From positions 84,312-148,311 of the forward strand of contig JAFKKG010000026.1 of assembly GCA_017305715.1 (NCBI GenBank): a stretch of 64,000 bases of DNA, written 5' to 3'. Source of the stretch: Hyphomicrobiales bacterium (GTDB lineage Bacteria; Pseudomonadota; Alphaproteobacteria; Rhizobiales; Xanthobacteraceae). The translations under genes were made by a program, and so were the position numbers. Below, piece after piece: positions 1 to 64,000 of the stretch (position 1 is its first letter; each line of letters starts with the position of its first letter). The notes beneath the pieces were generated by a model. It made no database searches and was not told the origin of the DNA. It saw only the letters and a program-made list of their open reading frames with translations.

Positions 1-194
1 CCCGCCGCGCCGACACCACCCCCTATCTGGTGATCGAGGGCACGCTGGACGAATGCATCCGGGAATTCATGGCCAAGCCGGCATCAACCCGGCATTTGTA
101 CGAAATTCGGACAGAACCGCAGCCGCCTTGGGTCACCGACACCCTGTCGGCCGAACACGTCGCCGAATTGGCGCGGCTGCGCGAGTTTCTCTAA
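1..194 (+). CDS. 3' end of an unrecognised gene
   Basis: The frame starting at base 3 is open from the window edge to a TAA at 192-194 and gives 63 residues ending in ARLREFL. The composition is normal for a coding region and the fragment converges on the Met-rich gene, 10 bp away. I do not recognise a domain. The start and most of the protein lie outside the window. Confidence 0.6.
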   Translation, partial: RRADTTPYLVIEGTLDECIREFMAKPASTRHLYEIRTEPQPPWVTDTLSAEHVAELARLREFL

Positions 195-204
195 TGGCGG
201 CGCG

Positions 205-516
205 TTAATGGGAATGGGGCGCCCCCGCGGCTCCAGCCTTCCTCCGGCTGGACGTCCCCGGCTTCATCATCGACATTTTCTTGTCTTGCATCATGGCCAT
301 CATCGTCATCTTGCATCCCTGCGTTCCATCCTTGGCCATCGCAGCATTCACCATCGCCAAATGGCGGTTCATCTCCCACTTCTCGGCACTGTCAGGCATA
401 GCGCTCATCATCGATGTCATTTTCGACATGTCGTCGCACATCTGCATATGTGCCGAAGCGGGGCTCAACGCCAAAACGGCGGCGACGAGACCTATCGGGA
501 ATACGGCGTATTTCAT
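205..516 (-). CDS. Small Met-rich exported protein
   Basis: This encodes 103 residues. The start at 516 is chosen because a good ribosome binding site, AAGGAG, lies 6 nt upstream; an upstream in-frame start at 564 has no such support. Residues 1-22 form a signal peptide ending ALSPASA, so the product is probably periplasmic. The mature part is very rich in Met (runs such as MTMMAMMQDKKMSMM), with few Cys and a His-containing tail, as in proteins that bind soft metals such as copper. Metal binding is an inference from composition; I know no named family that fits. It stands alone, convergent with the partial gene at the left edge. Confidence 0.7.
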   Translation of the reverse strand: MKYAVFPIGLVAAVLALSPASAHMQMCDDMSKMTSMMSAMPDSAEKWEMNRHLAMVNAAMAKDGTQGCKMTMMAMMQDKKMSMMKPGTSSRRKAGAAGAPHSH

Positions 517-707
517 GTTGAACTCCTTGCGGGACGGTCTGGATACCGATGCACCTCGAAGCATAGCTCTTGATGGCCCTCGCCTGGCTTGATCTGGCGC
601 AACACGATGGTGCCCCTCAGCGGCAAGAGGGTTCCTTAACCATCGCCCGCTATGTTCGGCTCAATCGTGGATCGCCGATAAGGCTCCGCGAGAAGTAATG
701 CGTAGGG

Positions 708-737
708 AAACCCACCGCCTCAACCCGGTGGGTTTTT
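708..737. terminator. Bidirectional intrinsic terminator
   Basis: A 9-bp stem, AAACCCACC (708-716) pairing with GGTGGGTTT (727-735), is followed by more T residues. It lies between the Met-rich gene and the small gene at 760. The A-rich left arm and T-rich right arm would allow it to work on both strands. Confidence 0.6.
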
Positions 738-759
738 CCGTGGGAGGGGTTGTGTCACC

Positions 760-918
760 ATGTCACTGTCATCAGCCAAGAACTATGCGCTGCGCGCCGA
801 ACGCTGCCAGGACGCCAAGGAAGCCGCCGACCTCCTGGCAAAAGCGATCCTCGAATTGGCGGCGGCGATCGAGGCTACCGACGCAAAAGTGAAGAAGATC
901 AACAAGTCAGCCGGATGA
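760..918 (+). CDS. Small hypothetical protein (52 aa)
   Basis: ATG at 760 with a purine-rich GGGAGGGG about 10 nt upstream; TGA at 916-918. The 52-residue product (MSLSSAKNYALRAE...) is Ala/Lys/Glu-rich and should be largely helical, with no signal or membrane segment. Small proteins like this are common in Bradyrhizobium; no function can be assigned. It follows a terminator directly and so has its own promoter or a read-through message. Confidence 0.6.
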   Translation: MSLSSAKNYALRAERCQDAKEAADLLAKAILELAAAIEATDAKVKKINKSAG

Positions 919-1079
919 TCGGTTCTTGTGCCGATCGGCACGGGATCCCGGCAAACCGCCGATCCGAACGGCGTTCGGAGGTCACATGCGGTTTCGCGAA
1001 GTTTCCCGTTAGCCTTAAGACCACATCATCGACCCCGGCCCGCCGGCCCGATGCTAAGTGACTTCCGCAAGGAAGGACC

Positions 1080-1232
1080 ATGTTCAACGGGCGAAAAAAC
1101 ACCGTCATCGGACTGACCGCGATCTTCACCTTCGTGCTGGTCGAGCTGGCCGCGATCGCCTGCACGGTCGCCCTGGTGCTTCAGTTCGCCTTCGACGTGG
1201 ACATACCGCTTTTGTCGTCCAGCGACGAGTGA
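1080..1232 (+). CDS. Small single-pass membrane protein (50 aa)
   Basis: ATG at 1080 with GGAAGG 3-8 nt upstream; TGA at 1230-1232. The protein starts MFNGRKNTVIG and is then one hydrophobic segment (about residues 9-38, TAIFTFVLVELAAIACTVAL), followed by a short acidic tail. It is probably an inner-membrane peptide with its N-terminus inside. Function unknown. Confidence 0.6.
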   Translation: MFNGRKNTVIGLTAIFTFVLVELAAIACTVALVLQFAFDVDIPLLSSSDE

Positions 1233-1515
1233 GCCCATGCCGATCGCCACCCGTTCATGCCCCCTGATTGCTGCCCAGCCCCCGCAGGGATGACACGGCT
1301 TTCGACACGCACGGCCGGGTCCAGACCTTGCCGCTGAACCGTGCTATTCGCCGGCATCGCACGGTGATGATCCAAGCTACGTGGAATGTCAGGCTTCCCG
1401 TACCGTCCTGCGATCCGGTCAGTACCTGATCGTGATGCCTCGAAAGAATCTGCGACGTGCGGGCATTCGTGATGAGATGCGATAAAATCACGTGGTGGCA
1501 TGACCACAGGGGCCG

Positions 1516-2421
1516 ATGATGGAATTGCGTCGCTTGAAATATATGTCCGTCCTGGCGGAAGAACTGCACTTCGGAAGGGCCGCCGAGCGGCTCGGTATCG
1601 CCCAGCCCGCACTTACGCAACAGATTCAGGCCCTCGAGCGCGAGCTTGGCGTCGAGCTTTTCCACCGGACGAAAAGGTCGGTCAAACTTACCGTCGCCGG
1701 CCGCGTCACCCTGAACGAGGCGATCAGGACGCTTCTGCAAGCTGAAAAGACCGCGCTGGTGGCACGGCAGGCCGGCCGCGGCGAACTGGGACACATCGAA
1801 ATAGGATACGTGGGCTCGGCGATCTTTACCGGCGTTCTGTCGAAGGCAATTTCCCGATTTCGCGAAGCCAATCCCCTCGTGGAGTTTCGCCTGAGCGAGA
1901 TCGGCATCGTCCAACAATTGGATGACGTCGGCAGTGGGCGGCTGGATCTCGGAATCCTCCGCCTTCCGGTGAAATCGCTGCCGTCCGGCGTCGCGATCGT
2001 ATCGCTGCACCGTGAGCCGATTATTTTGGCGATCCCCCGCGGACACCGGCTCGCGCGGCTGAATACGGTGCCGCTGGAGGCGTTGAAGTCCGAGCCGTTC
2101 GTCGCCGTCCAGATCCAGGAGGGAAGCGGCTTCAACGCGCAGGTCGCCCAAATGTGTGCCGCGGGCCGATTGTCGCCGCAAATTGTGCAACGCGCGGGGC
2201 AATTCACGGCGCTCGCCGGCATGGTCGCCGGCGGCCTCGGCGTGGCATTCGTGCCGGATTCGCTGCGGCACCTGCAGATAGCCGATGTGGTCTATCGACC
2301 ATTGGCAAAGATCAATCAGCAGTCCGACCTGGCGATGGTCTACCGCAAATCGGAGCGGGCGCCGGCCGTCATCGCGTTTGTCGACCAGTTGAAGAGGTCG
2401 GCACGCCCGGCACAGGCGTGA
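1516..2421 (+). CDS. LysR-family transcriptional regulator
   Basis: 301 residues, the usual LysR length. The N-terminal 60 residues are the winged helix-turn-helix (MELRRLKYMSVLAEELHFGRAAERLGIAQPALTQQ in two stretches), followed by the linker helix and the periplasmic-binding-like effector domain. It resembles regulators of aromatic catabolism (BenM/CatM group). It lies 120 bp upstream of, and on the same strand as, the oxygenase genes, which is less common than the divergent arrangement, so it may be co-transcribed with them. The effector is inferred to be the operon's aromatic substrate or product. The start could be either of two adjacent ATGs (1516 or 1519). Confidence 0.9.
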   Translation: MMELRRLKYMSVLAEELHFGRAAERLGIAQPALTQQIQALERELGVELFHRTKRSVKLTVAGRVTLNEAIRTLLQAEKTALVARQAGRGELGHIEIGYVGSAIFTGVLSKAISRFREANPLVEFRLSEIGIVQQLDDVGSGRLDLGILRLPVKSLPSGVAIVSLHREPIILAIPRGHRLARLNTVPLEALKSEPFVAVQIQEGSGFNAQVAQMCAAGRLSPQIVQRAGQFTALAGMVAGGLGVAFVPDSLRHLQIADVVYRPLAKINQQSDLAMVYRKSERAPAVIAFVDQLKRSARPAQA

Positions 2422-2541
2422 ACGGCAGTGATACGATCTACTTATTTATTTAGCCCAAACCATTATTGGCCACGGCCTCGCCCGGCTCGGTAGTCTCTTT
2501 TGAATGCCTCTAAAATCGGCAAGACAAGGGAGAATGACGAG

Positions 2542-3813
2542 ATGCAGGCGACGCCCCACCCGAGCACCCACGCCGCCGGCAAGCCGGCATTGGATTTCAC
2601 GTGGCCCGTTGAAGGCATCGCGCGCGCCCCCTATCGCCTCTTTACCGATCCGGAAATCTACCGGCTGGAGCAAGAGCGGATTTTCAGAGGCCGCTGCTGG
2701 AATTATCTCTGTCTTGACGTCGAAATCCCGAAGGCTGGCGACTATCGCACGACGGTGATCGGCGAGACGCCCGTCATCGTCACCAGGGATCATGACGGCA
2801 AGATCCACGCGATGGTCAACCGCTGCGCCCACAAGGGCGCGCTGGTATGCCTCAAGAAGCAGGACAATGTCGCGAGCCTTACCTGCGTCTATCATGCCTG
2901 GAATTACGAACTGGACGGAAAACTGAAGGGCGTCGCATTTCGCAACGGGGTTCGCGGGCAAGGCGGGATGCCGAGCGATTTTGACGTCGCCAAGCATCGT
3001 CTTCAGCCGATCCGCATCGAAAACTTCTGCGGAATCATATTCGGGACATTCTCGGAGGAGGTCGAGGGCGTCGAAAGCTATCTCGGCCCCGACATGGCGC
3101 AGTTCATCAAGAGAAACCTTGACCGTCCGCTTCGCGTCCTCGGCACGCACAGCCAGACGATTCACAATAACTGGAAGCTCTACGCCGAAAATCTGCGGGA
3201 TTCCTACCACGCGACCCTGTTGCATACGTTCTACACGACCTTCAAAGTGAACCGCCTGGACATGGATGGAGGCATCATCCTGTCCGACGAGAAGTGGCAT
3301 CATCTGAGCTTCGCGCGCCGTGCCAAAATGGAGGAAGCCGCCGAATATTCCGAAGCCAAGGTCCATTCGGCCAGCTACGACTCCGCCCTCGAGGGGCCCG
3401 GGCTGCTGGAGGCGTGGGAGGAATTCGACGACGGCATCACGCACAGCATCCAGACTGTCTTCCCCAACATGTGCATTCAGTTCACGCTGAATTCGCTCGC
3501 CATCCGCTTCTTTGCGCCGAAGGGGGTCGACAAGACCGAACTGTTCTGGATTTACCTCGGCTACGACCGCGATACCGAGCAGCAATCGCAGATGCGCATC
3601 ATGCAGAGCAATCTGACAGGCGCGGCAGGTCTGGTCTCGCTCGAGGACGGCTGTATCAACGAATTCGTCCAGCGCGGCACCCGCAACGATCCGCAATGCT
3701 CATCTTTCATGGAAATGGGGGGGCGGGTCGCCGAATCCGAGAAGAACTCCCGCGCGACAGAAGCCGCCGTTCGCGGTTTCTGGCAGGGTTATCGCGGCAT
3801 CATGGGATTCTGA
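2542..3813 (+). CDS. Rieske ring-hydroxylating oxygenase, alpha subunit
   Basis: 423 residues from ATG 2542, preceded by AGGGAG. It is the catalytic subunit of a non-haem-iron aromatic dioxygenase. The Rieske [2Fe-2S] ligands are Cys95, His97, Cys115 and His118 (C-x-H-x17-C-x2-H). The mononuclear iron site is NLRDSYHATLLH, with His223 and His228, and probably Asp369 in SLEDG; Asp220 would carry electrons between the two centres. The sequence, including NYLCLDVEIPKAGDYRTT and the end RGFWQGYRGIMGF, is closest in my memory to terephthalate dioxygenase TphA2 and anthranilate dioxygenase AntA. Substrate remains open. The beta subunit follows 10 bp later; no reductase is in the window. Confidence 0.93.
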   Translation: MQATPHPSTHAAGKPALDFTWPVEGIARAPYRLFTDPEIYRLEQERIFRGRCWNYLCLDVEIPKAGDYRTTVIGETPVIVTRDHDGKIHAMVNRCAHKGALVCLKKQDNVASLTCVYHAWNYELDGKLKGVAFRNGVRGQGGMPSDFDVAKHRLQPIRIENFCGIIFGTFSEEVEGVESYLGPDMAQFIKRNLDRPLRVLGTHSQTIHNNWKLYAENLRDSYHATLLHTFYTTFKVNRLDMDGGIILSDEKWHHLSFARRAKMEEAAEYSEAKVHSASYDSALEGPGLLEAWEEFDDGITHSIQTVFPNMCIQFTLNSLAIRFFAPKGVDKTELFWIYLGYDRDTEQQSQMRIMQSNLTGAAGLVSLEDGCINEFVQRGTRNDPQCSSFMEMGGRVAESEKNSRATEAAVRGFWQGYRGIMGF

Positions 3814-3823
3814 GGAGCAAGCC

Positions 3824-4330
3824 ATGCCCAGCGTCATCGAAAAGCCGGCCGCGCAATCCAGCGGCGACCCATGCCGCGAAGCTGCGGAACTGATCGCATC
3901 ATACGGCCACGCCATGGACGATGGCGAGATCGATCTTTGGCCGCAGTTCTTCACGTCGAACGGCATCTACCACATCACGACCAGGGAAAATCACGAGGCT
4001 GGCCTGCCGATCGGAATCATGCGTTGTGTCGGCCGCGGAATGATGATCGATCGGGTCAAGGCGTTCCATACCGCCAATATCTTCGAACCGCATACGTACA
4101 ACCACATCGTCGGCTATCCGACCATGTCATACGACAAGGCGAGCGGTTGCGTGACGGCGCGTTCGAACTTCCAGGTCGTTCGCATCATGGAGACCGGCCG
4201 GATGGAGCTGTATGCAACCGGAAAATATCTCGATGTGATTCAGCAAGAAGGCGGTTCGCTCAAGTTCAGGGAACGTGTCGTCGTGATGGATTCGCGAAAT
4301 GTCGATATCCTGCTCGTTGTCCCGCTCTAG
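3824..4330 (+). CDS. Ring-hydroxylating oxygenase, beta subunit
   Basis: 168 residues, starting 10 bp after the alpha subunit with GAGGAG 6-11 nt before the ATG. It has the cystatin-like SnoaL/NTF2 fold pattern of small dioxygenase subunits (DLWPQFFTSNGIYHITTREN, then LYATGKYLDVI, then KFRERVVVMDSRNVD). Small subunits shape the hexamer and carry no metal ligands. Together with the preceding gene it would form the terminal oxygenase (alpha3 or alpha3beta3). It is slightly longer than TphA3 as I remember it (about 150 residues). Confidence 0.9.
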   Translation: MPSVIEKPAAQSSGDPCREAAELIASYGHAMDDGEIDLWPQFFTSNGIYHITTRENHEAGLPIGIMRCVGRGMMIDRVKAFHTANIFEPHTYNHIVGYPTMSYDKASGCVTARSNFQVVRIMETGRMELYATGKYLDVIQQEGGSLKFRERVVVMDSRNVDILLVVPL

Positions 4331-4430
4331 GCAGTGCTGTCGTGGCGATGCTCCGGGGAAATAAAGCGCGTTTCCGGAATGAGCGGGCGCGCCCAACTCT
4401 CGAATCAGATCGAGTTGGTAAACGGGAGAA

Positions 4431-5408
4431 ATGTTCGTGAGAAAATTAGTTCTGGGTTTGCTTGCCGTCGCACCGGTGTTTCTGGTGGGCGTCGCCCGGG
4501 CCGAGACTTTCCCCACGCGGAGCGTTCGATTCATTGTCCCGAATCCTGCGGGCGGTTCAAACGACGCGGCCGCACGCATCCTGGCACAGGCGCTCGGTGA
4601 GATATGGCAACAACCCGTCGTCATCGAGAACAAGCCTGGCGGGGGCGGAAATATCGGAACCCAGGCGGCAGCCACCGCACCGGCCGATGGGTACACCTAT
4701 CTGGTCAGTTCACCCGGTCCAATCACCATCAATCCATCGCTCTACAGGAAGTTGCCGTTTGACCCGGCCAAGGATTTCGTCCCGGTGGCGCTGCTGGCGA
4801 CCGTCCCGATCGTTTTGATCGTCAATCCGAAAGTCCCGGCTTCAACCCTCCGGGAGCTGTTGGAGCTGACGAAAAACACAGCGGAAGAGCCCAATTACGC
4901 TTCCTCCGGAATCGGATCGACGCATCATCTGTCGGCCGAACTATTCAAGAAAATGACCGGCGCCCGCCTGAGACATGTGCCCTATCGCGGCGCCGCGCCG
5001 GCAATGAATGATCTGATCGCAGGCCACGTCCCTGTTCTCTTCGATAATTTGCCGACCGTGATCCCCCAGGTTCAGGCCGGTACCGTGCGTGCTTTGGCCG
5101 TTGCGAGCCCCAAGCGGTTAAGCTCACTCCCCGATGTGCCGACATTTGACGAGGCGGGATTGCCGGGCTTCGAGGCATCTTCCTGGTTCGGGGTGCTGGC
5201 GCCGGCGAATACGCCAGCCGATATCGTCACCAAAATGACCGCGGACATTGAGCGGGTCATGTCGAACCCGGGCTTCCGAAAGAGCTTCGAAGCGACGGGC
5301 GCGGAAGTAGGTACGCTTTTTGGTCCGGATTTCGGACAATTCATGAAACGAGAAAATGAAAAATGGGGAGACGTTATCAAGAGCTCCGGCGCCCCCATCA
5401 TCGAATAG
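4431..5408 (+). CDS. Bug-family tripartite tricarboxylate receptor
   Basis: 325 residues with a signal peptide (MFVRKLVLGLLAVAPVFLVGVARA). The mature protein has Bug/TctC signatures: PTRSVRFIVPNPAGGSNDAAARI near the start, VIENKPGGGGNIGT, and later LRHVPYRGAAPA and VLFDNLP. Bug receptors bind carboxylated compounds in the periplasm. GGGAG is close to the ATG (3 nt). Its place behind the oxygenase recalls tph operons, where TphC binds terephthalate, so an aromatic carboxylate ligand is a reasonable inference. No TctA/TctB membrane subunits are nearby. Confidence 0.9.
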   Translation: MFVRKLVLGLLAVAPVFLVGVARAETFPTRSVRFIVPNPAGGSNDAAARILAQALGEIWQQPVVIENKPGGGGNIGTQAAATAPADGYTYLVSSPGPITINPSLYRKLPFDPAKDFVPVALLATVPIVLIVNPKVPASTLRELLELTKNTAEEPNYASSGIGSTHHLSAELFKKMTGARLRHVPYRGAAPAMNDLIAGHVPVLFDNLPTVIPQVQAGTVRALAVASPKRLSSLPDVPTFDEAGLPGFEASSWFGVLAPANTPADIVTKMTADIERVMSNPGFRKSFEATGAEVGTLFGPDFGQFMKRENEKWGDVIKSSGAPIIE

Positions 5409-5585
5409 GCCGCCGGCGCCCGGCGAAGGACGGCTGGATGGACCGCGGGCGGTGCATAGCGGAAGCGGGCGCGCGGGTGGCGGCGTCCACAGCGCCCCGA
5501 TCAGGGCGTCGTCATTCCCGGCGGCAAGGCGCCGCGTTTTCGTCAACAGACGAGCGGGAATGTTTAAGTAAAGCAGAGGGATAAA
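5409..5585. other. Intergenic, chromosome side of left junction
   Basis: 177 bp between the Bug receptor and the left attachment repeat. I see no gene or clear hairpin terminator. Confidence 0.5.
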
Positions 5586-5631
5586 ATGGTCGGAGCGAGA
5601 GGATTTGAACCTCCGACCCCTAGTCTCCCAG
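5586..5631. other. Left attachment site (46-bp direct repeat)
   Basis: Identical over 46 bp to 51455-51500, starting one base outside the CCA end of the tRNA and ending inside the anticodon arm. After base 5631 the two copies diverge at once (TGATG here, ACTAG in the tRNA). This is the displaced 3' tRNA fragment left by integration. Confidence 0.93.
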
Positions 5632-5729
5632 TGATGCAAAATGGGCGTCTCGCTGGTGCTCACTAGATCTCTTTCGTTCTCAGTAATGCCTGTGGTACAG
5701 GGGTTTCTCTCATCTCTCCTTGTGCCAGA

Positions 5730-7055
5730 GTGTCTCGGCGCGTATCCTCCGTTCCTATGCGAAAGTTTCCCAGAGTTTCCCAGAGGGTCGCTTTGACCGA
5801 CCGCTTCTTGCGGGCGCTTAAGGCCTCAAATGGCCGGATCGAGGTGGGCGACGCTGTCTGTCGGGGCCTCTCGATCCGATGCACCCCCGCCGGCGTGAAG
5901 ACTTGGACGTTCGCGTACAAGCTTAACGGTCGCATGCGCCGGATAACCCTTGGCGAATATGGCGAGCACCCTGCCCTGGGCCTCAGCGAAGCCCGTACGC
6001 AGGCGGACGCGCGGCGCGCGCAACGGCGCAACGGGGACGATCCTCGCGCTCTTCAGGATGCCGAACGAGCCACAAAGGCGCAAACAACGCTCACCTTCGC
6101 CGAATTGTGCGAGCTCTACATTGAGCACGTCAAAGCCAGCGGGAAGCTTAGTTGGAAGACTGACGAGGGCTATCTAAAGCGGCCCAAAGCCAAATTCGGC
6201 TCCAAGCCAGCCGCGTCGTTAACGAAGCGGGAGCTGCTCGACTTCCTCAAAGGGATAGCCCGAAAATCAAAGTCCAGCGCCAATCGAACGCAGTCGACGG
6301 TCAGAACAATGTGGGGCTGGGCCGTTGAAGGCGACCATGTCCCGGTCAACTTCCTCGCCGGGCTCAAAAAGGTTGGTGGCAAAGAAAGGGAGAAGGACCG
6401 GGTTCTCACGACCGACGAGATCCAGGAATTCCTAACGACACTGGTAGCCTCTGACTTCGAGATCACAGAGACGGTTGGGCTGGCACTGAAAGGCATCCTA
6501 TTAACCGCACAGCGCCCTGGCGAGGTGGCGGGCATGATGCTGTCCGAACTGCACGATCTGGACGGCGCCCTACCCCACTGGATCATCCCGCGAATTCGGA
6601 CGAAGAATAAAAAGACGGAGCACACGGTGCCCCTGTCGCCCGCGGCGGTGCGTCTCATCCGTGAAGCTCTCGAGGCCAGTAAAGATTATGCAAAAGGCAA
6701 GAACGACCGGCCGGTGTTCGCTAGCCGCTTCGAGGATATCACCAGCCTTGCCCGGCATTCCCTAAGTCAGGCGGTGCGGCGCCTGGTCAAAGACCAGAGA
6801 TTTGCCGGGAAGTTTACCAAGTTCACTCCACATGATCTCCGACGTACGGCTGCCACCCTGGCGCAATCGATGCGCGTTCCGAAAGATCACGTGAAGGCAC
6901 TCCTGAACCACAACGACGGGGACGTTACTTCGATTTATGCGCGGTGGCACATGTTCGATGAGAAGCGCGAGGCTTCGCTCGCGATCGAGGCCGCGGTATT
7001 GCCGTTGATGCCGGCGCCGGCGGCGCACGCTGCTTTAGGCCTGCAATTTGCCTGA
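5730..7055 (+). CDS. Tyrosine integrase (site-specific recombinase)
   Basis: 441 residues from GTG 5730; an ATG at 5757 is an alternative start. The N-terminal part is the arm-site binding DUF4102-type domain of tRNA-targeting integrases (LTDRFLRALK...WTFAYKLNGRMRRITLG), followed by a core-binding SAM-like domain (about 120-220) and the catalytic domain. Catalytic residues visible are Arg262 (TAQRPGEV), a Lys near 292, His368 and Arg371 (HDLRRT), His394 (LLNHN) and nucleophile Tyr403 (SIYARW). All are present, so the enzyme looks active. It is next to attL and points into the island, which it should insert and excise at tRNA-Pro. Confidence 0.96.
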   Translation: MSRRVSSVPMRKFPRVSQRVALTDRFLRALKASNGRIEVGDAVCRGLSIRCTPAGVKTWTFAYKLNGRMRRITLGEYGEHPALGLSEARTQADARRAQRRNGDDPRALQDAERATKAQTTLTFAELCELYIEHVKASGKLSWKTDEGYLKRPKAKFGSKPAASLTKRELLDFLKGIARKSKSSANRTQSTVRTMWGWAVEGDHVPVNFLAGLKKVGGKEREKDRVLTTDEIQEFLTTLVASDFEITETVGLALKGILLTAQRPGEVAGMMLSELHDLDGALPHWIIPRIRTKNKKTEHTVPLSPAAVRLIREALEASKDYAKGKNDRPVFASRFEDITSLARHSLSQAVRRLVKDQRFAGKFTKFTPHDLRRTAATLAQSMRVPKDHVKALLNHNDGDVTSIYARWHMFDEKREASLAIEAAVLPLMPAPAAHAALGLQFA

Positions 7056-7072
7056 TCAAATCGCGACAAAAG

Positions 7073-7121
7073 AAATCCCGAGCGGGCCCTTGCATACTCG
7101 GACGATCCGTGGGATTTTTAT
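7073..7121 (+). terminator. Possible integrase terminator
   Basis: AAATCCC (7073-7079) can pair with GGGATTT (7111-7117), followed by TTATT, 17 bp after the integrase stop. The loop is long, but a GAG/CTC pair inside may extend the structure. Weak evidence. Confidence 0.35.
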
Positions 7122-7315
7122 TAGGCAAGCGGTGCGCAACGGAGACGCGCGCATCGCGGAGCGAGGGATTCTCTCCCCGGCTGCGTAGCGGTGAACAGCC
7201 GCAGGTATGACCGCAAGGTCGGCCGTCTGCCTTGGCAGACCCCACAACGCGCTTTAAACAATTCGATCCGACCGCGCACTCGGGCTCCAAGACGTTGACA
7301 GTTTGGAGCACACAC

Positions 7316-7594
7316 ATGCCTAAATTCCAGAGCCGTATACCGCCAGGATTTCCGCAAGAGCACCGCCTGGGCGATGCACTTCTATTCCGCGAATTGCTCG
7401 GCAACCTTGGTCGCAGCACGTTCGCGCGTCACCTCCAGCTGGGCCTCATTCCCAAAGCTGACAAAAGGATCGGACCTTTGTCGCGCTGGTTCGAGACCAC
7501 CATGGCGGCGACCATTGCGGCGCTGCCGAGCGAGCGCTCAAGCAAGCTTCGGCCGGCCAAGAGCTTGCAGGATGAAGAACGGGCGGTGGCATGA
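7316..7594 (+). CDS. AlpA-like DNA-binding protein, probable excisionase
   Basis: 92 residues from ATG 7316. The segment from LLGNLGRSTFARHLQLGLIPKADKRI (two stretches) to GPLSRWFETTMAATIAAL follows the AlpA pattern: a helix-turn-helix, a 'G-x-P-x-x' wing and a final W-x-x-x-x-x-A-x-I helix. AlpA proteins next to integrases act as recombination directionality factors or regulators of integrase. It lies between the integrase and the primase, as in P4-like and PICI-type satellites. It overlaps the next gene by 4 bp, so the two are translationally coupled. The family call is from motif shape only. Confidence 0.65.
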   Translation: MPKFQSRIPPGFPQEHRLGDALLFRELLGNLGRSTFARHLQLGLIPKADKRIGPLSRWFETTMAATIAALPSERSSKLRPAKSLQDEERAVA

Positions 7595-8103
7595 TGACGC
7601 CCCACCCAGTACAGGACGCCCGCCCGGCAAACGCATTGTCGATCGACGAAGGCGTTGCCGCACTCGTTGTAGAGCCATTCACACGCGAACTGACGGAAGC
7701 GGAAAAGGCTGCGATCCGCGGTGCAAAGCGCGTTCGGATCTTCGTCGACAATCGCGTGGCGGCCAACCTTTCACGAACGGTAAAGGCCCCGATTAAAATC
7801 GTAGACTATCCGCCGGATACTTTGCGGTGGTGCGTCTCGATTGCGACTAGCATTCTGGTCGGGGTCTTTGATTGTCGAAAACCTTCCCGGGAAGACGATG
7901 TAGAGGCCTTGCTCCGAAAATTCGACACACCTGAAATCGAAGACGAGTTCTGCGTGATGCGCGTCCTCACCGACGCGCCGTTCGACGTTGGGGACTATGT
8001 AGCAATGCACCGCCCGTATGTCCCTTTCAAAGTCGTGACGTCCCCAACCGCGGCGAACGAAACGACTGATCAAATCATGGGAGATATCGCCAGGTCGAAC
8101 TGA
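7591..8103 (+). CDS. Hypothetical protein in replication module
   Basis: 170 residues, starting with ATGATG overlapping the stop of the AlpA-like gene. No signal peptide or membrane segment; an acidic/basic mixed soluble protein (TEAEKAAIRGAKRVRIFVDN, later PFDVGDYVAMHRPYVPFKVV). I do not recognise a family. Its fixed place between the excisionase-like gene and the primase suggests a role in excision or replication control, but that is context only. Confidence 0.7.
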   Translation: MMTPHPVQDARPANALSIDEGVAALVVEPFTRELTEAEKAAIRGAKRVRIFVDNRVAANLSRTVKAPIKIVDYPPDTLRWCVSIATSILVGVFDCRKPSREDDVEALLRKFDTPEIEDEFCVMRVLTDAPFDVGDYVAMHRPYVPFKVVTSPTAANETTDQIMGDIARSN

Positions 8104-8439
8104 ACGTTTCGGTCCCGACGCGACGTGATGCGACGTGACTTGCTGCCACTGGCCTTCGGGTCGTGGGGAGGGTTCGCAACCTCGAGAGTGCTCAATCTCA
8201 ATTGAGCGATTGAAAGAACCACCCCTGGTTCGCCAGCTTTTTGCTTCACCAGCCAACGCGCTGAACAGCAAAAAGCCTGGCAGGAGCGACCAACTCCAAA
8301 CCAGGCCCAATTCGTTGCAGGTCTACATGCTACTAAATTTCCGCGGATTCCGCAAGGTTGCGGCCGCCATGTCGCGCTCTTGTCCAATCCCCTATAGGTA
8401 CTCTTCGCCGTGTGAGTATCGCGTCGGGGGACGTTGCTG
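8104..8439. other. Non-coding stretch upstream of primase
   Basis: 336 bp with no convincing gene. It holds a 10-bp palindrome CTCAATTGAG inside a larger imperfect inverted repeat (about 8188-8213), a possible operator for a regulator such as the AlpA-like protein, and a weaker inverted repeat around 8338-8370. It should contain the promoter of the primase gene. Confidence 0.4.
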
Positions 8440-11214
8440 ATGACTGCGCCCCTCCCCGCTACGGATACTTCCATCTCCAAACTGGATTACGCGCTAGACG
8501 CGCGGCGCCGCGGCATGCGCATCTTTCCCATGTTGCCGGACAGTTCTGTCACAGCCTCGGCAGAAGCATACTGCAATCCAACCGACGATGAAGCCAAAAT
8601 ACGCGAATGGTGGGCGGCCGATCCGACTCACAACATTGGCATCGCAACGGTGGAGCTTCTAGTCCTGCGCACCAGCACGGCGAAGGCGTCCGCGGAGCTG
8701 GGCCAATTGATTTCTGTCATGCTAGGCGACACACCGAAAACTACGCGGATTATTCATTTTGTCGGCCGCAAGTCCCCCGGGTTTTTGATCTTCTCATTGC
8801 CGTCGGGCGCCCGCGTAGCTGAACGTGAAATCCTCCCTGGCGTTCGCGTGCTCTCAGATGATGACGCGATCCTTGGGCCCGGCTCGGAGATCAACGAGCT
8901 GGAATCCATCTTCGCCAACGAGCGCTCCGTTGCACCCGCCCCGTCCTGGCTGATCGAAATGTGCGGCGTGACGCTGCCGGAAAGCAATCTAATGAACACT
9001 AATGTCGTCTCGATGCCGCGGCAGACCGCGGCCGAAATCGCCTCAAAAACGCAAGTCGAACGGGCTAAAGATGCAGCTGCACGACTGCACATGAGCGTTT
9101 TTCCCGTGCACGCTTATGAAGACCCCGGCCCTGACGCCACGCCTGAACAGCGCCTTGTGGCTGCCAAGAAGGCAAAAACACCGCTCATCAAAGACTGGCA
9201 AAACCAAGCATCGCAAGACCCTGCTAAAATTGAAGAGATGTGGCGGCAATATCCGAACGCCAATATTGGCGGCGTGACGCGGGACCACATCGTCGTTGAT
9301 CTCGACCCACGCAATGGCGGCGAAGAAACGATGGCAGCCCTCCTAGCCGTCGAACACTTCCCCGACACCGCGGCAACCCGCACACAGAGCGGCGGCCGAC
9401 ATTTGATTTACGTGGCACCGAATGGTCCCGTAAAGGGCGGAACAGGCAAGCTCGGCCCCGGCGTCGATATCAAGGCGCGCGGCGGTTATGTCCTGTTACC
9501 AGGATCGACGATCGAGGGTCGACCGTACGAATTCGAGATCTCGCGACCGCCGGCGTTCGCGCCACAATGGATCGTCGACCGGTGCGCTGCCGCCAAAGAT
9601 AGGACCGATACGGCTGGAAAGCGCGTCGTAGAGGAAGACGATACCGCGCGCGAGATGTTTGTGGCTTGGATCCGCGAGCATGCCCCGTGCGCCGAACTTG
9701 GCGAAATCGACGACCGGACATTCCTAGTTTCCGCAAGGGGGTACGACTTTGGGTGTTCAGAATCCACGGTGCTTGAGCTCGTGCACGAATGGAACGACAC
9801 CCACTGCAACGGACTCGGCGATTTGGAACGCCTGCCCGTGGTAGTCGAATCTGCGGGCCGGAACCGGGACAAGGCAATCGGATCTAGCCATCCTCTCGCG
9901 CCAGGGTTCGAGGCAGTAGAGATCGACCAAACGATGCGGCCGGGCCCTGTCGCGCGCAACGCCGCTCCGGCGCCGCCGGCGACGGGGCTCGCCACACCGC
10001 TGCTGCAATTCGATCCCGTCGGACTTGAGCTCCGCCCTTGGGTCATTCCTGGTTTTGCTTGTCGAGGGCGTGTCACGCTCCTCGCCGGACCCGGCGGTGT
10101 GGCCAAGTCGACCTATTATCTCATGGTGGCCGTCGCGACCGTCTCCGGCCGCAGTGACATCTGCGGCTTTCCAATCTTGAAGCGCGAACGCGTGTGGGTC
10201 TGGAATCAAGAAGATGACATTGCGGAGATGCAACGCCGCGTCGCCGCGATAATGAAAGAGTTCAATGTCTCCTGGGACGACCTCAAGGACGAGGACGGCT
10301 CGCCCATGTTGTATCTCGACTCCGGCGTCGACAAACCGTTAATGCTGGCCAATCGTTCCGCCGAGCATTCAATTGTCCCAGGCAAGCAGGTAGCCGACGT
10401 CATCGCCACCGCAAAGGCGAACCGGATCGCGGTGCTGATCCTGGACCCGTTGGTAGAATTCCACGAGGCTTCGGAGAACGATAACGTCCAGATGAGGGCT
10501 GTAGTTGGCCAGGTGCGTCGGATAGCGGTGGAGGCGGACTGCGCCACGATGCTCTCGACCCACACCCGGAAGCCACCGGTTGCCTCCTCAGACGGCTTTG
10601 CGGGCGAGATGGACGCCGCCCGCGGCGCCAGCGCTCAGCTTGGCGTCGTCCGGATCGGGGCGACCATCTTCAGCATGTCTCCGAAGCAAGCCAAGGACCA
10701 TCGGCTTGCCGAGGGGACGACGCATCTCGATTACGTCCGGATCGATATCGCCAAGAATAACCTGGCACCGGTGTTACCGGATCCGATCTGGTTCAGGCGT
10801 GTGGGTGTGCGCGTGGGCGGCGGGTTTGAGCAGAACGGCGAAAGTGTGGGGGTGCTCCGGCCGGTGACCCTCGATAAGAAGGTAGCCACGTCTTCATCGA
10901 TGCACCTTCCCAGCCTGCTGGCAGAAATCATCGCCACCAAGTTGAGCTGGGAGAAACATTTCAAGGTGTCCGAGGTGCTGGCGTGCGCGACGCCGGCGCA
11001 GCAGGCCTTGTTTGGGGACAAGAAGAACCGCGCCAGATGCATCGCGGACGCGTTTGACGGCGCCGACGCGTGCCCGACGGAGGCTGGAATTCTCACGAAG
11101 ACATCAGCCCGGGGCAAGGAAATGACCCTGCATCTACGGCGGACTTCCTCACTTCCTCAGCCGCCGAAAAAGGGAGGAAGAGGTTCTGAAAATGACGACG
11201 ACACAGAGACTTAA
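8440..11214 (+). CDS. Primase-polymerase/AAA ATPase with two Prim-Pol domains
   Basis: 924 residues (ATG 8440; TTG 8434 also possible). Residues about 10-180 are a Prim-Pol-like domain whose metal and nucleotide motifs are gone: after NIGIAT the usual D-x-D reads LRT, and the S-G-G-x-H motif is absent. Residues about 210-390 are a second, intact Prim-Pol domain with DLD near 286-288 and SGGRH near 316-320. A RecA/RepA-like ATPase follows, with Walker A GPGGVAKST near 549 and Walker B VLILDP near 666, then a histidine motif (STHTRK). Such primase-helicases start replication of plasmids and phage satellites. The C-terminal tail is charged, and its codons contain the first iterons of the downstream array. 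Confidence 0.9.
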   Translation: MTAPLPATDTSISKLDYALDARRRGMRIFPMLPDSSVTASAEAYCNPTDDEAKIREWWAADPTHNIGIATVELLVLRTSTAKASAELGQLISVMLGDTPKTTRIIHFVGRKSPGFLIFSLPSGARVAEREILPGVRVLSDDDAILGPGSEINELESIFANERSVAPAPSWLIEMCGVTLPESNLMNTNVVSMPRQTAAEIASKTQVERAKDAAARLHMSVFPVHAYEDPGPDATPEQRLVAAKKAKTPLIKDWQNQASQDPAKIEEMWRQYPNANIGGVTRDHIVVDLDPRNGGEETMAALLAVEHFPDTAATRTQSGGRHLIYVAPNGPVKGGTGKLGPGVDIKARGGYVLLPGSTIEGRPYEFEISRPPAFAPQWIVDRCAAAKDRTDTAGKRVVEEDDTAREMFVAWIREHAPCAELGEIDDRTFLVSARGYDFGCSESTVLELVHEWNDTHCNGLGDLERLPVVVESAGRNRDKAIGSSHPLAPGFEAVEIDQTMRPGPVARNAAPAPPATGLATPLLQFDPVGLELRPWVIPGFACRGRVTLLAGPGGVAKSTYYLMVAVATVSGRSDICGFPILKRERVWVWNQEDDIAEMQRRVAAIMKEFNVSWDDLKDEDGSPMLYLDSGVDKPLMLANRSAEHSIVPGKQVADVIATAKANRIAVLILDPLVEFHEASENDNVQMRAVVGQVRRIAVEADCATMLSTHTRKPPVASSDGFAGEMDAARGASAQLGVVRIGATIFSMSPKQAKDHRLAEGTTHLDYVRIDIAKNNLAPVLPDPIWFRRVGVRVGGGFEQNGESVGVLRPVTLDKKVATSSSMHLPSLLAEIIATKLSWEKHFKVSEVLACATPAQQALFGDKKNRARCIADAFDGADACPTEAGILTKTSARGKEMTLHLRRTSSLPQPPKKGGRGSENDDDTET

Positions 11215-11306
11215 CCCTCGACTTCCTCACGTGAGGAAGTTGGGTTGAGGAAGTCGGGGTCCAACTAGCTGAAAACAAAGGATTTCCCAACTTCCTCACT
11301 TCCTCT
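11143..11306. repeat. Iteron-like array, candidate replication origin
   Basis: Seven copies of the 9-mer ACTTCCTCA or its complement lie in 164 bp: direct at 11143, 11151, 11221 and 11290, at 11298 with one final mismatch, and inverted at 11232 and 11246. The pairs at 11143/11151 and 11290/11298 repeat every 8 bp, sharing one base. The 11221/11232 pair makes a perfect 20-bp palindrome centred on CACGTG. The array begins inside the last codons of the primase gene and runs into the following gap. Iterons beside a Rep/primase gene are the usual layout of replication origins in plasmids and satellites. Function is inferred. Confidence 0.65.
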
Positions 11307-11434
11307 CCCTACGGGAGTTCGTCTCTGATGAAGACGAGAACAAACACCACGCAGGACACTGGCCGATTCCAGAAAAGGAAAGCCGCTTCGCCGCCGGCGC
11401 CCACCAGACCGATCCACCATTGAGTTTCTCAAAC

Positions 11435-11938
11435 ATGCGACGACCAAACCCCTCGCCCACTGGCAGCAGATTCAAAGTCCGCGGCCAGATCTACATTCAG
11501 ACCGGCGCCTTCTTCCACCCCATGAGTAATGACCGCGAGGTTCGCGTCCTCGAGCTCGCCACGACCTGCGCGGATTGCGAACAGCCTTTCTAGGCCACCG
11601 CCTCGATGCGCCAGATCAAAACCCGGCAGTTGGTCAGGCGCTGCCCCGAGTGCCGGAAGGTGAATACCGGACCCGTGCCGATCGTTGAGCCGGCGAAGCG
11701 CAAGCCGGTCAAAAAGAGGCCCGCTGGCCGCAAAGCTGTAGGGGTGCTGCGGGCGCCCACCGGGGCGCGCGCGAGGCCACCAGAGCGAGTCACTTTGTTG
11801 GAAGTCCGGGCTGTCGACCTGCAACCGGGTGAAGCGCCAGCGACTGCGCTGCACCGGGTGTCGTCGGTGCCGAACGAGCCGGCCGGACCACCCCAGCCAA
11901 CAGCCGGCTACCGCAACATGTTGGCCATGCTGGATTGA
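11435..11938 (+). pseudogene. Zinc-ribbon protein gene with in-frame amber codon
   Basis: One frame runs from ATG 11435 to TGA 11936-11938 (168 codons) with a single TAG at 11591-11593. The part before it ends LELATTCADCEQPF and the part after reads RQIKTRQLVRRCPECRK, so the two C-x2-C halves of one zinc ribbon lie on either side of the stop. Frame, composition and the Cys pairs all continue across the TAG, so this is a nonsense mutation (or read-through) in one gene. An ATG at 11606 would give only the 110-residue C-terminal piece with half a zinc site. The C-terminal region is basic and Pro/Arg-rich, as in nucleic-acid binding proteins. Confidence 0.75.
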
Positions 11939-12113
11939 GCGACCGCCGCGCGACACCGTAGAGTCCCCCCGCGGAAGGCACGGGTGCCGTAATGGGCGAA
12001 CCCGGCGGGTCGTGTCTAATGTTTGCGTGCTATCTAAATTGTAGCGCTGACGCGTCATGCGTCCGCGCCACGGGTTCGCTCCACAAAATTGCAACGCAGG
12101 ATTTCTAAACGAA

Positions 12114-12638
12114 ATGCCACATTTCGAGCTCGACCCGACGTCGATTTGGGACGCAATCGCCCGGCTCGCGGACGAGCGAGACCACAGCTGGCGGTATACA
12201 AAGAAAGGCGACAAACGGCTTCTTTGCGACATTGCGGCGTCGGTAGCGGCCAGGAAGCGCAACAGGGCGGCAAGACAACAGGTCGCGACTGACCGCACCC
12301 TGGCGGCCGCTCGCGCGCGCAATCTTGACCGCGCCCTGCCCGGCCAATCGATCGCCGACCGCATGTTACGCGCGATGCAGCCCGGCGAATGGTACGGCCA
12401 AGGGGATATAGCTCGCCTGGCCGGTGTCAGCGCGAGCGCGCGAAGCAAGGTGCATCAGGTGCTGATGCGCCGCGGTTGGGTCGAGAAGGCCCGCAATCCC
12501 GCTTTTGCAGGGATCCTCGATCCGTGGTCGATTATGGCCGGCGCCGAGCCCGAACCACTGCACCTGTTTCGACTGACGGAATCGGGATTGAAGGTGAAAG
12601 CGGCGTTGCCGGCAGACGAGTGTCAGTCTTCGCCCTGA
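12114..12638 (+). CDS. Winged-helix-like DNA-binding protein
   Basis: 174 residues from ATG 12114; an in-frame ATG at 12057 would add 19 residues. The N-terminal half is helical and very Arg/Ala-rich. About residues 85-150 look like a winged helix: QPGEWYGQGDIARLAGVSAS, SKVHQVLMRRGWVEKARNP, then a LFRLTESGLKVK strand. No sensor domain. Probably a small island regulator. The gene converges on the membrane-peptide gene at 12623 and overlaps it by 16 bp. Confidence 0.7.
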   Translation: MPHFELDPTSIWDAIARLADERDHSWRYTKKGDKRLLCDIAASVAARKRNRAARQQVATDRTLAAARARNLDRALPGQSIADRMLRAMQPGEWYGQGDIARLAGVSASARSKVHQVLMRRGWVEKARNPAFAGILDPWSIMAGAEPEPLHLFRLTESGLKVKAALPADECQSSP

Positions 12639-12793
12639 CGAACGAGGCGCCATATCGCGCCAAACACAAACAAGAAGCCGAAGAAAACCCCGTGGCCGTA
12701 ACCGCTCACAGACCCGTCGTCGCGCCAAAGGTGCGGCACGTTGTATATCAGCATCGTTAGGCCGAGCGCGGCCAATGCGGCGGCTAACTTCAT
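12623..12793 (-). CDS. Small membrane protein (56 aa)
   Basis: ATG at 12791-12793 read on the minus strand, with GGAG 7 nt upstream; TGA at 12623-12625. The product has two hydrophobic segments (about residues 3-18, KLAAALAALGLTMLIY, and 34-49, HGVFFGFLFVFGAIWR), joined by a short loop with DDGSVSG. It should be an inner-membrane hairpin. Function unknown. It overlaps the end of the convergent winged-helix gene. Confidence 0.6.
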   Translation of the reverse strand: MKLAAALAALGLTMLIYNVPHLWRDDGSVSGYGHGVFFGFLFVFGAIWRLVRQGED

Positions 12794-13194
12794 TGTTCTG
12801 CTCCAAGCGCAAGGTGAAGCGATTCAGTTCTCTGCCGGCTGCCACGAGGGACCTCCCCCCGTGGCGCGGTTTCCTTTTAGACCGGCGTTTTGCTTGTTCG
12901 TTTTGCCGCTGCTTTTCTTCGAGCAGATGGCCGCATGGCTTCATCAGCCGTTAGCAGCTCAAAGATTTTTAGACCGACCGCAGTGGTCACGTCCGCGTCC
13001 AAGCTCATATGAACGTCCCCAGATGGAAGAAAGTCTACCGAATATTTCATTTGGGCATCTCCTGGATGAACCCGGCGCGCCCAAAGTGAGAGTGGGAATC
13101 AAAGGTTGTCAAAGCGGGATTGTGGATACACGAAGAGAACTGAGAGATACGAAGATCCCGCCGCGAGAAATCGCGGCGGGCCAGCTCGGGATTG
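12794..13194. other. Non-coding stretch with strong hairpin
   Basis: 401 bp without a convincing gene. It ends with a perfect 10-bp stem and GAAA loop (13157-13180), described separately. Confidence 0.4.
13157..13180 (-). terminator. Strong GC hairpin behind the 13195 gene
   Basis: CCCGCCGCGA (13157-13166), loop GAAA, then the exact complement (13171-13180). It lies 15 bp past the stop of the minus-strand gene at 13195. No T tract follows on the minus strand, so it may be a Rho-assisted terminator or an RNA-stabilising hairpin. Confidence 0.5.
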
Positions 13195-13542
13195 TTAGGC
13201 CGCTTGAATAGCTACCCTCGCTCGCAAGTCCCGGAATTCAAGCGCAAGCGCCTGTGGGACACAGGCATCAATCAGCCAGTTGCCGCCCTGAACTGGCTCG
13301 GCGATATCGAAGCTAAATTCCGGTCGATCGTGGCAGCGCACGGGTGCGTGCGGACACGCCGGCGTTTTCAGTTCGTTGTACTTTGTGATCAACTGCATGA
13401 ACTCCGCGGCCAGGGTCACCGACACACACGCGTCGACCAGTACAAAGCCTCGTTTGTCCGGGGCAGAAACGTCGAAACCGTAGTCGAGGTTCATGTCGGA
13501 TAAAGAGGACCTGAGCGGAAACTGCAGGATGGTGGCAGACAT
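13195..13542 (-). CDS. Hypothetical soluble protein (115 aa)
   Basis: 115 residues, ATG at 13542 with AGGTG about 7 nt upstream. It seems to have an internal repeat: GFVLVDACVSVTLAAEFMQL and NWLIDACVPQALALEFRDL are similar, about 55 residues apart, which suggests a duplicated small domain. No signal or membrane segment. I know no family. It stands alone between two non-coding stretches. Confidence 0.65.
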   Translation of the reverse strand: MSATILQFPLRSSLSDMNLDYGFDVSAPDKRGFVLVDACVSVTLAAEFMQLITKYNELKTPACPHAPVRCHDRPEFSFDIAEPVQGGNWLIDACVPQALALEFRDLRARVAIQAA

Positions 13543-14028
13543 ATTTTACACCTATCTCCGCCTTGAGAGCGGATTGCGTCCCGGTGCTCAAAGACCGGTG
13601 TAGCTGGTCTACGGGCGTCTTTGGGCTTTCACCTTGGACATGCACGCGCGTCACCGGGACACTGATTTGAGGAACTACACGACAGGGCTTGAGACCCATG
13701 CTCGCCAGTAACTCGTACTTTTCTATTCGTCAACTAAGCCATTGATTTAAAATGACTTTTTCTCTCAGTTCTCTACAAAATTTGCGAGCCAGATCGACCA
13801 CAAGTGATTGAATCGAAACCGAGAAAGCAACGCGAAAATTTATTTCCGCAATCTCAACAAACTCGACATCGCGCGTTCGTAAGCCATACGGAAAACCCCG
13901 GTGCACGTCGGATGAGTGCGCCGTTGTAAACGCTCACTTTCTTCGTGGCCGAATTGGTATCCGTAAATCAGTTGTTTTCCGTATAAGGCGGACGTATGAA
14001 TGGGGAGAGGCTTATTTGGAGCACGGGC
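13543..14028. other. AT-richer non-coding stretch upstream of serine recombinase
   Basis: 486 bp with no gene I can support. Bases about 13720-13880 are visibly AT-richer than the surroundings. Such a stretch before a resolvase gene would be a natural place for its promoter and res-type sites, but I could not define paired sites by eye. Confidence 0.4.
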
Positions 14029-14616
14029 ATGAAGCGAGTAGCGCTGTATTTGCGGGTCAGCACCGATAGTCAGACAACTGAAAACCAGCGGCGCGAGCTA
14101 CGGGCGGTTGCGAAACGCTCCGATTGGCAAATCGTCAAGGTCTATGAGGATGCCGGTATCAGCGGTGCCAAGGGACGCGATAGGCGCCCCGGCCTGGATG
14201 CGATGATGAAGGCGGTCAACGCGAAAGAATTTGACATGGTCGCGGCGTGGTCAGTCGACCGACTTGGCCGTTCGCTCACGGATCTGCTGGCAATTTTACA
14301 GGCGCTCCGCGACAAAGGCGTCGACCTCTTCCTGCATCAGCAGGGTTTGGACACCTCCACCTCCGCCGGCCGTGCCATGTTCCAGATGCTCGGCGTGTTC
14401 GCCGAATTCGAACGGGGCATCATTCGAGAGCGCGTCAACGCTGGCCTGGCGCGAGCTCGAGACAGAGGCACGAAGTTGGGTCGCCCGCGTACCACGCCGG
14501 CAGTTGAGAAGAAAATTCAACGACTGCGCGACAAGGACATGGGTATCCTGAAAATCGCACGCACTCTTGGCATCGGGACGAGCGTAGTGCAGCGCGTTGT
14601 CGACGGCCTAAGCTAA
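14029..14616 (+). CDS. Serine recombinase (resolvase/invertase type)
   Basis: 195 residues from ATG 14029 (an ATG at 13996 would add 11). The catalytic Ser11 is in MKRVALYLRVSTDSQ, followed by the conserved SVDRLGRSLTDLL and FAEFERGIIRERV motifs of the resolvase domain, then a short C-terminal helix-turn-helix (MGILKIARTLGIGTSVVQRV). The size and domain order match Tn3-type resolvases and DNA invertases (Hin/Pin). It may resolve dimers or belong to a lost transposon; no Tn3 transposase is present. Confidence 0.93.
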   Translation: MKRVALYLRVSTDSQTTENQRRELRAVAKRSDWQIVKVYEDAGISGAKGRDRRPGLDAMMKAVNAKEFDMVAAWSVDRLGRSLTDLLAILQALRDKGVDLFLHQQGLDTSTSAGRAMFQMLGVFAEFERGIIRERVNAGLARARDRGTKLGRPRTTPAVEKKIQRLRDKDMGILKIARTLGIGTSVVQRVVDGLS

Positions 14617-15080
14617 ACCAGCGTCAACGTCGGTGTGCCCCACAGCTCGACGCCGACCGGCGCCGCGTCATCGTTCGCCCGCCCTACCCCCTGGCACCCC
14701 CACCCCGGCCCCCGGTCGCTCCAGCTAAAGACGCCGTATCACCGCTCCGCTAGTGCAAGATTTTTTGAAAATTCCGGCCCAGGTGGCGCGTCGCTGAAGC
14801 AGACGCCCGCCGAGGACACCGCCCTACCCCGCCGGCAGGGGGCGGATCAGTGAGGAGACAACGTCGCAATGTCTTCCGACTAGTGCGCAAAAATTTGAGT
14901 TTTCTGGACACAGCTCTGCGTCGCCGGTGGTGCGCGCACTAGGCGGTCCTGCGAGGCCACAACGGTAATCCCCACTTTGAACATGACTGCATCGAGCAAT
15001 CGTGCTAGATTTTGAACTTGCGCTGCTGCCTTCCGGAATTCGCGACACCGGCCTCTCAACTTCATTTTTGAGGCGTCTGG
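14617..15080. other. Non-coding stretch
   Basis: 464 bp between the serine recombinase and the phage-like gene. It includes C-rich segments around 14685-14720 and no frame with a good start and ribosome binding site. I see nothing definable. Confidence 0.4.
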
Positions 15081-16727
15081 ATGCCCCGAATTGTTAATGC
15101 CTACGAAGGAAACTCCGCGATTGGAAAATCGCTCGCCGACCTTGGCGAGGCCATATTCGGCAATCAAGCCAGAGACGAAGTCTATCGTCAGACCGCTTTC
15201 CGCAAGAAGCGGGAAAACGACAACGCGGAGCCCCTCGCCGCGGCCGTCCGCGACGGCAACCGCAACAGCATTGGCTATTACGGCGTGCTCGCAGGCAAGA
15301 CTGGCCAAGACGCCGGCGATTACGGCCGCTTCTCCGCTGCGAACCACGCGACGAATTTCGACGACCCCCGACTGGCCATCTCGATGTTGGGCGCCGGCGG
15401 CGCCGCGGCGAATACGCCAATTGGCCAGCGCCGATCGCTCGACAACACCATCGCCACCACCGGCATGAACAATGCGACGACGCTGGAAAGTCAGCGGATA
15501 GCCTCGGACCGGGCGCGAGAAACGCAGCTAGCGATTGATGGTCGCACGCTCACCCCCATCATCGACGAAAACGGCGTTGCGCGCTACGCGCCAAAGTCGC
15601 AGGCCGTAGGCGGCGAAGCGCCGATGTCGACGGACAGTGTGGTTGCAGGCATGCTGCGCCGCCAAGCGGTGGCCGCGCAGCCGGCCGCGCCTGGAGTAGA
15701 CCCGCTCGGCACCATTGATCTTCGAATCTTGAAAAAGGCCGGCCTCGACTTGCCGGAACAGTCACTCGTGCACCCGACCACCGGTCAAACCGCGATCTCG
15801 AGAGACGGCGGCCGCACCGCGATCCTTCCAGACGGCCGAACCATCCCCGCCTTGGGCTTCCAGCCGGTTGGCCAAGACGCAGCCCTGGCCCAGGCACGCG
15901 ACAATGGCGTCCGCGAGAGCGCCGCGCGGCCGCTGGTGATCGGAGATCCCACCAAGAGCCAGGCTGCGGCGGATGCCGCCAAGACGTCCGGAGTTGGTCC
16001 TGCATTCACGACCGAGCTAAACCGCACCCTGGGCTCGATTCCGGGCGCGACGGCGGCCATCAAGGGCCTCAGCGGTTCTCCGGAGATCGCTCCGGAGACG
16101 CAACACGCGCGCTCCTCGCAGGATATCCGCAACAACCAGGCGCGAGCGGTCCTGCTCGGCGGCCCAGGTCGGCAAACGGTTCAGGCTCAGAAGTGGGTCA
16201 ACGATCTCATCCCGCAGGGGAATGCGCTCGCCAATCCGGCGACCGAGGCGGCCAAGATTCCGACGATTGTCAGCGCGCTCAAAGGCGACCACGATCAGAT
16301 CCGTCAGCTTGTCGCGGATCCGAACACGTTGCCGGCCGAGCGCATCAAACTGGTGCAGCAACTCCACCAGATCGAGAACACGATCCGCATGTACACCGAG
16401 CCCCAGCAGCCCGCTGTGCAGTCGCAAGCCGCCGCTGCCCCGGCTGCTCCCAATGGTGCGCCCCCTGCGGCCGCCAGCGCGCAGCCGACACAGACCGCCA
16501 CCAACCCCCAGACTGGCCAGAAGATGGGGCTCATCAACGGACAATGGGTGCCGATGTCGAGCGCCGACACCGCCGTTGGGAAGGCGCCGGCGCCGCCGCT
16601 GAATGGCACCAAGTCCGCCGGTGATCCACTGTCACAGGCTCGAGACGCCATCGCCCGTGGTGCGGATCCCGCAGCCGTCAGACAGCGGCTCCAGCAGAAC
16701 GGGATCGATCCGGCACGGCTCAACTGA
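15081..16727 (+). CDS. Large Ala/Gln-rich phage-structural-like protein
   Basis: 548 residues, ATG 15081 with GAGG 8 nt upstream. The N-terminal 130 residues (IGKSLADLGEAIFGNQARDEVYR..., YYGVLAGKTGQDAGDYGRFSAAN, DDPRLAISMLGAGGA, TPIGQRRSLDNTIATTGMNNA) resemble internal or ejection-type virion proteins of podophages in Rhizobiales. The rest is low-complexity, Ala/Pro/Gln-rich, with a short helical end (QARDAIARGADPAAVRQRL). No neighbouring capsid, portal or terminase gene exists, so it is an orphan. The family call rests on memory of similar prophage proteins. Confidence 0.6.
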   Translation: MPRIVNAYEGNSAIGKSLADLGEAIFGNQARDEVYRQTAFRKKRENDNAEPLAAAVRDGNRNSIGYYGVLAGKTGQDAGDYGRFSAANHATNFDDPRLAISMLGAGGAAANTPIGQRRSLDNTIATTGMNNATTLESQRIASDRARETQLAIDGRTLTPIIDENGVARYAPKSQAVGGEAPMSTDSVVAGMLRRQAVAAQPAAPGVDPLGTIDLRILKKAGLDLPEQSLVHPTTGQTAISRDGGRTAILPDGRTIPALGFQPVGQDAALAQARDNGVRESAARPLVIGDPTKSQAAADAAKTSGVGPAFTTELNRTLGSIPGATAAIKGLSGSPEIAPETQHARSSQDIRNNQARAVLLGGPGRQTVQAQKWVNDLIPQGNALANPATEAAKIPTIVSALKGDHDQIRQLVADPNTLPAERIKLVQQLHQIENTIRMYTEPQQPAVQSQAAAAPAAPNGAPPAAASAQPTQTATNPQTGQKMGLINGQWVPMSSADTAVGKAPAPPLNGTKSAGDPLSQARDAIARGADPAAVRQRLQQNGIDPARLN

Positions 16728-17727
16728 CCGCCGACGGTGATCCAGAACGGGCACAAGTACATCAGCCTGACGGGGGCTACCAGTGAGGCTTACCGATCTG
16801 ACGTGAGACGATCATACGTGCGGCGGCTAACCTCGGCATCTTGCGTGGGGTCTTCAAGAGAAGCGCGATTTCCCTGCCAATACGAGTGCACTTCAATCAC
16901 AAAATCCGAAGGACCGGCCGCGCAGGCCGGCGTTGCCGCCGCTCATGAAAACCTGCGGCAAGAGCCGAAATGCCTTTCCAAACGGGTGACGCTAGGCGAG
17001 AGCGACCGAACCGGGAGCATTATGGTGAAACAACTTCTAGCTGGCGCCCTGCTCTGCGCGGCATCTAATTCGCCGACGGCGCAAACGAACGCCGCTAGAC
17101 AATTGCTCAAATCCCGCGTCGGGGTGACTTTGAAAGTGGTTGTGCAGGACATCGTTAGCACGATAATGCAGTTGAGCCGGTCTCCACTCGTTCGGCCCAC
17201 ATCGTTTCGGGCGCAGCAATCACCAAGCCGCTTTTTTTTGTCGCCAAACATCCGTCGGCCCCCCATGGCGCGCCGTTGTCTTTGCCGATCGCATGGGCGC
17301 GACGGCCTTCGTTGAATTGAATGTCGACGCCCCTCCCCCCATCGGCCTGCTTAGGGTTCAGAAGGATATGCGCGTGATCAGATCAACGCACTCGATAAAT
17401 CCCCTGGGCAGGTTCTGGCGGCATCCCCGAGTGCAGTTGTGTGCACTAGGACGCGCTGAGATAAAACGCCACACTCAACAACCCCGCCCGCTGCCGGGGA
17501 GATGTACCACTTGGTCGCATCAACGCGATGTTACGAATCGCCACGGGTCGAACCGGTTGCCACCCCGAATATTGGTAAATCCGAATTGTTTCGGCGTTGC
17601 CGTCTTGAAACCTGCTTGCGCCGCGCGCCCGGTTGTTCCAAACAGGTTAGGCAACCATTCGACTCACAACGTGTCCCACGCCACGCCGGCAAGAGATCGG
17701 CGACGTGGGAGCCTTCGGAGAAGCTCA
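16728..17727. other. Non-coding or decayed 1-kb stretch
   Basis: 1,000 bp with no intact gene. A frame from ATG 17022 begins like a signal peptide (MVKQLLAGALLCAASNSPTAQ), then becomes a basic sequence of no sensible character, so it could be the start of a decayed secreted-protein gene. A CCGGCC/GGCCGG hairpin lies near 16914-16930. Its right end holds the ribosome binding site of the HipA-like gene. Confidence 0.4.
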
Positions 17728-18519
17728 TTGCTTTCGTTGGTCTCACCGGTCTCGTATCTCAAACCAACAACCAGGGGAAAAACCGAACCGTTGATGGTGC
17801 TGTGCGAGCGGCAAGACGGCTCAGAAGTCGAACTCGTCGCCAAATTCTCCGGCGCGTGCGAGGAGAAAGAAGTCAACTTGGCACGCGAAGTGATCGCGGC
17901 TTGCCTTGCCGGCGACCTGGGGCTGCCGGTCGCCGAGCCAATGATTGTGGCCTCGTCGCCGCAATGGATCAGCAGCATTCCCGACCCGGCGGTGCGTGCC
18001 AAGGTCGCCGCCAGTTGCCCGGTAGCTTTCGGGTCAAAGCTTTGGACTGGGCAGTTTTCTGTCTGGAACTCCGGCACCCAGATAACCGAATCGATGCTCC
18101 AGACAGCAGCCGCCATCTTCACTTTTGATGCCATCATCCAGAATTTCGATCGCCGGGACGAAAACCCAAACTGCTTAATTAATGGCGAAAGAATGCTGAT
18201 ATTCGACCACGAACAGGCCTTCATGCACGGGCTCGTGCTGTTCTGGACGCCACCTTGGACGCTGGGCGGACTACAAAATTTTGAAGTACCGGCGCGGCAC
18301 ATTTTCCGCCCAAACCTGTTCGGCCGTGCTATCGATTTTCCGAGCATTAAGACTTCCTGGACCAATATCTCGGACCAACGGGTGACAGAGTACCTGGCGG
18401 CCGTCCCGCCGGAGTGGCGCGGCAACCAGGGTCCGCTCGATGCCGCACTCGCCCTGATCAGGGATGCCAGGGACAATATCGACGGCTGCTTACAAGAGAT
18501 ATCGCGGGTGCTGACATGA
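17728..18519 (+). CDS. HipA-like kinase (HipA_2 type)
   Basis: 263 residues from a TTG at 17728, chosen because GGAG lies 7 nt upstream and because homology to HipA-like proteins (VSPVSYLKPTTRGKTEPLMV) begins here, before the first ATG. Kinase features: Lys39 in VAKF as the probable ATP lysine; NFDRRDENPN (139-148) as the catalytic loop with Asp141; Asp160 in LIFDHEQAF as the metal ligand. It lacks the N-terminal subdomain of classical HipA and there is no hipB-like gene beside it. The stop overlaps the start of the DUF3037 gene (ATGA), so they are translated together. A role as a toxin or phage-response kinase is inferred. Confidence 0.75.
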   Translation: MLSLVSPVSYLKPTTRGKTEPLMVLCERQDGSEVELVAKFSGACEEKEVNLAREVIAACLAGDLGLPVAEPMIVASSPQWISSIPDPAVRAKVAASCPVAFGSKLWTGQFSVWNSGTQITESMLQTAAAIFTFDAIIQNFDRRDENPNCLINGERMLIFDHEQAFMHGLVLFWTPPWTLGGLQNFEVPARHIFRPNLFGRAIDFPSIKTSWTNISDQRVTEYLAAVPPEWRGNQGPLDAALALIRDARDNIDGCLQEISRVLT

Positions 18520-19379
18520 AAAAAACGACTTACGGCTACGTCGTTCTTCGGTACGTGCACGATGTCATCACGGGTGAATTCGTGAACGTCGGGCTGGTCA
18601 TGCATGCGCCTGAAACCGACCAGGTGAAAAGCAAAACTCGTACCTCGATGGGCAGGCTGAAGGCGACGTTCCCCGATCTGGATCGAGCGGCGTTCGTGGC
18701 TGCGATGAAGTCGGTGACCAGTGCGCTCCATAGGGTCGAGAAGCAATTCCGCTCTGACGGCATGATCAAGCAGTTTTCCGACGCGAAGTCGTTCGCTCAT
18801 CTCGCGGTGCCGATCGACGACAGTTCGCTGCAATGGTCGCCGGTATCGACCGGCTTGACCGACGATTTCGATAGAACGTTCGATCGTGTGTACCAGCGAA
18901 TGGTGACCCGCTACGACCACCCATCGTTGGTTCGTCGCTCCGATGAAGATGTCTGGCGGCCGATCCGTGAGAAGATCGCCGAGCGCAGGATCACAGTGCG
19001 GTTCGAGGAAAAGACGATCGTCGGCGCGACCGATCAGATCGAGTTCAAGCACACCTGGAAGAATGGTGCTTGGCACGCTTATGAAGCGCTGTCGCTCGAT
19101 CTGGCCGATGCCGACGGGATCAAGGACAAGGCCCGCCGCTGGCGTGGGCATCTCGACGCGGTATTCGAGGGCAAGAGCGATCCCAATCTGAAACTGAATT
19201 TCATCTTGGGTGCGCCAACCGATCCGAAGCTGCTGCCGGCCTATGAGAACGCGGTCAAGATACTTGGCCACTCGCCGTCGCAGCCGAAAATATATCGGGA
19301 AGGCCAGATCGACGACCTTGTTTCCGAGATCGAGGATGAGGTGCGGGCGCACGCTGCCGAGCACAGGCGGCTGTTCTAA
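18516..19379 (+). CDS. DUF3037 protein, partner of HipA-like kinase
   Basis: 287 residues; the start overlaps the kinase stop by 4 bp. The N-terminus (YGYVVLRYVHDVITGEFVNVGLVMHAP) is the hallmark of DUF3037, followed by helices and a C-terminal half of mixed strands (AERRITVRFEEKTIVGATDQIEF) that may be a second domain. No catalytic motif is evident. To my knowledge DUF3037 genes often sit beside HipA-like kinase genes, which implies a shared function, perhaps as inhibitor, antitoxin or substrate. The biochemical role is unknown. Confidence 0.8.
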   Translation: MKKTTYGYVVLRYVHDVITGEFVNVGLVMHAPETDQVKSKTRTSMGRLKATFPDLDRAAFVAAMKSVTSALHRVEKQFRSDGMIKQFSDAKSFAHLAVPIDDSSLQWSPVSTGLTDDFDRTFDRVYQRMVTRYDHPSLVRRSDEDVWRPIREKIAERRITVRFEEKTIVGATDQIEFKHTWKNGAWHAYEALSLDLADADGIKDKARRWRGHLDAVFEGKSDPNLKLNFILGAPTDPKLLPAYENAVKILGHSPSQPKIYREGQIDDLVSEIEDEVRAHAAEHRRLF

Positions 19380-19914
19380 ACATCGCGATGCTTGAGCAGG
19401 GCCGGCACTACTTTAGCGCGCAGCGGGCGCGGCACCCCACTCGTGGAGGTCACGACCTCGCCGCCCGCGATCGTCGCGCCGGCTGCAGCGTTTGCGATAT
19501 CGCCGTCACGCGGCAGCGGATGACCCTGCCACTCGCTCAGACTCGCCCGGCGCGCGTCGATCCTCTCTCTCTCTCCTTGATCGGAGTTGACCCTGCCCGC
19601 CCCGTGGATCGCTAACCACCTCACTCTTGTGGTCCGGGGCCCTCGCTTCCGCACTGGCGGTGCGGCCTGCTTCCCGTTTCGACATGCCGGCCTGCCCCCC
19701 ATGCTTGCCCCCTTGGTCTTGCCGCCTTCGAGATCGTTTTCTTTGGGCATGGGGGTTCTTGATACAGGATCAACCTTCCAAGCCCCTCAGATCGTTCCTG
19801 CAGGCCGCCAAGCCGCCGACCACGGCAGCCGACCGCAAGAATACGGACGTATGGCCTATTGATCTCGCCTCCCGGTTGCGCTTGGATGGTCGCGGGGTCG
19901 GGGGAAATTAGTAA
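19380..19914. other. Non-coding stretch
   Basis: 535 bp. A minus-strand frame (19376-19750) is open for 124 codons but has no ribosome binding site and overlaps the DUF3037 stop, so I do not call it. A run of TCTC repeats lies near 19563-19578. The right end should contain the promoter for the lipoprotein operon. Confidence 0.4.
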
Positions 19915-20652
19915 ATGCGTAATCTGGGAATCGTGGCGATTTGCGCCGCGTTAGGTGGCTGCGTCTCGACAAACGAGACCGTGTCCTTCAAGGCGTCTAA
20001 TCCACAACAACAGGCAATGATGCGCGATGGGCAACCTGCCCTTGTGTCGCGCCAAAAGAGTTCGCTGGTGCTCGTGCGGCCGGCGGCCCGGCAACTGCAG
20101 GCCAACGGCCGACCTGTCTACGTGGTAGGCATCAACAACTTCGGTCGGCAGCCGATCGAGTTCCGAGTTGCCCAGGTGGAGGCTGTCCAGCACGTAGGCG
20201 CTTCCGATTTCGGTATGCAGGTCGTCACCTTCGAAATGCTCGCGCAAGAGGAGAAGAACCGCCAGGTGGCCGCGGCGATCTTTACGGGACTGGCTGTTGC
20301 CGGAAACGCATATAGCGCCGCTAACGCCGGCCGCGGCACCTACACCACGCCAAGCGGGCGCACCGGTACATTTTACAGTCCGACGGCCGCCGCCATAGCG
20401 CAGAACAACGCCGCCTTTCAAAACGAAGCGATGATCGCAGCCACGGTCGAAACTGGCCAACGCAACATGGCCGCGCTCGAGCAGACGGTGATCAAGGACA
20501 ACACACTGTTGCCGGGCGAGTGGTATGGCGGGCAGCTCCATTTGGCACCGCCCACCGACCAAGCTGGTGGCCTGAAGACTTACACCATCGTCATCACCGT
20601 CGGAACGGATCGGCACGTCGTCGACATTGCGCAGGGGCCCGCTGGAACGTGA
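19915..20652 (+). CDS. Lipoprotein, first gene of an exported-protein operon
   Basis: 245 residues. The N-terminus MRNLGIVAICAALGGC is a lipoprotein signal with lipidated Cys16. The body has a strand-rich part (VYVVGINNFGRQPIEFRVAQVEA), a hydrophobic Ala/Gly stretch near residues 120-150 (AIFTGLAVAGNAYSAANAG), and a C-terminal domain with GEWYGGQLHL and YTIVITVGTDRHVVDI. It is probably attached to the membrane facing the periplasm. No known family recognised. The next gene starts at an overlapping GTGA. Confidence 0.8.
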   Translation: MRNLGIVAICAALGGCVSTNETVSFKASNPQQQAMMRDGQPALVSRQKSSLVLVRPAARQLQANGRPVYVVGINNFGRQPIEFRVAQVEAVQHVGASDFGMQVVTFEMLAQEEKNRQVAAAIFTGLAVAGNAYSAANAGRGTYTTPSGRTGTFYSPTAAAIAQNNAAFQNEAMIAATVETGQRNMAALEQTVIKDNTLLPGEWYGGQLHLAPPTDQAGGLKTYTIVITVGTDRHVVDIAQGPAGT

Positions 20653-20960
20653 TCAGTGTGTGGAAAAGGTTTGCGTTGCTTGCGGCCATGATTTTCTGCA
20701 CTTCAGAGACCGCCCTTGCCTACTGCTCGACGCCTACTGCTCCGTTCTGCGCCACACGATACGGAGCCTTCGAAGATGAAAGCGAGTTTCGTCGGTGCAA
20801 ATCCGAACTGGAATTTTACAAGAGCGAGGCCGAGAGTTTCTTAGGGTGCCAAAAGCGCGAATCTGACGATTTTCTCTTGAGCCTCAAGCGAAAATCTGAC
20901 GGTATAATCCAGGAGTACAACGACGCGGTCGAAAGCTTCAATCGTCGCGCACGAGGTTGA
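20649..20960 (+). CDS. Small exported protein with coiled-coil-like body
   Basis: 103 residues from GTG 20649, which overlaps the lipoprotein stop (a GTG at 20658 is an alternative). The N-terminus ISVWKRFALLAAMIFCTSETALA is a signal peptide. The mature protein has several Cys near its start (YCSTPTAPFC) and one later, then a long charged helix (EFRRCKSELEFYKSEAESF, LSLKRKSDGIIQEYNDAVE) that should form a coiled coil. It is the middle gene of a three-gene operon and presumably acts in the periplasm. Function unknown. Confidence 0.7.
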   Translation: MISVWKRFALLAAMIFCTSETALAYCSTPTAPFCATRYGAFEDESEFRRCKSELEFYKSEAESFLGCQKRESDDFLLSLKRKSDGIIQEYNDAVESFNRRARG

Positions 20961-20962
20961 GC

Positions 20963-21304
20963 ATGATCCGATTTGCCTTTGCGACGCTGGTCCTGTTGGC
21001 CGCCACCCCCGTTCGCGCAGAGACGGTCGACGTAAAATACCGAGGTATCGTGGATCTCAAGCCGTTTGCGTGCACGGACACGCCCCGGAGCAGCTTCATC
21101 CAGCGGGTCTGCTACGACAAAGCTCAGAGCTACATGCTGATCAGTCTAAAAGGCACCTACTACCACTACTGTGAGCTCCCCACGGCGACATTTGATGCAT
21201 TTGTTGCAGCGCCGTCGATGGGGCAGTTTTTCAACCAAAAGATCAAAGGGGCGGGCTCAGACGGTCCGTTCGATTGTCGAACACATCGGGTGCCGACCTA
21301 CTAA
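20963..21304 (+). CDS. Exported KTSC-domain protein
   Basis: 113 residues from ATG 20963 (a TTG at 20957 overlaps the previous stop). It has a signal peptide (MIRFAFATLVLLAATPVRA) and a KTSC domain: SSFIQRVCYDKAQSYMLISL, then TYYHYCELPTATFDAFVAAPSMGQFFNQ in two stretches, and Cys near the end. KTSC domains are small folds of unknown role found alone or fused to enzymes such as lysyl-tRNA synthetase. As third gene of the operon it is likely periplasmic with the other two products. Confidence 0.8.
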   Translation: MIRFAFATLVLLAATPVRAETVDVKYRGIVDLKPFACTDTPRSSFIQRVCYDKAQSYMLISLKGTYYHYCELPTATFDAFVAAPSMGQFFNQKIKGAGSDGPFDCRTHRVPTY

Positions 21305-21365
21305 CTCCAAGCACCCACCCCGAGAACTCTGCTCCCGGCGCGCTCCAAACGGCCCGCCCAGACAT

Positions 21366-21707
21366 CTAGGCCGACCACTTTTCTTCTTCGCGCCGCGCCT
21401 CATCACCATTAAGGCGCTCGGCAACATCCGACGCAACCCCAGGGTCTGACGCTTCCGCAATGGAAGTGCCATCCTGCTTTTTGATTTTCTTGCCGTCGGC
21501 ATTCAATGGAAAATCATCTGGTTCAAGCTGTTTGTCACGAGCCAACTCTTTTCTAACAGCCGCTGCCGAGTTGCCGACCTTTTCAATGGCCGCGAGCACT
21601 TCGTCTTTCGACGCCTCGAGCGCCTTCGTCCAATATTTTAGTTCAGTGGGATTGTCCGCATCGATCTTGCTTCGATCAGGCTTCAGCTTTTTCGTCAAGC
21701 CGGTCAT
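21366..21707 (-). CDS. DUF3606 protein
   Basis: 113 residues, ATG at 21707 with GGAG 6-7 nt upstream. The N-terminal half (KIDADNPTELKYWTKALEAS, KDEVLAAIEKVGNSAAAVRKEL) is the DUF3606 motif, a short helix-turn-helix-like element very common in Bradyrhizobium and related soil bacteria. The rest is charged and probably disordered (LNADGKKIKKQDGTSIAEA). Function unknown; these small proteins are often abundant in stationary phase or stress. Confidence 0.85.
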   Translation of the reverse strand: MTGLTKKLKPDRSKIDADNPTELKYWTKALEASKDEVLAAIEKVGNSAAAVRKELARDKQLEPDDFPLNADGKKIKKQDGTSIAEASDPGVASDVAERLNGDEARREEEKWSA

Positions 21708-21787
21708 CGGTAGCTCCTATCCCGCTTCCAATCAGGCACTGCTTCAAACTAAAGTGGGACGGCTGTTGAAAGTTCCATGCATCCCTG

Positions 21788-22012
21788 CTACGCGGCGCCG
21801 TCCCGACACTCGCTTGTCAGAGCCTCACCGGGAGTCCGTGCCCTCAACGCCTCGTCACCGGCCGGAGTTCTGCAATAAGGTCGACCGTCGGGCTGCTTCT
21901 TGATCCAGCCTTTCGCGACCACGTTGGCGATAAGAACCTTGCCGCTGGGCAGAGGTGTTCTGGCGCGCGGCCTTGGGTAAGCACCCTCTTCGCCGGCAAC
22001 GTCTTTGAGCAA
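21788..22012 (-). CDS. Possible truncated DNA-binding-like protein
   Basis: 74 residues from TTG 22012. The same frame stays open upstream and encodes a plausible continuation (KRWRWRERRKAALYRLLKDV), but no ATG or GTG is available before the stop, so the gene may have lost its start. The core VLIANVVAKGWIKKQPDGRPYCRTPAGDEALRA (in two parts) looks like the last helix and wing of a winged-helix domain. Low confidence that it is expressed. Confidence 0.4.
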   Translation of the reverse strand: MLKDVAGEEGAYPRPRARTPLPSGKVLIANVVAKGWIKKQPDGRPYCRTPAGDEALRARTPGEALTSECRDGAA

Positions 22013-22171
22013 GCGATAAAGAGCAGCTTTCCTTCGCTCCCGCCAGCGCCACCTTTTTGGCGGTCCCTGGCGCGAGTCGAAAGACGGTTCCGCTCAGCAC
22101 GAAACGGAAGACCGTTGTCGTCGCCCGGCTTCCGTGCAAAGATTGAGGACCGAAGTAAACGGGGTGAAGAC

Positions 22172-22609
22172 ATGGCCCGACCAATTGGCACGAGCCACAT
22201 GCCCAAGCCGTTGCACCCGTTTTTCGTTGCGCTGGGTGGCGCGTTGCTCATGGCCGCCCTGTTCACCGATTATATGTACTCGAGCAACTCGCTGATGCAG
22301 TGGGCCAACTTCTCGGTTTGGCTGATCACGGGGGGCCTTGTGATGGCGCTTATCGCCACGATCTCCCTTGTAACTGACTTCGCGCTCGGGAGGGCAGGCC
22401 CGATCCGCTGGCTCGATTTTGGGTTAATAGCGGCTGCCGCGTTTCTCTCCCTCGTCAACGTGTTCGTGCATACGCGTGATGCGTGGACTTCCGTTGTGCC
22501 AACTGGCATCACCCTATCCACCATCGTCACGATCCTACTCCTTGTGGCCGGTCTCCGCGGCTGGTGCGTTACCGCCGTAAAGACTGCGGGCCGGGGAGAA
22601 AGCGCATGA
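22172..22609 (+). CDS. DUF2231-like membrane protein
   Basis: 145 residues from ATG 22172, preceded by GGGGTGA. It begins MARPIGTSHMPKPLHPFFVALGG, with the 'H-P' motif near the start of the first helix typical of DUF2231, and has four membrane helices (about residues 15-35, 45-70, 80-100, 110-135). DUF2231 proteins are often encoded beside haem or quinone redox proteins. Here the stop overlaps the start of a PQQ-type dehydrogenase (ATGA), which suggests it is the membrane partner of that enzyme. Confidence 0.8.
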   Translation: MARPIGTSHMPKPLHPFFVALGGALLMAALFTDYMYSSNSLMQWANFSVWLITGGLVMALIATISLVTDFALGRAGPIRWLDFGLIAAAAFLSLVNVFVHTRDAWTSVVPTGITLSTIVTILLLVAGLRGWCVTAVKTAGRGESA

Positions 22610-23928
22610 TCGCGAATCGGGTTCGAGCGACTTCGGGACTGATAATCCTCGTATTGGCCGCCGGCTGTAGTGACAAAGGCGGCGATCCATCAAAACAATA
22701 TGGACCGAATCCTGACCTTCCTGAAGCTCACCAGTATCTGGTGCCTCCCATGAGCGTACCGGAGGCGGTTGGCTGGAAGGACGGGGAAACGCCCACTGTC
22801 CCTGCTGGCATGCGCATCCAGGCGATGGCGACGGGATTAATGCATCCGCGCATCGTTTATCCATTGCCTAACGGCGATATCCTCGTCGTTGAAGCTAACG
22901 GTCCTGGCACCAAGCCATTCCGGCCGAAGGATTACATCTCGGGCAAGGTGAAGGCACGGGCCGGTGCGTCGGACAAGGGCGGCAACCGCATTACTTTGTT
23001 GCGGGACGCCGACGGCGACGGCGTTCCAGAGATGAAGACGGTTCTGCTCGACCATCTGCACTCGCCATACGGCGTCGCATGGGTGGCGGACACTTTGTAC
23101 GTCGCCAACACCGACGCGATTATCGCCTTCCCGTTCACGCCGGGCCAGACGAAAATCGCGGTGCCCGGAACAAAGCTTGCCGATTTGCCCGCAGGCCCGA
23201 TCAACCACCACTGGACTAAGTCGATGGCTGCGAGTTCTGACGGGTCGAAGCTCTATGTTGGGGTTGGGTCCAACAGCAACATCACCGAGAATGGGATAGA
23301 CGTCGAAGAAGGGCGCGCAGCGATCTACGAGGTCGATCGTCTGACGGGCGCAAAGCGTCTCTACGCGACAGGAACGCGCAATCCGACGAACCTCGCCATC
23401 CAACCCGGAACGGGGCAATTATTCGCTGTGGTCAATGAACGAGACGAGATCGGGCCGGATCTGGTTCCGGATTATCTCACATCCATCAAGGACGGCGGCT
23501 TCTATGGCTGGCCCTATAGCTATTGGGGACAGCATGTGGACATACGCGTCCATCCGCAGGACCCCGCGATGGTTGCGAAGGCGATCAAGCCGGACTACGG
23601 CCTTAGTTCCCATGTTGCGGCACTCGGCGTTGTATTCAGTCAAGGAGAAACTCTGTCACCGAAATTCGCTAACGGTGCGTTCGTAGGTGAACATGGCAGC
23701 TGGAATCGCGACCCACTGAACGGCTACCAGGTGATCTTCGTCCCCTTCGTCAATGGAAAGCCGAGCGGGATGCCGACCCCGGTGCTGACGGACTTCCTTG
23801 CGCCGGATAAAAAAACGGTTCACGGGCGGCCGGTCGGCGTAGCACTTGACCGGGCGGGGGCACTCGTCGTGGCGGACGATGTCGGTAACACGGTGTGGCG
23901 AGTCAGCCACTCTGTTGATGGTAAATGA
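22606..23928 (+). CDS. PQQ-dependent sugar dehydrogenase, lipoprotein
   Basis: 440 residues, start overlapping the DUF2231 stop. The signal ends LVLAAGC with lipidated Cys21, so the enzyme faces the periplasm from the membrane. The remainder is the six-bladed beta-propeller of soluble aldose/sorbosone dehydrogenases (YliI/GdhB-like): NGDILVVEANGPGTK, NRITLLRDADGDGVPEMK, HSPYGVAWVADTLYVANTD, GTRNPTNLAIQPGTGQLF, FYGWPYSYWGQH, GEHGSWNRDPLNGY and RPVGVALDRAGALVVADD. It would oxidise an aldose or related alcohol and pass electrons to the respiratory chain. Substrate unknown. Confidence 0.9.
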   Translation: MIANRVRATSGLIILVLAAGCSDKGGDPSKQYGPNPDLPEAHQYLVPPMSVPEAVGWKDGETPTVPAGMRIQAMATGLMHPRIVYPLPNGDILVVEANGPGTKPFRPKDYISGKVKARAGASDKGGNRITLLRDADGDGVPEMKTVLLDHLHSPYGVAWVADTLYVANTDAIIAFPFTPGQTKIAVPGTKLADLPAGPINHHWTKSMAASSDGSKLYVGVGSNSNITENGIDVEEGRAAIYEVDRLTGAKRLYATGTRNPTNLAIQPGTGQLFAVVNERDEIGPDLVPDYLTSIKDGGFYGWPYSYWGQHVDIRVHPQDPAMVAKAIKPDYGLSSHVAALGVVFSQGETLSPKFANGAFVGEHGSWNRDPLNGYQVIFVPFVNGKPSGMPTPVLTDFLAPDKKTVHGRPVGVALDRAGALVVADDVGNTVWRVSHSVDGK

Positions 23929-24172
23929 GCGTGCAATGACGCATTGATCCGGCCGTGGCTCGATCGTCGCAAGACAATTTGCAAATTCAGGCCGGCGCAT
24001 TTCGCGGCCAGTTAGCGGCCGGATCATTGCGTACACAGAGGTCGAGCCGTAGCTGGGCACGCCGGTCGTGGTCGACGAGGCGGAAACCGTGTCCCCCTGC
24101 GTGGTGTAGCTGCGGTGAGCACCGCGTTCGCCGGACGAGCCGGCTTGAGCATGAATCCCGCAGCGATGCAGC

Positions 24173-24832
24173 CTAGCGCCTCCCTGCGGTCTTCGGGTCC
24201 TCCTTGCCGGGATCCTGTCGTTCGGCTCCTTTCGCGACCGGAAGATGCCAACCGCGCCTGATGGCCATAAGACGAAGCAGGAAGCATGAAATCAGCGCCA
24301 CCGCCGTCACGGGACCGACGGGCAGCGACAGCACATGACCGATCACGACGATGGCGGCCGCCACGAGCGCCGCGACCGCATAGAGGTCGGCACGGAGCAC
24401 GGTAGGAATTTCGGCGAGCAGAAGGTCGCGCGCCATGCCCCCGCCGATCCCGGTAACCACCCCGAGCACCGTTGCCATCACCGGATTGAGCCCGAACGAC
24501 AGCGCCTTCGACGAGCCTGCGACGGCGAAGAGCGCGAGTCCCGCCGCATCGAACACCAGCACCGCATTGGACACCCGCACGATCAAGGGGGAGAAGTAGA
24601 AGGTGACGAGGCCGGCGAGCAGCGAAACGCCGAGATAGCGCCAGTCGCCGACCGCCCCGGGCGGCACCGAGCCGATCAGGAGATCGCGGGTAATGCCTCC
24701 CGAATTGCCCGCCGCGAAGGACAAGACTAGGACGCCAAAGAGGTCCAGCTCGCGCTTGGTTCCCGCCAGCGCCCCACTGAGCGCGAACACGAAGGTGCCG
24801 GCCAGATCGAGTGCGATAGGCAGCTTGTCCAT
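24173..24832 (-). CDS. TRIC-type (UPF0126) cation channel protein
   Basis: 219 residues. Two repeats of three membrane helices each carry the glycine motif of prokaryotic TRIC channels: GNSGGITRDLLIG near residue 43 and GIGGGMARDLLLAEIP near 129. These proteins form trimeric potassium-selective channels in the cytoplasmic membrane. The tail (GAERQDPGKEDPKTAGRR) is charged. It starts 18 bp after the stop of the M20 amidohydrolase on the same strand, so the two form an operon. A frameshifted relative lies at 26259. Confidence 0.9.
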   Translation of the reverse strand: MDKLPIALDLAGTFVFALSGALAGTKRELDLFGVLVLSFAAGNSGGITRDLLIGSVPPGAVGDWRYLGVSLLAGLVTFYFSPLIVRVSNAVLVFDAAGLALFAVAGSSKALSFGLNPVMATVLGVVTGIGGGMARDLLLAEIPTVLRADLYAVAALVAAAIVVIGHVLSLPVGPVTAVALISCFLLRLMAIRRGWHLPVAKGAERQDPGKEDPKTAGRR

Positions 24833-24850
24833 GACTCGGCTTCCTTGCCC

Positions 24851-26113
24851 CTAGGCCGGCAACCAGCCGCGGGCCGCCACCACCAGCGCTTCAACCCCGG
24901 TCTCCAGTGTCGGATGGAGAACAGGCGCGAACTTCGGGCTGTGGTTAACCGGCAGCTCGTTGAGCCTGTTGGCCGCTTTGGCCTTCGCATAGATATCTGG
25001 ATCGGTGCCCCCGACGAACCAGAACACGGAAGGAACGTGCCATTCGACCCCGAACGATCCGAAGTCCTCGCTGGCCGGAGCCGGCCCCGTCGCCCGCACA
25101 CGCTCGGCGCCAAAGTGCCCTCGGAACGCGTCCACGACCCGGCTGGTAGCCTCCTGATTGTTCACGTTCAGAGGGTAGTGGTCGAGGGTCGTGATCTCCG
25201 GCGGTCGCGGTGCTCCCGAAGCGGCCGCTTCGGCGTTGGCGATCCGTTCGATCGCGGCCAGGACGCGCGTGCGCACTCCGGCGTCGAAGGTCCGGACGTT
25301 CAGCTTGATGATCGCTTCATCCGGAATGACGTTTTCCTTCGTTCCGGCCTGTAGGACCCCCACGGTCAGAACGGCGGCTTCGGCGGCAGCGACTTCGCGC
25401 GAGATGATGGTCTGCAACCGCAGCACGGTCGAAGCGGCCATGACGACGGGGTCGATACTGGCTTGCGGCATCGAACCATGCGCACCGCGTCCGAACAGAC
25501 GGATCTGCAGACTGTCCGCCGCCGAAGTGATCGCGCCGGCGCGACCTGCAACGGTTCCCGCTGGTCCCACCATGACGTGCTGACCGAGTATGACGTCGGG
25601 TTTGGGAAAGCGCTTGAACAGACCGTCATCGATCATCGCCTGTGCGCCTTCGGCCGTCTCTTCCGCCGGCTGAAAGACCGCCATGAGCGTGCCACGCCAT
25701 GAGCTCTTGGCGTCCGCCATCAGCTTGGCGGCTCCCGCAAGCCAGGTGACGTGCATGTCGTGGCCGCACATGTGCGACACGGGGACTGTATTGCCGTCGC
25801 GATCGGTGGCGGTCGCCTTGCTCGCGTAGGTGAGCCCGGTAGCTTCCTGAACGGGCAACGCGTCCATGTCGGCGCGCAGCATGACGGTCGGCCCTTCGCC
25901 GTTGCGAAGGAGCCCAACCACCCCCGTCTTGCCGACTCCGGACGTCACTTCGAAGCCAGCCGAGATAAGCCGATCGGCCGCCAACTTCGCAGTACGCGTC
26001 TCCTGCATCGATAGTTCGGGATGGGAGTGCACATCCTTGTACAGGTTGGCGAGTTCGGGAAGTAGGGCGCCGAGATTGCGTAGCGCTGGATCAGACGAGC
26101 TGTTGGCATTCAT
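24851..26113 (-). CDS. M20-family amidohydrolase/carboxypeptidase
   Basis: 420 residues. The start at 26113 is chosen because GGAG lies 7 nt upstream; an ATG at 26125 is in frame. Family features: LYKDVHSHPELSMQETRTA, the metal-binding MCGHDMHVTWLAGAA, the AEETAEGA motif with catalytic Glu, QHVMVGPAGTV, and the dimerisation domain AHGSMPQASIDPV. It resembles hippurate hydrolase and plant-type IAA-amino acid hydrolases, which release an acid such as benzoate or indole-3-acetate from an amino acid conjugate. No signal peptide. Exact substrate unknown. Confidence 0.92.
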   Translation of the reverse strand: MNANSSSDPALRNLGALLPELANLYKDVHSHPELSMQETRTAKLAADRLISAGFEVTSGVGKTGVVGLLRNGEGPTVMLRADMDALPVQEATGLTYASKATATDRDGNTVPVSHMCGHDMHVTWLAGAAKLMADAKSSWRGTLMAVFQPAEETAEGAQAMIDDGLFKRFPKPDVILGQHVMVGPAGTVAGRAGAITSAADSLQIRLFGRGAHGSMPQASIDPVVMAASTVLRLQTIISREVAAAEAAVLTVGVLQAGTKENVIPDEAIIKLNVRTFDAGVRTRVLAAIERIANAEAAASGAPRPPEITTLDHYPLNVNNQEATSRVVDAFRGHFGAERVRATGPAPASEDFGSFGVEWHVPSVFWFVGGTDPDIYAKAKAANRLNELPVNHSPKFAPVLHPTLETGVEALVVAARGWLPA

Positions 26114-26258
26114 GGAAGTCTCCATCGCAAGGATTTTGAGCTCCGGTTCGCCATGTCGGTCGAGGTCCTCTTGTACACGACGGATAGTTAGATGTCAGGT
26201 CAACTGATGCATCCTGGACGGCCGAACTACGCGCCAGGCACTGGTTGGGTACGCCCGA

Positions 26259-26440
26259 GGAAAGGCTCTCGCGCACGGGCTGAACCCGGTCATGTCAGTG
26301 GTGCTCGGCATGGTGACCGGGATCGGGGGCGGCACGGTGCGGGACGCGCTATTGGCCGAAATGCTGACCGCGCTGCGTACCCAAACTCTATGCCGTAGCG
26401 GCGCTCGCCGCGGCGGGGCGTCGCTTTCCAGAGAGCGGCC
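26259..26440 (+). pseudogene. Frameshifted fragment of a TRIC channel gene
   Basis: Reading from 26259 gives GKALAHGLNPVMSVVLGMVTGIGGGTVRDALLAEMLTALR (in frame), closely matching residues of the intact TRIC gene at 24173 (SKALSFGLNPVMATVLGVVTGIGGG). After a frameshift near 26376-26390 the match continues as LYAVAALAAAG. Both ends are missing. It is on the opposite strand to the intact gene, so it is the relic of a second, diverged copy. Confidence 0.8.
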
Positions 26441-26453
26441 CCGCCCAAACGCC

Positions 26454-26510
26454 GGTTCCAGATTTAACCCGCAGCATCAGTATCAAGCTTAATACGTGAG
26501 TTTCGTTGCT
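26454..26510 (+). repeat. Dispersed ~55-bp repeat, copy A
   Basis: Shares with copies at 29444, 35809 and 36591 the pattern 'GGTTCCAGAnTTAACCCGCAG', then 'nATCAAGCTTAATnCGnGAnT' and a final 'GTTGC'. This copy follows the TRIC fragment. Confidence 0.65.
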
Positions 26511-26572
26511 AGTAGCTCTTCACGCGGTAACGATTGTGCACTCGGCGTGACCAGCGAACGCTTCGGTGCTTC

Positions 26573-26842
26573 ATGACAAACCGTTCCAAAGACCCGCGGG
26601 GATCGCCGCGCCAGCCAAAACGGACCGTCGGCGCGCCCAACGACCTGGCGGCGAAGTTTCGAGAGTGGCAGCGGTTGAAGAAGCAGGTCCGCGATTTTGA
26701 GCGGGCTGCGGCGCACAACACTAAAACCATAGAGCGTCACGAACGAGAGATCGAAAACATCGGAAATGAACCAGACGATGGTCCAGAAAATTCTGCAACA
26801 TCGGGATACCGAGCGGCGCTCTTTGGGCCGAACGCGGATTAA
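26573..26842 (+). CDS. Small charged helical protein (89 aa)
   Basis: 89 residues from ATG 26573. It starts with a basic Pro/Arg-rich stretch, then a long helix of heptad character (LAAKFREWQRLKKQVRDFER, TKTIERHEREIENIGNE). Soluble, no family recognised. Its last 77 bp overlap the PilZ gene in another frame. The heptad pattern supports a real protein, but the start lacks a clear ribosome binding site. Confidence 0.5.
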   Translation: MTNRSKDPRGSPRQPKRTVGAPNDLAAKFREWQRLKKQVRDFERAAAHNTKTIERHEREIENIGNEPDDGPENSATSGYRAALFGPNAD

Positions 26843-27053
26843 TCGGAATGCGATGCTATTTTACCCCGGGCGATCCGGCGTCCTTTCCTGCTGCGTCCGC
26901 GATGTAACGAACTCCGGCGCAGGCGTACTTTTGGGAACACTCGATCTCATCCCCGTCGAGTTCGATTTGTCGTTCGACAATTTCCGAACGGTTCGGCGAT
27001 GCCGTTTGATTTGGCGGGACGGCGACTTCCTCGGCCTGTCGTTCGAAAGCTGA
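26766..27053 (+). CDS. PilZ-like domain protein
   Basis: 95 residues. After RRSLGRTRINRNAMLFYP, with an R-x(3)-R stretch that could bind cyclic di-GMP, follow the strands CCVRDVTNSGAGVLLGTLDL, EFDLSFDNFRTVRRCRLIWR and GDFLGLSFES, matching the PilZ barrel with the D-x-S/N-x-x-G motif (here DVTNSGAG). It may sense cyclic di-GMP, or be one of the many PilZ proteins that have lost binding. The start ATG 26766 lies inside the preceding gene; a later ATG at 26850 would cut into the Arg motif. Confidence 0.75.
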   Translation: MNQTMVQKILQHRDTERRSLGRTRINRNAMLFYPGRSGVLSCCVRDVTNSGAGVLLGTLDLIPVEFDLSFDNFRTVRRCRLIWRDGDFLGLSFES

Positions 27054-27058
27054 TCACC

Positions 27059-27151
27059 ATGACAAAGCGCGAGCGTGACGACTTAATCTATTCCGTCTTT
27101 GCGAGCGCGACCGTGATCGCCTTCATCACCTTTATGGTTTTTGTTCGCTAA
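27059..27151 (+). CDS. Tiny membrane peptide (30 aa)
   Basis: ATG 27059 to TAA 27149-27151. A charged N-terminus (MTKRERDDLIYS) precedes one hydrophobic helix (VFASATVIAFITFMVFVR). It follows the PilZ gene after 5 bp, so it may be co-translated. Plausible but too short for certainty. Confidence 0.45.
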   Translation: MTKRERDDLIYSVFASATVIAFITFMVFVR

Positions 27152-27163
27152 CGACGTATTTCT

Positions 27164-27565
27164 TCAGGCCGCACGGCGGCGGCGAGCTCGGTGTTCCGCG
27201 ATTCGAATGACATTCGGAGCGACATCCGACAGCGTACCCTGCTCAGGTTGAACAGCTTGGGCACGTACAGCCACGGGCTGCTGCATTTCGGGCTCGACGA
27301 GATCCGGCTCGGTGGCCGGCGCCTCGATCATCTTCAGAAATGCGCGGCCGGCGTCAGTGATGTGCCAACCGGCGGCCTCTCGTAGCACATAACCGCTGGA
27401 GAAAATGTCTAGATCCGGTGCGCGCGCAGCAAGACGCTTCATGCGCTGAGACCAATCCGCCCCGCTGCAGGAAAGCACCGCGACGTAGTGTTTTAGGTCG
27501 ACAAGCGAGGCGTGCCCCTCGGGATGACCGGCTAAGACCTTCAAGACGGTGATCTGAAAACTCAC
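27164..27565 (-). CDS. Winged-helix-like hypothetical protein
   Basis: 133 residues from a GTG at 27565. The first 80 residues (SFQITVLKVLAGHPEGHASL, DLKHYVAVLSCSGADWSQRM, DIFSSGYVLREAAGWHITDAG) have the layout of a winged helix with a final strand-turn 'W-x-I-T-D-A-G-R-x-F-L'. The tail is acidic then very basic (HRARRRRAA). The type is familiar from Bradyrhizobium genomes but uncharacterised. The first codons of a second copy survive at 29024-29065. Confidence 0.75.
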   Translation of the reverse strand: MSFQITVLKVLAGHPEGHASLVDLKHYVAVLSCSGADWSQRMKRLAARAPDLDIFSSGYVLREAAGWHITDAGRAFLKMIEAPATEPDLVEPEMQQPVAVRAQAVQPEQGTLSDVAPNVIRIAEHRARRRRAA

Positions 27566-28271
27566 GACGCGTCCGCCACGTGACTAAAATATGACGACTA
27601 GGCTATCGTCAGGGTGGCGACGATGTCCATCGGCAAAGACGCAAGGTTGAAAAGCTATACCGAGTTTTCCCGAATGCGACAAATCGGCAACAATCGACTA
27701 ATGCCGAGATAGCCGAGCGCGCGCGTTTTTTTCAGACTATGAGGGCCGCCTCAGCGAAGCGGCCAACCTTCTAAAAATCTTCGGTGCACAAAGTAACACA
27801 AGATCACGGAAGCCCCTCCCCTTTGCGGATGACTTTCCGCCAATCAGGTTGAGATTGCATAGTGGAGGCAGAAGAGCCGAAGCGGGCTTAGTCTGTAGTC
27901 GCTTGTTCCTAAAGGAACGGCCCCAGCGCCTTGGGGACGGTGCGCTGAGGCCGAACTTCATGTGTCCGATGTCGCTTTGAGACCCCCCGCCTCCGAACTC
28001 CTGCCGCTGCCGCTGCACGCGCAAGGGATTGCCGAGCCGCTGCGCTTGTGAAGACCGGTCTCAATTCTTCATCAGGTCGACGGTTGCATCATTCTGTAGG
28101 AAACCGTTGGCATCGAGGCACCGGGCAGGCGATCGTGAAGCTCTCCGCACAAGTACTAGTGAGAGAAGCGGCACAGCCAAGTCCTCGATGCGGCGCGCCC
28201 TGGCTAATGGTCCAACAGTGTACACAGCAACCAATCAAGCCCCTGTCGTCTTCTTCAGGCGGAGAGATTTT
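27566..28271. other. Non-coding stretch
   Basis: 706 bp between divergent genes. I see no frame with a start, ribosome binding site and protein-like composition. Confidence 0.4.
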
Positions 28272-28589
28272 ATGCCGGTTGCCATAGCCCTAATCATCGG
28301 TGTGGTCGTGCTTGCCGTGGCGCTGGTCGGGCTCGTTTGGGCTGTGATCGTCTTGCTACCGTTCTACGCCTACGTCGCAATCGTTGTTTATCTGATTTGG
28401 CGGAGCAACCGAAAACATGCCGACCTAGCAGCATCCGTCAAGCGAGAAGCTGATTTGCAACGCCATTTCAATGAACAAGAAATGCGCGCTTGGCGCCGGT
28501 CGCTCGAAGAAGACAAAAGCCGGACTGCGTCGCGACGAGAGAGGATTTTACGGCGGTTCGATGAAGCTCGCGACCCGCCCAAGAAGTGA
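28272..28589 (+). CDS. Small membrane protein with charged tail
   Basis: 105 residues from ATG 28272, with GGAGAGA 6-12 nt upstream. One long or two close hydrophobic helices (residues 3-48: VAIALIIGVVVLAVALVGLV, WAVIVLLPFYAYVAIVVYLI) are followed by a cytoplasmic, highly charged helix (KREADLQRHFNEQEMRAWRR, SRTASRRERILRRFDEA). Function unknown; it may anchor a cytoplasmic partner. Confidence 0.7.
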   Translation: MPVAIALIIGVVVLAVALVGLVWAVIVLLPFYAYVAIVVYLIWRSNRKHADLAASVKREADLQRHFNEQEMRAWRRSLEEDKSRTASRRERILRRFDEARDPPKK

Positions 28590-28734
28590 TCCGAATGCAG
28601 GTAAGCAGGTTCCAGCGTTGACGTTGTTCATGGCCACCGCACATTGCCCTCGTTCCGCCTCGCAAAGGCGGGGCCGAGCGTGCCAAGGCACCAACTGAGG
28701 TCGTCCTGTAGCGGATCAGCCAGGAAAACTCCGT

Positions 28735-28938
28735 CTACCCTACCCTCAGGTTCTCCGCCGACTCTTTGCCGCGGTTTGCAACGACCTCGTAGCTGACCTT
28801 TGCACCTTCAGCGAGGCCGCTGAGCCCGGCTTTCTCGACCGCTGAGATGTGCACGAACACATCCTTGCCGCCGCCGTCCGGCTGGATAAACCCATAGCCC
28901 TTCGTTGCGTTGAACCACTTCACTGTACCTGTCGCCAC
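28735..28938 (-). CDS. Cold-shock protein (CspA family)
   Basis: 67 residues from GTG 28938, preceded by GGAGAGG. It is a single OB-fold with the RNP1 motif GYGFIQ and RNP2 DVFVHIS; the start [15 protein letters not shown] and the end [15 protein letters not shown] are canonical. CspA proteins bind single-stranded nucleic acid and melt RNA structure in cold or stress. It is a diverged paralogue of the chromosomal copy at 60595, so the island brings an extra one. Confidence 0.92.
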
Positions 28939-29023
28939 GTCCAACCTCTCCGGTTCGAAACAATAGCGCCAACCTAACCGGACGGTCCGGCCGTATGCAA
29001 GAAAAACCACTGGTGGACTGACG

Positions 29024-29065
29024 GTTGGCCGACGAGACCTTCAAAATTGTGATCTGTAAACTCAC
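29024..29065 (-). pseudogene. 5' fragment of a second copy of the 27164 gene
   Basis: GTG at 29065 begins SLQITILKV, nearly the same as SFQITVLKV at the start of the 27164 gene, including the GTG-AGT-TT codons. Similarity ends after about 10 codons. It lies just upstream of the cold-shock gene. Confidence 0.6.
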
Positions 29066-29290
29066 AACGCCACGCGGTTTACCCTGCGCTCAACCGCCGC
29101 GCGACGATTACCAGAGGCGGCCAACCGCGTTAACGGAATGGGAGGGTTTTGCCTGCCAACAAATTGATGAGTTCAGTCTGTCGTCGAACTCCTGTCTTGG
29201 CCATCACGGCCTTGAGCCGCTTGCGTACTGTGTCGCGCGCACTACCCATCCCAGAACGCGGCAACGTTCAAACCGGGTCCGCGGTGGTCG
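29066..29290. other. Non-coding stretch before the PEP-CTERM remnant
   Basis: About 225 bp with no gene. It may include unrecognisable parts of the decayed PEP-CTERM gene whose 3' end survives at 29296. Confidence 0.35.
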
Positions 29291-29295
29291 CAGCC

Positions 29296-29390
29296 GTCCT
29301 GAAGCCATCGACCTGGGCTAGGTTGGCGTTGCTGGCGTGGGCTTCACGGCTTATCTCCGTCGTAACCAGACTCCAGCACTCGGAGCCTGA
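29296..29390 (+). pseudogene. Decayed 3' end of a PEP-CTERM gene (remnant 1)
   Basis: One frame reads LKPSTWA, the degenerate PEP motif; after a frameshift the next frame reads GVAGVGFTAYLRRNQTPALGA and stops. Together they match the end of PEP-CTERM proteins (PEPSTWAM, hydrophobic helix, Arg cluster). A terminator-like hairpin (29413-29443) and repeat copy B follow, the same order as after the intact gene at 35190. Confidence 0.7.
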
Positions 29391-29412
29391 TCAAATCCAA
29401 TTTTGAGAATGC

Positions 29413-29443
29413 AAAGAGACCGCCGTTGCCGGTGGTCTTCTTT
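29413..29443 (+). terminator. Terminator behind PEP-CTERM remnant 1
   Basis: AAAGAGACCGCC pairs with GGTGGTCTTCTTT, a near-perfect stem of about 12 bp with GTTGCC in the loop. It belongs to the decayed gene. Confidence 0.6.
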
Positions 29444-29500
29444 GCGGCTCAAAATTAATCCGAAGTGGTGATATTCAGCTTAATAGGCGAGTCTTGTTGC
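29444..29500 (+). repeat. Dispersed ~55-bp repeat, copy B
   Basis: Most diverged copy: GCGGCTCAAAATTAATCCG, then ATTCAGCTTAATAGGCGAGT and GTTGC. It follows the remnant-1 terminator directly, as copy C follows the terminator of the intact PEP-CTERM gene. Confidence 0.6.
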
Positions 29501-29778
29501 GTGTTGCTCGCGCGCCGGTACTGTTCAACAGATGGGCAAAAGGTAACGTCGACTCCCGAACGATCCGCCGCCGTCATTCGCGGAACTATGTCCCATGTAC
29601 GAAGAGCTTCTCACAATGCGAGGCGAGGTCGGGACAGAGTAAGCCAGAGAACCCGCCGCCTCCTCATAAATCGCGACCGCTCGCATTAGCCGAGTGATGT
29701 CCGTTTCGCCCCGACGCGCGGCGGAAAAGCGAGCGTACTGGGAGGTCTGAGTCGGGCCACAACCCAACTTACTGACGT
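29501..29778. other. Non-coding stretch
   Basis: 278 bp after repeat copy B. No gene or structure that I can support. Confidence 0.35.
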
Positions 29779-30291
29779 TCATTTCGCCCGCTTGAACACC
29801 AGCTCCAATGTGATACCGGCCGGCGTCCTTGGATTTGTAAACTTCAATTCATCGTCGGTGATGGATGTCACGATCCGGCGCTGATTTGCTGCTCCAACCA
29901 AGTTGGGGAATGAACTTGTCTCGATACTGACGTGGATGGTCTTTGTACTCTCGTCAACGGTGTACGTTCCGGTATAAGCAACAACACCTGACGCGATAAC
30001 CATTGCCTCCTCAGGGGAAGGACGCGCAGAGTCGCCTGACGCATATTTGGGCGCATCAGAGCGCACGGTGATGAAATGGAAGCGGCCTTCGGCAGTATAG
30101 GTGGCGGCCCCTTGTAACTTCGGGCGCTCAACAGCACTACCATCCTCTCGCGTGGCCTTGCTGGACTCGTAAATCCAGGTGCCAATCAATCTCTCTTTGA
30201 GAGATTTTGCTTGAGAAAAGCTCCTGTTCGGAAAGGCGACAACCAAAATCATCGCGGTCGCGGAAAGCCCGAGTGCATAGCGCCTGTTCAT
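29779..30291 (-). CDS. Exported lipocalin-like protein
   Basis: 170 residues with an N-terminal signal (MNRRYALGLSATAMILVVAF...SFSQA). The mature part fits the lipocalin-like family of short beta-barrels: LKERLIGTWIYESSKATRED, TYTAEGRFHFITVRSD, VVAYTGTYTVDESTKTIHVS, RRIVTSITDDELKFTNP, TLELVFKRAK. Such proteins are periplasmic and bind unknown small hydrophobic ligands. It is a single gene with no operon partner. Confidence 0.8.
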   Translation of the reverse strand: MNRRYALGLSATAMILVVAFPNRSFSQAKSLKERLIGTWIYESSKATREDGSAVERPKLQGAATYTAEGRFHFITVRSDAPKYASGDSARPSPEEAMVIASGVVAYTGTYTVDESTKTIHVSIETSSFPNLVGAANQRRIVTSITDDELKFTNPRTPAGITLELVFKRAK

Positions 30292-30609
30292 GGGGAGACC
30301 CCTGTCTTTGCCAATAGGGCAAGCCTACTGGGGGATCCAATGATCAGCAACGGCTAGTGGACCTCCGCGTCGGGTCAAAGCCGGTGATACTCTGATCGAG
30401 CATACGATTTCCGCTTAGGCTCTCGAAGCTGATATCTGGACCTTTATGAGTACACGCCCCCAGTATAACGTGCGCACATTTGCGCAGCATGCGAAGTAAA
30501 ACTTGCCTTCCGCGACCCCTACAGCAAAAAGCCGCCCAGAGGGCGGTTGCTAGGGTCACCTTGGTCTTCTGCCCCCGGAAGCGAAATGACGCCAACATGA
30601 GTTTTGGCG
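30292..30609. other. Non-coding stretch
   Basis: 318 bp between two minus-strand genes. It contains an inverted repeat around 30525-30545 (AAGCCGCCC/GGGCGGTT), possibly the terminator of the gene at 30610. Confidence 0.4.
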
Positions 30610-30819
30610 TTATCGACGCGCGACCAGCACGCCAATCAGAAATGCAATCGCCAGGGATTGAATGGGCGCCTCGCGCGTCAGAGCGCTGAGGCGGGTGGCC
30701 CAGGTCGGCCTCGGCGCAACTTCGTCTGCGAGATCCTGCGACATGCTGCGGATTGCATGTGTCGCGTGCTCGATCCGGCGCTCGGCGCTTGCGGTCACGG
30801 AAGGGTCGACGTCTGTCAT
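30610..30819 (-). CDS. Small membrane-anchored protein, DUF883/ElaB-like
   Basis: 69 residues. A charged helical part (SAERRIEHATHAIRSMSQDL) is followed by a C-terminal hydrophobic helix ending in RR (APIQSLAIAFLIGVLVARR), the layout of ElaB/YgaM/DUF883 proteins, which tether to the inner membrane and, in enterobacteria, to ribosomes. The match is by layout rather than strict sequence. Confidence 0.65.
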   Translation of the reverse strand: MTDVDPSVTASAERRIEHATHAIRSMSQDLADEVAPRPTWATRLSALTREAPIQSLAIAFLIGVLVARR

Positions 30820-30972
30820 GTCGCCTCAACTCGTTGTTGCCCGCGCAAATTCCCTCCGCTGTAAACGCGTCTCATTCCCTGGTTTTATCCACACCCACGA
30901 CGGCCAGTGGCGTCCGGGCCGTCTCGTCCCCCATACCTTGACAATTTGCGGCCAGCGCCAAACCGCGCTTTC

Positions 30973-31398
30973 ATGAGGGTGATGGGCACCAAATCGCGAG
31001 AGACCATCTATGGCGCGTCAGTCCGGGCGGCGGCGGAGGAAGCCGTCCGCGTGCGGAAGGTTGCGGATGAGACCTCCTGCCAAGCCTGGAACAAGCGCAT
31101 GCTGGCCTTTCAGGGCCCCGCGCAGCCATCCCCAGCGCTGGGTGACGCCCTTAACGCCGGCTACCTCTACCTCGAAGTCAAATGCCTTGGCTGCAACACG
31201 CATCAGACGGTCGCGCTGAACGTCGTGCGACGACCGAAATGGACGCCGGTCCATGAACTCGAGCGGTACATGCGCTGCCGGGATTGCTCCGAAGTCCGCC
31301 GCTATCCGTACAAGCGCAGCCATCTGGTCGCGCTGCGACGCAACAAGATTTCCGCCAGCGATCCGCCGTCGGCGTGGTGGCCAGGCGAACGGGATTAG
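30973..31398 (+). CDS. Hypothetical zinc-ribbon-like protein
   Basis: 141 residues from ATG 30973 (ATG 30982 is an alternative). Two C-x2-C pairs, [11 protein letters not shown] and [11 protein letters not shown], about 30 residues apart form a probable zinc ribbon. It has conserved-looking flanks ([14 protein letters not shown]..., [17 protein letters not shown]) that I associate with Bradyrhizobium accessory proteins. It lies 5 bp upstream of the SRAP gene, so the two may share a message and a DNA-related role. Confidence 0.7.
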
Positions 31399-31403
31399 GA
31401 ACG

Positions 31404-32069
31404 ATGTGCAACCTCTATTCGATTACGACCAACCAGGAAGCGATCATCAGACTCTTCCGCGTCATCAACCGTTATGTGGGCAATCTACCGCCGATGCCTG
31501 GCGTGTTTCCCGACTATCCTGCGCCCGTCGTGCGCAATACCGGTCCCGATCGCGAAATGGTCATGATGCGCTGGGGCATGCCGCCGCCGCCGCGCACCGG
31601 CGGACCGCCGGTCACGAACATCCGGAACACGTCGTCACCGCACTGGCGCGGCTGGCTGAAGCCCGAGAACCGCTGTCTCATCCCGTTCAATAGTTTCGCT
31701 GAATATGCGCCGGAACCGAACCCCGAGACCAAGAAAAAAGACGTCGTCTGGTTCGCTTTGCACGATGATCGACCGCTGACGGCTTTCGCCGCGATCTGGA
31801 CTGAGTTCACGGGCGACCGCGGCACCAAGTCCAAGCCGGTCCCCGGCCCTCACCCCGTGTATGGTCTCCTGACGACGGCGCCGAACGCGGTCGTCGAGCC
31901 CATCCACCCGAAAGCGATGCCTGTGATCCTGACGACTGAGGAGGAACGCGACGTCTGGATGCGCGCGCCATGGGATCAGGCAAAGGCGCTACAACGACCA
32001 TTAGCCGACACTGCGCTAAAAATAGTCGCGCGAGGGGCCGATAAGGAAGACAAGCCCTCAGCCGCTTAA
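31404..32069 (+). CDS. SRAP protein (YedK/HMCES-type abasic-site protein)
   Basis: 221 residues from ATG 31404. The second residue is Cys ([11 protein letters not shown]), which after Met removal forms the thiazolidine link to abasic sites in single-stranded DNA. Further family residues: Asn in VTNIRNTSS, the [12 protein letters not shown] segment with active Glu, FAAIWTEF, and the terminal histidine motif [11 protein letters not shown]. These proteins shield abasic lesions at replication forks. As with many bacterial copies it sits in an accessory region, here possibly with its zinc-ribbon neighbour. Confidence 0.93.
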
Positions 32070-32137
32070 CAAACGCCCCTTTTCCTACCCCAGCGCGTGT
32101 GCCATTCTTGCGAGCAAAAGAGATCGGGAAGCAACCA

Positions 32138-32485
32138 ATGAATGTGCACGGATTGTGTGTTCTTCTTACGCTGCCGCTGGTCGGCTGCTTGGGCCTTGAA
32201 TCAGAAGCACAGATTGCCGCGAGGAAAGCCGAACTTGCGGCGAAAGACGACGAGGTTTGTAAGAGCTACGGTGCGAAACCTGGGTCAGACATTTACGTCC
32301 AATGCCGGATGGCGCAGGCAAAGCGGCGTGACGACGCCGACAATGCGGCGGCATCAGCACCAGTGATAGTCAACAACAACACCTCCTCTGAACCAAGCTA
32401 TCCCAAACTTCAGCCAATTCAGCAGCCGGTTCGATGCCAATCGATGGGTGTTGGGCTGGGACAGGTGCAGACCGTCTGCCGTTAG
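32138..32485 (+). CDS. Small lipoprotein
   Basis: 115 residues from ATG 32138. The signal MNVHGLCVLLTLPLVGC gives lipidated Cys17. The mature part has a short helix (AQIAARKAELAAKDDEVCKS), then YGAKPGSDIYVQCRMAQAKR with two Cys, a Pro-rich linker and a Cys-containing end (PVRCQSMGVGLGQVQTVCR). This layout is common among Bradyrhizobium lipoproteins with unknown role. Confidence 0.8.
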   Translation: MNVHGLCVLLTLPLVGCLGLESEAQIAARKAELAAKDDEVCKSYGAKPGSDIYVQCRMAQAKRRDDADNAAASAPVIVNNNTSSEPSYPKLQPIQQPVRCQSMGVGLGQVQTVCR

Positions 32486-32650
32486 GCTCCGGTTCTTCTG
32501 GAAATTAGAGCTTGCCCCGTCGGGCAAATCACCGGCAGATTATTTCAATGCCGCTTCTCTGAGTTCGCCACGCGCGACCCTGGCGGCGCTTTCACCCAGT
32601 CTATCAATCTGTATCGCGGCCCTGCAATAGCTTGTGCCGGAGGAGAAGCC

Positions 32651-32851
32651 ATGTCTGATCAATCCGAATTGGGTATCGTGCTCGCCAATGCCCCGCGACT
32701 GGAGCGCGCATTTGGTCGCAAACTGGCGGCGGTCATCACTTTGATCAGTCTGTATTTCGCGAGGCGCCCGTCTGGCATCGCCGGCTTGATTACGTCGCTA
32801 CTTTTCATTGTGGCCCTGGCCGTCCAGGCTTGGCTAAAGCTTCGTGTCTAA
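32651..32851 (+). CDS. Small membrane protein (66 aa)
   Basis: 66 residues; GGAGGAGAAGCC precedes the ATG. One C-terminal hydrophobic helix (SGIAGLITSLLFIVALAVQAWL) and a possible amphipathic first half. Function unknown. It ends just before, or overlapping, the large recombinase reading frame. Confidence 0.6.
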   Translation: MSDQSELGIVLANAPRLERAFGRKLAAVITLISLYFARRPSGIAGLITSLLFIVALAVQAWLKLRV

Positions 32852-32909
32852 AACGTTGTTCTCGCGTCGGCACTTTGGTAAAACATCCTTGCCAACTGGA
32901 CGTCGGCCC

Positions 32910-34508
32910 ATGGCCAATTCGCTTGTCGTGCGCAAGGGAACGGATCTGGCGAAGCGCATCAAGGCGCTTCGGGCAGCGCAATATGTGCGAATGTCCACCG
33001 ATTTTCAGCGGTACTCAATTGAGAACCAGGCCGCTGCGATTGCGACCTACGCGCAGCAAAAGCACTTCACGATCGTCCGGACGTATATGGACGAGGGCCG
33101 AAGCGGCCTTCGGATCAAGGGGCGCGCCGGCCTGACCAAACTGATCGACGATGTCCAGTCGGGCCGCACCGACTTCGACCACATCCTGGTCTACGACATC
33201 AGCCGCTGGGGGCGCTTCCAGGATGTAGACGAAAGCGCCCACTACGAGTTCATCTGCAAACAGAACGGTATCCGCGTCGCATATTGCGCCGAGCAGTTCG
33301 ACAATGACGGCAGTCTGCTATCGAGCATCATCAAGAACATCAAGCGCGTGATGGCCGCTGAATACAGCCGGGAGCTTTCTGTCAAGGTTCACACCGGCCA
33401 ATGCCGGATCGCTGGGCTCGGCTACCGCGTCGGCGGCCCGTTGAATTTCGGCCTCCGCCGCGAACTGATCGGCGAAGACCAGAACTCTAAGGGGCAGCTT
33501 TCCAGGGGGCAACGTAAGGCGCTGCAGACGGACCGCGTGCGTCTGCAGCCCGGTTCCGAAAAAGAAGCCGACACCGTCAGGCGCATCTTTCATAAGTACG
33601 TGGTCGACCGGCAATCGGCCGCCGCAATCGCGCGCCAGCTCAACCGACAGAAAATCCCTAATCACCACGGCCGCCGCTGGACCGACGGAATGATCTACAC
33701 GGTCCTGCGGAACGAGAACTACATCGGCAACATTGTCCATAACCGAACGTCCAGGCGGCTCGGACAAAAGCAAATTCACAACCCGGATCACCTCTGGGTC
33801 CGGCGCGAAGGCGCCATAGCCCCAATCGTCGATCGGCAACTGTTTGGGCGCGCCCGGAAAATCATGGCGGATCAATATATCTCGATCGCTGACGAGCAGA
33901 TGCTGGTACGGCTTCGCGTCACACTTTCAAAAAGGGGCAAGCTGAACTCCACCATCATCAACACCACGCCCGGACTGCCGTGCGTGTCCAGCTATTGCAA
34001 GCATTTTGGCTCGCTTAGAAAAGCGTTTGATCTAATCGGCTACACCTCGCCGCGCGACTGCGACTGGATTGATACGCGCCAGCACTGGTTCGACGTCTTA
34101 GAGGAACACGCAACACGAATCGCCGACGCGATAGAAGTAGGCCCGCCGCAAAATGATGGCACCAACAGCGTAAGCCTGCCCCTTGATCGGAAAATGACCC
34201 TGACGCTTATGGTTGTGCGGCAATCGCGAAGGGGACCGCATCATACTGAGCAATGGAGGATATATCGAACGCGGCCAATACAACCCGGATTGCTGGCTGT
34301 CATTCGCCTGGACCGAGCCAACAAGACGATCAAGGACTATGTTCTTATGCCGGCGGCACAGATCAGCGGCTCTTGCCGTTGGCTTTCCGACGGTTCCCTC
34401 AATCGCCTCGATGCCGTGCTCCTCCGCAGCGCCGATGAGCTTGCCAACGAAATCAAGGCCAGCTGCCGAAAACAGCCCCGGAGACGATACCCGGTGTTTG
34501 CGAATTGA
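32910..34508 (+). CDS. Large serine recombinase
   Basis: 532 residues from ATG 32910 (a start at 32844 is possible). The resolvase domain has the catalytic Ser in AAQYVRMSTDFQRYSIENQ and continues with TYMDEGRSGLRIKGRAGL, VYDISRWGRFQD and AAEYSRELSVKV. The recombinase domain follows (GSEKEADTVRRIFHKYVVDR, IPNHHGRRWTDGMIYTVLRNENYIGN). The C-terminal 200 residues do not look like the usual zinc-ribbon and coiled-coil and differ from phage integrases. No frameshift is seen. This subfamily is widespread in Bradyrhizobium accessory DNA; its target site is unknown. Confidence 0.92.
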   Translation: MANSLVVRKGTDLAKRIKALRAAQYVRMSTDFQRYSIENQAAAIATYAQQKHFTIVRTYMDEGRSGLRIKGRAGLTKLIDDVQSGRTDFDHILVYDISRWGRFQDVDESAHYEFICKQNGIRVAYCAEQFDNDGSLLSSIIKNIKRVMAAEYSRELSVKVHTGQCRIAGLGYRVGGPLNFGLRRELIGEDQNSKGQLSRGQRKALQTDRVRLQPGSEKEADTVRRIFHKYVVDRQSAAAIARQLNRQKIPNHHGRRWTDGMIYTVLRNENYIGNIVHNRTSRRLGQKQIHNPDHLWVRREGAIAPIVDRQLFGRARKIMADQYISIADEQMLVRLRVTLSKRGKLNSTIINTTPGLPCVSSYCKHFGSLRKAFDLIGYTSPRDCDWIDTRQHWFDVLEEHATRIADAIEVGPPQNDGTNSVSLPLDRKMTLTLMVVRQSRRGPHHTEQWRIYRTRPIQPGLLAVIRLDRANKTIKDYVLMPAAQISGSCRWLSDGSLNRLDAVLLRSADELANEIKASCRKQPRRRYPVFAN

Positions 34509-34541
34509 TGGTAAGCTGGCCCGGTATCGGAGACGCCAACG

Positions 34542-34742
34542 ATGTCAGACCGCGCGGTTGAACTTCTCATCACCAACGCCATTCATACCGCCTTCATCAA
34601 GTATCCCGAAGGCGACGGCGGTCCGAACCTCGACTATGAGTGGATTGCACCGGACCAAAGTAAGCACATCGCCAAGGCCATTCTTCAGGACTTGGCCGCC
34701 AATGGGTATCAAATTGTGAAAAAAAGTGCCGGTGGTAGCTGA
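34542..34742 (+). CDS. Hypothetical protein (66 aa)
   Basis: 66 residues, ATG 34542, directly after the large recombinase. Soluble, helical (HIAKAILQDLAANGYQIVKK). Protein-like composition; no family recognised. Confidence 0.6.
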   Translation: MSDRAVELLITNAIHTAFIKYPEGDGGPNLDYEWIAPDQSKHIAKAILQDLAANGYQIVKKSAGGS

Positions 34743-34887
34743 CGAGCCTCTAATTTAGAGTGGCCTATTTCTGATTGCCTGATCTGCCATACGATGGTAC
34801 CCATTATTGCCCGCGCATTTCGGGTACATCGACGTATTTTTCCGGTCACATCCACGTCGCTCGGCGACACATCAGGGAGAGAGGCCA

Positions 34888-35121
34888 ATGAACGACGAAA
34901 ATTCGAACAAAGAAAATTCAATTAAAGAGAATGCAGTCTTGGACGATGCAGCATTGGATGAAGTCAACGGCGGGTTCAATTTTGGGGCGGCTTTTGGCAT
35001 CCCATCCTTGCCCCACCTCCATCACGCACCTACGGCCAAGTCGATTACCCACGAAATCGCAAAATCCGTGATTTCCAGCAATCCGATCGCGGCGATAGGT
35101 CATAAGCTTAAATTTTGGTGA
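34888..35121 (+). CDS. Putative double-glycine-leader peptide (bacteriocin/RiPP-like precursor)
   Basis: 77 residues from ATG 34888 with GGGAGAG about 8 nt upstream. Residues 18-29, [12 protein letters not shown], match the leader motif cut by C39 peptidase-transporters (acidic/hydrophobic helix ending in GG). The leader is hydrophilic and Asn/Glu/Lys-rich; the 48-residue remainder starts [17 protein letters not shown] and is His/Pro/Ser-rich and amphipathic, without Cys. No peptidase-transporter, immunity or modification gene is in the window, so export would need a partner elsewhere. It could also be a small secreted protein with a chance GG. Confidence 0.6.
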
Positions 35122-35189
35122 TCCAGGGAAGCCGCCCCTCTAACGTTGTAGTGCACCGTCATCTGGTCCTTCGTAAACGGAAACAGAAA

Positions 35190-35753
35190 ATGAAAATTAA
35201 GTCTCTGATTTCGGCATTATTTCTGAGCATTCCGATCTTCAGCGCTAGCCCTGCTCTTGCCGAAACTATTACGGCAAGTTTCACGACGCCAGATGGCGGT
35301 GTGACAACCGGACTATATAGTGGCGTCGTACACATAACTGTTTCGGGTTTCGGTATGTCATTAGGACCTGACCTCAACGACGCCTTTTATCTTTTTAACC
35401 CGCAAAATCCTGCAGTGCACGCTACGGACTACTATCAGCTAACATTCGGAACCTCGCCATTGCTGCCTTTCAATCCGGCGCAGGATGCATTCCTCTTCAT
35501 TCCCGGTGGCGTGGTACCCGCCTACAATTCATCGCACGTCTACTCGTTCGATCTTGACACGGGATCCGTGGTGCCGACGCAGCTTCATTTCGGTGTGAGC
35601 GACGGCAACTTCACTGACAACTCGGGTGCCTTCACGATTACTGTAACCGCCGTTCCCGAGCTCTCTACCTGGGCAATGCTGATCCTCGGTTTTGCTGGCG
35701 TGGGCTTTATGACATATCACCGACGCAATCAGGTCGCAGCGCTCGCAGCCTGA
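35190..35753 (+). CDS. PEP-CTERM exported protein
   Basis: 187 residues from ATG 35190. Signal peptide [24 protein letters not shown]; a strand-rich secreted domain; and a C-terminal sorting signal VPELSTWAM, hydrophobic helix [13 protein letters not shown], then HRR. It has Leu in place of the usual second Pro of PEP. Such proteins are cut and anchored by exosortase. No exosortase gene is in the window. A strong terminator follows. The sequence of the body is not one I recognise. Confidence 0.85.
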
Positions 35754-35774
35754 TCAAACCCGAAATCGAAAATA

Positions 35775-35803
35775 CAAAGGCCGCCTTCGGGCGGTCTTTT
35801 TTG
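35775..35803 (+). terminator. Intrinsic terminator of the PEP-CTERM gene
   Basis: AAAGGCCGCC, loop TTCG, GGCGGTCTTT and a run of T. A classic strong terminator 22 bp after the stop. Confidence 0.85.
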
Positions 35804-35808
35804 TTTGC

Positions 35809-35864
35809 GGTTCCAGAATTAACCCGCAGCGGCGACATCAAGCTTAATCTGCGACTCTGGTTGC
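35809..35864 (+). repeat. Dispersed ~55-bp repeat, copy C
   Basis: GGTTCCAGAATTAACCCGCA, then CATCAAGCTTAATCTGCGAC and GTTGC. It starts at the end of the PEP-CTERM terminator. Confidence 0.65.
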
Positions 35865-36398
35865 GGCACCGTTCAGATCGACTATTGATCGCGCACCGGA
35901 CGATTTTTCCCCGCAGCGTCCGGGCCCACACCAGCGAAGCCGTCAGGCGATCATATTCCGCTTGGCGGCTTTGTTCGCTCCGCGCGCCAACGAGTATTGG
36001 CTCAGTGCCTCGAATGTGGATGAGAGCGAACTACCCTATTGCGATTTGCCTGGCTACGCGTGGGTAGATTTACTTCGTCGTCTGGCTAAGGACCCTTTTC
36101 TAATCGGCGTACTTGCGTCGTATTGGAATCAGCAAGACGGTCAGCACGAGGCCACGGCCCCAGACGGTCTCTACCCAGAACCGCAAATCCATCGCGCCCA
36201 TGCTCATCTCGGTGATGACCGATGATTTGGGTGTGCCGCCGTGATTCCCTCAATTACCGAGGCGATCCTCCGGGATCTAGTGGTCAACGCGTGTCAACGT
36301 GTGAACTTCAATCTAGGCTCGCTCCGCTTCACCCATATGGGTACCTCCGCAGTCGATTGCTCGTGCAACATTTCCCGCCCACATGAGTTAACGCCACA
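35865..36398. other. Stretch with only weak coding candidates
   Basis: 534 bp. A plus-strand frame from TTG 35962 to 36225 (87 codons) and an overlapping minus-strand frame 36100-36207 (35 codons, starting MSMGAMDLRFWVETVWGRG and ending IPIRRKYAD, a possible membrane peptide) compete; neither has a good ribosome binding site. I cannot decide between them. Confidence 0.35.
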
Positions 36399-36572
36399 AT
36401 GACAGAATCCAAAGATCAGCGCCAAGTATCGCAGAGCAACCTGGCCGACTTAATGTCGAAAGTAATCTCACTACGCGAAAAAGTCGCGCAAGCTGAGCTG
36501 GCCGCGCATCTGTACCGCATCACTGTTGCAGAAAGCGGCGCGGGAGCCAACTCATCGCCACGCGCTGACTAA
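36399..36572 (+). CDS. Small helical protein (57 aa)
   Basis: ATG 36399 to TAA 36570-36572. One predicted long helix (NLADLMSKVISLREKVAQAE, LAAHLYRITVAES) with polar ends. No clear ribosome binding site, so moderate confidence only. Repeat copy D follows 19 bp later. Confidence 0.45.
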   Translation: MTESKDQRQVSQSNLADLMSKVISLREKVAQAELAAHLYRITVAESGAGANSSPRAD

Positions 36573-36590
36573 CCTCTCCTAGTTTCGCTA

Positions 36591-36638
36591 GCGAATGACC
36601 CCAAGCTGACGTCAAGCTTAACCCGCGAACCTCGTTGC
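36591..36638 (+). repeat. Dispersed ~55-bp repeat, copy D
   Basis: Shorter copy: CCCCAAGCTGACGTCAAGCT, TAACCCGCGAACCTCGTTGC. It keeps the TCAAGCTTAA core and the GTTGC end. Confidence 0.55.
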
Positions 36639-36746
36639 ACGACGATTTAGAGACAGGATACTGATCTGACGAAGAAGGGACGGATGTTGGAACTCAAGTT
36701 AGCCCCAAACTGTTAGAAGATGAGATATCTCAGCGGGAGCGATTCT

Positions 36747-36932
36747 ATGCCCGATTTTCTCCGTAAGTCTTTGACAGATTTTGTTAGTGAAATCATCGAT
36801 GTGACACCTGCGCCGACTTTGAGTGATGCTCCCAACCGTTATGCATTGCAGGTCGAAACCGCCCTTCACAGATGCCAAAACGATCGAAGGGATATTCCAT
36901 CCGGATCCGCCGAACGCTCCTCCCTCCGATAA
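36747..36932 (+). CDS. Hypothetical protein (61 aa), perhaps truncated
   Basis: ATG 36747 with GGGAG about 8 nt upstream. The start MPDFLRKSLTDFVSEIIDVT is protein-like; from about residue 45 the composition shifts to Arg/Ser-rich, which suggests a frameshift or fusion to non-coding DNA. Function unknown. Confidence 0.45.
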   Translation: MPDFLRKSLTDFVSEIIDVTPAPTLSDAPNRYALQVETALHRCQNDRRDIPSGSAERSSLR

Positions 36933-37082
36933 ACTTCCTACAGCCCGCTCAAGACCGCCGTCGGGCAGCACCTGCGTATAGTTGTCGTTCGTGGCACCGA
37001 CGTTTCCTTGACGGCCGACGAGGAACGCTCGATCGGCCCCAGGCGTTGATGGGACGTGAAATACAGCAAGGAAGGAAGCACG

Positions 37083-37373
37083 ATGAAGAAAATACTCATT
37101 GTCAGCGCCGTCACGATCATGTGCAGCACCGCGTTTGCCCAGAGTCTGACGGCCCAAGGCGATAACATGAATAAGCCGGGCATGACGAATGGCGGGCGCT
37201 CGGGTACCGCTTCCACTCGCCACGAGCAGATGCCCAGCACCACCGGCCAGGCCCGCCGTGACCCAAATGGTGGAAATCCAAACGGCACAGCAGGAGGTCC
37301 GACTTCGCTCAGTGGTACCGGATCATCTCAATACGGAGGCAACGGAACGGCTGGCACCTCAAATGGTCGATAG
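37083..37373 (+). CDS. Small exported Gly/Asn/Thr-rich protein
   Basis: 96 residues from ATG 37083 with AAGGAAGG upstream. Signal peptide MKKILIVSAVTIMCSTAFA; the mature chain is low in hydrophobics and rich in Gly, Asn, Ser and Thr (DPNGGNPNGTAGG, SSQYGGNGTAGTSNGR), so it is probably unstructured in the periplasm or outside. Similar low-complexity exported proteins are frequent in Bradyrhizobium; function unknown. Confidence 0.7.
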   Translation: MKKILIVSAVTIMCSTAFAQSLTAQGDNMNKPGMTNGGRSGTASTRHEQMPSTTGQARRDPNGGNPNGTAGGPTSLSGTGSSQYGGNGTAGTSNGR

Positions 37374-37619
37374 GAACCGTTGAGGCGGGACCGGCGCCCT
37401 GATGAAATCTGTGCGCCGAGGTGCTCCCGGTGCAAATCTCCGAGACGACGACTCCAGCGCGCGGGCGTGCTGGGTCGTCTCTCGACGTGACCGTTTGAAG
37501 CGGTGCTGGCGTGACCAGATTTTCGACGAATAGAACCGTCTGACTCACAGACGCGGCACATGCGCACTGGGACGGTTCTCTCGTGCCAAACGGCATTGCA
37601 AGATATTCACAGTAGAATT

Positions 37620-38348
37620 ATGACAGATCAGCTTGCATCAACATTAATCACCAAACTTTGCGTCTCGAACGATCTTAATGAGCGCGACCTCCAGGCGCTC
37701 CGTCGCTTGCCAATTCAGCGTCGGGAATACGGGGCGAGAGAGGCTATCGTATCTGATCGGCAGCGACCCCATGTGTGTTGCTTGGTTACGGAAGGCTTCG
37801 CCTTTCGATCAAAAACAACTTTTGAAGGCCAGCGACAGGTACTTTCTCTCCACCTCCCTGGCGAAATCCCGGACCTGCAAAGTCTCCATTTACACGTTAT
37901 GGACCATGACCTGACTACACTGACGCCTTGCGTCCTCGGCTTCATTGCTCACGAAGCAATATTAGCTTTGAATAAAGAGCGCCCCAGTGTGGCTGCTGCC
38001 CTCTGGAGAGAAACGTTAATTGACGCCGCGATATTCAGGGAATGGCTTCTAAACCTAGGGCGTAGACCAGCAGACGCCCGCATGGCCCATCTGCTGATTG
38101 AACTGTACTATCGGCTAAAGGCCTTAGGCCGCGAGCGCAACGGTGAATTTGAGCTTCCATTGACGCAAGCAGATTTGGGGGATTGCCTCGGTCTTTCGAC
38201 AGTGCATGTCAACCGCGTACTGCAACAGCTCCGAGGAGATGGATTGATCGAGGTTGAACGAACCCGTTTTCGTCTAGTCAACATTCCCAAAATAGAGAAA
38301 TTCTCCGAATTTGACCCGACTTATCTTCATCTAGATCCGAAGAACTAG
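37620..38348 (+). CDS. Crp/Fnr-family transcriptional regulator
   Basis: 242 residues from ATG 37620. Residues about 20-140 are the cyclic-nucleotide-binding-like barrel (ISDRQRPHVCCLVTEGFAF-like stretch, then GQRQVLSLHLPGEIPDLQSLH), and about 165-225 the Crp helix-turn-helix: ELPLTQADLGDCLGLSTVHV, NRVLQQLRGDGLIEVERTR. It lacks the Fnr Cys cluster and the cAMP-binding Arg-Ser motif, as in many rhizobial members, so the signal is unknown. Monocistronic; its stop overlaps the convergent DUF6894-like gene by 4 bp. Confidence 0.92.
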   Translation: MTDQLASTLITKLCVSNDLNERDLQALRRLPIQRREYGAREAIVSDRQRPHVCCLVTEGFAFRSKTTFEGQRQVLSLHLPGEIPDLQSLHLHVMDHDLTTLTPCVLGFIAHEAILALNKERPSVAAALWRETLIDAAIFREWLLNLGRRPADARMAHLLIELYYRLKALGRERNGEFELPLTQADLGDCLGLSTVHVNRVLQQLRGDGLIEVERTRFRLVNIPKIEKFSEFDPTYLHLDPKN

Positions 38349-38560
38349 GATTTTACTTTCCTCGCAGATACATTGATCCTGTAGAGGGGTACGTCTCCAC
38401 GTTTCACTTCAAGTAACCATTCGCCCCCGTTTGCGGTGAGCGACGATTCGATGTCTCTTACGGTGAGGACCGCTTCATGCCAAGCGGCATCGTCGCTCGG
38501 AAGATCTTCCGTACATGTGAATTTCTCGCCGTTTGTTATCTGAAACGAATAGCAGGTCAT
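38345..38560 (-). CDS. DUF6894-like small protein
   Basis: 71 residues from ATG 38560 (38602 is an alternative). The pattern CYSFQITNGEKFTCTEDLPS, DDAAWHEAVLTVRDIESSL, WLLEVKRGDVPLYRINVSA resembles DUF6894, a small alpha/beta fold abundant in Bradyrhizobiaceae. Function unknown. Confidence 0.65.
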   Translation of the reverse strand: MTCYSFQITNGEKFTCTEDLPSDDAAWHEAVLTVRDIESSLTANGGEWLLEVKRGDVPLYRINVSARKVKS

Positions 38561-38727
38561 CAAATCGGAACGGACTGGTGAGAACGTTGTTCCCAAAAAC
38601 AATTTCTCAAAATTAACGAATGTTATAGAGTTCGAGATTGCAGGGTTTAGGCTGTCCGAAGGCGTGGGCTAACGCTCGGCGAGGAGCACGCACGCATGCT
38701 CCCGCCGATTTGCAACGGAGGAAGCCT

Positions 38728-38928
38728 TTGAGCAAGCGGCGGCGGGTTAAACACACCAAAACATTCGAGGAGCGCCTAGCTGAAGAGGCTGATCAGCTTA
38801 GGCAAGCCGCACAGGCCCTTCCGCCCGGGACTGAGCGTGAGTTGTTGATGCGCCGGGCTCGCGAAGCCGAGTCGGCATCTCTTATGAGCGAATGGTTGCG
38901 CTCTCCCGGCCTGCAGTCGCCGACATGA
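38728..38928 (+). CDS. Small charged helical protein (66 aa)
   Basis: TTG start at 38728, chosen because GGAGGAAG lies 4-11 nt upstream. The product (MSKRRRVKHTKTFEERLAEE, ADQLRQAAQALPPGTERELL, RRAREAESASLMSEWLRSPG) is a helical hairpin typical of small Bradyrhizobium proteins. Function unknown. Confidence 0.7.
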   Translation: MSKRRRVKHTKTFEERLAEEADQLRQAAQALPPGTERELLMRRAREAESASLMSEWLRSPGLQSPT

Positions 38929-39066
38929 TGATTCGCTTGTAGGCCGATGCGCACCGCGGAGGCTGTCTGAAATCCCTGAGTGAAACACTGGCGGCCGCCT
39001 GCGCGACACGGACGATTGTTGGACGGTCGGTCTCCAGATTCGCGGTCTGAGTTCTGGGTCTGGGAA

Positions 39067-39249
39067 ATGCAAGAATACCGTGCCTATATGATAGACCAGG
39101 ACGGAAACATTCAACGCCGCTTCGATCTGATTTGCGCGGACGAAGAAGACGCCGAAAACCAAGCAAAGCAGCTAGTGGACGGCCATGACGTTGAACTGTG
39201 GCGGGGCGACAAGAGGCTGGCGGTGTTCACTCACAAGCCCAGCACATAG
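39067..39249 (+). CDS. Hypothetical protein (60 aa)
   Basis: ATG 39067. The sequence YRAYMIDQDGNIQRRFDLIC, ADEEDAENQAKQLVDGHDVE, LWRGDKRLAVF has a beta-alpha-beta look with a 'D-G-H-x-V-E-L-W' motif found in many small rhizobial proteins. Function unknown. Confidence 0.7.
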   Translation: MQEYRAYMIDQDGNIQRRFDLICADEEDAENQAKQLVDGHDVELWRGDKRLAVFTHKPST

Positions 39250-39450
39250 TCGGCGCACCGATGCCGACCATAGCCTGGTGCTTCCGGCAGTGGAATATTG
39301 GATCCGAAGTGTCTACGGCCGCGAAATCGTGCGATGCAATCGAGACTAGGCCACTAGGCCTTCAGGCGCGGTCGTTTCCTCGGGGACTAGCTGTCCTTCG
39401 ATGGGTCGATTATCATAGTCGCGCCAAGTAGATCGCGTCGAGGCAGGGAT

Positions 39451-39651
39451 CTATTTTAGAATATTCGCTGACGGATGGGCCGAGCGCGGATGATGGTCAT
39501 GTAGATGGACAGCAAGCTTATGTCGAAATTGCTCGTCACCGCCAACCGCATCCTCGAAAATGCGTTCCTGAATCTCTCGCGGAAGTTCCGGCCAGAGCTT
39601 CAGCGCCGCCCGCCCCACCTTATGCTCAAAACGCAATATCAGCTCGGTCAT
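39451..39651 (-). CDS. Hypothetical protein (66 aa)
   Basis: ATG 39651 on the minus strand. Helical (AALKLWPELPREIQERIFED, QFRHKLAVHLHDHHPRSAHP), with a His-rich end. A type I know from Bradyrhizobium; function unknown. Confidence 0.6.
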   Translation of the reverse strand: MTELILRFEHKVGRAALKLWPELPREIQERIFEDAVGGDEQFRHKLAVHLHDHHPRSAHPSANILK

Positions 39652-40421
39652 TTCATCATCCGTTGTTAGAGTCAGCCAATCGGTCCGTATTCTTTGAAGC
39701 GGGAGCTCCGCTTACATTGCTATTCGACGAGAGCTTGATCCGACTTCCCTAGCGTTTTTTTCCCAACTCACTCCCCAGCCCGAAACCGGAAGTCGTCTTC
39801 GCGGCCATCCGTCTTGCCGTTGTCTTCCAGATCTTATAGGCCCGGCTGAGTAACCGCTAATCGCGGGGCTCAGCAGATCACGCCCGTCAACGCCCCGCCG
39901 CAAAACCGGTTCCTTTCGGCACTTATTCTCGAAGGCTCGCATTGCTGTCACAGCGACCCGGGCCCCGTTGGGAAATTTTAGGCGATCATTGGAGTTTTCA
40001 GCGCCCTCGCCTTACCTGTTGCGATTGTAGACGGACGCCATTGGATGATCTCTGACCGCGGCAATGCCACGATCCTTTACGCTTGCGGCACATCACCATA
40101 AGCTGTGGTCGCGCATTGGCCGACGGCTCGTATAGATCGACCGCGCCACGCCCGGCACCGTCAACATCGCTCGGGACTGGCCTGACCGGATAGGAAAAGC
40201 CCTTCAGCAAAGGTTGGCGGAATGTCTGACGGCTGGTTGCGTGAGTTCGACGACCGATAAGGAGCACCGACGGCATCAGCGCGGAATGCGCGGGGCTGAG
40301 CCGAACGGACGGGAAGCGCGCATCCGCGACACCTTCGCGCTAGTCACCAGTCTGGATACAAGGCACAATATCCGGACTTGTAGCATGGGGCTGAATGCAG
40401 AAACTACGTGATGGCAGCGTG
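39652..40421. other. Non-coding stretch
   Basis: 770 bp without a gene I can support on either strand; minus-strand frames at 39712-39951 and 39998-40276 look random in composition. Confidence 0.4.
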
Positions 40422-40637
40422 ATGCCTTGGTCATTCAAAGAGCAGCGGCGCTTCATTGAGATGGCCGCGTCAGCGAAGTCATTTGATGAATTGGTGAAGC
40501 GCACTGGCCGCCAGCCAAAGCACGTTCGCGCTGCAGCACTCCGGCTTGGGGTCAAGCTGGGCAAACAGATTGCGCCGGACAATCAGCTAGCGACCGAGCT
40601 AAGGGCGAAAGCGAAACGAGCGAAGATACCGCACTGA
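40422..40637 (+). CDS. Small helix-turn-helix-like protein
   Basis: 71 residues from ATG 40422 (40395 is an in-frame alternative). The core FKEQRRFIEMAASAKSFDEL, VKRTGRQPKHVRAAALRLGV resembles the SANT/helix-turn-helix small proteins of rhizobia, where a tri-helix ends in 'A-x-x-L-G-V-x-L'. Could bind DNA; weak start signals. Confidence 0.55.
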   Translation: MPWSFKEQRRFIEMAASAKSFDELVKRTGRQPKHVRAAALRLGVKLGKQIAPDNQLATELRAKAKRAKIPH

Positions 40638-40678
40638 TCCTAGATGGGATGCGGGTCTCTCGGGGCGCTTCGGCGCAT

Positions 40679-41191
40679 TCAGAAGGGGCGCTTGAATGGA
40701 TTTTTTGGTTCCGGCAGTCTAGGCTTCGGAATATCCGGAACGTGTGGCGGATCCGGCAACTTGGGCACAGGAATATCCGGTATTTTTGGAAGGTCCGGCG
40801 CTTTCGGAATTATCCCAGCGCTGTCACCACCTATGCCGAGCCATTTCCCCACTTGCGCCATACCCTGTTCGGAAATGCCCGCGCCAACCTCTACCGCTAT
40901 CGCGGCAGCTCCGACCCAATTGCCGGCAGCGATGGCTTCCCCGAATTGCTGAACTTGCGCGGCCGTCATTGTGATTTCGAAGACATCTTCATCACGAATT
41001 GGGCCGCAATTATTGACGTTGTAGTCTTCTACGTGAACGTTGGTGGTATTAGCCTGCTGCAGTTTCGCAGCGATTAGTACGCGAGCAGCTTCTTTTCCTC
41101 CGTCTATTGCTTTAAAGCGATACTCGGCTCCAAACTTCTCAAGCTTCGCATCTGATTTTCGCGTCACGCAAAACTTATAGGTTGCCGGCAT
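40679..41191 (-). CDS. Unknown protein with Pro-rich repeat tail
   Basis: 170 residues from ATG 41191 (41206 also in frame). The N-terminal 100 residues are a soluble alpha/beta domain (TYKFCVTRKSDAKLEKFGAE, GKEAARVLIAAKLQQANTTN, EDVFEITMTAAQVQQFGEAI). A Gly/Ala-rich hydrophobic hinge (IAAGNWVGAAAIAVEVGAG) follows, then a tail of repeated P-x-I/L-P-x-P units (LPKIPDIPVPKLPDPPHVPD) ending in basic residues. Pro tails of this sort bind or span walls. No signal peptide and no recognised family. Confidence 0.65.
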   Translation of the reverse strand: MPATYKFCVTRKSDAKLEKFGAEYRFKAIDGGKEAARVLIAAKLQQANTTNVHVEDYNVNNCGPIRDEDVFEITMTAAQVQQFGEAIAAGNWVGAAAIAVEVGAGISEQGMAQVGKWLGIGGDSAGIIPKAPDLPKIPDIPVPKLPDPPHVPDIPKPRLPEPKNPFKRPF

Positions 41192-41363
41192 CGTTCCCCC
41201 ACACACCGTTAGGTCAATTTGCCGCTAAACCAACAATCTGCGCTTGTCCTTTAAGTTTGCCAAGCCCCTCTGGGGGCGGCTTTCACGCGTGTCCAAGGAC
41301 TGGAAGCTCTTTTTCCTGATGGCTCTATGCCTATTATAGCTTGATCAAACCGGGATAGGCGAC

Positions 41364-41564
41364 ATGAAAGGAATGTTCCAGAACGCGGACGCCAAGATCG
41401 AGGTGCTCGCCCACGCAATCGCCAAGCATGGAGAGAGGTTTACCGATGAATTCGCTCTCATCACCATATATGAGGGTGACAAGCAAGCCGCAGAGGCTCT
41501 TTTCAATCAGGTAGTGGCAGAGTTCACTGACCAACCGATACAGAACTGGCTTGGGCATCGCTAA
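41364..41564 (+). CDS. Hypothetical protein (66 aa)
   Basis: ATG 41364. Soluble, helical (KIEVLAHAIAKHGERFTDEF, GDKQAAEALFNQVVAEFTDQ). No family recognised. Its left flank (41200-41363) and the next 40 bp are non-coding. Confidence 0.65.
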   Translation: MKGMFQNADAKIEVLAHAIAKHGERFTDEFALITIYEGDKQAAEALFNQVVAEFTDQPIQNWLGHR

Positions 41565-41605
41565 GCGCCCGCAACCACGACGCACTGTAGTCCGCGGGCG
41601 TTCCA

Positions 41606-41740
41606 ATGCCCAAGGGATTGATAATTTGGCCGGACGGCACGCCCACCACCGCGAGGGCGGCCGGCTATAAGACCATCTTGGTCTATTGCGTTGGTCCGCC
41701 CGTGGGCGATCAGCGCCCGCGGTGCAAAGCCGTTTCCTGA
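41606..41740 (+). CDS. Possible 44-aa protein
   Basis: ATG 41606 to TGA 41738-41740: MPKGLIIWPDGTPTTARAAG, YKTILVYCVGPPVGDQRPRC and a short end. Sensible composition and two Cys, but a weak ribosome binding site; may be a fragment. Confidence 0.4.
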   Translation: MPKGLIIWPDGTPTTARAAGYKTILVYCVGPPVGDQRPRCKAVS

Positions 41741-41901
41741 CCTTGTCCTGGGAAAGCGCGGAATCCGAATCTTGCTCTATTTAATTGTCCAAGATCGTTG
41801 TAATAACCTTGTGGTTGCAATGGCTCCGTGATTTCTATTAGACTTCTATCGCTTTTACGCTCCCATTTTTTGATTAGCGATATTTTCAAGATTGCCACAG
41901 C
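41741..41901. promoter_or_regulatory. AT-rich region upstream of GAF membrane gene
   Basis: About 160 bp, clearly richer in A/T than the surroundings (41770-41895), immediately before the GAF gene; it probably holds its promoter. I cannot define -35/-10 elements with confidence. Confidence 0.35.
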
Positions 41902-42927
41902 ATGTCCGATCTCCACGAAATTTCCCAGCGAGTGGGTGAGCATTTTCGAACACAGTCGAGGAAGGTCCAGAATTCCTCGGTGTTTGTGAAACTTGGCCTC
42001 GTGCTAGGTGGAGCAACTTTGGCTGCCGTTGCTCACTGCATTGAACTTTCCCATGAAAAGCCATCGATTTGGACCGTCTGCGGCTTGGTTGGCGCAGCGC
42101 TCGTTTTTGTCGGTGGCGCCTACATGGCCATGACCGAGCAGGACGTTGGAGAGGCATTAGAAACAGCACGGCAAGCGGTCGACAAATTACGCGACGATGA
42201 ACATCAGATTGAGCAGTATAAAAAAGAGCGAGTTCAACTACGAAAAGAGAGCAATCGTGGACTCAATTTATACACCGCAATGGATGGAATGCGTGGAGCG
42301 ATAGAACAGTCGTTGGATCAGGATGTCCCTCCGCAACGGTATCTGAAGACTTTACTTGAGACATCGCGAAACGCCTTGGAAGTTGCATTCGATTTCTCGA
42401 TCGCAGACTCTTGGACTATTTGCATTTTTAAGGCAGATGCAAACGGCGCATCCGATAAGAAAGTTCTTCGCCTGGTTGCCCACCTACGCAAACTGCATTG
42501 TGAGATAACTACGGCGCGGGAGTGGGAGGAAGGTGTCGGTGTGGCTGGTATTGCTTACTCCACCGGGAATGACATCACGATACCTGACCTGCTTGCACCC
42601 GAGCTCGGCTCAACCTTCGATTTGAAGGAGAACTCCAGGCCCTACGACGCTCAGCGCTATCGCTCCGTCGTGGCTGTTCCGATCGAAATGAACCCAGACG
42701 CGGCCCCCTGGGGCGTTGTGGTCATAACTATCGATAAACCCGGGCATTTTGACCTTGCAAACTCTCAAGGTATTGCCACATACGAGCCGGCCCACGCTAT
42801 TGCGGCCATGGCCGCTTTGGCGGTTAAAACGGTAGGCAGGGAGCGACTAGATAGCCCCCTTCCCAGTGAGTTGGGAGGCATTGCGTCTATGGCCGAAGTC
42901 ACACAATCACCTGAACCGAAGAGCTAA
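41902..42927 (+). CDS. Two-helix membrane protein with GAF-like domain
   Basis: 341 residues. Two membrane helices at about 30-48 (VKLGLVLGGATLAAVAHCIE) and 58-75 (VCGLVGAALVFVGGAYMAM), then a long coiled coil (80-125; RQAVDKLRDDEHQIEQYKKE) and a cytoplasmic GAF-like domain (130-320: RYLKTLLETSRNALEVAFDF, WTICIFKADANG, GVAGIAYSTGNDITIPDLLA, RYRSVVAVPIEMNPDAAPWG, VVVITIDKPGHF). It lacks kinase, cyclase or phosphatase domains, so it is a stand-alone sensor or an effector. A 65-residue gene follows after 98 bp and a terminator after that. Codon use here is visibly less GC-rich than neighbours. Confidence 0.8.
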   Translation: MSDLHEISQRVGEHFRTQSRKVQNSSVFVKLGLVLGGATLAAVAHCIELSHEKPSIWTVCGLVGAALVFVGGAYMAMTEQDVGEALETARQAVDKLRDDEHQIEQYKKERVQLRKESNRGLNLYTAMDGMRGAIEQSLDQDVPPQRYLKTLLETSRNALEVAFDFSIADSWTICIFKADANGASDKKVLRLVAHLRKLHCEITTAREWEEGVGVAGIAYSTGNDITIPDLLAPELGSTFDLKENSRPYDAQRYRSVVAVPIEMNPDAAPWGVVVITIDKPGHFDLANSQGIATYEPAHAIAAMAALAVKTVGRERLDSPLPSELGGIASMAEVTQSPEPKS

Positions 42928-43025
42928 ACTTGACACAAATGAGGAACATCGACCGCCCGAAAGTGTTAATCTCGCTTTAAGATTCGGTGGTAGAGTATCT
43001 ATCCTCACCCTAGAAGGTTACTATC

Positions 43026-43223
43026 ATGTCATCTTCCCCAGAGGCTGAAATCCTAAGAGAGATTGAGCGTCTGATACGCAAAGTAGCGACCGGACAGTCA
43101 AATCCGAACGATGTGCAGTTGCTCCAAGACCTGCAGAAGCACAGGGTTGAAATGATGCGCCCGAAGGCTTTTTCATCAGATCCTAATCTCGCACGGATGT
43201 CAGCCATGAAGTCGTTTGGCTGA
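43026..43223 (+). CDS. Small partner of GAF membrane protein (65 aa)
   Basis: ATG 43026, with GAAGG about 9 nt upstream. Helical and polar (SPEAEILREIERLIRKVATG, DVQLLQDLQKHRVEMMRPKA, FSSDPNLARMSAMKSFG). Soluble. It lies between the GAF gene and a strong terminator and shares its lower GC, so I take the two as one cassette. Function unknown. Confidence 0.65.
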   Translation: MSSSPEAEILREIERLIRKVATGQSNPNDVQLLQDLQKHRVEMMRPKAFSSDPNLARMSAMKSFG

Positions 43224-43300
43224 TCTAAGCAACGACGCTGATCGCTGTCGCACGAACTGCGGCTCTCCCGATTGATCTACCGTCCAAATCCACGAAACGG

Positions 43301-43326
43301 AGACCGCCCTCACCGGCGGTCTTTCT
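43301..43326 (+). terminator. Intrinsic terminator of the GAF cassette
   Basis: AGACCGCC, loop CTCACC, GGCGGTCTTT with more T residues. Its stem and T-run resemble those behind the PEP-CTERM genes. Confidence 0.75.
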
Positions 43327-43335
43327 GTTTGGTAG

Positions 43336-43440
43336 CCCGAACCCTCAACCTGGGCCATGCTGCTGATCGGGTTCGCGGGGATTGGCGCCGCTGCCTATCG
43401 CCGCCGATACGCTGCTAGACCGTTGGGTGAGTCAATTTGA
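43336..43440 (+). pseudogene. 3' end of a PEP-CTERM gene (remnant 2)
   Basis: The frame reads PEPSTWAMLLIGFAGIGAAA, YRRRYAARPLGESI and stops at 43438-43440: a complete, canonical PEP-CTERM sorting signal with an in-frame TAG just before it (43333-43335). The rest of the gene is missing; the terminator of the GAF cassette lies directly upstream, so this is a breakpoint. Confidence 0.85.
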
Positions 43441-43520
43441 CTCAGGGGTAGCTTCGCACTTTCCAGATTCACGCACCCGCTGTTCTGCATCACCGTGCCC
43501 GTTTTGCACGGAGCGGGCGT

Positions 43521-43667
43521 ATGAGACTACTAAGAACCGTATTTCAATGGACCATATTCGTAATCTTGGTAATCGTTCTTTTCTTCATCTCCATCGTGCT
43601 GGGCATTGTGCAAAACATCGAAGATCGGAAAGCAAGACGCAAACAGCCGATCAAAGATACTCGGTAG
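43521..43667 (+). CDS. Small membrane protein (48 aa)
   Basis: ATG 43521, TAG 43665-43667, GGAG about 8 nt upstream. One membrane helix (FQWTIFVILVIVLFFISIVL) and a basic cytoplasmic tail (EDRKARRKQPIKDTR). Converges with the SPRY-like gene. Function unknown. Confidence 0.65.
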   Translation: MRLLRTVFQWTIFVILVIVLFFISIVLGIVQNIEDRKARRKQPIKDTR

Positions 43668-43678
43668 GACATTCGGGA

Positions 43679-44296
43679 TCACGGATTTCCAAAGCCGCTT
43701 GGCGGTGTGCCGATCGCGAACGCAGAGGCTCCGAAATTGGCGGCAAAAACATCGCCAGCTTCATGAACTTGGGCGACGATAAACCAAGGGCCGGAACCGA
43801 TGGCCGAAAAGTCCAGCCCTCCAATTCCAAGCGCGGGGTTCTGGTTACCAATGACATCGGCATTCCAATGAAGCGTGTCGCTATTCCAGAACCAGAGTTT
43901 CTTGGCGCCGAAGTCAACGGCCATACCAGCGGTCTGTGTTCCGCTGATACCGTCAGTGACTCCCATTGACACGCCGTTGCAGTAAAACCCGTTGTTACCG
44001 GTCAACACAGCCGCGCCAGGATCCACCGATAGGTAGCTATCGAGATTTGCTCCAGCGTTGGCCACGCCGAAGAAAGTGTATGCCGGTAACGCCGTGCCGC
44101 CGCATGTTACTTCGCAGTAGAACTTTCCTGCAAAATGACTTGTGACGCTGCGGACGCCGCTCCATGCCGACGTTGTGCTCGTAAGAATCAGGTTGCCACC
44201 TGAGAGACTTGCACTAGATGATTTGTCGGACGGATTCCATGTCGTGGCGGTGCCCACGGCCGCGGCCTTCTCAATTATCATGCCCATCATATTCAT
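43679..44296 (-). CDS. SPRY-like beta-sandwich protein
   Basis: 205 residues from ATG 44296 (AAGGGA 8 nt upstream; 44305 is an alternative). Pattern of SPRY/B30.2-like domains of phage and bacterial surface proteins: TTWNPSDKSSSASLSGGNLI, GVRSVTSHFAGKFYCEVTCG, TFFGVANAGANLDSYLSVDP, NNGFYCNGVSMGV, AGMAVDFGAKKLWFWNSDTL, GPWFIVAQVHEAGDVFAANF. No signal peptide or anchor. It may be an orphan tail-fibre-type binding module or a carbohydrate-binding protein. Other strand relative to its neighbours. Confidence 0.75.
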   Translation of the reverse strand: MNMMGMIIEKAAAVGTATTWNPSDKSSSASLSGGNLILTSTTSAWSGVRSVTSHFAGKFYCEVTCGGTALPAYTFFGVANAGANLDSYLSVDPGAAVLTGNNGFYCNGVSMGVTDGISGTQTAGMAVDFGAKKLWFWNSDTLHWNADVIGNQNPALGIGGLDFSAIGSGPWFIVAQVHEAGDVFAANFGASAFAIGTPPSGFGNP

Positions 44297-44473
44297 TTTT
44301 GGCATCCCTTAAGTTGTTGCTTGATAGAATCCATTTTGCTTTCTCACCTCGCAGTGTCAGGCAATGCCTGATGGTTGATAGTTGAGCGCCTTCAGACCGC
44401 CCGAATCGCGAACGCGTTATGTCCGCTCGGGCGCCACGGAAAAGGCTCCGATAAAACCCAAGGGAATCGGCCA

Positions 44474-44695
44474 ATGTCCGAAGCCGCGGGCTGGGATGAA
44501 TTGACGCGATTTGAACAGCGCGCGTTGATCAAGCTTTTTGGTGGCGGGAGCTTGCGATGCGAGGATCCGGCAGTCGCTAACGAACTCCGGGCGCGAGGCT
44601 TCGTTGATGAAAACAACATGCTTGCGAAGCCTGGGCTGCTCGTTTTGACGATAGCGATGCGCCGGCGCCGAGCGGAGGCGGTTGTCGCGATGTAG
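44474..44695 (+). CDS. Small winged-helix-like protein (73 aa)
   Basis: ATG 44474. The sequence WDELTRFEQRALIKLFGGGS, ANELRARGFVDENNMLAKPG, LLVLTIAMRRRRAEAVV is a family I know from Bradyrhizobium: a small winged-helix-like fold ('G-L/F-V-D... L-x-x-P-G'). Function unknown. Confidence 0.7.
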   Translation: MSEAAGWDELTRFEQRALIKLFGGGSLRCEDPAVANELRARGFVDENNMLAKPGLLVLTIAMRRRRAEAVVAM

Positions 44696-45022
44696 CGAAC
44701 AATTCAAGGGTTACTCGCACCGCCGAGGGCGGCGTTGCCGAGACCGAGCACAAGCAATGTCGGGTTAGAAGGCGAATAGCTGAGCGTCATCGAAACACCG
44801 TCGCACCGAAAATGCGACCTCGCGACGCAGAAAAAGTATGAGGCATTGGTCGCCACCAAGGCAGGCACGAAATGTGGAATGGGTGCCGGCGGCGTAACGG
44901 CAGTACGACCAAAGTGCTTACACTATAGCACAAGCGCGATCGAAAAGCAAAAAGCCAAGCAACCTTTGAGCGGCGGTCGCATCGCGAATATCGCTGTAGC
45001 CCGACAACTGCTACGTCAAACG
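44696..45022. other. Non-coding stretch, possible phage-gene scrap
   Basis: 327 bp. On the minus strand a short frame near 44705-44800 reads SMTLSYSPSNPTLLVLGLGN, AALGGASNP and stops, like the end of a larger protein, but no start or body is present. Confidence 0.35.
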
Positions 45023-45205
45023 TTAGTCGCAGGGGTGATCGGCATTCAAGGTATCCTTGAGCGTTTCGGCTGCGGAGAACGCCAGATCCTTCAACTCCTC
45101 CCCCTTCATCACGGCCGGCCGGCCTAACAATCTGTCCCAAACCAACCAGGTCATGCCGGTGCTATCTTCTTTGACTGTAAAACGCGGCCATAGGGATTCT
45201 TCCAT
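45023..45205 (-). CDS. Hypothetical protein (60 aa)
   Basis: ATG 45205. Sequence MEESLWPRFTVKEDSTGMTW, LVWDRLLGRPAVMKGEELKD, LAFSAAETLKDTLN has the beta-beta-alpha look of small rhizobial proteins. It follows the DUF1328 gene on the same strand. Function unknown. Confidence 0.65.
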   Translation of the reverse strand: MEESLWPRFTVKEDSTGMTWLVWDRLLGRPAVMKGEELKDLAFSAAETLKDTLNADHPCD

Positions 45206-45217
45206 CGTACAAGGCAA

Positions 45218-45430
45218 CTAAGCGCTGATAGCGACAAACGCCGGCAGAAGTTCGCTGTGGCTGACCGCAGAACTCACCAAGTAGGCGAAGCCGAGGAGCG
45301 CCAAGAAGCCAAGGAAGAACAGCGCAAAGAATATCAGCGACAAGCGTTTAGCGAATGCGGACAGGTTGCTTAGACCGAGGCCACCCGCGATCAGCGAAAT
45401 CACCAGACAGATGACAGCCCACTTGAACAT
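45218..45430 (-). CDS. DUF1328-like membrane protein
   Basis: 70 residues. MFKWAVICLVISLIAGGLGL, SNLSAFAKRLSLIFFALFFL, GFLALLGFAY: two helices with the 'W-A-x-x-x-L-x-I-x-L-I-A-G-x-L-G' start of DUF1328 (YtjA) small membrane proteins, which are induced by stress in several bacteria. Role unknown. Confidence 0.85.
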   Translation of the reverse strand: MFKWAVICLVISLIAGGLGLSNLSAFAKRLSLIFFALFFLGFLALLGFAYLVSSAVSHSELLPAFVAISA

Positions 45431-45701
45431 TGTCCCCTCCTCCGTTTACCCGCCCACAACACCACTGGGGTTCGAAAAGTTCCCGTCTGGCTGTCTGCCG
45501 GAACTACGGATGGGGTGGCTTTCAGAATTATCGCTCCACGTGCACGGTCTTTTCGAATGCGCCGATCGCCGTCAGCGGGGCGGTGATGTTTATTTTGTTC
45601 GTGAATTTCGTGAGCGTCGCAAAGGCCCTCCTCACCGGTGCCGAGGACGACGACGCGGGCTCTGGAGCCCGCGTCTGCTTCGTTGCGCCCTTAAATTGCC
45701 G

Positions 45702-46262
45702 TCAAGCCGCACTGCGCTCGGTGTGACGGCCTTCCTTGATCTCCTCGACGATCTTGACGCTGAAGGCTTCGAGATCGCCGGGATTGCGGGAGGTGATGAC
45801 GCCTTGGTCGACGACGACTTCGGCATCCTCCCACTTGGCTCCGGCGTTGGCGACGTCCGTCTTGATGGACTTGAACGACGTCATCCGGCGCCCCTTGGCG
45901 ATGCCGGTCTCGATCAAAAGCCAGGGCGCGTGACAGACGGCCGCGACGACTTTCTTCGCATTGAAGATGTCCTTGATGAACTTGAGCGCCTTGGGTTCGA
46001 CTCGCAGCAGGTCCGGATTGATCTGACCGCCCGGTAGGACTATCGCGTCGTAGTCACCGGCCGAAACTTCGTCGAGGGTCTTGTCGACCTTCACCGATCT
46101 GCCCCAATCCTTCTTGTCCCAGCCCTTGATCTCGCCCGCGGCCAGCGAGACGACGTCGACCGACGCCCCCGCCTGCTTAAGGCGGTCGCGAGGAACCTCG
46201 AGCTCGGCCTGCTCGAACCCATTGGTGGCGAGAATTGCGATCCTTTTGCCTTTGATATCCAT
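45702..46262 (-). CDS. DJ-1/PfpI-family protein
   Basis: 186 residues from ATG 46262, with AGGAA upstream. Type 1 glutamine-amidotransferase-like fold: KRIAILATNGFEQAELEVPR, with the Glu of the active site (Glu19 region), then DYDAIVLPGGQINPD, and the nucleophile elbow VVAAVCHAPWLLIETG with catalytic Cys before His. It belongs with YhbO/PfpI, for which stress-protective (aldehyde or glyoxal detoxifying, or chaperone) roles are described. Monocistronic. Confidence 0.92.
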   Translation of the reverse strand: MDIKGKRIAILATNGFEQAELEVPRDRLKQAGASVDVVSLAAGEIKGWDKKDWGRSVKVDKTLDEVSAGDYDAIVLPGGQINPDLLRVEPKALKFIKDIFNAKKVVAAVCHAPWLLIETGIAKGRRMTSFKSIKTDVANAGAKWEDAEVVVDQGVITSRNPGDLEAFSVKIVEEIKEGRHTERSAA

Positions 46263-46367
46263 GCTGCCGTTCCTTTCTATTACCTGCTCATTTAAGAACG
46301 TTCGGCACACATCGTTCCGAAGAAGCATGCTGTGAATAGCGAGCCAATCTCGGGGACAGCGACTTCG

Positions 46368-48893
46368 CTACAGAACAGCGGCAAGATACTTCGCCGTCCG
46401 GCTCCGGGGCTTCTTTGCGACCAGTGCCGGGGTTCCCGCAGCGACTATACGACCACCCTCGTCCCCCGCACCGGGTCCGATGTCGATGATCCAGTCGCTT
46501 GCGGCTGCAACGGTCATGTCGTGTTCCACGACAACAACTGTGTTACCGGCATCGACAAGGCCGTGCAGCTGCCTCATTAGCTTGGCGACATCCGACGGAT
46601 GCAGACCGGTCGTCGGCTCGTCGAGTACGTAGAGCGTCTGTCCGCGTTGTGCACGCTGCAGTTCGGTGGCCAGCTTGATACGCTGAGCTTCCCCGCCAGA
46701 CAATTCGGTAGCCGACTGGCCGAGCCGGATGTAGCCGAGACCGACCTCACGAAGCACGCCCAACGATCGGCGCAGCGGATCGTCATCGCAGAAGAATTCG
46801 AAGGCTGCGTCGACCGTCATCGCAAGCACGTCCGCGATCGATCGGTCCCGAATCTTGACCTCGAGTGTTTTGGCGTTGTACCGCGCGCCCTTGCATGTCG
46901 GACAAGGGGCGTACACGCTGGGCAGGAAAAGAAGTTCGACGCAGACGAACCCTTCGCCCTGACAAGTCTCGCATCGCCCCTTGGCCACATTGAATGAAAA
47001 TCTACCTGCGTCGTACCGTCTGGCCCGCGCTTGCTTGGTCGCAGCGAAGAGCTTGCGCACGTGGTCAAGCAGGCCGGTATAGGTCGCTAGATTTGACCGC
47101 GGGGTACGACCGATCGGCTTTTGATCCACTACGACCAACCGGTTTATGCCGTCGAGGCCCTCCGCTATCTCGCCGCCTATTGTCTCAACCGGCGCCTCGA
47201 GACCTTCGCCCTCGTCTGCTTGCTCCTTTCGCTGTCCAAGCTTGTCACGGACGGCGTCGACGAGAAATTGGCTGATCAGGCTCGACTTGCCGGATCCCGA
47301 AATGCCCGTGACGCTTGCGAACACACCCAGCGGAATGTCCACGTCCAGGTGATTGAGATTGTTGCGCGTGACGCCGCGAAGCTTGAGCCACCGTTGAGGG
47401 GCACGGAAACTGGATACAGGCTTTCCGGTGCGGCCGAACAGATACGGTCGCGTCCGAGACCCTTCCACGCCTGCAAGCCCAGCCAATGGCCCGCTGTACA
47501 TGATCCGTCCACCGTGCGCACCGGCATCCGGACCGACATCGACGATCCAGTCCGCATGACGTACCACGTCGAGCTCGTGCTCGACCACAAACAGCGAGTT
47601 GCCAGACGATTTCAAGCGGTCCAGAGCCCGCAGCAGCGCCTCCGTATCGGCTGGATGAAGCCCGGCTGACGGCTCATCCATGACGTAGACGACCCCGAAC
47701 AGATTGGACCGCACCTGAGTCGCCAGTCGAAGCCGCTGTAGTTCGCCGGGGGACAGCGTCGGCGTGCTCCGTTCAGGCGTTAGATAGCCCAGACCGAGGT
47801 CGAGCAGCACCTCAAGGCGCGCCGACATGTCCTCGGTAATCCGCTTCACGACGAGTTCCTTCTCGGGATGGCCGGCGAATTGCTTCTTCTGGCTGCCAGG
47901 ATTTCGTCCGATTACGGAGTGAAGCTGTTTCAGCGGCAGTCGCGAAATTTCGGCAATGTCCATTCCCACGAACGTGACCGAAAGCGGCTCGGGCTTGAGG
48001 CGCTTGCCTTTGCAGACAGGGCAATCCGAGCTTGACAGAAACTGCGCGACACGGCGCTTCATCATCGCGCTCTGCGTCGTAGCGAACGTCTGCAGGACGT
48101 ATTTGCGCGCACCGATGAAGGTGCCCTGATAGCTGGGCTCCTCTTTCCGCTTTCGTGCCCGCCTTGTCTCTGCCGGCGTGTATCCTGCGTACACCGGCAC
48201 GGTCGGCTGCTCGTCGGTGAATAGAATCCAGTCACGGTCCTTTTTAGGCAGCTCACGCCATGGCTTGTCGACGTCGTAGCCGAGGGTGACCAATATGTCC
48301 CGTAGGTTTTGGCCTTGCCAGGCGCTGGGCCACGCTGCCACTGCTCGCTCGCGGATGGTAAGCGTGTCGTCCGGCACCAGCGAACGCTCGTCCACGGCAT
48401 GGACGCGACCGATCCCGTGGCAGTTCGGACAGGCGCCCTCGGGCGTGTTGGGAGAAAAGGACTCCGCGTGGAGCAATGGCTGATTGCTCGGATAGTCGCC
48501 AGCGCGCGAGTAGAGCATTCGCAGCAAGTTGGACAACGTCGTCACGCTGCCGACCGATGATCTGGTCGTCGGCGAACCGCGCTGCTGCTGCAGAGCGACA
48601 GCCGGGGGCAAACCTTCGATCGAATCGACCTCCGGCACGGCCATCTGGTGGAACAGCCGTCTCGCATACGGCGACACGGATTCCAGGAAGCGGCGCTGAG
48701 CCTCCGCATAGAGCGTTCCGAACGCCAGCGACGACTTTCCGGATCCAGAGACGCCCGTGAACACGACGAGTGCGTTGCGGGGGATGTCCAGGGAGACGTC
48801 CATGAGATTGTGCTCGCGCGCTCCGCGGATCCGAACGAAGCCGTCATCGGATTCGAAACCCGCATTCTTGGAGCCGCCCGCATTTGCGTGCAT
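46368..48893 (-). CDS. uvrA: Class II UvrA-like ATPase (UvrA2)
   Basis: 841 residues from ATG 48893 (an upstream start at 48911 is possible). Two ABC-type ATPase domains: Walker A GVSGSGKSS near the start and GISGSGKSS in the middle; signature motifs LSPGELQRL and LSGGEAQRIKL; Walker B VVYVMDEPSAGLHP and TLYVLDEPTTGLHP. Zinc modules: CPNCHGIGRVH, CPVCKGKRL, CETCQGEGF and CPTCKGARY. It is about 100 residues shorter than housekeeping UvrA and lacks the UvrB-binding insert, as in class II UvrA linked to tolerance of DNA-binding drugs. No uvrB or uvrC nearby. Confidence 0.92.
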   Translation of the reverse strand: MHANAGGSKNAGFESDDGFVRIRGAREHNLMDVSLDIPRNALVVFTGVSGSGKSSLAFGTLYAEAQRRFLESVSPYARRLFHQMAVPEVDSIEGLPPAVALQQQRGSPTTRSSVGSVTTLSNLLRMLYSRAGDYPSNQPLLHAESFSPNTPEGACPNCHGIGRVHAVDERSLVPDDTLTIRERAVAAWPSAWQGQNLRDILVTLGYDVDKPWRELPKKDRDWILFTDEQPTVPVYAGYTPAETRRARKRKEEPSYQGTFIGARKYVLQTFATTQSAMMKRRVAQFLSSSDCPVCKGKRLKPEPLSVTFVGMDIAEISRLPLKQLHSVIGRNPGSQKKQFAGHPEKELVVKRITEDMSARLEVLLDLGLGYLTPERSTPTLSPGELQRLRLATQVRSNLFGVVYVMDEPSAGLHPADTEALLRALDRLKSSGNSLFVVEHELDVVRHADWIVDVGPDAGAHGGRIMYSGPLAGLAGVEGSRTRPYLFGRTGKPVSSFRAPQRWLKLRGVTRNNLNHLDVDIPLGVFASVTGISGSGKSSLISQFLVDAVRDKLGQRKEQADEGEGLEAPVETIGGEIAEGLDGINRLVVVDQKPIGRTPRSNLATYTGLLDHVRKLFAATKQARARRYDAGRFSFNVAKGRCETCQGEGFVCVELLFLPSVYAPCPTCKGARYNAKTLEVKIRDRSIADVLAMTVDAAFEFFCDDDPLRRSLGVLREVGLGYIRLGQSATELSGGEAQRIKLATELQRAQRGQTLYVLDEPTTGLHPSDVAKLMRQLHGLVDAGNTVVVVEHDMTVAAASDWIIDIGPGAGDEGGRIVAAGTPALVAKKPRSRTAKYLAAVL

Positions 48894-49014
48894 CTCTTCC
48901 CTTACCTGCAAGCAGCATGCGCCTACGCCTGGAATAGAACCTCGCCGGCCGGGGGCGGTTCCGATGGCATCTATCCCACCTTGCCTTTTCGGTCTTCGCC
49001 CTTACATCGATGCA

Positions 49015-49272
49015 ATGGAACTGACCCTAACACAAGATTACGCAATCCAAGCCCGCATGGCGGCAGTCCTCGGCGCCGCCGAGTTTTACCGTGTCTTTGC
49101 TGGCGTTAGATTTGCGGAGGTCGATGGACCTTTGATGTACGTCTACGCGAACGACGAAAGCACTGCGGCGGAGATCGAAGATGACTTCGCGCTCCTCATC
49201 GCGGATATCGCCAGTCGGATATTGAAGCAGGAGATCGAGGTGGTGGTCGTGCTTCCAAAGGTGCTTCAGTAA
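49015..49272 (+). CDS. Hypothetical protein (85 aa)
   Basis: ATG 49015, chosen because the protein-like sequence begins there (MELTLTQDYAIQARMAAVLG); the frame is open further upstream. Mixed alpha/beta, acidic in the middle (ANDESTAAEIEDDFALLIAD), ending VVVVLPKVLQ. It is divergent from the UvrA gene. No family recognised. Confidence 0.6.
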   Translation: MELTLTQDYAIQARMAAVLGAAEFYRVFAGVRFAEVDGPLMYVYANDESTAAEIEDDFALLIADIASRILKQEIEVVVVLPKVLQ

Positions 49273-49583
49273 TTTGCCACCAAATTACTAAGCCGGTAAC
49301 GATACAAGCGAGGCCGATAACAGCGCCGAGGAGTTCGGCTGCGTCTTCCGCCCTCTCAGAAATTTAAGCATCGCGCGCCGAAGCATCTAATTTAGTCGTC
49401 ATAATGCCATCCGCGTTCAACTTGGCAGTTCAAACTTGGCGCATGCATACAAGCGGAACTTTTAGCGCCCCTTCGCTGCTCAAGTTTTTCGCCGGTGCTC
49501 GCATCGATGAACGCGAGGACTACGCCAGACGCGCACTAAGCAAGAGCTCAACGGGCTTGCACAGAACGCGTTAGGCGGGTGGT
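49273..49583. other. Non-coding stretch
   Basis: 311 bp. Nothing definable on either strand. Confidence 0.4.
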
Positions 49584-49877
49584 TTACTTCGGCAGAGCCG
49601 GAGTCAGGAGCTTAAAGCAATTGAGGACGGCGAATGCACCCACGCCGTAAACGACTGCATTGATCAGCCACGCAATGGCTATCCCCATGAAAGCGGGACC
49701 GCCTATCGCTCCCCAGAATAGGTACGCGGCGGATATACCCGGCATCTCCCACGCCATCACAGCGAGGGAGTGATCGGTCACCCGCTCCAGCACCAGCAGG
49801 CCTGTTGAGACGAGTGCACCGACCGCCAATGCGACGAGGAGATTAACTTGCATGGTCATCTCATTTAGTCGCGCCAT
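49584..49877 (-). CDS. Membrane protein (97 aa)
   Basis: Two or three hydrophobic segments: VNLLVALAVGALVSTGLLVL, GISAAYLFWGAIGGPAFMGI and AIAWLINAVVYGVGAFAVLN, the last two close together. The start could also be at one of two inner Met codons (49859, 49853). It resembles small integral membrane proteins of unknown role. Confidence 0.7.
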   Translation of the reverse strand: MARLNEMTMQVNLLVALAVGALVSTGLLVLERVTDHSLAVMAWEMPGISAAYLFWGAIGGPAFMGIAIAWLINAVVYGVGAFAVLNCFKLLTPALPK

Positions 49878-49934
49878 ACTGGCAGGAGTTCAATTGCTTC
49901 TTCCCTAGGTCAACGGGTGTCGAAGACCCCGAGA

Positions 49935-50192
49935 TTATTCTCGGCGTGGTGGCCGAGGTAGCTCACCGGTCCCTCCCGACGGGAACGCTGGCATTTGTGA
50001 AGGCCGCGGTCTCTTCAGTTGATCGCGCTGCCCGCAAAGGGCGTCGATTTTAGCCAGCATCCGGGTCAGTAGAAGTTCAGCGGAGGCCGTAGATATCCCT
50101 GCCCGCTGCAGCTGGAGGATTTCCTTCCGTTGGCGCCCTACCTGCACCCGCATGTGTTCGATTTCCCTTCTGATGAAGTCGAGGTCCGGCAT
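49935..50192 (-). CDS. Small coiled-coil protein (85 aa)
   Basis: ATG 50192 is preferred because the family-like sequence starts there: MPDLDFIRREIEHMRVQVGR, QRKEILQLQRAGISTASAEL, LLTRMLAKIDALCGQRDQLK. The frame is open upstream but not protein-like. A two-helix coiled coil with a Pro-rich tail; proteins of this kind are common in Bradyrhizobium and uncharacterised. Confidence 0.75.
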   Translation of the reverse strand: MPDLDFIRREIEHMRVQVGRQRKEILQLQRAGISTASAELLLTRMLAKIDALCGQRDQLKRPRPSQMPAFPSGGTGELPRPPRRE

Positions 50193-50285
50193 GACTATCG
50201 TGCCCTGAATGAGATACTTGAAAGGAACGAAGCAAGAACATATTTTGAGATCGCGAGTTAGTCCAGCTTGAAAATGGAGTTCCGG

Positions 50286-50471
50286 ATGTCCTACGACCGC
50301 CTGCCCGATCAGATCACTGGCCCGATGACGCCTGCTCAGGCCAAGACGCTCCGAAACCTTGCTGCTGCGGCTTACCAAGAAAAGCAGTTTGAACCCGACC
50401 TCACCCGCCGCGAGGCCGCCGAACGCATTGACGCCCTCAAGCGCGAGATCGAACTGGCAAACTCGTTTTGA
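50286..50471 (+). CDS. DUF3072-like protein (61 aa)
   Basis: ATG 50286. MTPAQAKTLRNLAAAAYQEK, FEPDLTRREAAERIDALKRE matches the DUF3072 pattern ('M-T-x-x-Q-A-x-x-L-x-x-L ... L-T-x-x-E-A-x-x-x-I'). Small helical protein, function unknown. Confidence 0.75.
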   Translation: MSYDRLPDQITGPMTPAQAKTLRNLAAAAYQEKQFEPDLTRREAAERIDALKREIELANSF

Positions 50472-50535
50472 CCGGACGTTGGGAACTCTGGTCGGTCAGC
50501 GAAATTATTGAGTCGGTAACGCGGGGAGCGGACCG

Positions 50536-50709
50536 ATGCGGACAGAAGAACTTTTAAGACAGGCCGATAATGCGGAACGTCACGCCGAACAAACAACGGA
50601 TGGCGAGTTGAAAGATATTCTCAAAAAGGCTGCTGCGGACTACCGAAACAAAGCACGACAGGAAGCACTCACTCCGATCGAAGGAGGCAGCAATGTTCGC
50701 TTTGTTTGA
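50536..50709 (+). CDS. Small helical protein (57 aa)
   Basis: ATG 50536. MRTEELLRQADNAERHAEQT, TDGELKDILKKAAADYRNKA: helical hairpin of the type seen in many rhizobial small proteins. Its last 17 bp overlap the next gene, whose ribosome binding site lies inside this one. Confidence 0.65.
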   Translation: MRTEELLRQADNAERHAEQTTDGELKDILKKAAADYRNKARQEALTPIEGGSNVRFV

Positions 50710-50866
50710 GGGAGACCGCCAGATTGGCAACCCGTTCGCGACCGAGAAGGAAGTTTGGGAGGCTGGCTTGATCGAAGGCCTCGTCACGGATCTTCCGGTG
50801 GCGGATGAAGCGAGCGGCCAGTTTATCCCGGCGGGGTATCACGTCGAGCATGTAGCCGACGTATAA
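50693..50866 (+). CDS. Hypothetical protein (57 aa)
   Basis: ATG 50693 with GGAGG 6 nt upstream, inside the previous gene. MFALFEGDRQIGNPFATEKE, VWEAGLIEGLVTDLPVADEA, FIPAGYHVEHV: mostly strands and one helix. The overlap implies coupled translation. Last gene of the island before the right repeat. Confidence 0.7.
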   Translation: MFALFEGDRQIGNPFATEKEVWEAGLIEGLVTDLPVADEASGQFIPAGYHVEHVADV

Positions 50867-51454
50867 TTGACCGTCTGACCTTTTCGCGGGCCCTTGGAAC
50901 ACTTGCGTCAGCCGGGAATAAGTGCCGGCGTGGACCCTCCCCCCTTCACGTAAGGCTCGAGAGCCCCGCGGGCCGCGCTCGTGAGGTTTTCGTTTGACCT
51001 CTGTTCGGCGCAGGCGGGGCCACGGCGTGAATGAGCACACGCTTGAGAGCGGTTGATCCGGTATCAAGCTGCAAGCGGCGTCGAAAACCGCGGCCTTGAT
51101 CGCGAGCGACCGCTGCTCCCTTCGCTGGCGCCAAGCGCTAATCCCTCGCTTGACCTGAACGGGGGTCCAATGATGTGCTCGATGCCACGCAGACCGGCGG
51201 TGGTTCGCTTCAGCGAAAGGGTTGTGCCTGCATCAGGCTCGAGAGAAGCGTCGCGATCCCTGGCCCCCGGCACGTTGCGGTGGTGTGCACGATTCGGTCA
51301 ATCGCTGCGCTTGGAACGGCGAGGTAGTCTCGCCATCAGCATTTCCGTTGGCGGCGTTGCAAAATGCAAGTGCGGGCCCGCCGGCAAAAGTTTCCCCGGG
51401 GTTTCCCGCGCCAAAAATGGTAGAGTCCGAAACTTCGCTAAGTTATTGAAATCG
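50867..51454. other. Non-coding stretch at right end of island
   Basis: 588 bp between the last gene and attR. No intact gene. Binding sites for integrase arms and excisionase could lie here, but I see no obvious repeated motif. Confidence 0.4.
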
Positions 51455-51500
51455 ATGGTCGGAGCGAGAGGATTTGAACCTCCGACCCCTAGTCTCCCAG
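51455..51500. other. Right attachment site inside the intact tRNA-Pro gene
   Basis: 46 bp identical to 5586-5631; it is the 3' part of the tRNA gene read on the minus strand, through the T arm to the anticodon loop. Confidence 0.93.
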
Positions 51501-51533
51501 ACTAGTGCGCTAACCGGGCTGCGCCACGCTCCG
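51456..51533 (-). tRNA. tRNA-Pro (anticodon GGG)
   Basis: 78 nt including an encoded CCA. The acceptor stem CGGAGCG/CGCTCCG, D stem GCGC/GCGC, anticodon stem CTAGT/ACTAG with loop CTGGGAG, and T arm GGAGG-TTCAAAT-CCTCT all pair. Loop positions 34-36 are GGG, reading proline CCC/CCU. The gene is intact because the island's right repeat replaces the lost 3' part. Confidence 0.97.
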
Positions 51534-51639
51534 ATGCCGTTCCATTAGCTGCGATCAGGCCCCGGCGCAAGGCGCGCGATCCGGCCCGCACATGATCGAA
51601 GATCAACCCGGAAACCCGCCCCAAGGCCGGTTCCCGCCC

Positions 51640-52206
51640 TCAGCCGTCCTTCAGCGCGTTATCCAGCAATTGCCGGCAGGCGACGAGGTCCTGCAGCACG
51701 CGTTCGAGGCGTTCGCGGTCGGGGCCGCCCAGCGGGCCGGGTGCGGCCGCCTTGCCCTTGCCGAAGGGGGCGATGATTCCGTCCTCATCGGTATCGACGA
51801 AACGGTAGTCGATTTCGGTGGCTTCGCCCTCGTAATCGTCGTCATCGGCTCCGGCGGGCGCGCCCTCGCCCTCCTCCGGCTCCTGCAGGCTGAGGCCGAT
51901 CGCCTCCTCGACCGCGCCGAACGACACGGCGGAATTCTGGTCGGAGAGACCCTGCACCGATTTGATGCCGTGCTCCTTGAGGATCCGCTGCACGCCGCGG
52001 ATGGTATAGCCCTCGCCATACAGCAGGCGGCGGATTCCCTTCAGCAGGTCGACGTCGTCGGGACGGTAGTACCGCCGCCCGCCGCTCCGCTTCATCGGCT
52101 TGATCTGGGTGAATCGCGTTTCCCAGAATCGCAGCACGTGCTGGGGAATGTCGAGGTCGTCCGCGACCTCGCTGATGGTTCGGAACGCATCCGGCGCCTT
52201 GTCCAA
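51640..52206 (-). CDS. MerR-family regulator
   Basis: 188 residues. The N-terminal helix-turn-helix and wing are clear: [73 protein letters not shown]. The remainder is acidic and variable ([20 protein letters not shown]), with a short helical end. No Cys ligands for metals. In alphaproteobacteria a MerR gene of this kind is commonly next to ihfA, as here (106 bp apart); its role is not defined. Confidence 0.9.
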
Positions 52207-52312
52207 ATGCCAGCTCCTCGCAGCTCAAGAGAATGAAGAGAAACTCTAAACGCTTAACCGGACTATCTCGATGCGTTTCTTCACACGCTCTAAAACGCTT
52301 TAATCGTCCTCG

Positions 52313-52642
52313 TCAGTCGTCCTTGGCATCGCCATTCGTCACGGCGTGACCATTGATCCGCTGCTTGAGGATGGCGGACGGCTTGAACACCATCACGCGG
52401 CGCGGAGAGATGGGTACTTCGGTGCCGGTCTTCGGGTTACGTCCGATACGCTGACCCTTCTTGCGCACCATGAACGAGCCGAATGACGACAACTTCACCG
52501 TCTCGCCCTTCTCGAGGCAGTCGGTGATCTCTTTCAAAACGAGTTCAACGAACGCAGACGATTCCGTCCGCGACAAGCCCACCTTCTGGTAGACCGCCTC
52601 GCACAAATCGACGCGTGTGACTGTTTTTCCGGTCCCTGTCAT
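52313..52642 (-). CDS. ihfA: Integration host factor alpha subunit
   Basis: 109 residues from ATG 52642. The HU/IHF fold is evident: [91 protein letters not shown]. The intercalating Pro is in GRNPKTG. With the beta subunit it bends DNA at specific sites, including those used by integrases. It follows fabH in the usual plsX-fabH-ihfA order. Confidence 0.96.
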
Positions 52643-52772
52643 CGCCTGCCCCGCACTTCCGGCGAACAATTTACCCCCTGAAATTAGGAGGTTAGCACGC
52701 AATGGTCAACAGCGACCATCATGCACACGCATGAATCAACGCGATCAATTTGTCCGGTATTTTACTGACAGC

Positions 52773-53750
52773 TCACCAGCGAACGAGCGCGGAGCCCCAG
52801 GTGAAGCCGCCGCCCATCGCTTCCAGCAGCACCAGGTCGCCCTTCTTGATGCGCCCGTCCTTGACCGCGACGTTGAGCGCCAGCGGGATCGACGCCGCCG
52901 ACGTGTTGCCGTGAAGATCGACGGTCAGGACCACCTTCTGCGGCGCAATATGAAGCTTGTGCGCTGAAGCATCGATGATGCGCTTGTTGGCCTGATGCGG
53001 AACGAACCAGTCGATGGCCTCGGCGGTGGCGCCGGTGGCGTTGAACGCATCGACGATCACGTCGGTGATCATGCCGACCGCGTGCTTGAACACTTCGCGG
53101 CCTTCCATCCGAAGATGGCCGACGGTCTGGGTCGAGGACGGACCACCATCGACGAACAATTTCGACTTGTGGCGGCCGTCGGAACGCAGATGCGTCGTCA
53201 ATATGCCGCGGTCGGCCGGCCCGCCCGGCTGGTCCTGGACTTCCAGCACCACGGCGCCGGCGCCATCGCCAAACAGCACGCAGGTGCCGCGGTCGGTCCA
53301 GTCGAGAATGCGCGAAAACGTCTCCGCGCCAATCACCAGCGCGCGTTTGTGCGAGCCGGAGCGCAGGAAATTGTCGGCGGTCGCCAGCGCGAAGACGAAG
53401 CCGGAGCATACCGCCTGGAGGTCGAAAGCCACGCCATGGTTGATGCCGAGCGCATGCTGGACCGCAACCGCGGTGGCAGGAAAGGTGTTGTCCGGCGTCG
53501 AGGTCGCCAGCACGATCAGATCGATCGCTTGCGCATCGATGCCGGCATGGTCGAGGGCGGCGCGCGCGGCGTTGATCGCCAGGTGCGAGGTGAATTCGCC
53601 GTCGGCGGCGATGTGGCGCTGCCGGATGCCGGTGCGCTGCACGATCCAGTCGTCCGAAGTGTCGATCCGGGCCGCCAGTTCGGCATTGGTCAGGACCTTC
53701 CGCGGCAGATAGGAGCCGCAGCCGAGCACGACCGAACGTTTCGCAGTCAC
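52773..53750 (-). CDS. fabH: 3-oxoacyl-ACP synthase III
   Basis: 325 residues from GTG 53750, with AGGAGG upstream. Starts fatty-acid synthesis by joining acetyl-CoA to malonyl-ACP. Catalytic Cys115 is in [11 protein letters not shown]; the His is in [11 protein letters not shown] and the Asn in [11 protein letters not shown]. The FabH-specific ends ([28 protein letters not shown]) are present. The start overlaps the plsX stop (GTGA). Confidence 0.97.
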
Positions 53751-54808
53751 GAGTCAACCTCCTGCGGGGTCTGCGCCTGCACCAGCGCACCGCCGTCGCG
53801 ATTAAGCATCTGATTGATCTTGGTGAGGAGATCGCAGCGGACCATCTCATAGCCAACATCGACGGCGTAGGCAAAGCCTTCGGCGTTGGTTCCACCATGA
53901 CTTTTGACCACCACGCCCTTGAGGCCGAGCAGCACGCCGCCGTTGGACTTGTTGGGATCGAGCTTGTGCCGCAAGGCCACGAAGGCGTTGCGGGCGAACA
54001 GATAGCCGATCCGGGACCGCCAGCTCGACGCCATGGCGCTGCGCAGGAATTCCGACATCTGGCGCGCGGTTCCCTCGGCGGCCTTGAGCGCGATGTTGCC
54101 CGAAAAACCTTCGGTCACGATCACGTCCGCCGCGCCGCTGCCGATGCCGTCGCCCTCGACGAAGCCGATATAGTCGAGCTCCGGCAGGTTCATCGCGCGC
54201 AGCTGTTCGGAGGCGGCGCGGATTTCCTCGCCGCCCTTCACTTCCTCGGTCCCGATATTGAGGAGGCCCACGGTGGGCCGCTTCTTGTCGAACAGCACGC
54301 TCGCCATCGCGCCACCCATTACCGCCAGCCCCACCAGATGATGATGGTCGCCGCCGATGCTGGCGCCGAGATCGAGCACCACGGATTCGCCGCGCGCGGT
54401 CGGCCATATGCCGGCAATCGCCGGGCGGTCGATCCCCGGCATGGTGTGCAGGTGAAACCGCGCCATCGCCATCAGCGCGCCGGTATTGCCGGCGGATATC
54501 GCAGCGTCAGCCTGCTTCTCTTTCACGGCGTCGATCGCAAACCACATCGACGATTTCTTGCGGCCGCGGCGCAGGGCCTGGCTCGGCTTGTCGTGCATGC
54601 TGACGGTGACGTCGGTGTGGACCACGCGCGACGCCTTCTTCAGGGCCGGATATTTGGCGAGTTGCGCTTCGATCTGCGCGCTGTCGCCGACCAGCACAAA
54701 TTCGATGTCGGGATGCCGGGTCAATGCCGTCGCGGCGCCGGGAATGACGACCGATGCGCCGACATCGCCACCCATGGCGTCAAGCGCGATTCGAACCTTT
54801 TGAGGCAT
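53747..54808 (-). CDS. plsX: Phosphate acyltransferase PlsX
   Basis: 353 residues from ATG 54808. Makes acyl-phosphate from acyl-ACP for phospholipid synthesis. Conserved segments: [80 protein letters not shown] (here slightly unusual), [20 protein letters not shown] and [19 protein letters not shown]. Translationally coupled to fabH. The long open frame upstream of the start is not coding. Confidence 0.97.
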
Positions 54809-55103
54809 GAACGTCCCGGAAACCTTTGCAGCCCTGTTCGAGCCCGGCCGCGCGCTGAAAGCGTCCGCCGATAGCGGTGCTCGACGGGCCGCATCGCCGC
54901 ACCCCCGCCGGGCCGCGACAATAGCGTGTCCCCGTCCCGACACAACCTCTTGACCACGCTCTTTCGGCATTCGGAACCAGCGCCGCCCGGAATCGGGTAT
55001 ATGGATTAATTCCATATAATTCAAAAGGTTAAACGAAAATCCTGCTGCAGCATGACAATCACTTGAGCCGGAACGCCAGCCGGCTTTCCACTTTAACTGT
55101 GCC

Positions 55104-55709
55104 TCACTTGCCTTTCGGCTTCCTGGCACCGGGCTTTTTCGGCGCGACCTGCAACGCCTTGAGCGCCGCGAACGGATGATCTTCGGGATCAGGCGCTTCC
55201 ACCAGCGGCTCAAAAACCGCATCCGGCTTGCGCGGATAGGGATCGACGGCCAGGTACAGCGCGTCGGTGGCAAGCCTGCCGAGATCGATGACGCCGTTTT
55301 CAATCGGCTCCGGCGGATCGGGCGTGTCGCCGTCGCTCTCTTCTGCCTCATCGACCAGTGTTGCCATTTCCGGAATCTGGTCCGGTGGCGCGAAGATCAG
55401 ATCAATCGGTTCGTCGATGTCGCTCTCGATCTCCTCCAGCGTCACCACGCAGGTCTGTCCGATTCGGGCGCGCACGCGGCCCGCGACATGAAAACGGCCG
55501 CCGCTCTTCGGCGTCACGTCGAACGACGCCTGCGCCGAAAGCACCTCGCGCAGACCGCCGACATCGGCTACCGCCTCGCGCGTCGCCTGATCCGCCTCGA
55601 GGTCGCGATGCAAACCGGTGTCCGGGACTTTCTCCACTGCGACGGGGACCCGCCACGGGTCCGGCTTGTCGATCATGGCCTGCTTGTCCGTCGTGCCGGT
55701 CTTGCTCAT
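55104..55709 (-). CDS. DUF177/YceD-family protein
   Basis: 201 residues. Central motif: [49 protein letters not shown], then [30 protein letters not shown]. YceD proteins take part in 23S rRNA processing in bacteria and plastids and usually precede rpmF; here plsX follows instead (295 bp). The end is basic ([12 protein letters not shown]). The start overlaps the chaperone gene stop by 4 bp. Confidence 0.92.
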
Positions 55710-56257
55710 TGCTGCGCGTCCGCTTGCTCAGGCGAGGGAAACTTGACAGTGCCGCTTATCAGGGCCGCTTCGTCCTGCCGGTCGAGCGCCGCCATGACGG
55801 CCGCTGCATAGGCCGCGAGCCGGTGGGCCTTGTCGATGTTCTCGCCGTTCAGGACATTCTTGCACAATGCCTGCGCCAGCGCCTCGGAGCCCTCGGTCAG
55901 CGCCATGTCATAGGCCGCGGTGCGGCCATAAAACGCCTCGCCGAAAGCCTGCATTTTTTTCGGCACTTTGAGGTCGCTGACGCCCAATTCGCGCAGATTA
56001 TCGTCCATATCGTTGCAAAAATGGTCGAACAGCGCCTGGGACAGCTCCTTGCCCCCCGCCACGGCCTTGAGCCGCCGCAAGACCAGCCACAAATGCATCA
56101 GGAGCAGGTCAAAACGGCCGTTAACCGTATCCGGGACCCCCAAGTCCCGATAAAACAACGGTTCTCGCGCCTGCGTCACGATCATGCCATAGATGGCCTC
56201 GATGGTGCCGCGCGGGGCAAGGCGGGGTTTCCTGAAGTGATTGAACGGCCAGAGCAT
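55706..56257 (-). CDS. Ubiquinol-cytochrome c chaperone (CBP3/UQCC-like)
   Basis: 183 residues. Family motifs: GTIEAIYGMIVTQAREPLFY, RDLGVPDTVNGRFDLLLMHL, WLVLRRLKAVAGGKELSQAL, FDHFCNDMDDNLRELGVSDL, KVPKKMQAFGEAFYGRTAAY. These proteins assist assembly of cytochrome b in the bc1 complex. Coupled to the YceD gene; divergent from bamE. Confidence 0.95.
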   Translation of the reverse strand: MLWPFNHFRKPRLAPRGTIEAIYGMIVTQAREPLFYRDLGVPDTVNGRFDLLLMHLWLVLRRLKAVAGGKELSQALFDHFCNDMDDNLRELGVSDLKVPKKMQAFGEAFYGRTAAYDMALTEGSEALAQALCKNVLNGENIDKAHRLAAYAAAVMAALDRQDEAALISGTVKFPSPEQADAQQ

Positions 56258-56394
56258 TGTGGGTTCCGTATGCGAGCCCCAAAGGTTTCCGCCTTGGAGG
56301 CTTCGACCTTGGCAGCCCGCCTATATTGCAATCCTGCGTGCTGCCCGGTACGTCAACGCCTCGCGCGATGCAAGAGGACGGGATCAGTTCCGGA

Positions 56395-56877
56395 ATGACC
56401 GAGACGAGTTCAAGCTCTCGCGCGCCCTCGCCGCGCCGCCTGACCACGCGCTGGCGCGCTCTGCGCAACGTCGCGGCCGTGGCGCTGGTCTGCGCCGTGC
56501 TCGGCGCCTGTGCCGGCGAGCAATTCCAGAAGGGCTATATCCTGCCGCCCGGCGCGCTCGAGCAGATTCCGATCGGCGCCAGCCAGGATCAGGTGCTGAT
56601 CGTGATGGGCACGCCCTCCACCGTCGCGACCCTGAACGGCGAGGTGTTCTACTACATTTCGCAGCGCTCCGAGCGCAAGGTCGCCTTCATGAACCAGCGG
56701 GTGGTCGACCAGCGCGTGATCGCGATCTATTTCGACAAGAACAGGCAAGTGCAGCGGCTCGCCAATTACGGGCTGCAGGACGGCCGCATCTTCGACTTCA
56801 TCAGCCGCACCACGCCGACCTCCGGCCAGGAGCTCAGCTACCTGACGCCGCTGTTCAAGCTGCTCAGCTTCAACTAA
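56395..56877 (+). CDS. bamE: Outer membrane assembly lipoprotein BamE
   Basis: 160 residues from ATG 56395 (56368 also possible). The signal ends AVLGAC, lipidated Cys about residue 39. The SmpA/OmlA domain follows: GYILPPGALEQIPIGASQDQ, VLIVMGTPSTVATLNGEVFY, YISQRSERKVAFMNQRVVDQ, RVIAIYFDKNRQVQRLANYG. BamE belongs to the beta-barrel assembly machine at the outer membrane. Divergent from the chaperone gene. Confidence 0.93.
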   Translation: MTETSSSSRAPSPRRLTTRWRALRNVAAVALVCAVLGACAGEQFQKGYILPPGALEQIPIGASQDQVLIVMGTPSTVATLNGEVFYYISQRSERKVAFMNQRVVDQRVIAIYFDKNRQVQRLANYGLQDGRIFDFISRTTPTSGQELSYLTPLFKLLSFN

Positions 56878-57010
56878 AGGCCAAGCTTCTACTAAAGCCT
56901 CAGCCGCTTTCGTGCCAGGATAACGCCCTGCGCCAAGCCGCCCGCTTGCCCTCCGGCCGCGCGCTGCCTACGCTTGCCTGCAAAACAACAAGCCAGCAGG
57001 GAGTGAATTT

Positions 57011-58015
57011 GTGACCAGCCGACCAATTTCGCGCCGACATATTTTGACCGGAGCCGCTGCGCTTTCGACGGCGGCCATTCTGCCGCGCGCCAGCCTGGGT
57101 GCCGACTGGCGGCCCACCGAGACCGTCCGCATCATCGTGCCGGCCGCGGCCGGCGGCACCACCGACGTGATGGGACGCCTGCTGGCGGCGCATCTGCAGA
57201 CCGCCTGGGGCCAGAACGCGGTGGTGGAGAACCGCTCCGGCGGCGGGGGTACCATCGGCACCGTCGAGGTGATCCGCCAGAAGGGCGACGGTCACACCAT
57301 CCTGGTCGGCAATCCCGGCCCCAACGCCATCGCCTTCAGCATCTTCCGCAACCTCACCTACAAAGCCGACCAGTTGCAGCCGGTCTCCAACCTGATCCGG
57401 ACCCCAAACATCGTGTCCGCGCATCCGTCCACCGGCATCAAATCCATCGGCGAGCTGATCGCCTACATCAAGGCCAATCCGGACAAGCTGAACTACGCCT
57501 CGTCCGGCGTCGGCCAGAGCCCGCATCTTACCGGCGCCTGGTTCCTGCAGCTCACCGGCCTGAAGATGGTGCACGTGCCGTTCCGCGGCGCCGGGCCGGC
57601 GCTGCAGGCGGCGCTCGCCGGCGACATCCAGATCCTGTTCGACAATCTGTTTCCCTCATTGCCGCAGACCCAGGAAGGCAAGCTCAACGCGCTTGCGGTC
57701 ACCACGTCAGAGCGCAGCCCCGCCGCGCCGGGTATCCCGACCATGCGCGAAAGCGCTCCGGAGCTGTCGAAGTTCGACGTCTCCTCCTGGTTCGGCATCT
57801 TCCTGCCGAAGGCTTCCCCCGCCCCGGTCGTCGATGCCCTCAACAAGGAAATCAAGACGATGCTGGAGCGCGAGGACATCAAGAAGACCATTGCCGCCAT
57901 GGGCGCGCGCCCGGACTGGGGCACGCCGCAGCAATTTGCCGACTTCGTGCAGGCCGAGACGGTGAAGTTCGGCGAGATCATCAAGCGCGAAGGCTTGCAG
58001 ATGGACGTGAACTGA
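57011..58015 (+). CDS. Bug-family receptor with twin-arginine signal
   Basis: 334 residues from GTG 57011. The N-terminus SRPISRRHILTGAAALSTAA has the S-R-R-x-I-L twin-arginine export motif, unlike the Sec signal of the Bug protein at 4431. Mature motifs: PTETVRIIVPAAAGGTTDVM, VVENRSGGGGTIGTVEV, YASSGVGQSPHLTGAWF, MVHVPFRGAGPALQAALAGD, ILFDNLFPSLPQT. It binds an unknown carboxylate. No TctA/B genes near. Confidence 0.92.
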   Translation: MTSRPISRRHILTGAAALSTAAILPRASLGADWRPTETVRIIVPAAAGGTTDVMGRLLAAHLQTAWGQNAVVENRSGGGGTIGTVEVIRQKGDGHTILVGNPGPNAIAFSIFRNLTYKADQLQPVSNLIRTPNIVSAHPSTGIKSIGELIAYIKANPDKLNYASSGVGQSPHLTGAWFLQLTGLKMVHVPFRGAGPALQAALAGDIQILFDNLFPSLPQTQEGKLNALAVTTSERSPAAPGIPTMRESAPELSKFDVSSWFGIFLPKASPAPVVDALNKEIKTMLEREDIKKTIAAMGARPDWGTPQQFADFVQAETVKFGEIIKREGLQMDVN

Positions 58016-58036
58016 GGACGACGAACTTCCCAAAAG

Positions 58037-58069
58037 AAAAACCCCGCGGCTCGCACCGCGGGGTTTTTT
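58037..58069. terminator. Bidirectional terminator between Bug gene and hppA
   Basis: AAAACCCCGCGG, loop CTCGCA, CCGCGGGGTTTTTT: a perfect stem with A and T tracts, between two convergent genes. Confidence 0.9.
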
Positions 58070-58090
58070 GTTCGATCAGGTTAGCGCCGC

Positions 58091-60211
<2,121 letters not shown>

Positions 60212-60594
60212 TGAATTTGCCTCAGACCCTTGATTTTCCCCCGCCTTACCGCGAGCGCGGCAGGCGCATAAAGTGGAGGCCTTCCCTGCCCAAAGGGTGG
60301 CCTCAAATCGGCGGGACCATGCCAAAATCGTCTCCCCGGCGCAACGCCGCGGAGGCCAGAAAACGTCGAATTTTGAAAGGAATCACCGGGAAATAGCTGC
60401 CCGGCTGGGGCCGAAGCCAGGGTAGCCCGCCGCGCGGGAAATCCTCGCCAGATCAGGCCGTCGGGGAATCATGGGCCAGCCGCGCTGCGGGGTTGCCTCC
60501 GCCCCAAAATACAAGAGCCCGCCCAACACCCCTCGGGGGTCGGGCGGGCCCGCGATCCATTTCAGTACATCCGTGAAACGACCGTTTCGGGGAT
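60212..60594. other. Intergenic region between hppA and cold-shock gene
   Basis: 383 bp holding the hppA promoter region and the terminator of the cold-shock gene. A 25-codon frame (ATG 60319) is too short to judge. Confidence 0.45.
60517..60549 (-). terminator. Terminator of the cold-shock gene
   Basis: GCCCGCCC (60517-60524) pairs with GGGCGGGC (60542-60549), with a further CCCCTCGGGGG pairing in the loop; the minus strand continues TCTTGTATTTT. Confidence 0.7.
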
Positions 60595-60804
60595 TTAGAC
60601 CAGCGACAGGTTCTCTGCGCTTACCTTGCCCCGCATCTTGTCGGTCTTGAGTTCGAACTCGACCTTCTGACCTTCAGCCAGCCCGGTCAGACCGGCGCGC
60701 TCAACGGCGCTGATGTGAACGAACACATCCTTGCTGCCGTCGGTCGGCTGAATGAAGCCGAAACCCTTTTGACCGTTGAACCACTTCACTGTTCCCGTAG
60801 CCAT
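60595..60804 (-). CDS. cspA: Cold-shock protein (CspA family)
   Basis: 69 residues: [61 protein letters not shown] single OB-fold with RNP1 and RNP2 motifs. The chromosomal copy; the island carries a diverged one at 28735. The 200 bp before thiL to its right are non-coding and include a probable long leader. Confidence 0.95.
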
Positions 60805-61006
60805 TTATCTTCTCCAAAGCACGTAAGGCTTTCATTCCGTACGGCGATCGCACGGATTCAAATCCAATCGACGATGTCTCTGGAAGATGCCCTAACAGGC
60901 GCGTTCAAAAAGGCACGGCGGCAATCGAATGCGGCCACAACTATAGATTTTCCCGGAAATTGCAATGGCCGGCGGGAAATAACGGCCGCAGGCGATGCGG
61001 CGGCGT

Positions 61007-61996
61007 TCAGAAATGGCTGTAGGAACGCCGTTTCAGCACGATTTCGCCTCCCTGCCCGTCGAGGAATTTTGGCGCCTCGGTTCCCGCGACGACCATGCCG
61101 ATGGAACTTGTCGTCACGCCGGCACGCTGCGCGGCCTGCACGAACGCATCGACGCGGTCTTCTGCGACCGTGCACAGGATCTCGTAATCGTCGCCACCGG
61201 CGATCAGTGTTTCGATGCCCGCGACGTGGCGCGACAACAGATCGCGCGCGGAGTCCGATACCGGAATAGACGGCACGTCGATCACCGCCGAAACGCCGGA
61301 TGCGCCGCACAGCTTGGTCAGATCGCCAGCGAGGCCGTCGGACACGTCCATCGCCGCGCTGGCATGGTCGCGCACGACCGCCGCGAGCCCTGAGCGTGGC
61401 TGCGGCACGCGATAGCGACCGATCAGCCGTTCCCGCGCGCTCGCGCTCAACGCAGCATGCACTTTTCCGCCCTTGAGGACGGCCAGACCGAGCGCGGCAT
61501 CGCCGATCGTTCCCGTCACCAGCACGCGGTCGCCGGGTTTTGCGCCGCTGCGATGAACCATCCTGCCCGGGGGTACGCGCCCGAACGCGGTGATCGAGAT
61601 CATCAGCGGACCGGGCGTTGAGACCGTATCGCCGCCCAGCAGCGGGCAGCCGTAATGCCCGGCGTCCTCGCCAAGGGCCGCCGCGAACGGCTTCAGCCAG
61701 GTTTCGCCGGTGTCGCGCAGCGCCAGCGTCAGGACAAAGCCGGCCGGCACCGCGCCCTTGGCCGCAAGATCCGACAGATTCACCCGCAGCGCCTTGCGCG
61801 CCACCGTGTCGGGGGGATCGTCAGGCAGGAAATGCACGCCTTCGACGATGGCGTCCGTCGTGACCACGATGTCGTTGCCGTCAGGCCGGAGGGCGGCCGC
61901 GTCGTCGTCGAGGTTGAAGGCGCCCGGGTCGGTCGCGATCGGACTGAAATAGCGCGCGATCAGCGAGTCCTCGCCGGACGTGGGCGCGCTAGCCAC
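61007..61996 (-). CDS. thiL: Thiamine-monophosphate kinase
   Basis: 329 residues from GTG 61996. Last step of thiamine diphosphate synthesis. Motifs: EDSLIARYFSPIATDPGAFN, LDDDAAALRPDGNDIVVTTD, AIVEGVHFLPDD, RVNLSDLAAKGAVPAGFVLT, MDVSDGLAGDLTKLCGASGV and AGGDDYEILCTV. Overlaps the nusB stop by 8 bp, in the common ribH-nusB-thiL order. Confidence 0.96.
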   Translation of the reverse strand: MASAPTSGEDSLIARYFSPIATDPGAFNLDDDAAALRPDGNDIVVTTDAIVEGVHFLPDDPPDTVARKALRVNLSDLAAKGAVPAGFVLTLALRDTGETWLKPFAAALGEDAGHYGCPLLGGDTVSTPGPLMISITAFGRVPPGRMVHRSGAKPGDRVLVTGTIGDAALGLAVLKGGKVHAALSASARERLIGRYRVPQPRSGLAAVVRDHASAAMDVSDGLAGDLTKLCGASGVSAVIDVPSIPVSDSARDLLSRHVAGIETLIAGGDDYEILCTVAEDRVDAFVQAAQRAGVTTSSIGMVVAGTEAPKFLDGQGGEIVLKRRSYSHF

Positions 61997-62486
61997 GCGC
62001 GAACTCGTCGGCGCGGAATTGCCGCGCGATCTGGTCGAGCACCGCGTTCACCATGCCGGTCTCGTCTTTCTCGACAAAGGCGTGCGCGACATCGACATAT
62101 TCGGACACGACGACGCGGCCGGGCACGTCCTTGCGGTGTTCGAGTTCATACGACCCTGCCCGCAGCACCGCGCGTAAAATCGCGTCGATCCGCTTCAAGG
62201 GCCAGCCCTTCGACAGCGCGTCGTCGATCAGGGGATCGAGCCTGGCCTGGTCGCGCACCACGCCCGACACGACGTCGCGGAAAAACGCGGCCTCGGCCGG
62301 CAGATATTTGTCGCCCTCGACCTCGCCGCCGAGCCAGTGGCTTTCGAACTCGGCGAAGATGTCGTTGATCCCGGCGCCGCCGATGTCCATCTGGTACAGC
62401 GCCTGCACGGCGGCGAGCCGCGCCGCCCCGCGCCGGTTGGCCTTCTTGTCCGGACTTTTGGGAGCTGGCTTCTTGTTGTCCGCCAT
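61989..62486 (-). CDS. nusB: Transcription antitermination factor NusB
   Basis: 165 residues from ATG 62486. RRGAARLAAVQALYQMDIGG, AAFFRDVVSGVVRDQARLDP, LIDDALSKGWPLKRIDAILR, AVLRAGSYELEHRKDVPGRV, VVSEYVDVAHAFVEKDETGM, VNAVLDQIARQFR are the all-helical NusB fold. It acts in rRNA antitermination. Starts 2 bp after the ribH stop. Confidence 0.96.
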   Translation of the reverse strand: MADNKKPAPKSPDKKANRRGAARLAAVQALYQMDIGGAGINDIFAEFESHWLGGEVEGDKYLPAEAAFFRDVVSGVVRDQARLDPLIDDALSKGWPLKRIDAILRAVLRAGSYELEHRKDVPGRVVVSEYVDVAHAFVEKDETGMVNAVLDQIARQFRADEFARG

Positions 62487-62488
62487 CA

Positions 62489-62980
62489 TCAGGCCTTTGC
62501 CAGCCGGCGTTTGATCCGCAGCATCGCCAGCGCCGCGCGCGCCGCATCGCCGCCCTTGTTGAGTTCGCTGGCGCGCGCCCTCGCCCACGCTTGCGCCTCG
62601 GTGTTGACGGTGATGATGCCGTTGCCGAGCGGGAATTTTCTGGCGACGGCAAGGTCCATCAGCGCGCGCGAGGATTCCATCGAAACGATCTCGAAATGAA
62701 TGGTGTCGCCGCGCACCACGCAGCCGAGCGCGATCGCGGCGTCATACGGCTTTCCATTTTTCTCGGCAGCGTCGATCGCGATCGCAATCGCAGCCGGAAT
62801 CTCCAGCGCGCCGGGCACGGTGATCACGTCATGGCTGACACCGGCGGCCTTCAATTCGGTGACGGCGCCTTCCAGCAGCGCATCCTGGATGTCGTCGTAG
62901 AACCGCGCCTCGACGATCAGCGCGCGCGCGCCGGATATGTCGGTCTGGTCCTTGAGGGGTGCGCGCCGTGCGTCTGCCAT
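62489..62980 (-). CDS. ribH: Lumazine synthase (DMRL synthase)
   Basis: 163 residues. Forms 6,7-dimethyl-8-ribityllumazine for riboflavin. Motifs: [80 protein letters not shown]. Upstream is ribE, separated by a palindromic repeat. Confidence 0.97.
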
Positions 62981-63002
62981 AAAATCTTTCCGTCTCGTTT
63001 AT

Positions 63003-63114
63003 CCCTCATCCTGAGGAGCGGCCATTTGGCCGCGTCTCGAAGGATGTAGGCCCGTCTGTGGCCTCATGGTTCGAGACGGCGCAAGCGCCTCCTCACCATG
63101 AGGGTTTAGCCGGC
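63003..63114. repeat. Palindromic intergenic repeat (type 1)
   Basis: CCCTCATCCTGAGGAGCGGC at the left and a matching inverted end at the right (CTCCTCACCATGAGGG), with GCGTCTCGAAGGATG and GGTTCGAGACGGCGC in the middle also inverted. A 112-bp element of a repeat I know from many Bradyrhizobium intergenic regions; folds into a long hairpin. Lies between ribH and ribE. Confidence 0.85.
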
Positions 63115-63152
63115 GTTTTAGGCGCAGCAGCGGCCAAAGCCAAGGGTTGCGC

Positions 63153-63761
63153 CTATTTCATCTCGCTCAACCGCGCCGCGTAGCGGGCCATCAAATCGAC
63201 CTCGATATTGACCTCGCTGCCCGCTTGCCAGCTACCCAGTGTCGTGACGCTGAGCGTATGGGGAATGATCAGCACCGAAAATGTGACGTCTTCGACCGTA
63301 TTCACGGTCAATGACACGCCGTCCAGCGTGATCGAGCCCTTGACGGCGATGAAGCGCGCCAGTTCCCGCGTGGTGCGCAGCTCGAACCGGGCCATATCGG
63401 GCAGATCGTCGCGTTTGACGATCGAGGCGATGCCATCGGCATGGCCGGCCACGATGTGGCCGCCGAGTTCGTCGCCGATCTTCAGCGCGCGCTCCAGATT
63501 GAGTTTTGTCCCCTTGCCCCAGTGCCTGGCTGTCGTCATGCCGAGCGTCTCGGCCGCGGCGTCGACGTCGAACCAGGTTTTGCCACCATCGACGCCGGAG
63601 GCGACGACCGTCAGGCACACGCCGTTACAGGCGATCGAGGCGCCGTCGGCGATGGTTGCGCGATCGTAGCGGCAGGCGATGCGCAGGCGATGCAATTGCC
63701 CCTGCGCCGTCGGCGTCAGGCTGACGATCTCGCCGATATCGGTGACTATTCCCGTAAACAC
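63153..63761 (-). CDS. ribE: Riboflavin synthase alpha chain
   Basis: 202 residues from GTG 63761 with GAGGGA upstream. Two homologous lumazine-binding halves: FTGIVTDIGEIVSLTPTAQG, DGASIACNGVCLTVVASG, TLGMTTARHWGKGTKLNLER, then LGGHIVAGHADGIASIVKRD, GSITLDGVSLTVNTVEDVTF. Dismutates lumazine to riboflavin. Confidence 0.96.
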   Translation of the reverse strand: MFTGIVTDIGEIVSLTPTAQGQLHRLRIACRYDRATIADGASIACNGVCLTVVASGVDGGKTWFDVDAAAETLGMTTARHWGKGTKLNLERALKIGDELGGHIVAGHADGIASIVKRDDLPDMARFELRTTRELARFIAVKGSITLDGVSLTVNTVEDVTFSVLIIPHTLSVTTLGSWQAGSEVNIEVDLMARYAARLSEMK

Positions 63762-63778
63762 AACAAGTCCCTCTGGTA

Positions 63779-63862
63779 TCGTCTTGGCCGGGCTTGTCCC
63801 GGCCATCTACGTCTCTCTTTCACTTTGCAGCCAAGACGTGGATGCCCGGGACAAGCCCACGG
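63779..63862. repeat. Palindromic intergenic repeat (type 2)
   Basis: CGTCTTGGCCGGGCTTGTCC and GGCCATCTACGTCT on the left, CCAAGACGTGGATGCCCGGG and ACAAGCCC on the right: inverted copies of one sequence. The same repeat occurs widely in Bradyrhizobium and relatives. It seems cut short on the right where the IS-like sequence begins. Confidence 0.8.
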
Positions 63863-63959
63863 GTGTCCGGTTCAATTCTGGTGGACAAAGCGCATGGCAT
63901 TGATTCTTCTATGTTCCAAGCGTTTGGCGACGTTTTGGGACACGGAGAAGGATCAAGCC

Positions 63960-64000
63960 ATGCTTCACCAGAATAGCGTATTCCACAGTCTATTGAAGCA
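63960..64000 (+). CDS. Start of an IS4-family transposase
   Basis: ATG 63960 with GGAGAAGG 9-16 nt upstream; the 13 visible codons read MLHQNSVFHSLLK, the N-terminus I know from IS4-family transposases (MxHxNSVFHxLLKHVP...). Cut by the window edge. The sequence from about 63865 onward is probably the left end of the IS. Confidence 0.65.
   Translation, partial: MLHQNSVFHSLLK

Follow-up and report, generated by a model that had tools for sequence, protein, structure and literature searches.

Among the closest described systems, islands of the SaPI/PICI type encode a self-loading initiator helicase, and their origin, composed of short iterons, lies directly 3' of its gene (PMC7581432, PMC6092414). 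The locus described here resembles them in having a primase fused or adjacent to the helicase, a putative origin 3' of the helicase gene, and a C-terminal domain that recognises the origin in those islands and is proposed to do so here. Nevertheless, the SaPI Rep helicases have their relatives in the DUF927 and Primase_Cterm families, as stated in excerpts of PMC7581432 and PMC6092414, whereas the helicase here is assigned to the RSF1010 RepA class. PICI origins are also described as having two iteron sets that flank an AT-rich region, while the mean of our loci shows no AT-rich segment with a constant position. The RepA/RepB'/RepC system of RSF1010 shares with this locus a RepA-class helicase, iterons and short hairpins, which are used there by the primase (PMC4234260). 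It differs in comprising three separate proteins, of which RepC binds the iterons (PMC4234260), whereas here the helicase and the proposed iteron reader form one chain, to which a Prim-Pol domain is fused in the window and in some relatives. ORF904 of pRN1 likewise combines a primase, a helicase and a C-terminal winged helix in one protein and has a putative origin immediately downstream; however, its helicase belongs to SF3 and, in the excerpted account of PMC4234260, the origin is a stem-loop of ~100 nt without iterons. In SCCmec elements, the direct repeats to which the C-terminal domain of Cch2 binds lie just past the helicase operon, but that helicase is of the Primase_Cterm/D5 type, the iterons are three in number and 5 nt long, and the region is highly similar among elements (PMC7581432). 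Finally, geminivirus iterons vary between close relatives and interact with the cognate Rep (PMC12548392); this is a rolling-circle viral Rep, and no relation is claimed. What differs from these systems is the class of the helicase, together with an element-specific octamer that tracks a few of its residues. Primases fused to RepA-type helicases are mentioned in PMC5862659, and the term "iteron" is absent from its main text. No description of this origin family or of its code was found in the titles and abstract openings of openly licensed papers.

The locus lies in a 64-kb stretch of DNA, referred to throughout as the window (Table 1). On its sequence, the element has the make-up of a tRNA-integrated island, with an integrase gene beside an att site, a repeat of the tRNA 3' end and a relative that lacks the island. 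The att duplication of the tRNA-Pro 3' end covers 45-46 bp, and the positions of its two copies, one of them within the intact tRNA gene, bound the island at ~46 kb. A Pfam scan of 20 selected island ORFs revealed no phage structural or conjugation families. A related genome, G684, retains the right flank and the tRNA (89% identity) and lacks the island; there, the homologue of window positions 618-1233 stops at a distance of 168 bp from the att sequence, and positions 1234-5575 (~4.3 kb) have no match. Because this segment is missing there too, G684 does not represent a clean empty site. Among the matches listed from 60 genomes of the same genus, no left flank adjoining the tRNA was found.

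Table 1. Coordinates of the island features in the window.
Feature	Position	Strand	Remark
attL, partial tRNA-Pro(GGG) 3' end	5587..5631	-	identical to 51456-51500
Tyrosine integrase (Phage_integrase, Arm-DNA-bind_3)	5730..7055	+	PF00589 E 9.9e-19
Primase-helicase, 926 aa	8434..11214	+	Prim-Pol residues 212-379; AAA_25 RepA-type helicase residues 530-714
Proposed iteron reader	10906..11136	+	C-terminal region matching the winged helix of relatives (by homology)
Iteron 1	11143..11150	+	within gene end
Iteron 2	11151..11158	+	within gene end
Iteron 3	11221..11228	+	left half of 20-bp palindrome
Iteron 4	11233..11240	-	right half of 20-bp palindrome
Iteron 5	11247..11254	-	
Iteron 6	11290..11297	+	
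Iteron 7	11298..11305	+	8 of the 9 bases
GC hairpin CTCCC-TAC-GGGAG	11305..11317		no T-run after it
Intact tRNA-Pro(GGG)	51456..51533	-	51456-51500 is attR

With regard to the primase-helicase, a second Prim-Pol match was detected near the N-terminus. A search of the PDB with a profile of 12 sequences, the window's protein among them, returned RSF1010 RepA as the sole sequence match at E<=0.01 (1g8y, E 7.1e-26), and RSF1010 RepA (1nlf) was also the top fold match of the model of a relative, L106, which stood in for the window's protein in the fold search. Both the sequence match and the fold match of this predicted structure thus place the helicase in the RSF1010 RepA class. The L106 model has a mean pLDDT of 90.7 and its C-terminal end is predicted to form a winged helix, with helices at residues 307-318, 332-339 and 347-362 and strands at 366-372 and 378-384. 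The window's own model shows a mean pLDDT of 47-62 per ten residues in the C-terminal region. Its Walker A motif reads GPGGVAKS, and a glycine precedes the lysine in the 11 others of 12 aligned sequences; because this glycine is replaced by alanine, the activity of the window's protein is uncertain.

The array comprises seven copies of the 8-mer ACTTCCTC within 163 bp (11143-11305). Six of them are exact copies of the 9-mer ACTTCCTCA and the seventh (11298-11305) has T as its ninth base, so that the count is six exact 9-mers and one match at 8 of 9 bases. The initial annotation had described seven copies of a 9-mer, which is correct at the level of the 8-mer and had to be amended for the 9-mer. 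Its other observations were all reproduced, namely the overlapping direct pairs with 8-bp spacing (11143/11151 and 11290/11298), the perfect 20-bp palindrome (11221-11240) and an array that starts in the last codons of the primase gene and continues beyond it; since the gene stops at 11214, the first iteron pair sits in its last 24 codons. Apart from the corrected copy number, the repeat array is confirmed as observed. The exact 9-mer occurs seven times in the window, six of them in the array, versus 0.29 expected, a count that none of 100 dinucleotide shuffles of the window reached. In a scan of 8-mer density (300-bp windows, 25-bp steps), the array was the densest repeat of the 64 kb, with seven copies per 300 bp as opposed to four in the next best stretches. 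Genome-wide, the 9-mer is found 73 times in 7.45 Mb, 67 of these outside the array, and the reversed pattern (read backwards) 45 times, while the tandem 16-mer has two occurrences, both in the array (one mismatch allowed).

The window's protein was matched (E<=1e-20) in 32 of 296 family genomes and the tandem 16-mer was present in 3 of the 296, the own genome being counted in both cases; in GTDB contigs, only one match was obtained for close relatives. Relatives were drawn from family genomes, plasmid and phage records, and viral contigs, the last being represented by the loci among the matches listed, up to 80 loci a scan. Before clustering, 9 of the 29 family loci L005-L033 were removed by hand (L011, L012, L018, L020, L026, L028, L030, L032 and L033) as another ATPase, a broken copy, or a locus where the open-frame scan gave no usable end of the helicase. 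The resulting 271 loci formed 118 clusters at 85% identity, of which 115 had enough sequence after the stop codon. The most repeated 8-mer was compared in each case with 200 dinucleotide shuffles. By this test, an iteron array directly downstream of the gene of a predicted initiator helicase was found in the window and, at p<=0.005, in 65 of 115 clusters within the 300 bp that follow the stop, versus 2/104 before the ORF, 1/111 at 700-1000 bp after it and 0/118 inside it. At p<=0.05, the corresponding figures were 82/115 against 7/104, 5/111 and 3/118, leaving 33 of the 115 clusters with no array directly after the stop. Most same-strand spacings of up to 14 bp (86 of 116, from 46 array clusters) measure 8-11 bp.

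In some clusters that seemed to lack an array, one lies further downstream. Expressed as the start of the 300-bp window, ten copies were located at +468 in L212, six at +384 in L166, eight at +1005 in L262 and twelve at +1510 in L284. Two others do not follow the common octamer template, with CGGAACGC present eight times at +3365 in L041 and ACCGTGCA six times at +1413 in L074. Other clusters, such as those of L070 and L073 (12 and 17 loci), yielded no strong array within the available sequence. Arrays also follow the helicase gene in two circular plasmid records, one of 53.8 kb with phage genes from Rhodoplanes serenus and one of 31.5 kb with a tail tape-measure gene and an integrase from Methylobacterium indicum; the annotations of both, in which many genes are hypothetical, list no plasmid replication gene besides the helicase. 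A Microvirga lotononidis record has repB and repC in addition to the helicase, and no array follows the helicase match in Rhizobium phage RHph_X2_26, an Azospirillum plasmid or the Manatee Spring phage. The primase part varies: in a scan of seven full-length relatives, Prim-Pol was present in three, a RepB_primase match that fell short of the curated cut-off in one and no primase family in the other three, and in two plasmids a separate Toprim gene lies upstream of the helicase.

An octamer of the approximate form GTG-NN-G(C/A)A was recovered in 80 of the 118 clusters. The template score used to choose it favours G over C at base 1, and many of the top 8-mers obtained without a template show the same form. 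There are 42 kinds of octamer in the 80 clusters, some common to up to seven clusters. The expectation that the 9-mer would be conserved beside homologous primases therefore failed, given the rarity of the tandem 16-mer and the other octamers, and conservation applies to the layout and the octamer template; a conserved 9-mer as the family-wide unit is ruled out, since the repeat unit differs between elements. The ten clusters of the window's own subfamily depart from the template, with units such as ACTTCCTC, TTCCGCAA, GCGGAACC and AACTCCGC. Six of the ten pass p<=0.005, whereas L007 and L124 reach p 0.065 and p 0.085, the unit of L138 is repeated nine times at least ~260 bp after the stop, and L125 has no array; the best window of L124 extends back into the gene end, as it does here. 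Genome G140 provides a single example of two co-resident elements, whose octamers are GTGCGGCA and GTGTGGCA.

Covariation between octamer and protein was evaluated in the 63 of the 80 clusters with C or A at base 7, using the residue numbering of L106. In a partial Mantel test, the iteron correlated with the C-terminal region given the helicase domain (0.259; 0 of 2000 permutations), whereas the reverse comparison gave -0.065. The highest mutual information z-scores linked residue 376 to base 7 (19.9), residue 327 to base 1 (16.4) and residue 377 to base 5 (10.1), compared with at most 6.6 for columns of the helicase domain. For base 5, the C-terminal domain as a whole was not enriched in covariation (Mann-Whitney p 0.74), the signal residing in single columns. 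At residue 327, glutamine accompanies G at base 1 in 40/41 clusters and arginine accompanies C in 15/16. At residue 376, arginine goes with C at base 7 in 54/54 and any other residue with A in 9/9; N, M or E at residue 377 goes with G at base 5 in 18/18. The window is one of the 63, is poorly aligned and contributes the single T at residue 376. That the covariation arises from iterons located within coding DNA was ruled out: in all 63 clusters, codons 327 and 375-377 are free of iteron copies, and of the 327 copies 316 begin downstream of the stop.

These associations recur along the phylogeny. The tree comprised 76 clusters, the 63 plus 13 of the 17 held-out loci described below, added by hand; L047, L071, L139 and L300 were excluded, and both wrong predictions (L071 and L139) are among them. 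On this tree, base 1 changes 21 times and residue 327 also 21 times, and base 7 and residue 376 change six times each. Among close disjoint pairs (tree distance <1.2), residue 327 differs in 18 of the 19 that differ at base 1 and residue 376 in all seven that differ at base 7, whereas in pairs with the same base the residue is unchanged in 29/31 (base 1/327) and 30/31 (base 7/376). L156 and L058, with octamers CTGGAGCA and GTGGAGCA, are two relatives that differ at residue 327.

The held-out test covered 72 loci, made up of the 55 clusters not among the 63 together with 17 new loci; a unique iteron was obtained in 17 of the 72, and 55 gave none. Base 1 was predicted correctly in 12 of 13 cases (one wrong, four without prediction) and base 7 in 14 of 15 (one wrong, two without prediction); the new loci alone gave 7/7 and 9/9. 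Of the base-1 predictions, six were C, all of them correct, and seven were G, with one error, while all 15 base-7 predictions were of the commoner base C, so that the A half of the rule lies outside them. The displaced arrays of L166, L212, L262 and L284, at 0.4-1.5 kb, fit the same residue-base code; these sequence-similar marine-type contigs were examined before the held-out test, and the 17 new loci were unseen. Leave-one-out prediction across the 63 clusters was correct for 58 at base 1 (44 with the commonest base as baseline), 61 at base 7 (54), 46 at base 5 (26) and 44 at base 4 (37), with bases 4 and 5 jointly right in 32/63. Judged from covariation in relatives, these results suggest that the C-terminal tail of the helicase reads the repeats. 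The proposed code comes from the relatives; the C-terminus of the window's protein is weakly modelled and poorly aligned.

The GC hairpin at the end of the array did not feature in the initial annotation. Hairpins with CCC arms are present within 300 bp after the stop in 76/115 clusters, versus 9/104 before the ORF, 17/111 at 700-1000 bp after it and 10/118 inside it, and some of their arms overlap iterons. By analogy with the ssi hairpins of RSF1010, we would guess that the hairpin may serve as a primase site. As for an AT-rich melting region, none was apparent at a fixed position in the mean of 61 loci (AT 0.37-0.43 over 0-300 bp), a profile that could hide AT-rich stretches at variable positions. 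In the window, AT content is 0.51 in the 100-bp windows starting at 11201 and 11251 and 0.34-0.48 in the others of 10801-11750, and one AT-rich stretch is located among the iterons of the Rhodoplanes record.

We consider it highly probable that the array is the replication origin of an integrated element and is placed, as in SaPIs, 3' of a self-loading RepA-class initiator helicase. The arrays, far more frequent after homologous genes than in the controls, and the covariation with the predicted C-terminal domain argue strongly for the origin that the initial annotation had put forward; conservation of the 9-mer does not. The circular plasmid records that carry the module also count in favour, as do, with respect to mobility, the att duplication and the relative without the island. 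Several copies of the primase-helicase would bind the octamers through their C-terminal winged helices, and the bound subunits would assemble at the origin into a hexameric helicase of the RepA type and melt the DNA with no need of a host loader. Primers would be laid by the primase domain, or by the separate Toprim primase in some relatives, perhaps at the nearby GC hairpin, as RepB' of RSF1010 does at the ssi hairpins, and the excised circle would be copied by the host polymerase.

Other explanations of the array account for part of these observations. The repeats could be chance or low-complexity sequence, as the 67 copies of the 9-mer elsewhere in the genome might indicate, but the shuffles, the positional enrichment and the protein covariation in relatives contradict this, and we regard it as extremely improbable. 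That the octamers are operators through which the helicase or a regulator controls the following genes, or its own gene, would be compatible with an array that begins within the gene end and has further ORFs after it, and with arrays 0.4-1.5 kb downstream in some relatives. However, the array follows a replication gene rather than lying at its promoter, and the octamer tracks C-terminal residues of the helicase itself; moreover, excerpts of PMC7581432 describe the same layout in SaPIs and SCCmec as an origin, or a putative one, to which the C-terminus of the helicase binds. We regard an operator as very unlikely. A double role as operator and origin is conceivable.

The hairpin could instead be an intrinsic terminator that the array merely surrounds, in keeping with the enrichment of CCC-armed hairpins after the stop. 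In the 80 array clusters 63 hairpins were found, and TTTT does not occur in the 8 nt after any of them, so that they do not qualify as intrinsic terminators of the ordinary kind, and some arms overlap iterons; we consider this explanation improbable. Somewhat doubtful, yet to be taken seriously, is a former origin in a decayed island that has lost replication. It would fit the change of the Walker A glycine to alanine and the lack of phage structural or conjugation families among the 20 selected ORFs in the Pfam scan, whereas an uninterrupted frame of 926 aa in which both principal domains were detected, the seven repeats intact at their 8-mer core and the intact att pair speak against decay.

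Beyond the window, we see about an even chance that the RepA-class initiator helicases encoded by phages and islands share a residue-to-base recognition code in which residues 327 and 375-377 set the octamer, specificity switches repeatedly and co-resident origins are separable. As the octamer differs between elements, each helicase should fire its own origin and the few others that share its octamer, and through repeated switching of specificity (21 inferred changes at base 1) co-resident elements could therefore keep separate origins. If the origin reading and the code are correct, they would provide a located origin for many phages and islands, taken here mostly from viral contigs and the genomes of alphaproteobacteria. 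They would also supply matched pairs of protein and DNA, a series made by nature in which sequence alone could reveal the specificity of an initiator helicase. Direct tests could then address how a replicative helicase locates its origin when no separate initiator is involved, and whether elements that share a cell, such as those of G140, avoid firing each other's origins.

The N-terminal end of the primase-helicase gave an additional match to Prim-Pol (residues 20-172, E 1.3e-13), which marks a putative domain. The helicase Walker A motif reads GPGGVAKS; in the other 11 of the 12 aligned sequences, unlike in the window, the residue preceding its lysine is a glycine.

Among the loci carrying a homologous helicase, a same-genus match (L033/L299, genome G220) is broken by three stop codons. 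The Manatee Spring phage record (L042) contains 16 copies of ATCTGTCC in a 300-bp window beginning 3075 bp upstream of the helicase stop. One genome, G140, harbors two co-resident elements, L320 and L021, whose octamers are GTGTGGCA, present three times, and GTGCGGCA, present five times.

The island carries two recombinases of the serine type in addition to the tyrosine integrase; the positions of the former are listed in the table together with those of other genes.

Features of the primase-helicase, the island and its integration site
Feature	Window positions	Location
Additional Prim-Pol match (predicted)	8491-8949	primase-helicase, N-terminal end
Helicase Walker A	10087-10110	primase-helicase
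Serine recombinase	13996-14616	within island
HipA_2-like kinase ORF and overlapping DUF3037 ORF	17293-19379	
SRAP gene	31284-32069	inside att-bounded stretch
Serine recombinase	32844-34508	within island
DJ-1/PfpI gene	45702-46328	inside att-bounded stretch
UvrA-like gene	46368-48911	inside att-bounded stretch
tRNA-Pro(GGG)	51456-51533	

Identical partial copies of tRNA-Pro(GGG), 46-48 bp in length and located approximately 15-57 kb away from the full tRNA match, were found in at least 6 of the 60 same-genus genomes (G683, G678, G707, G690, G024 and G725). This tRNA gene thus looks like a recurrent integration site.
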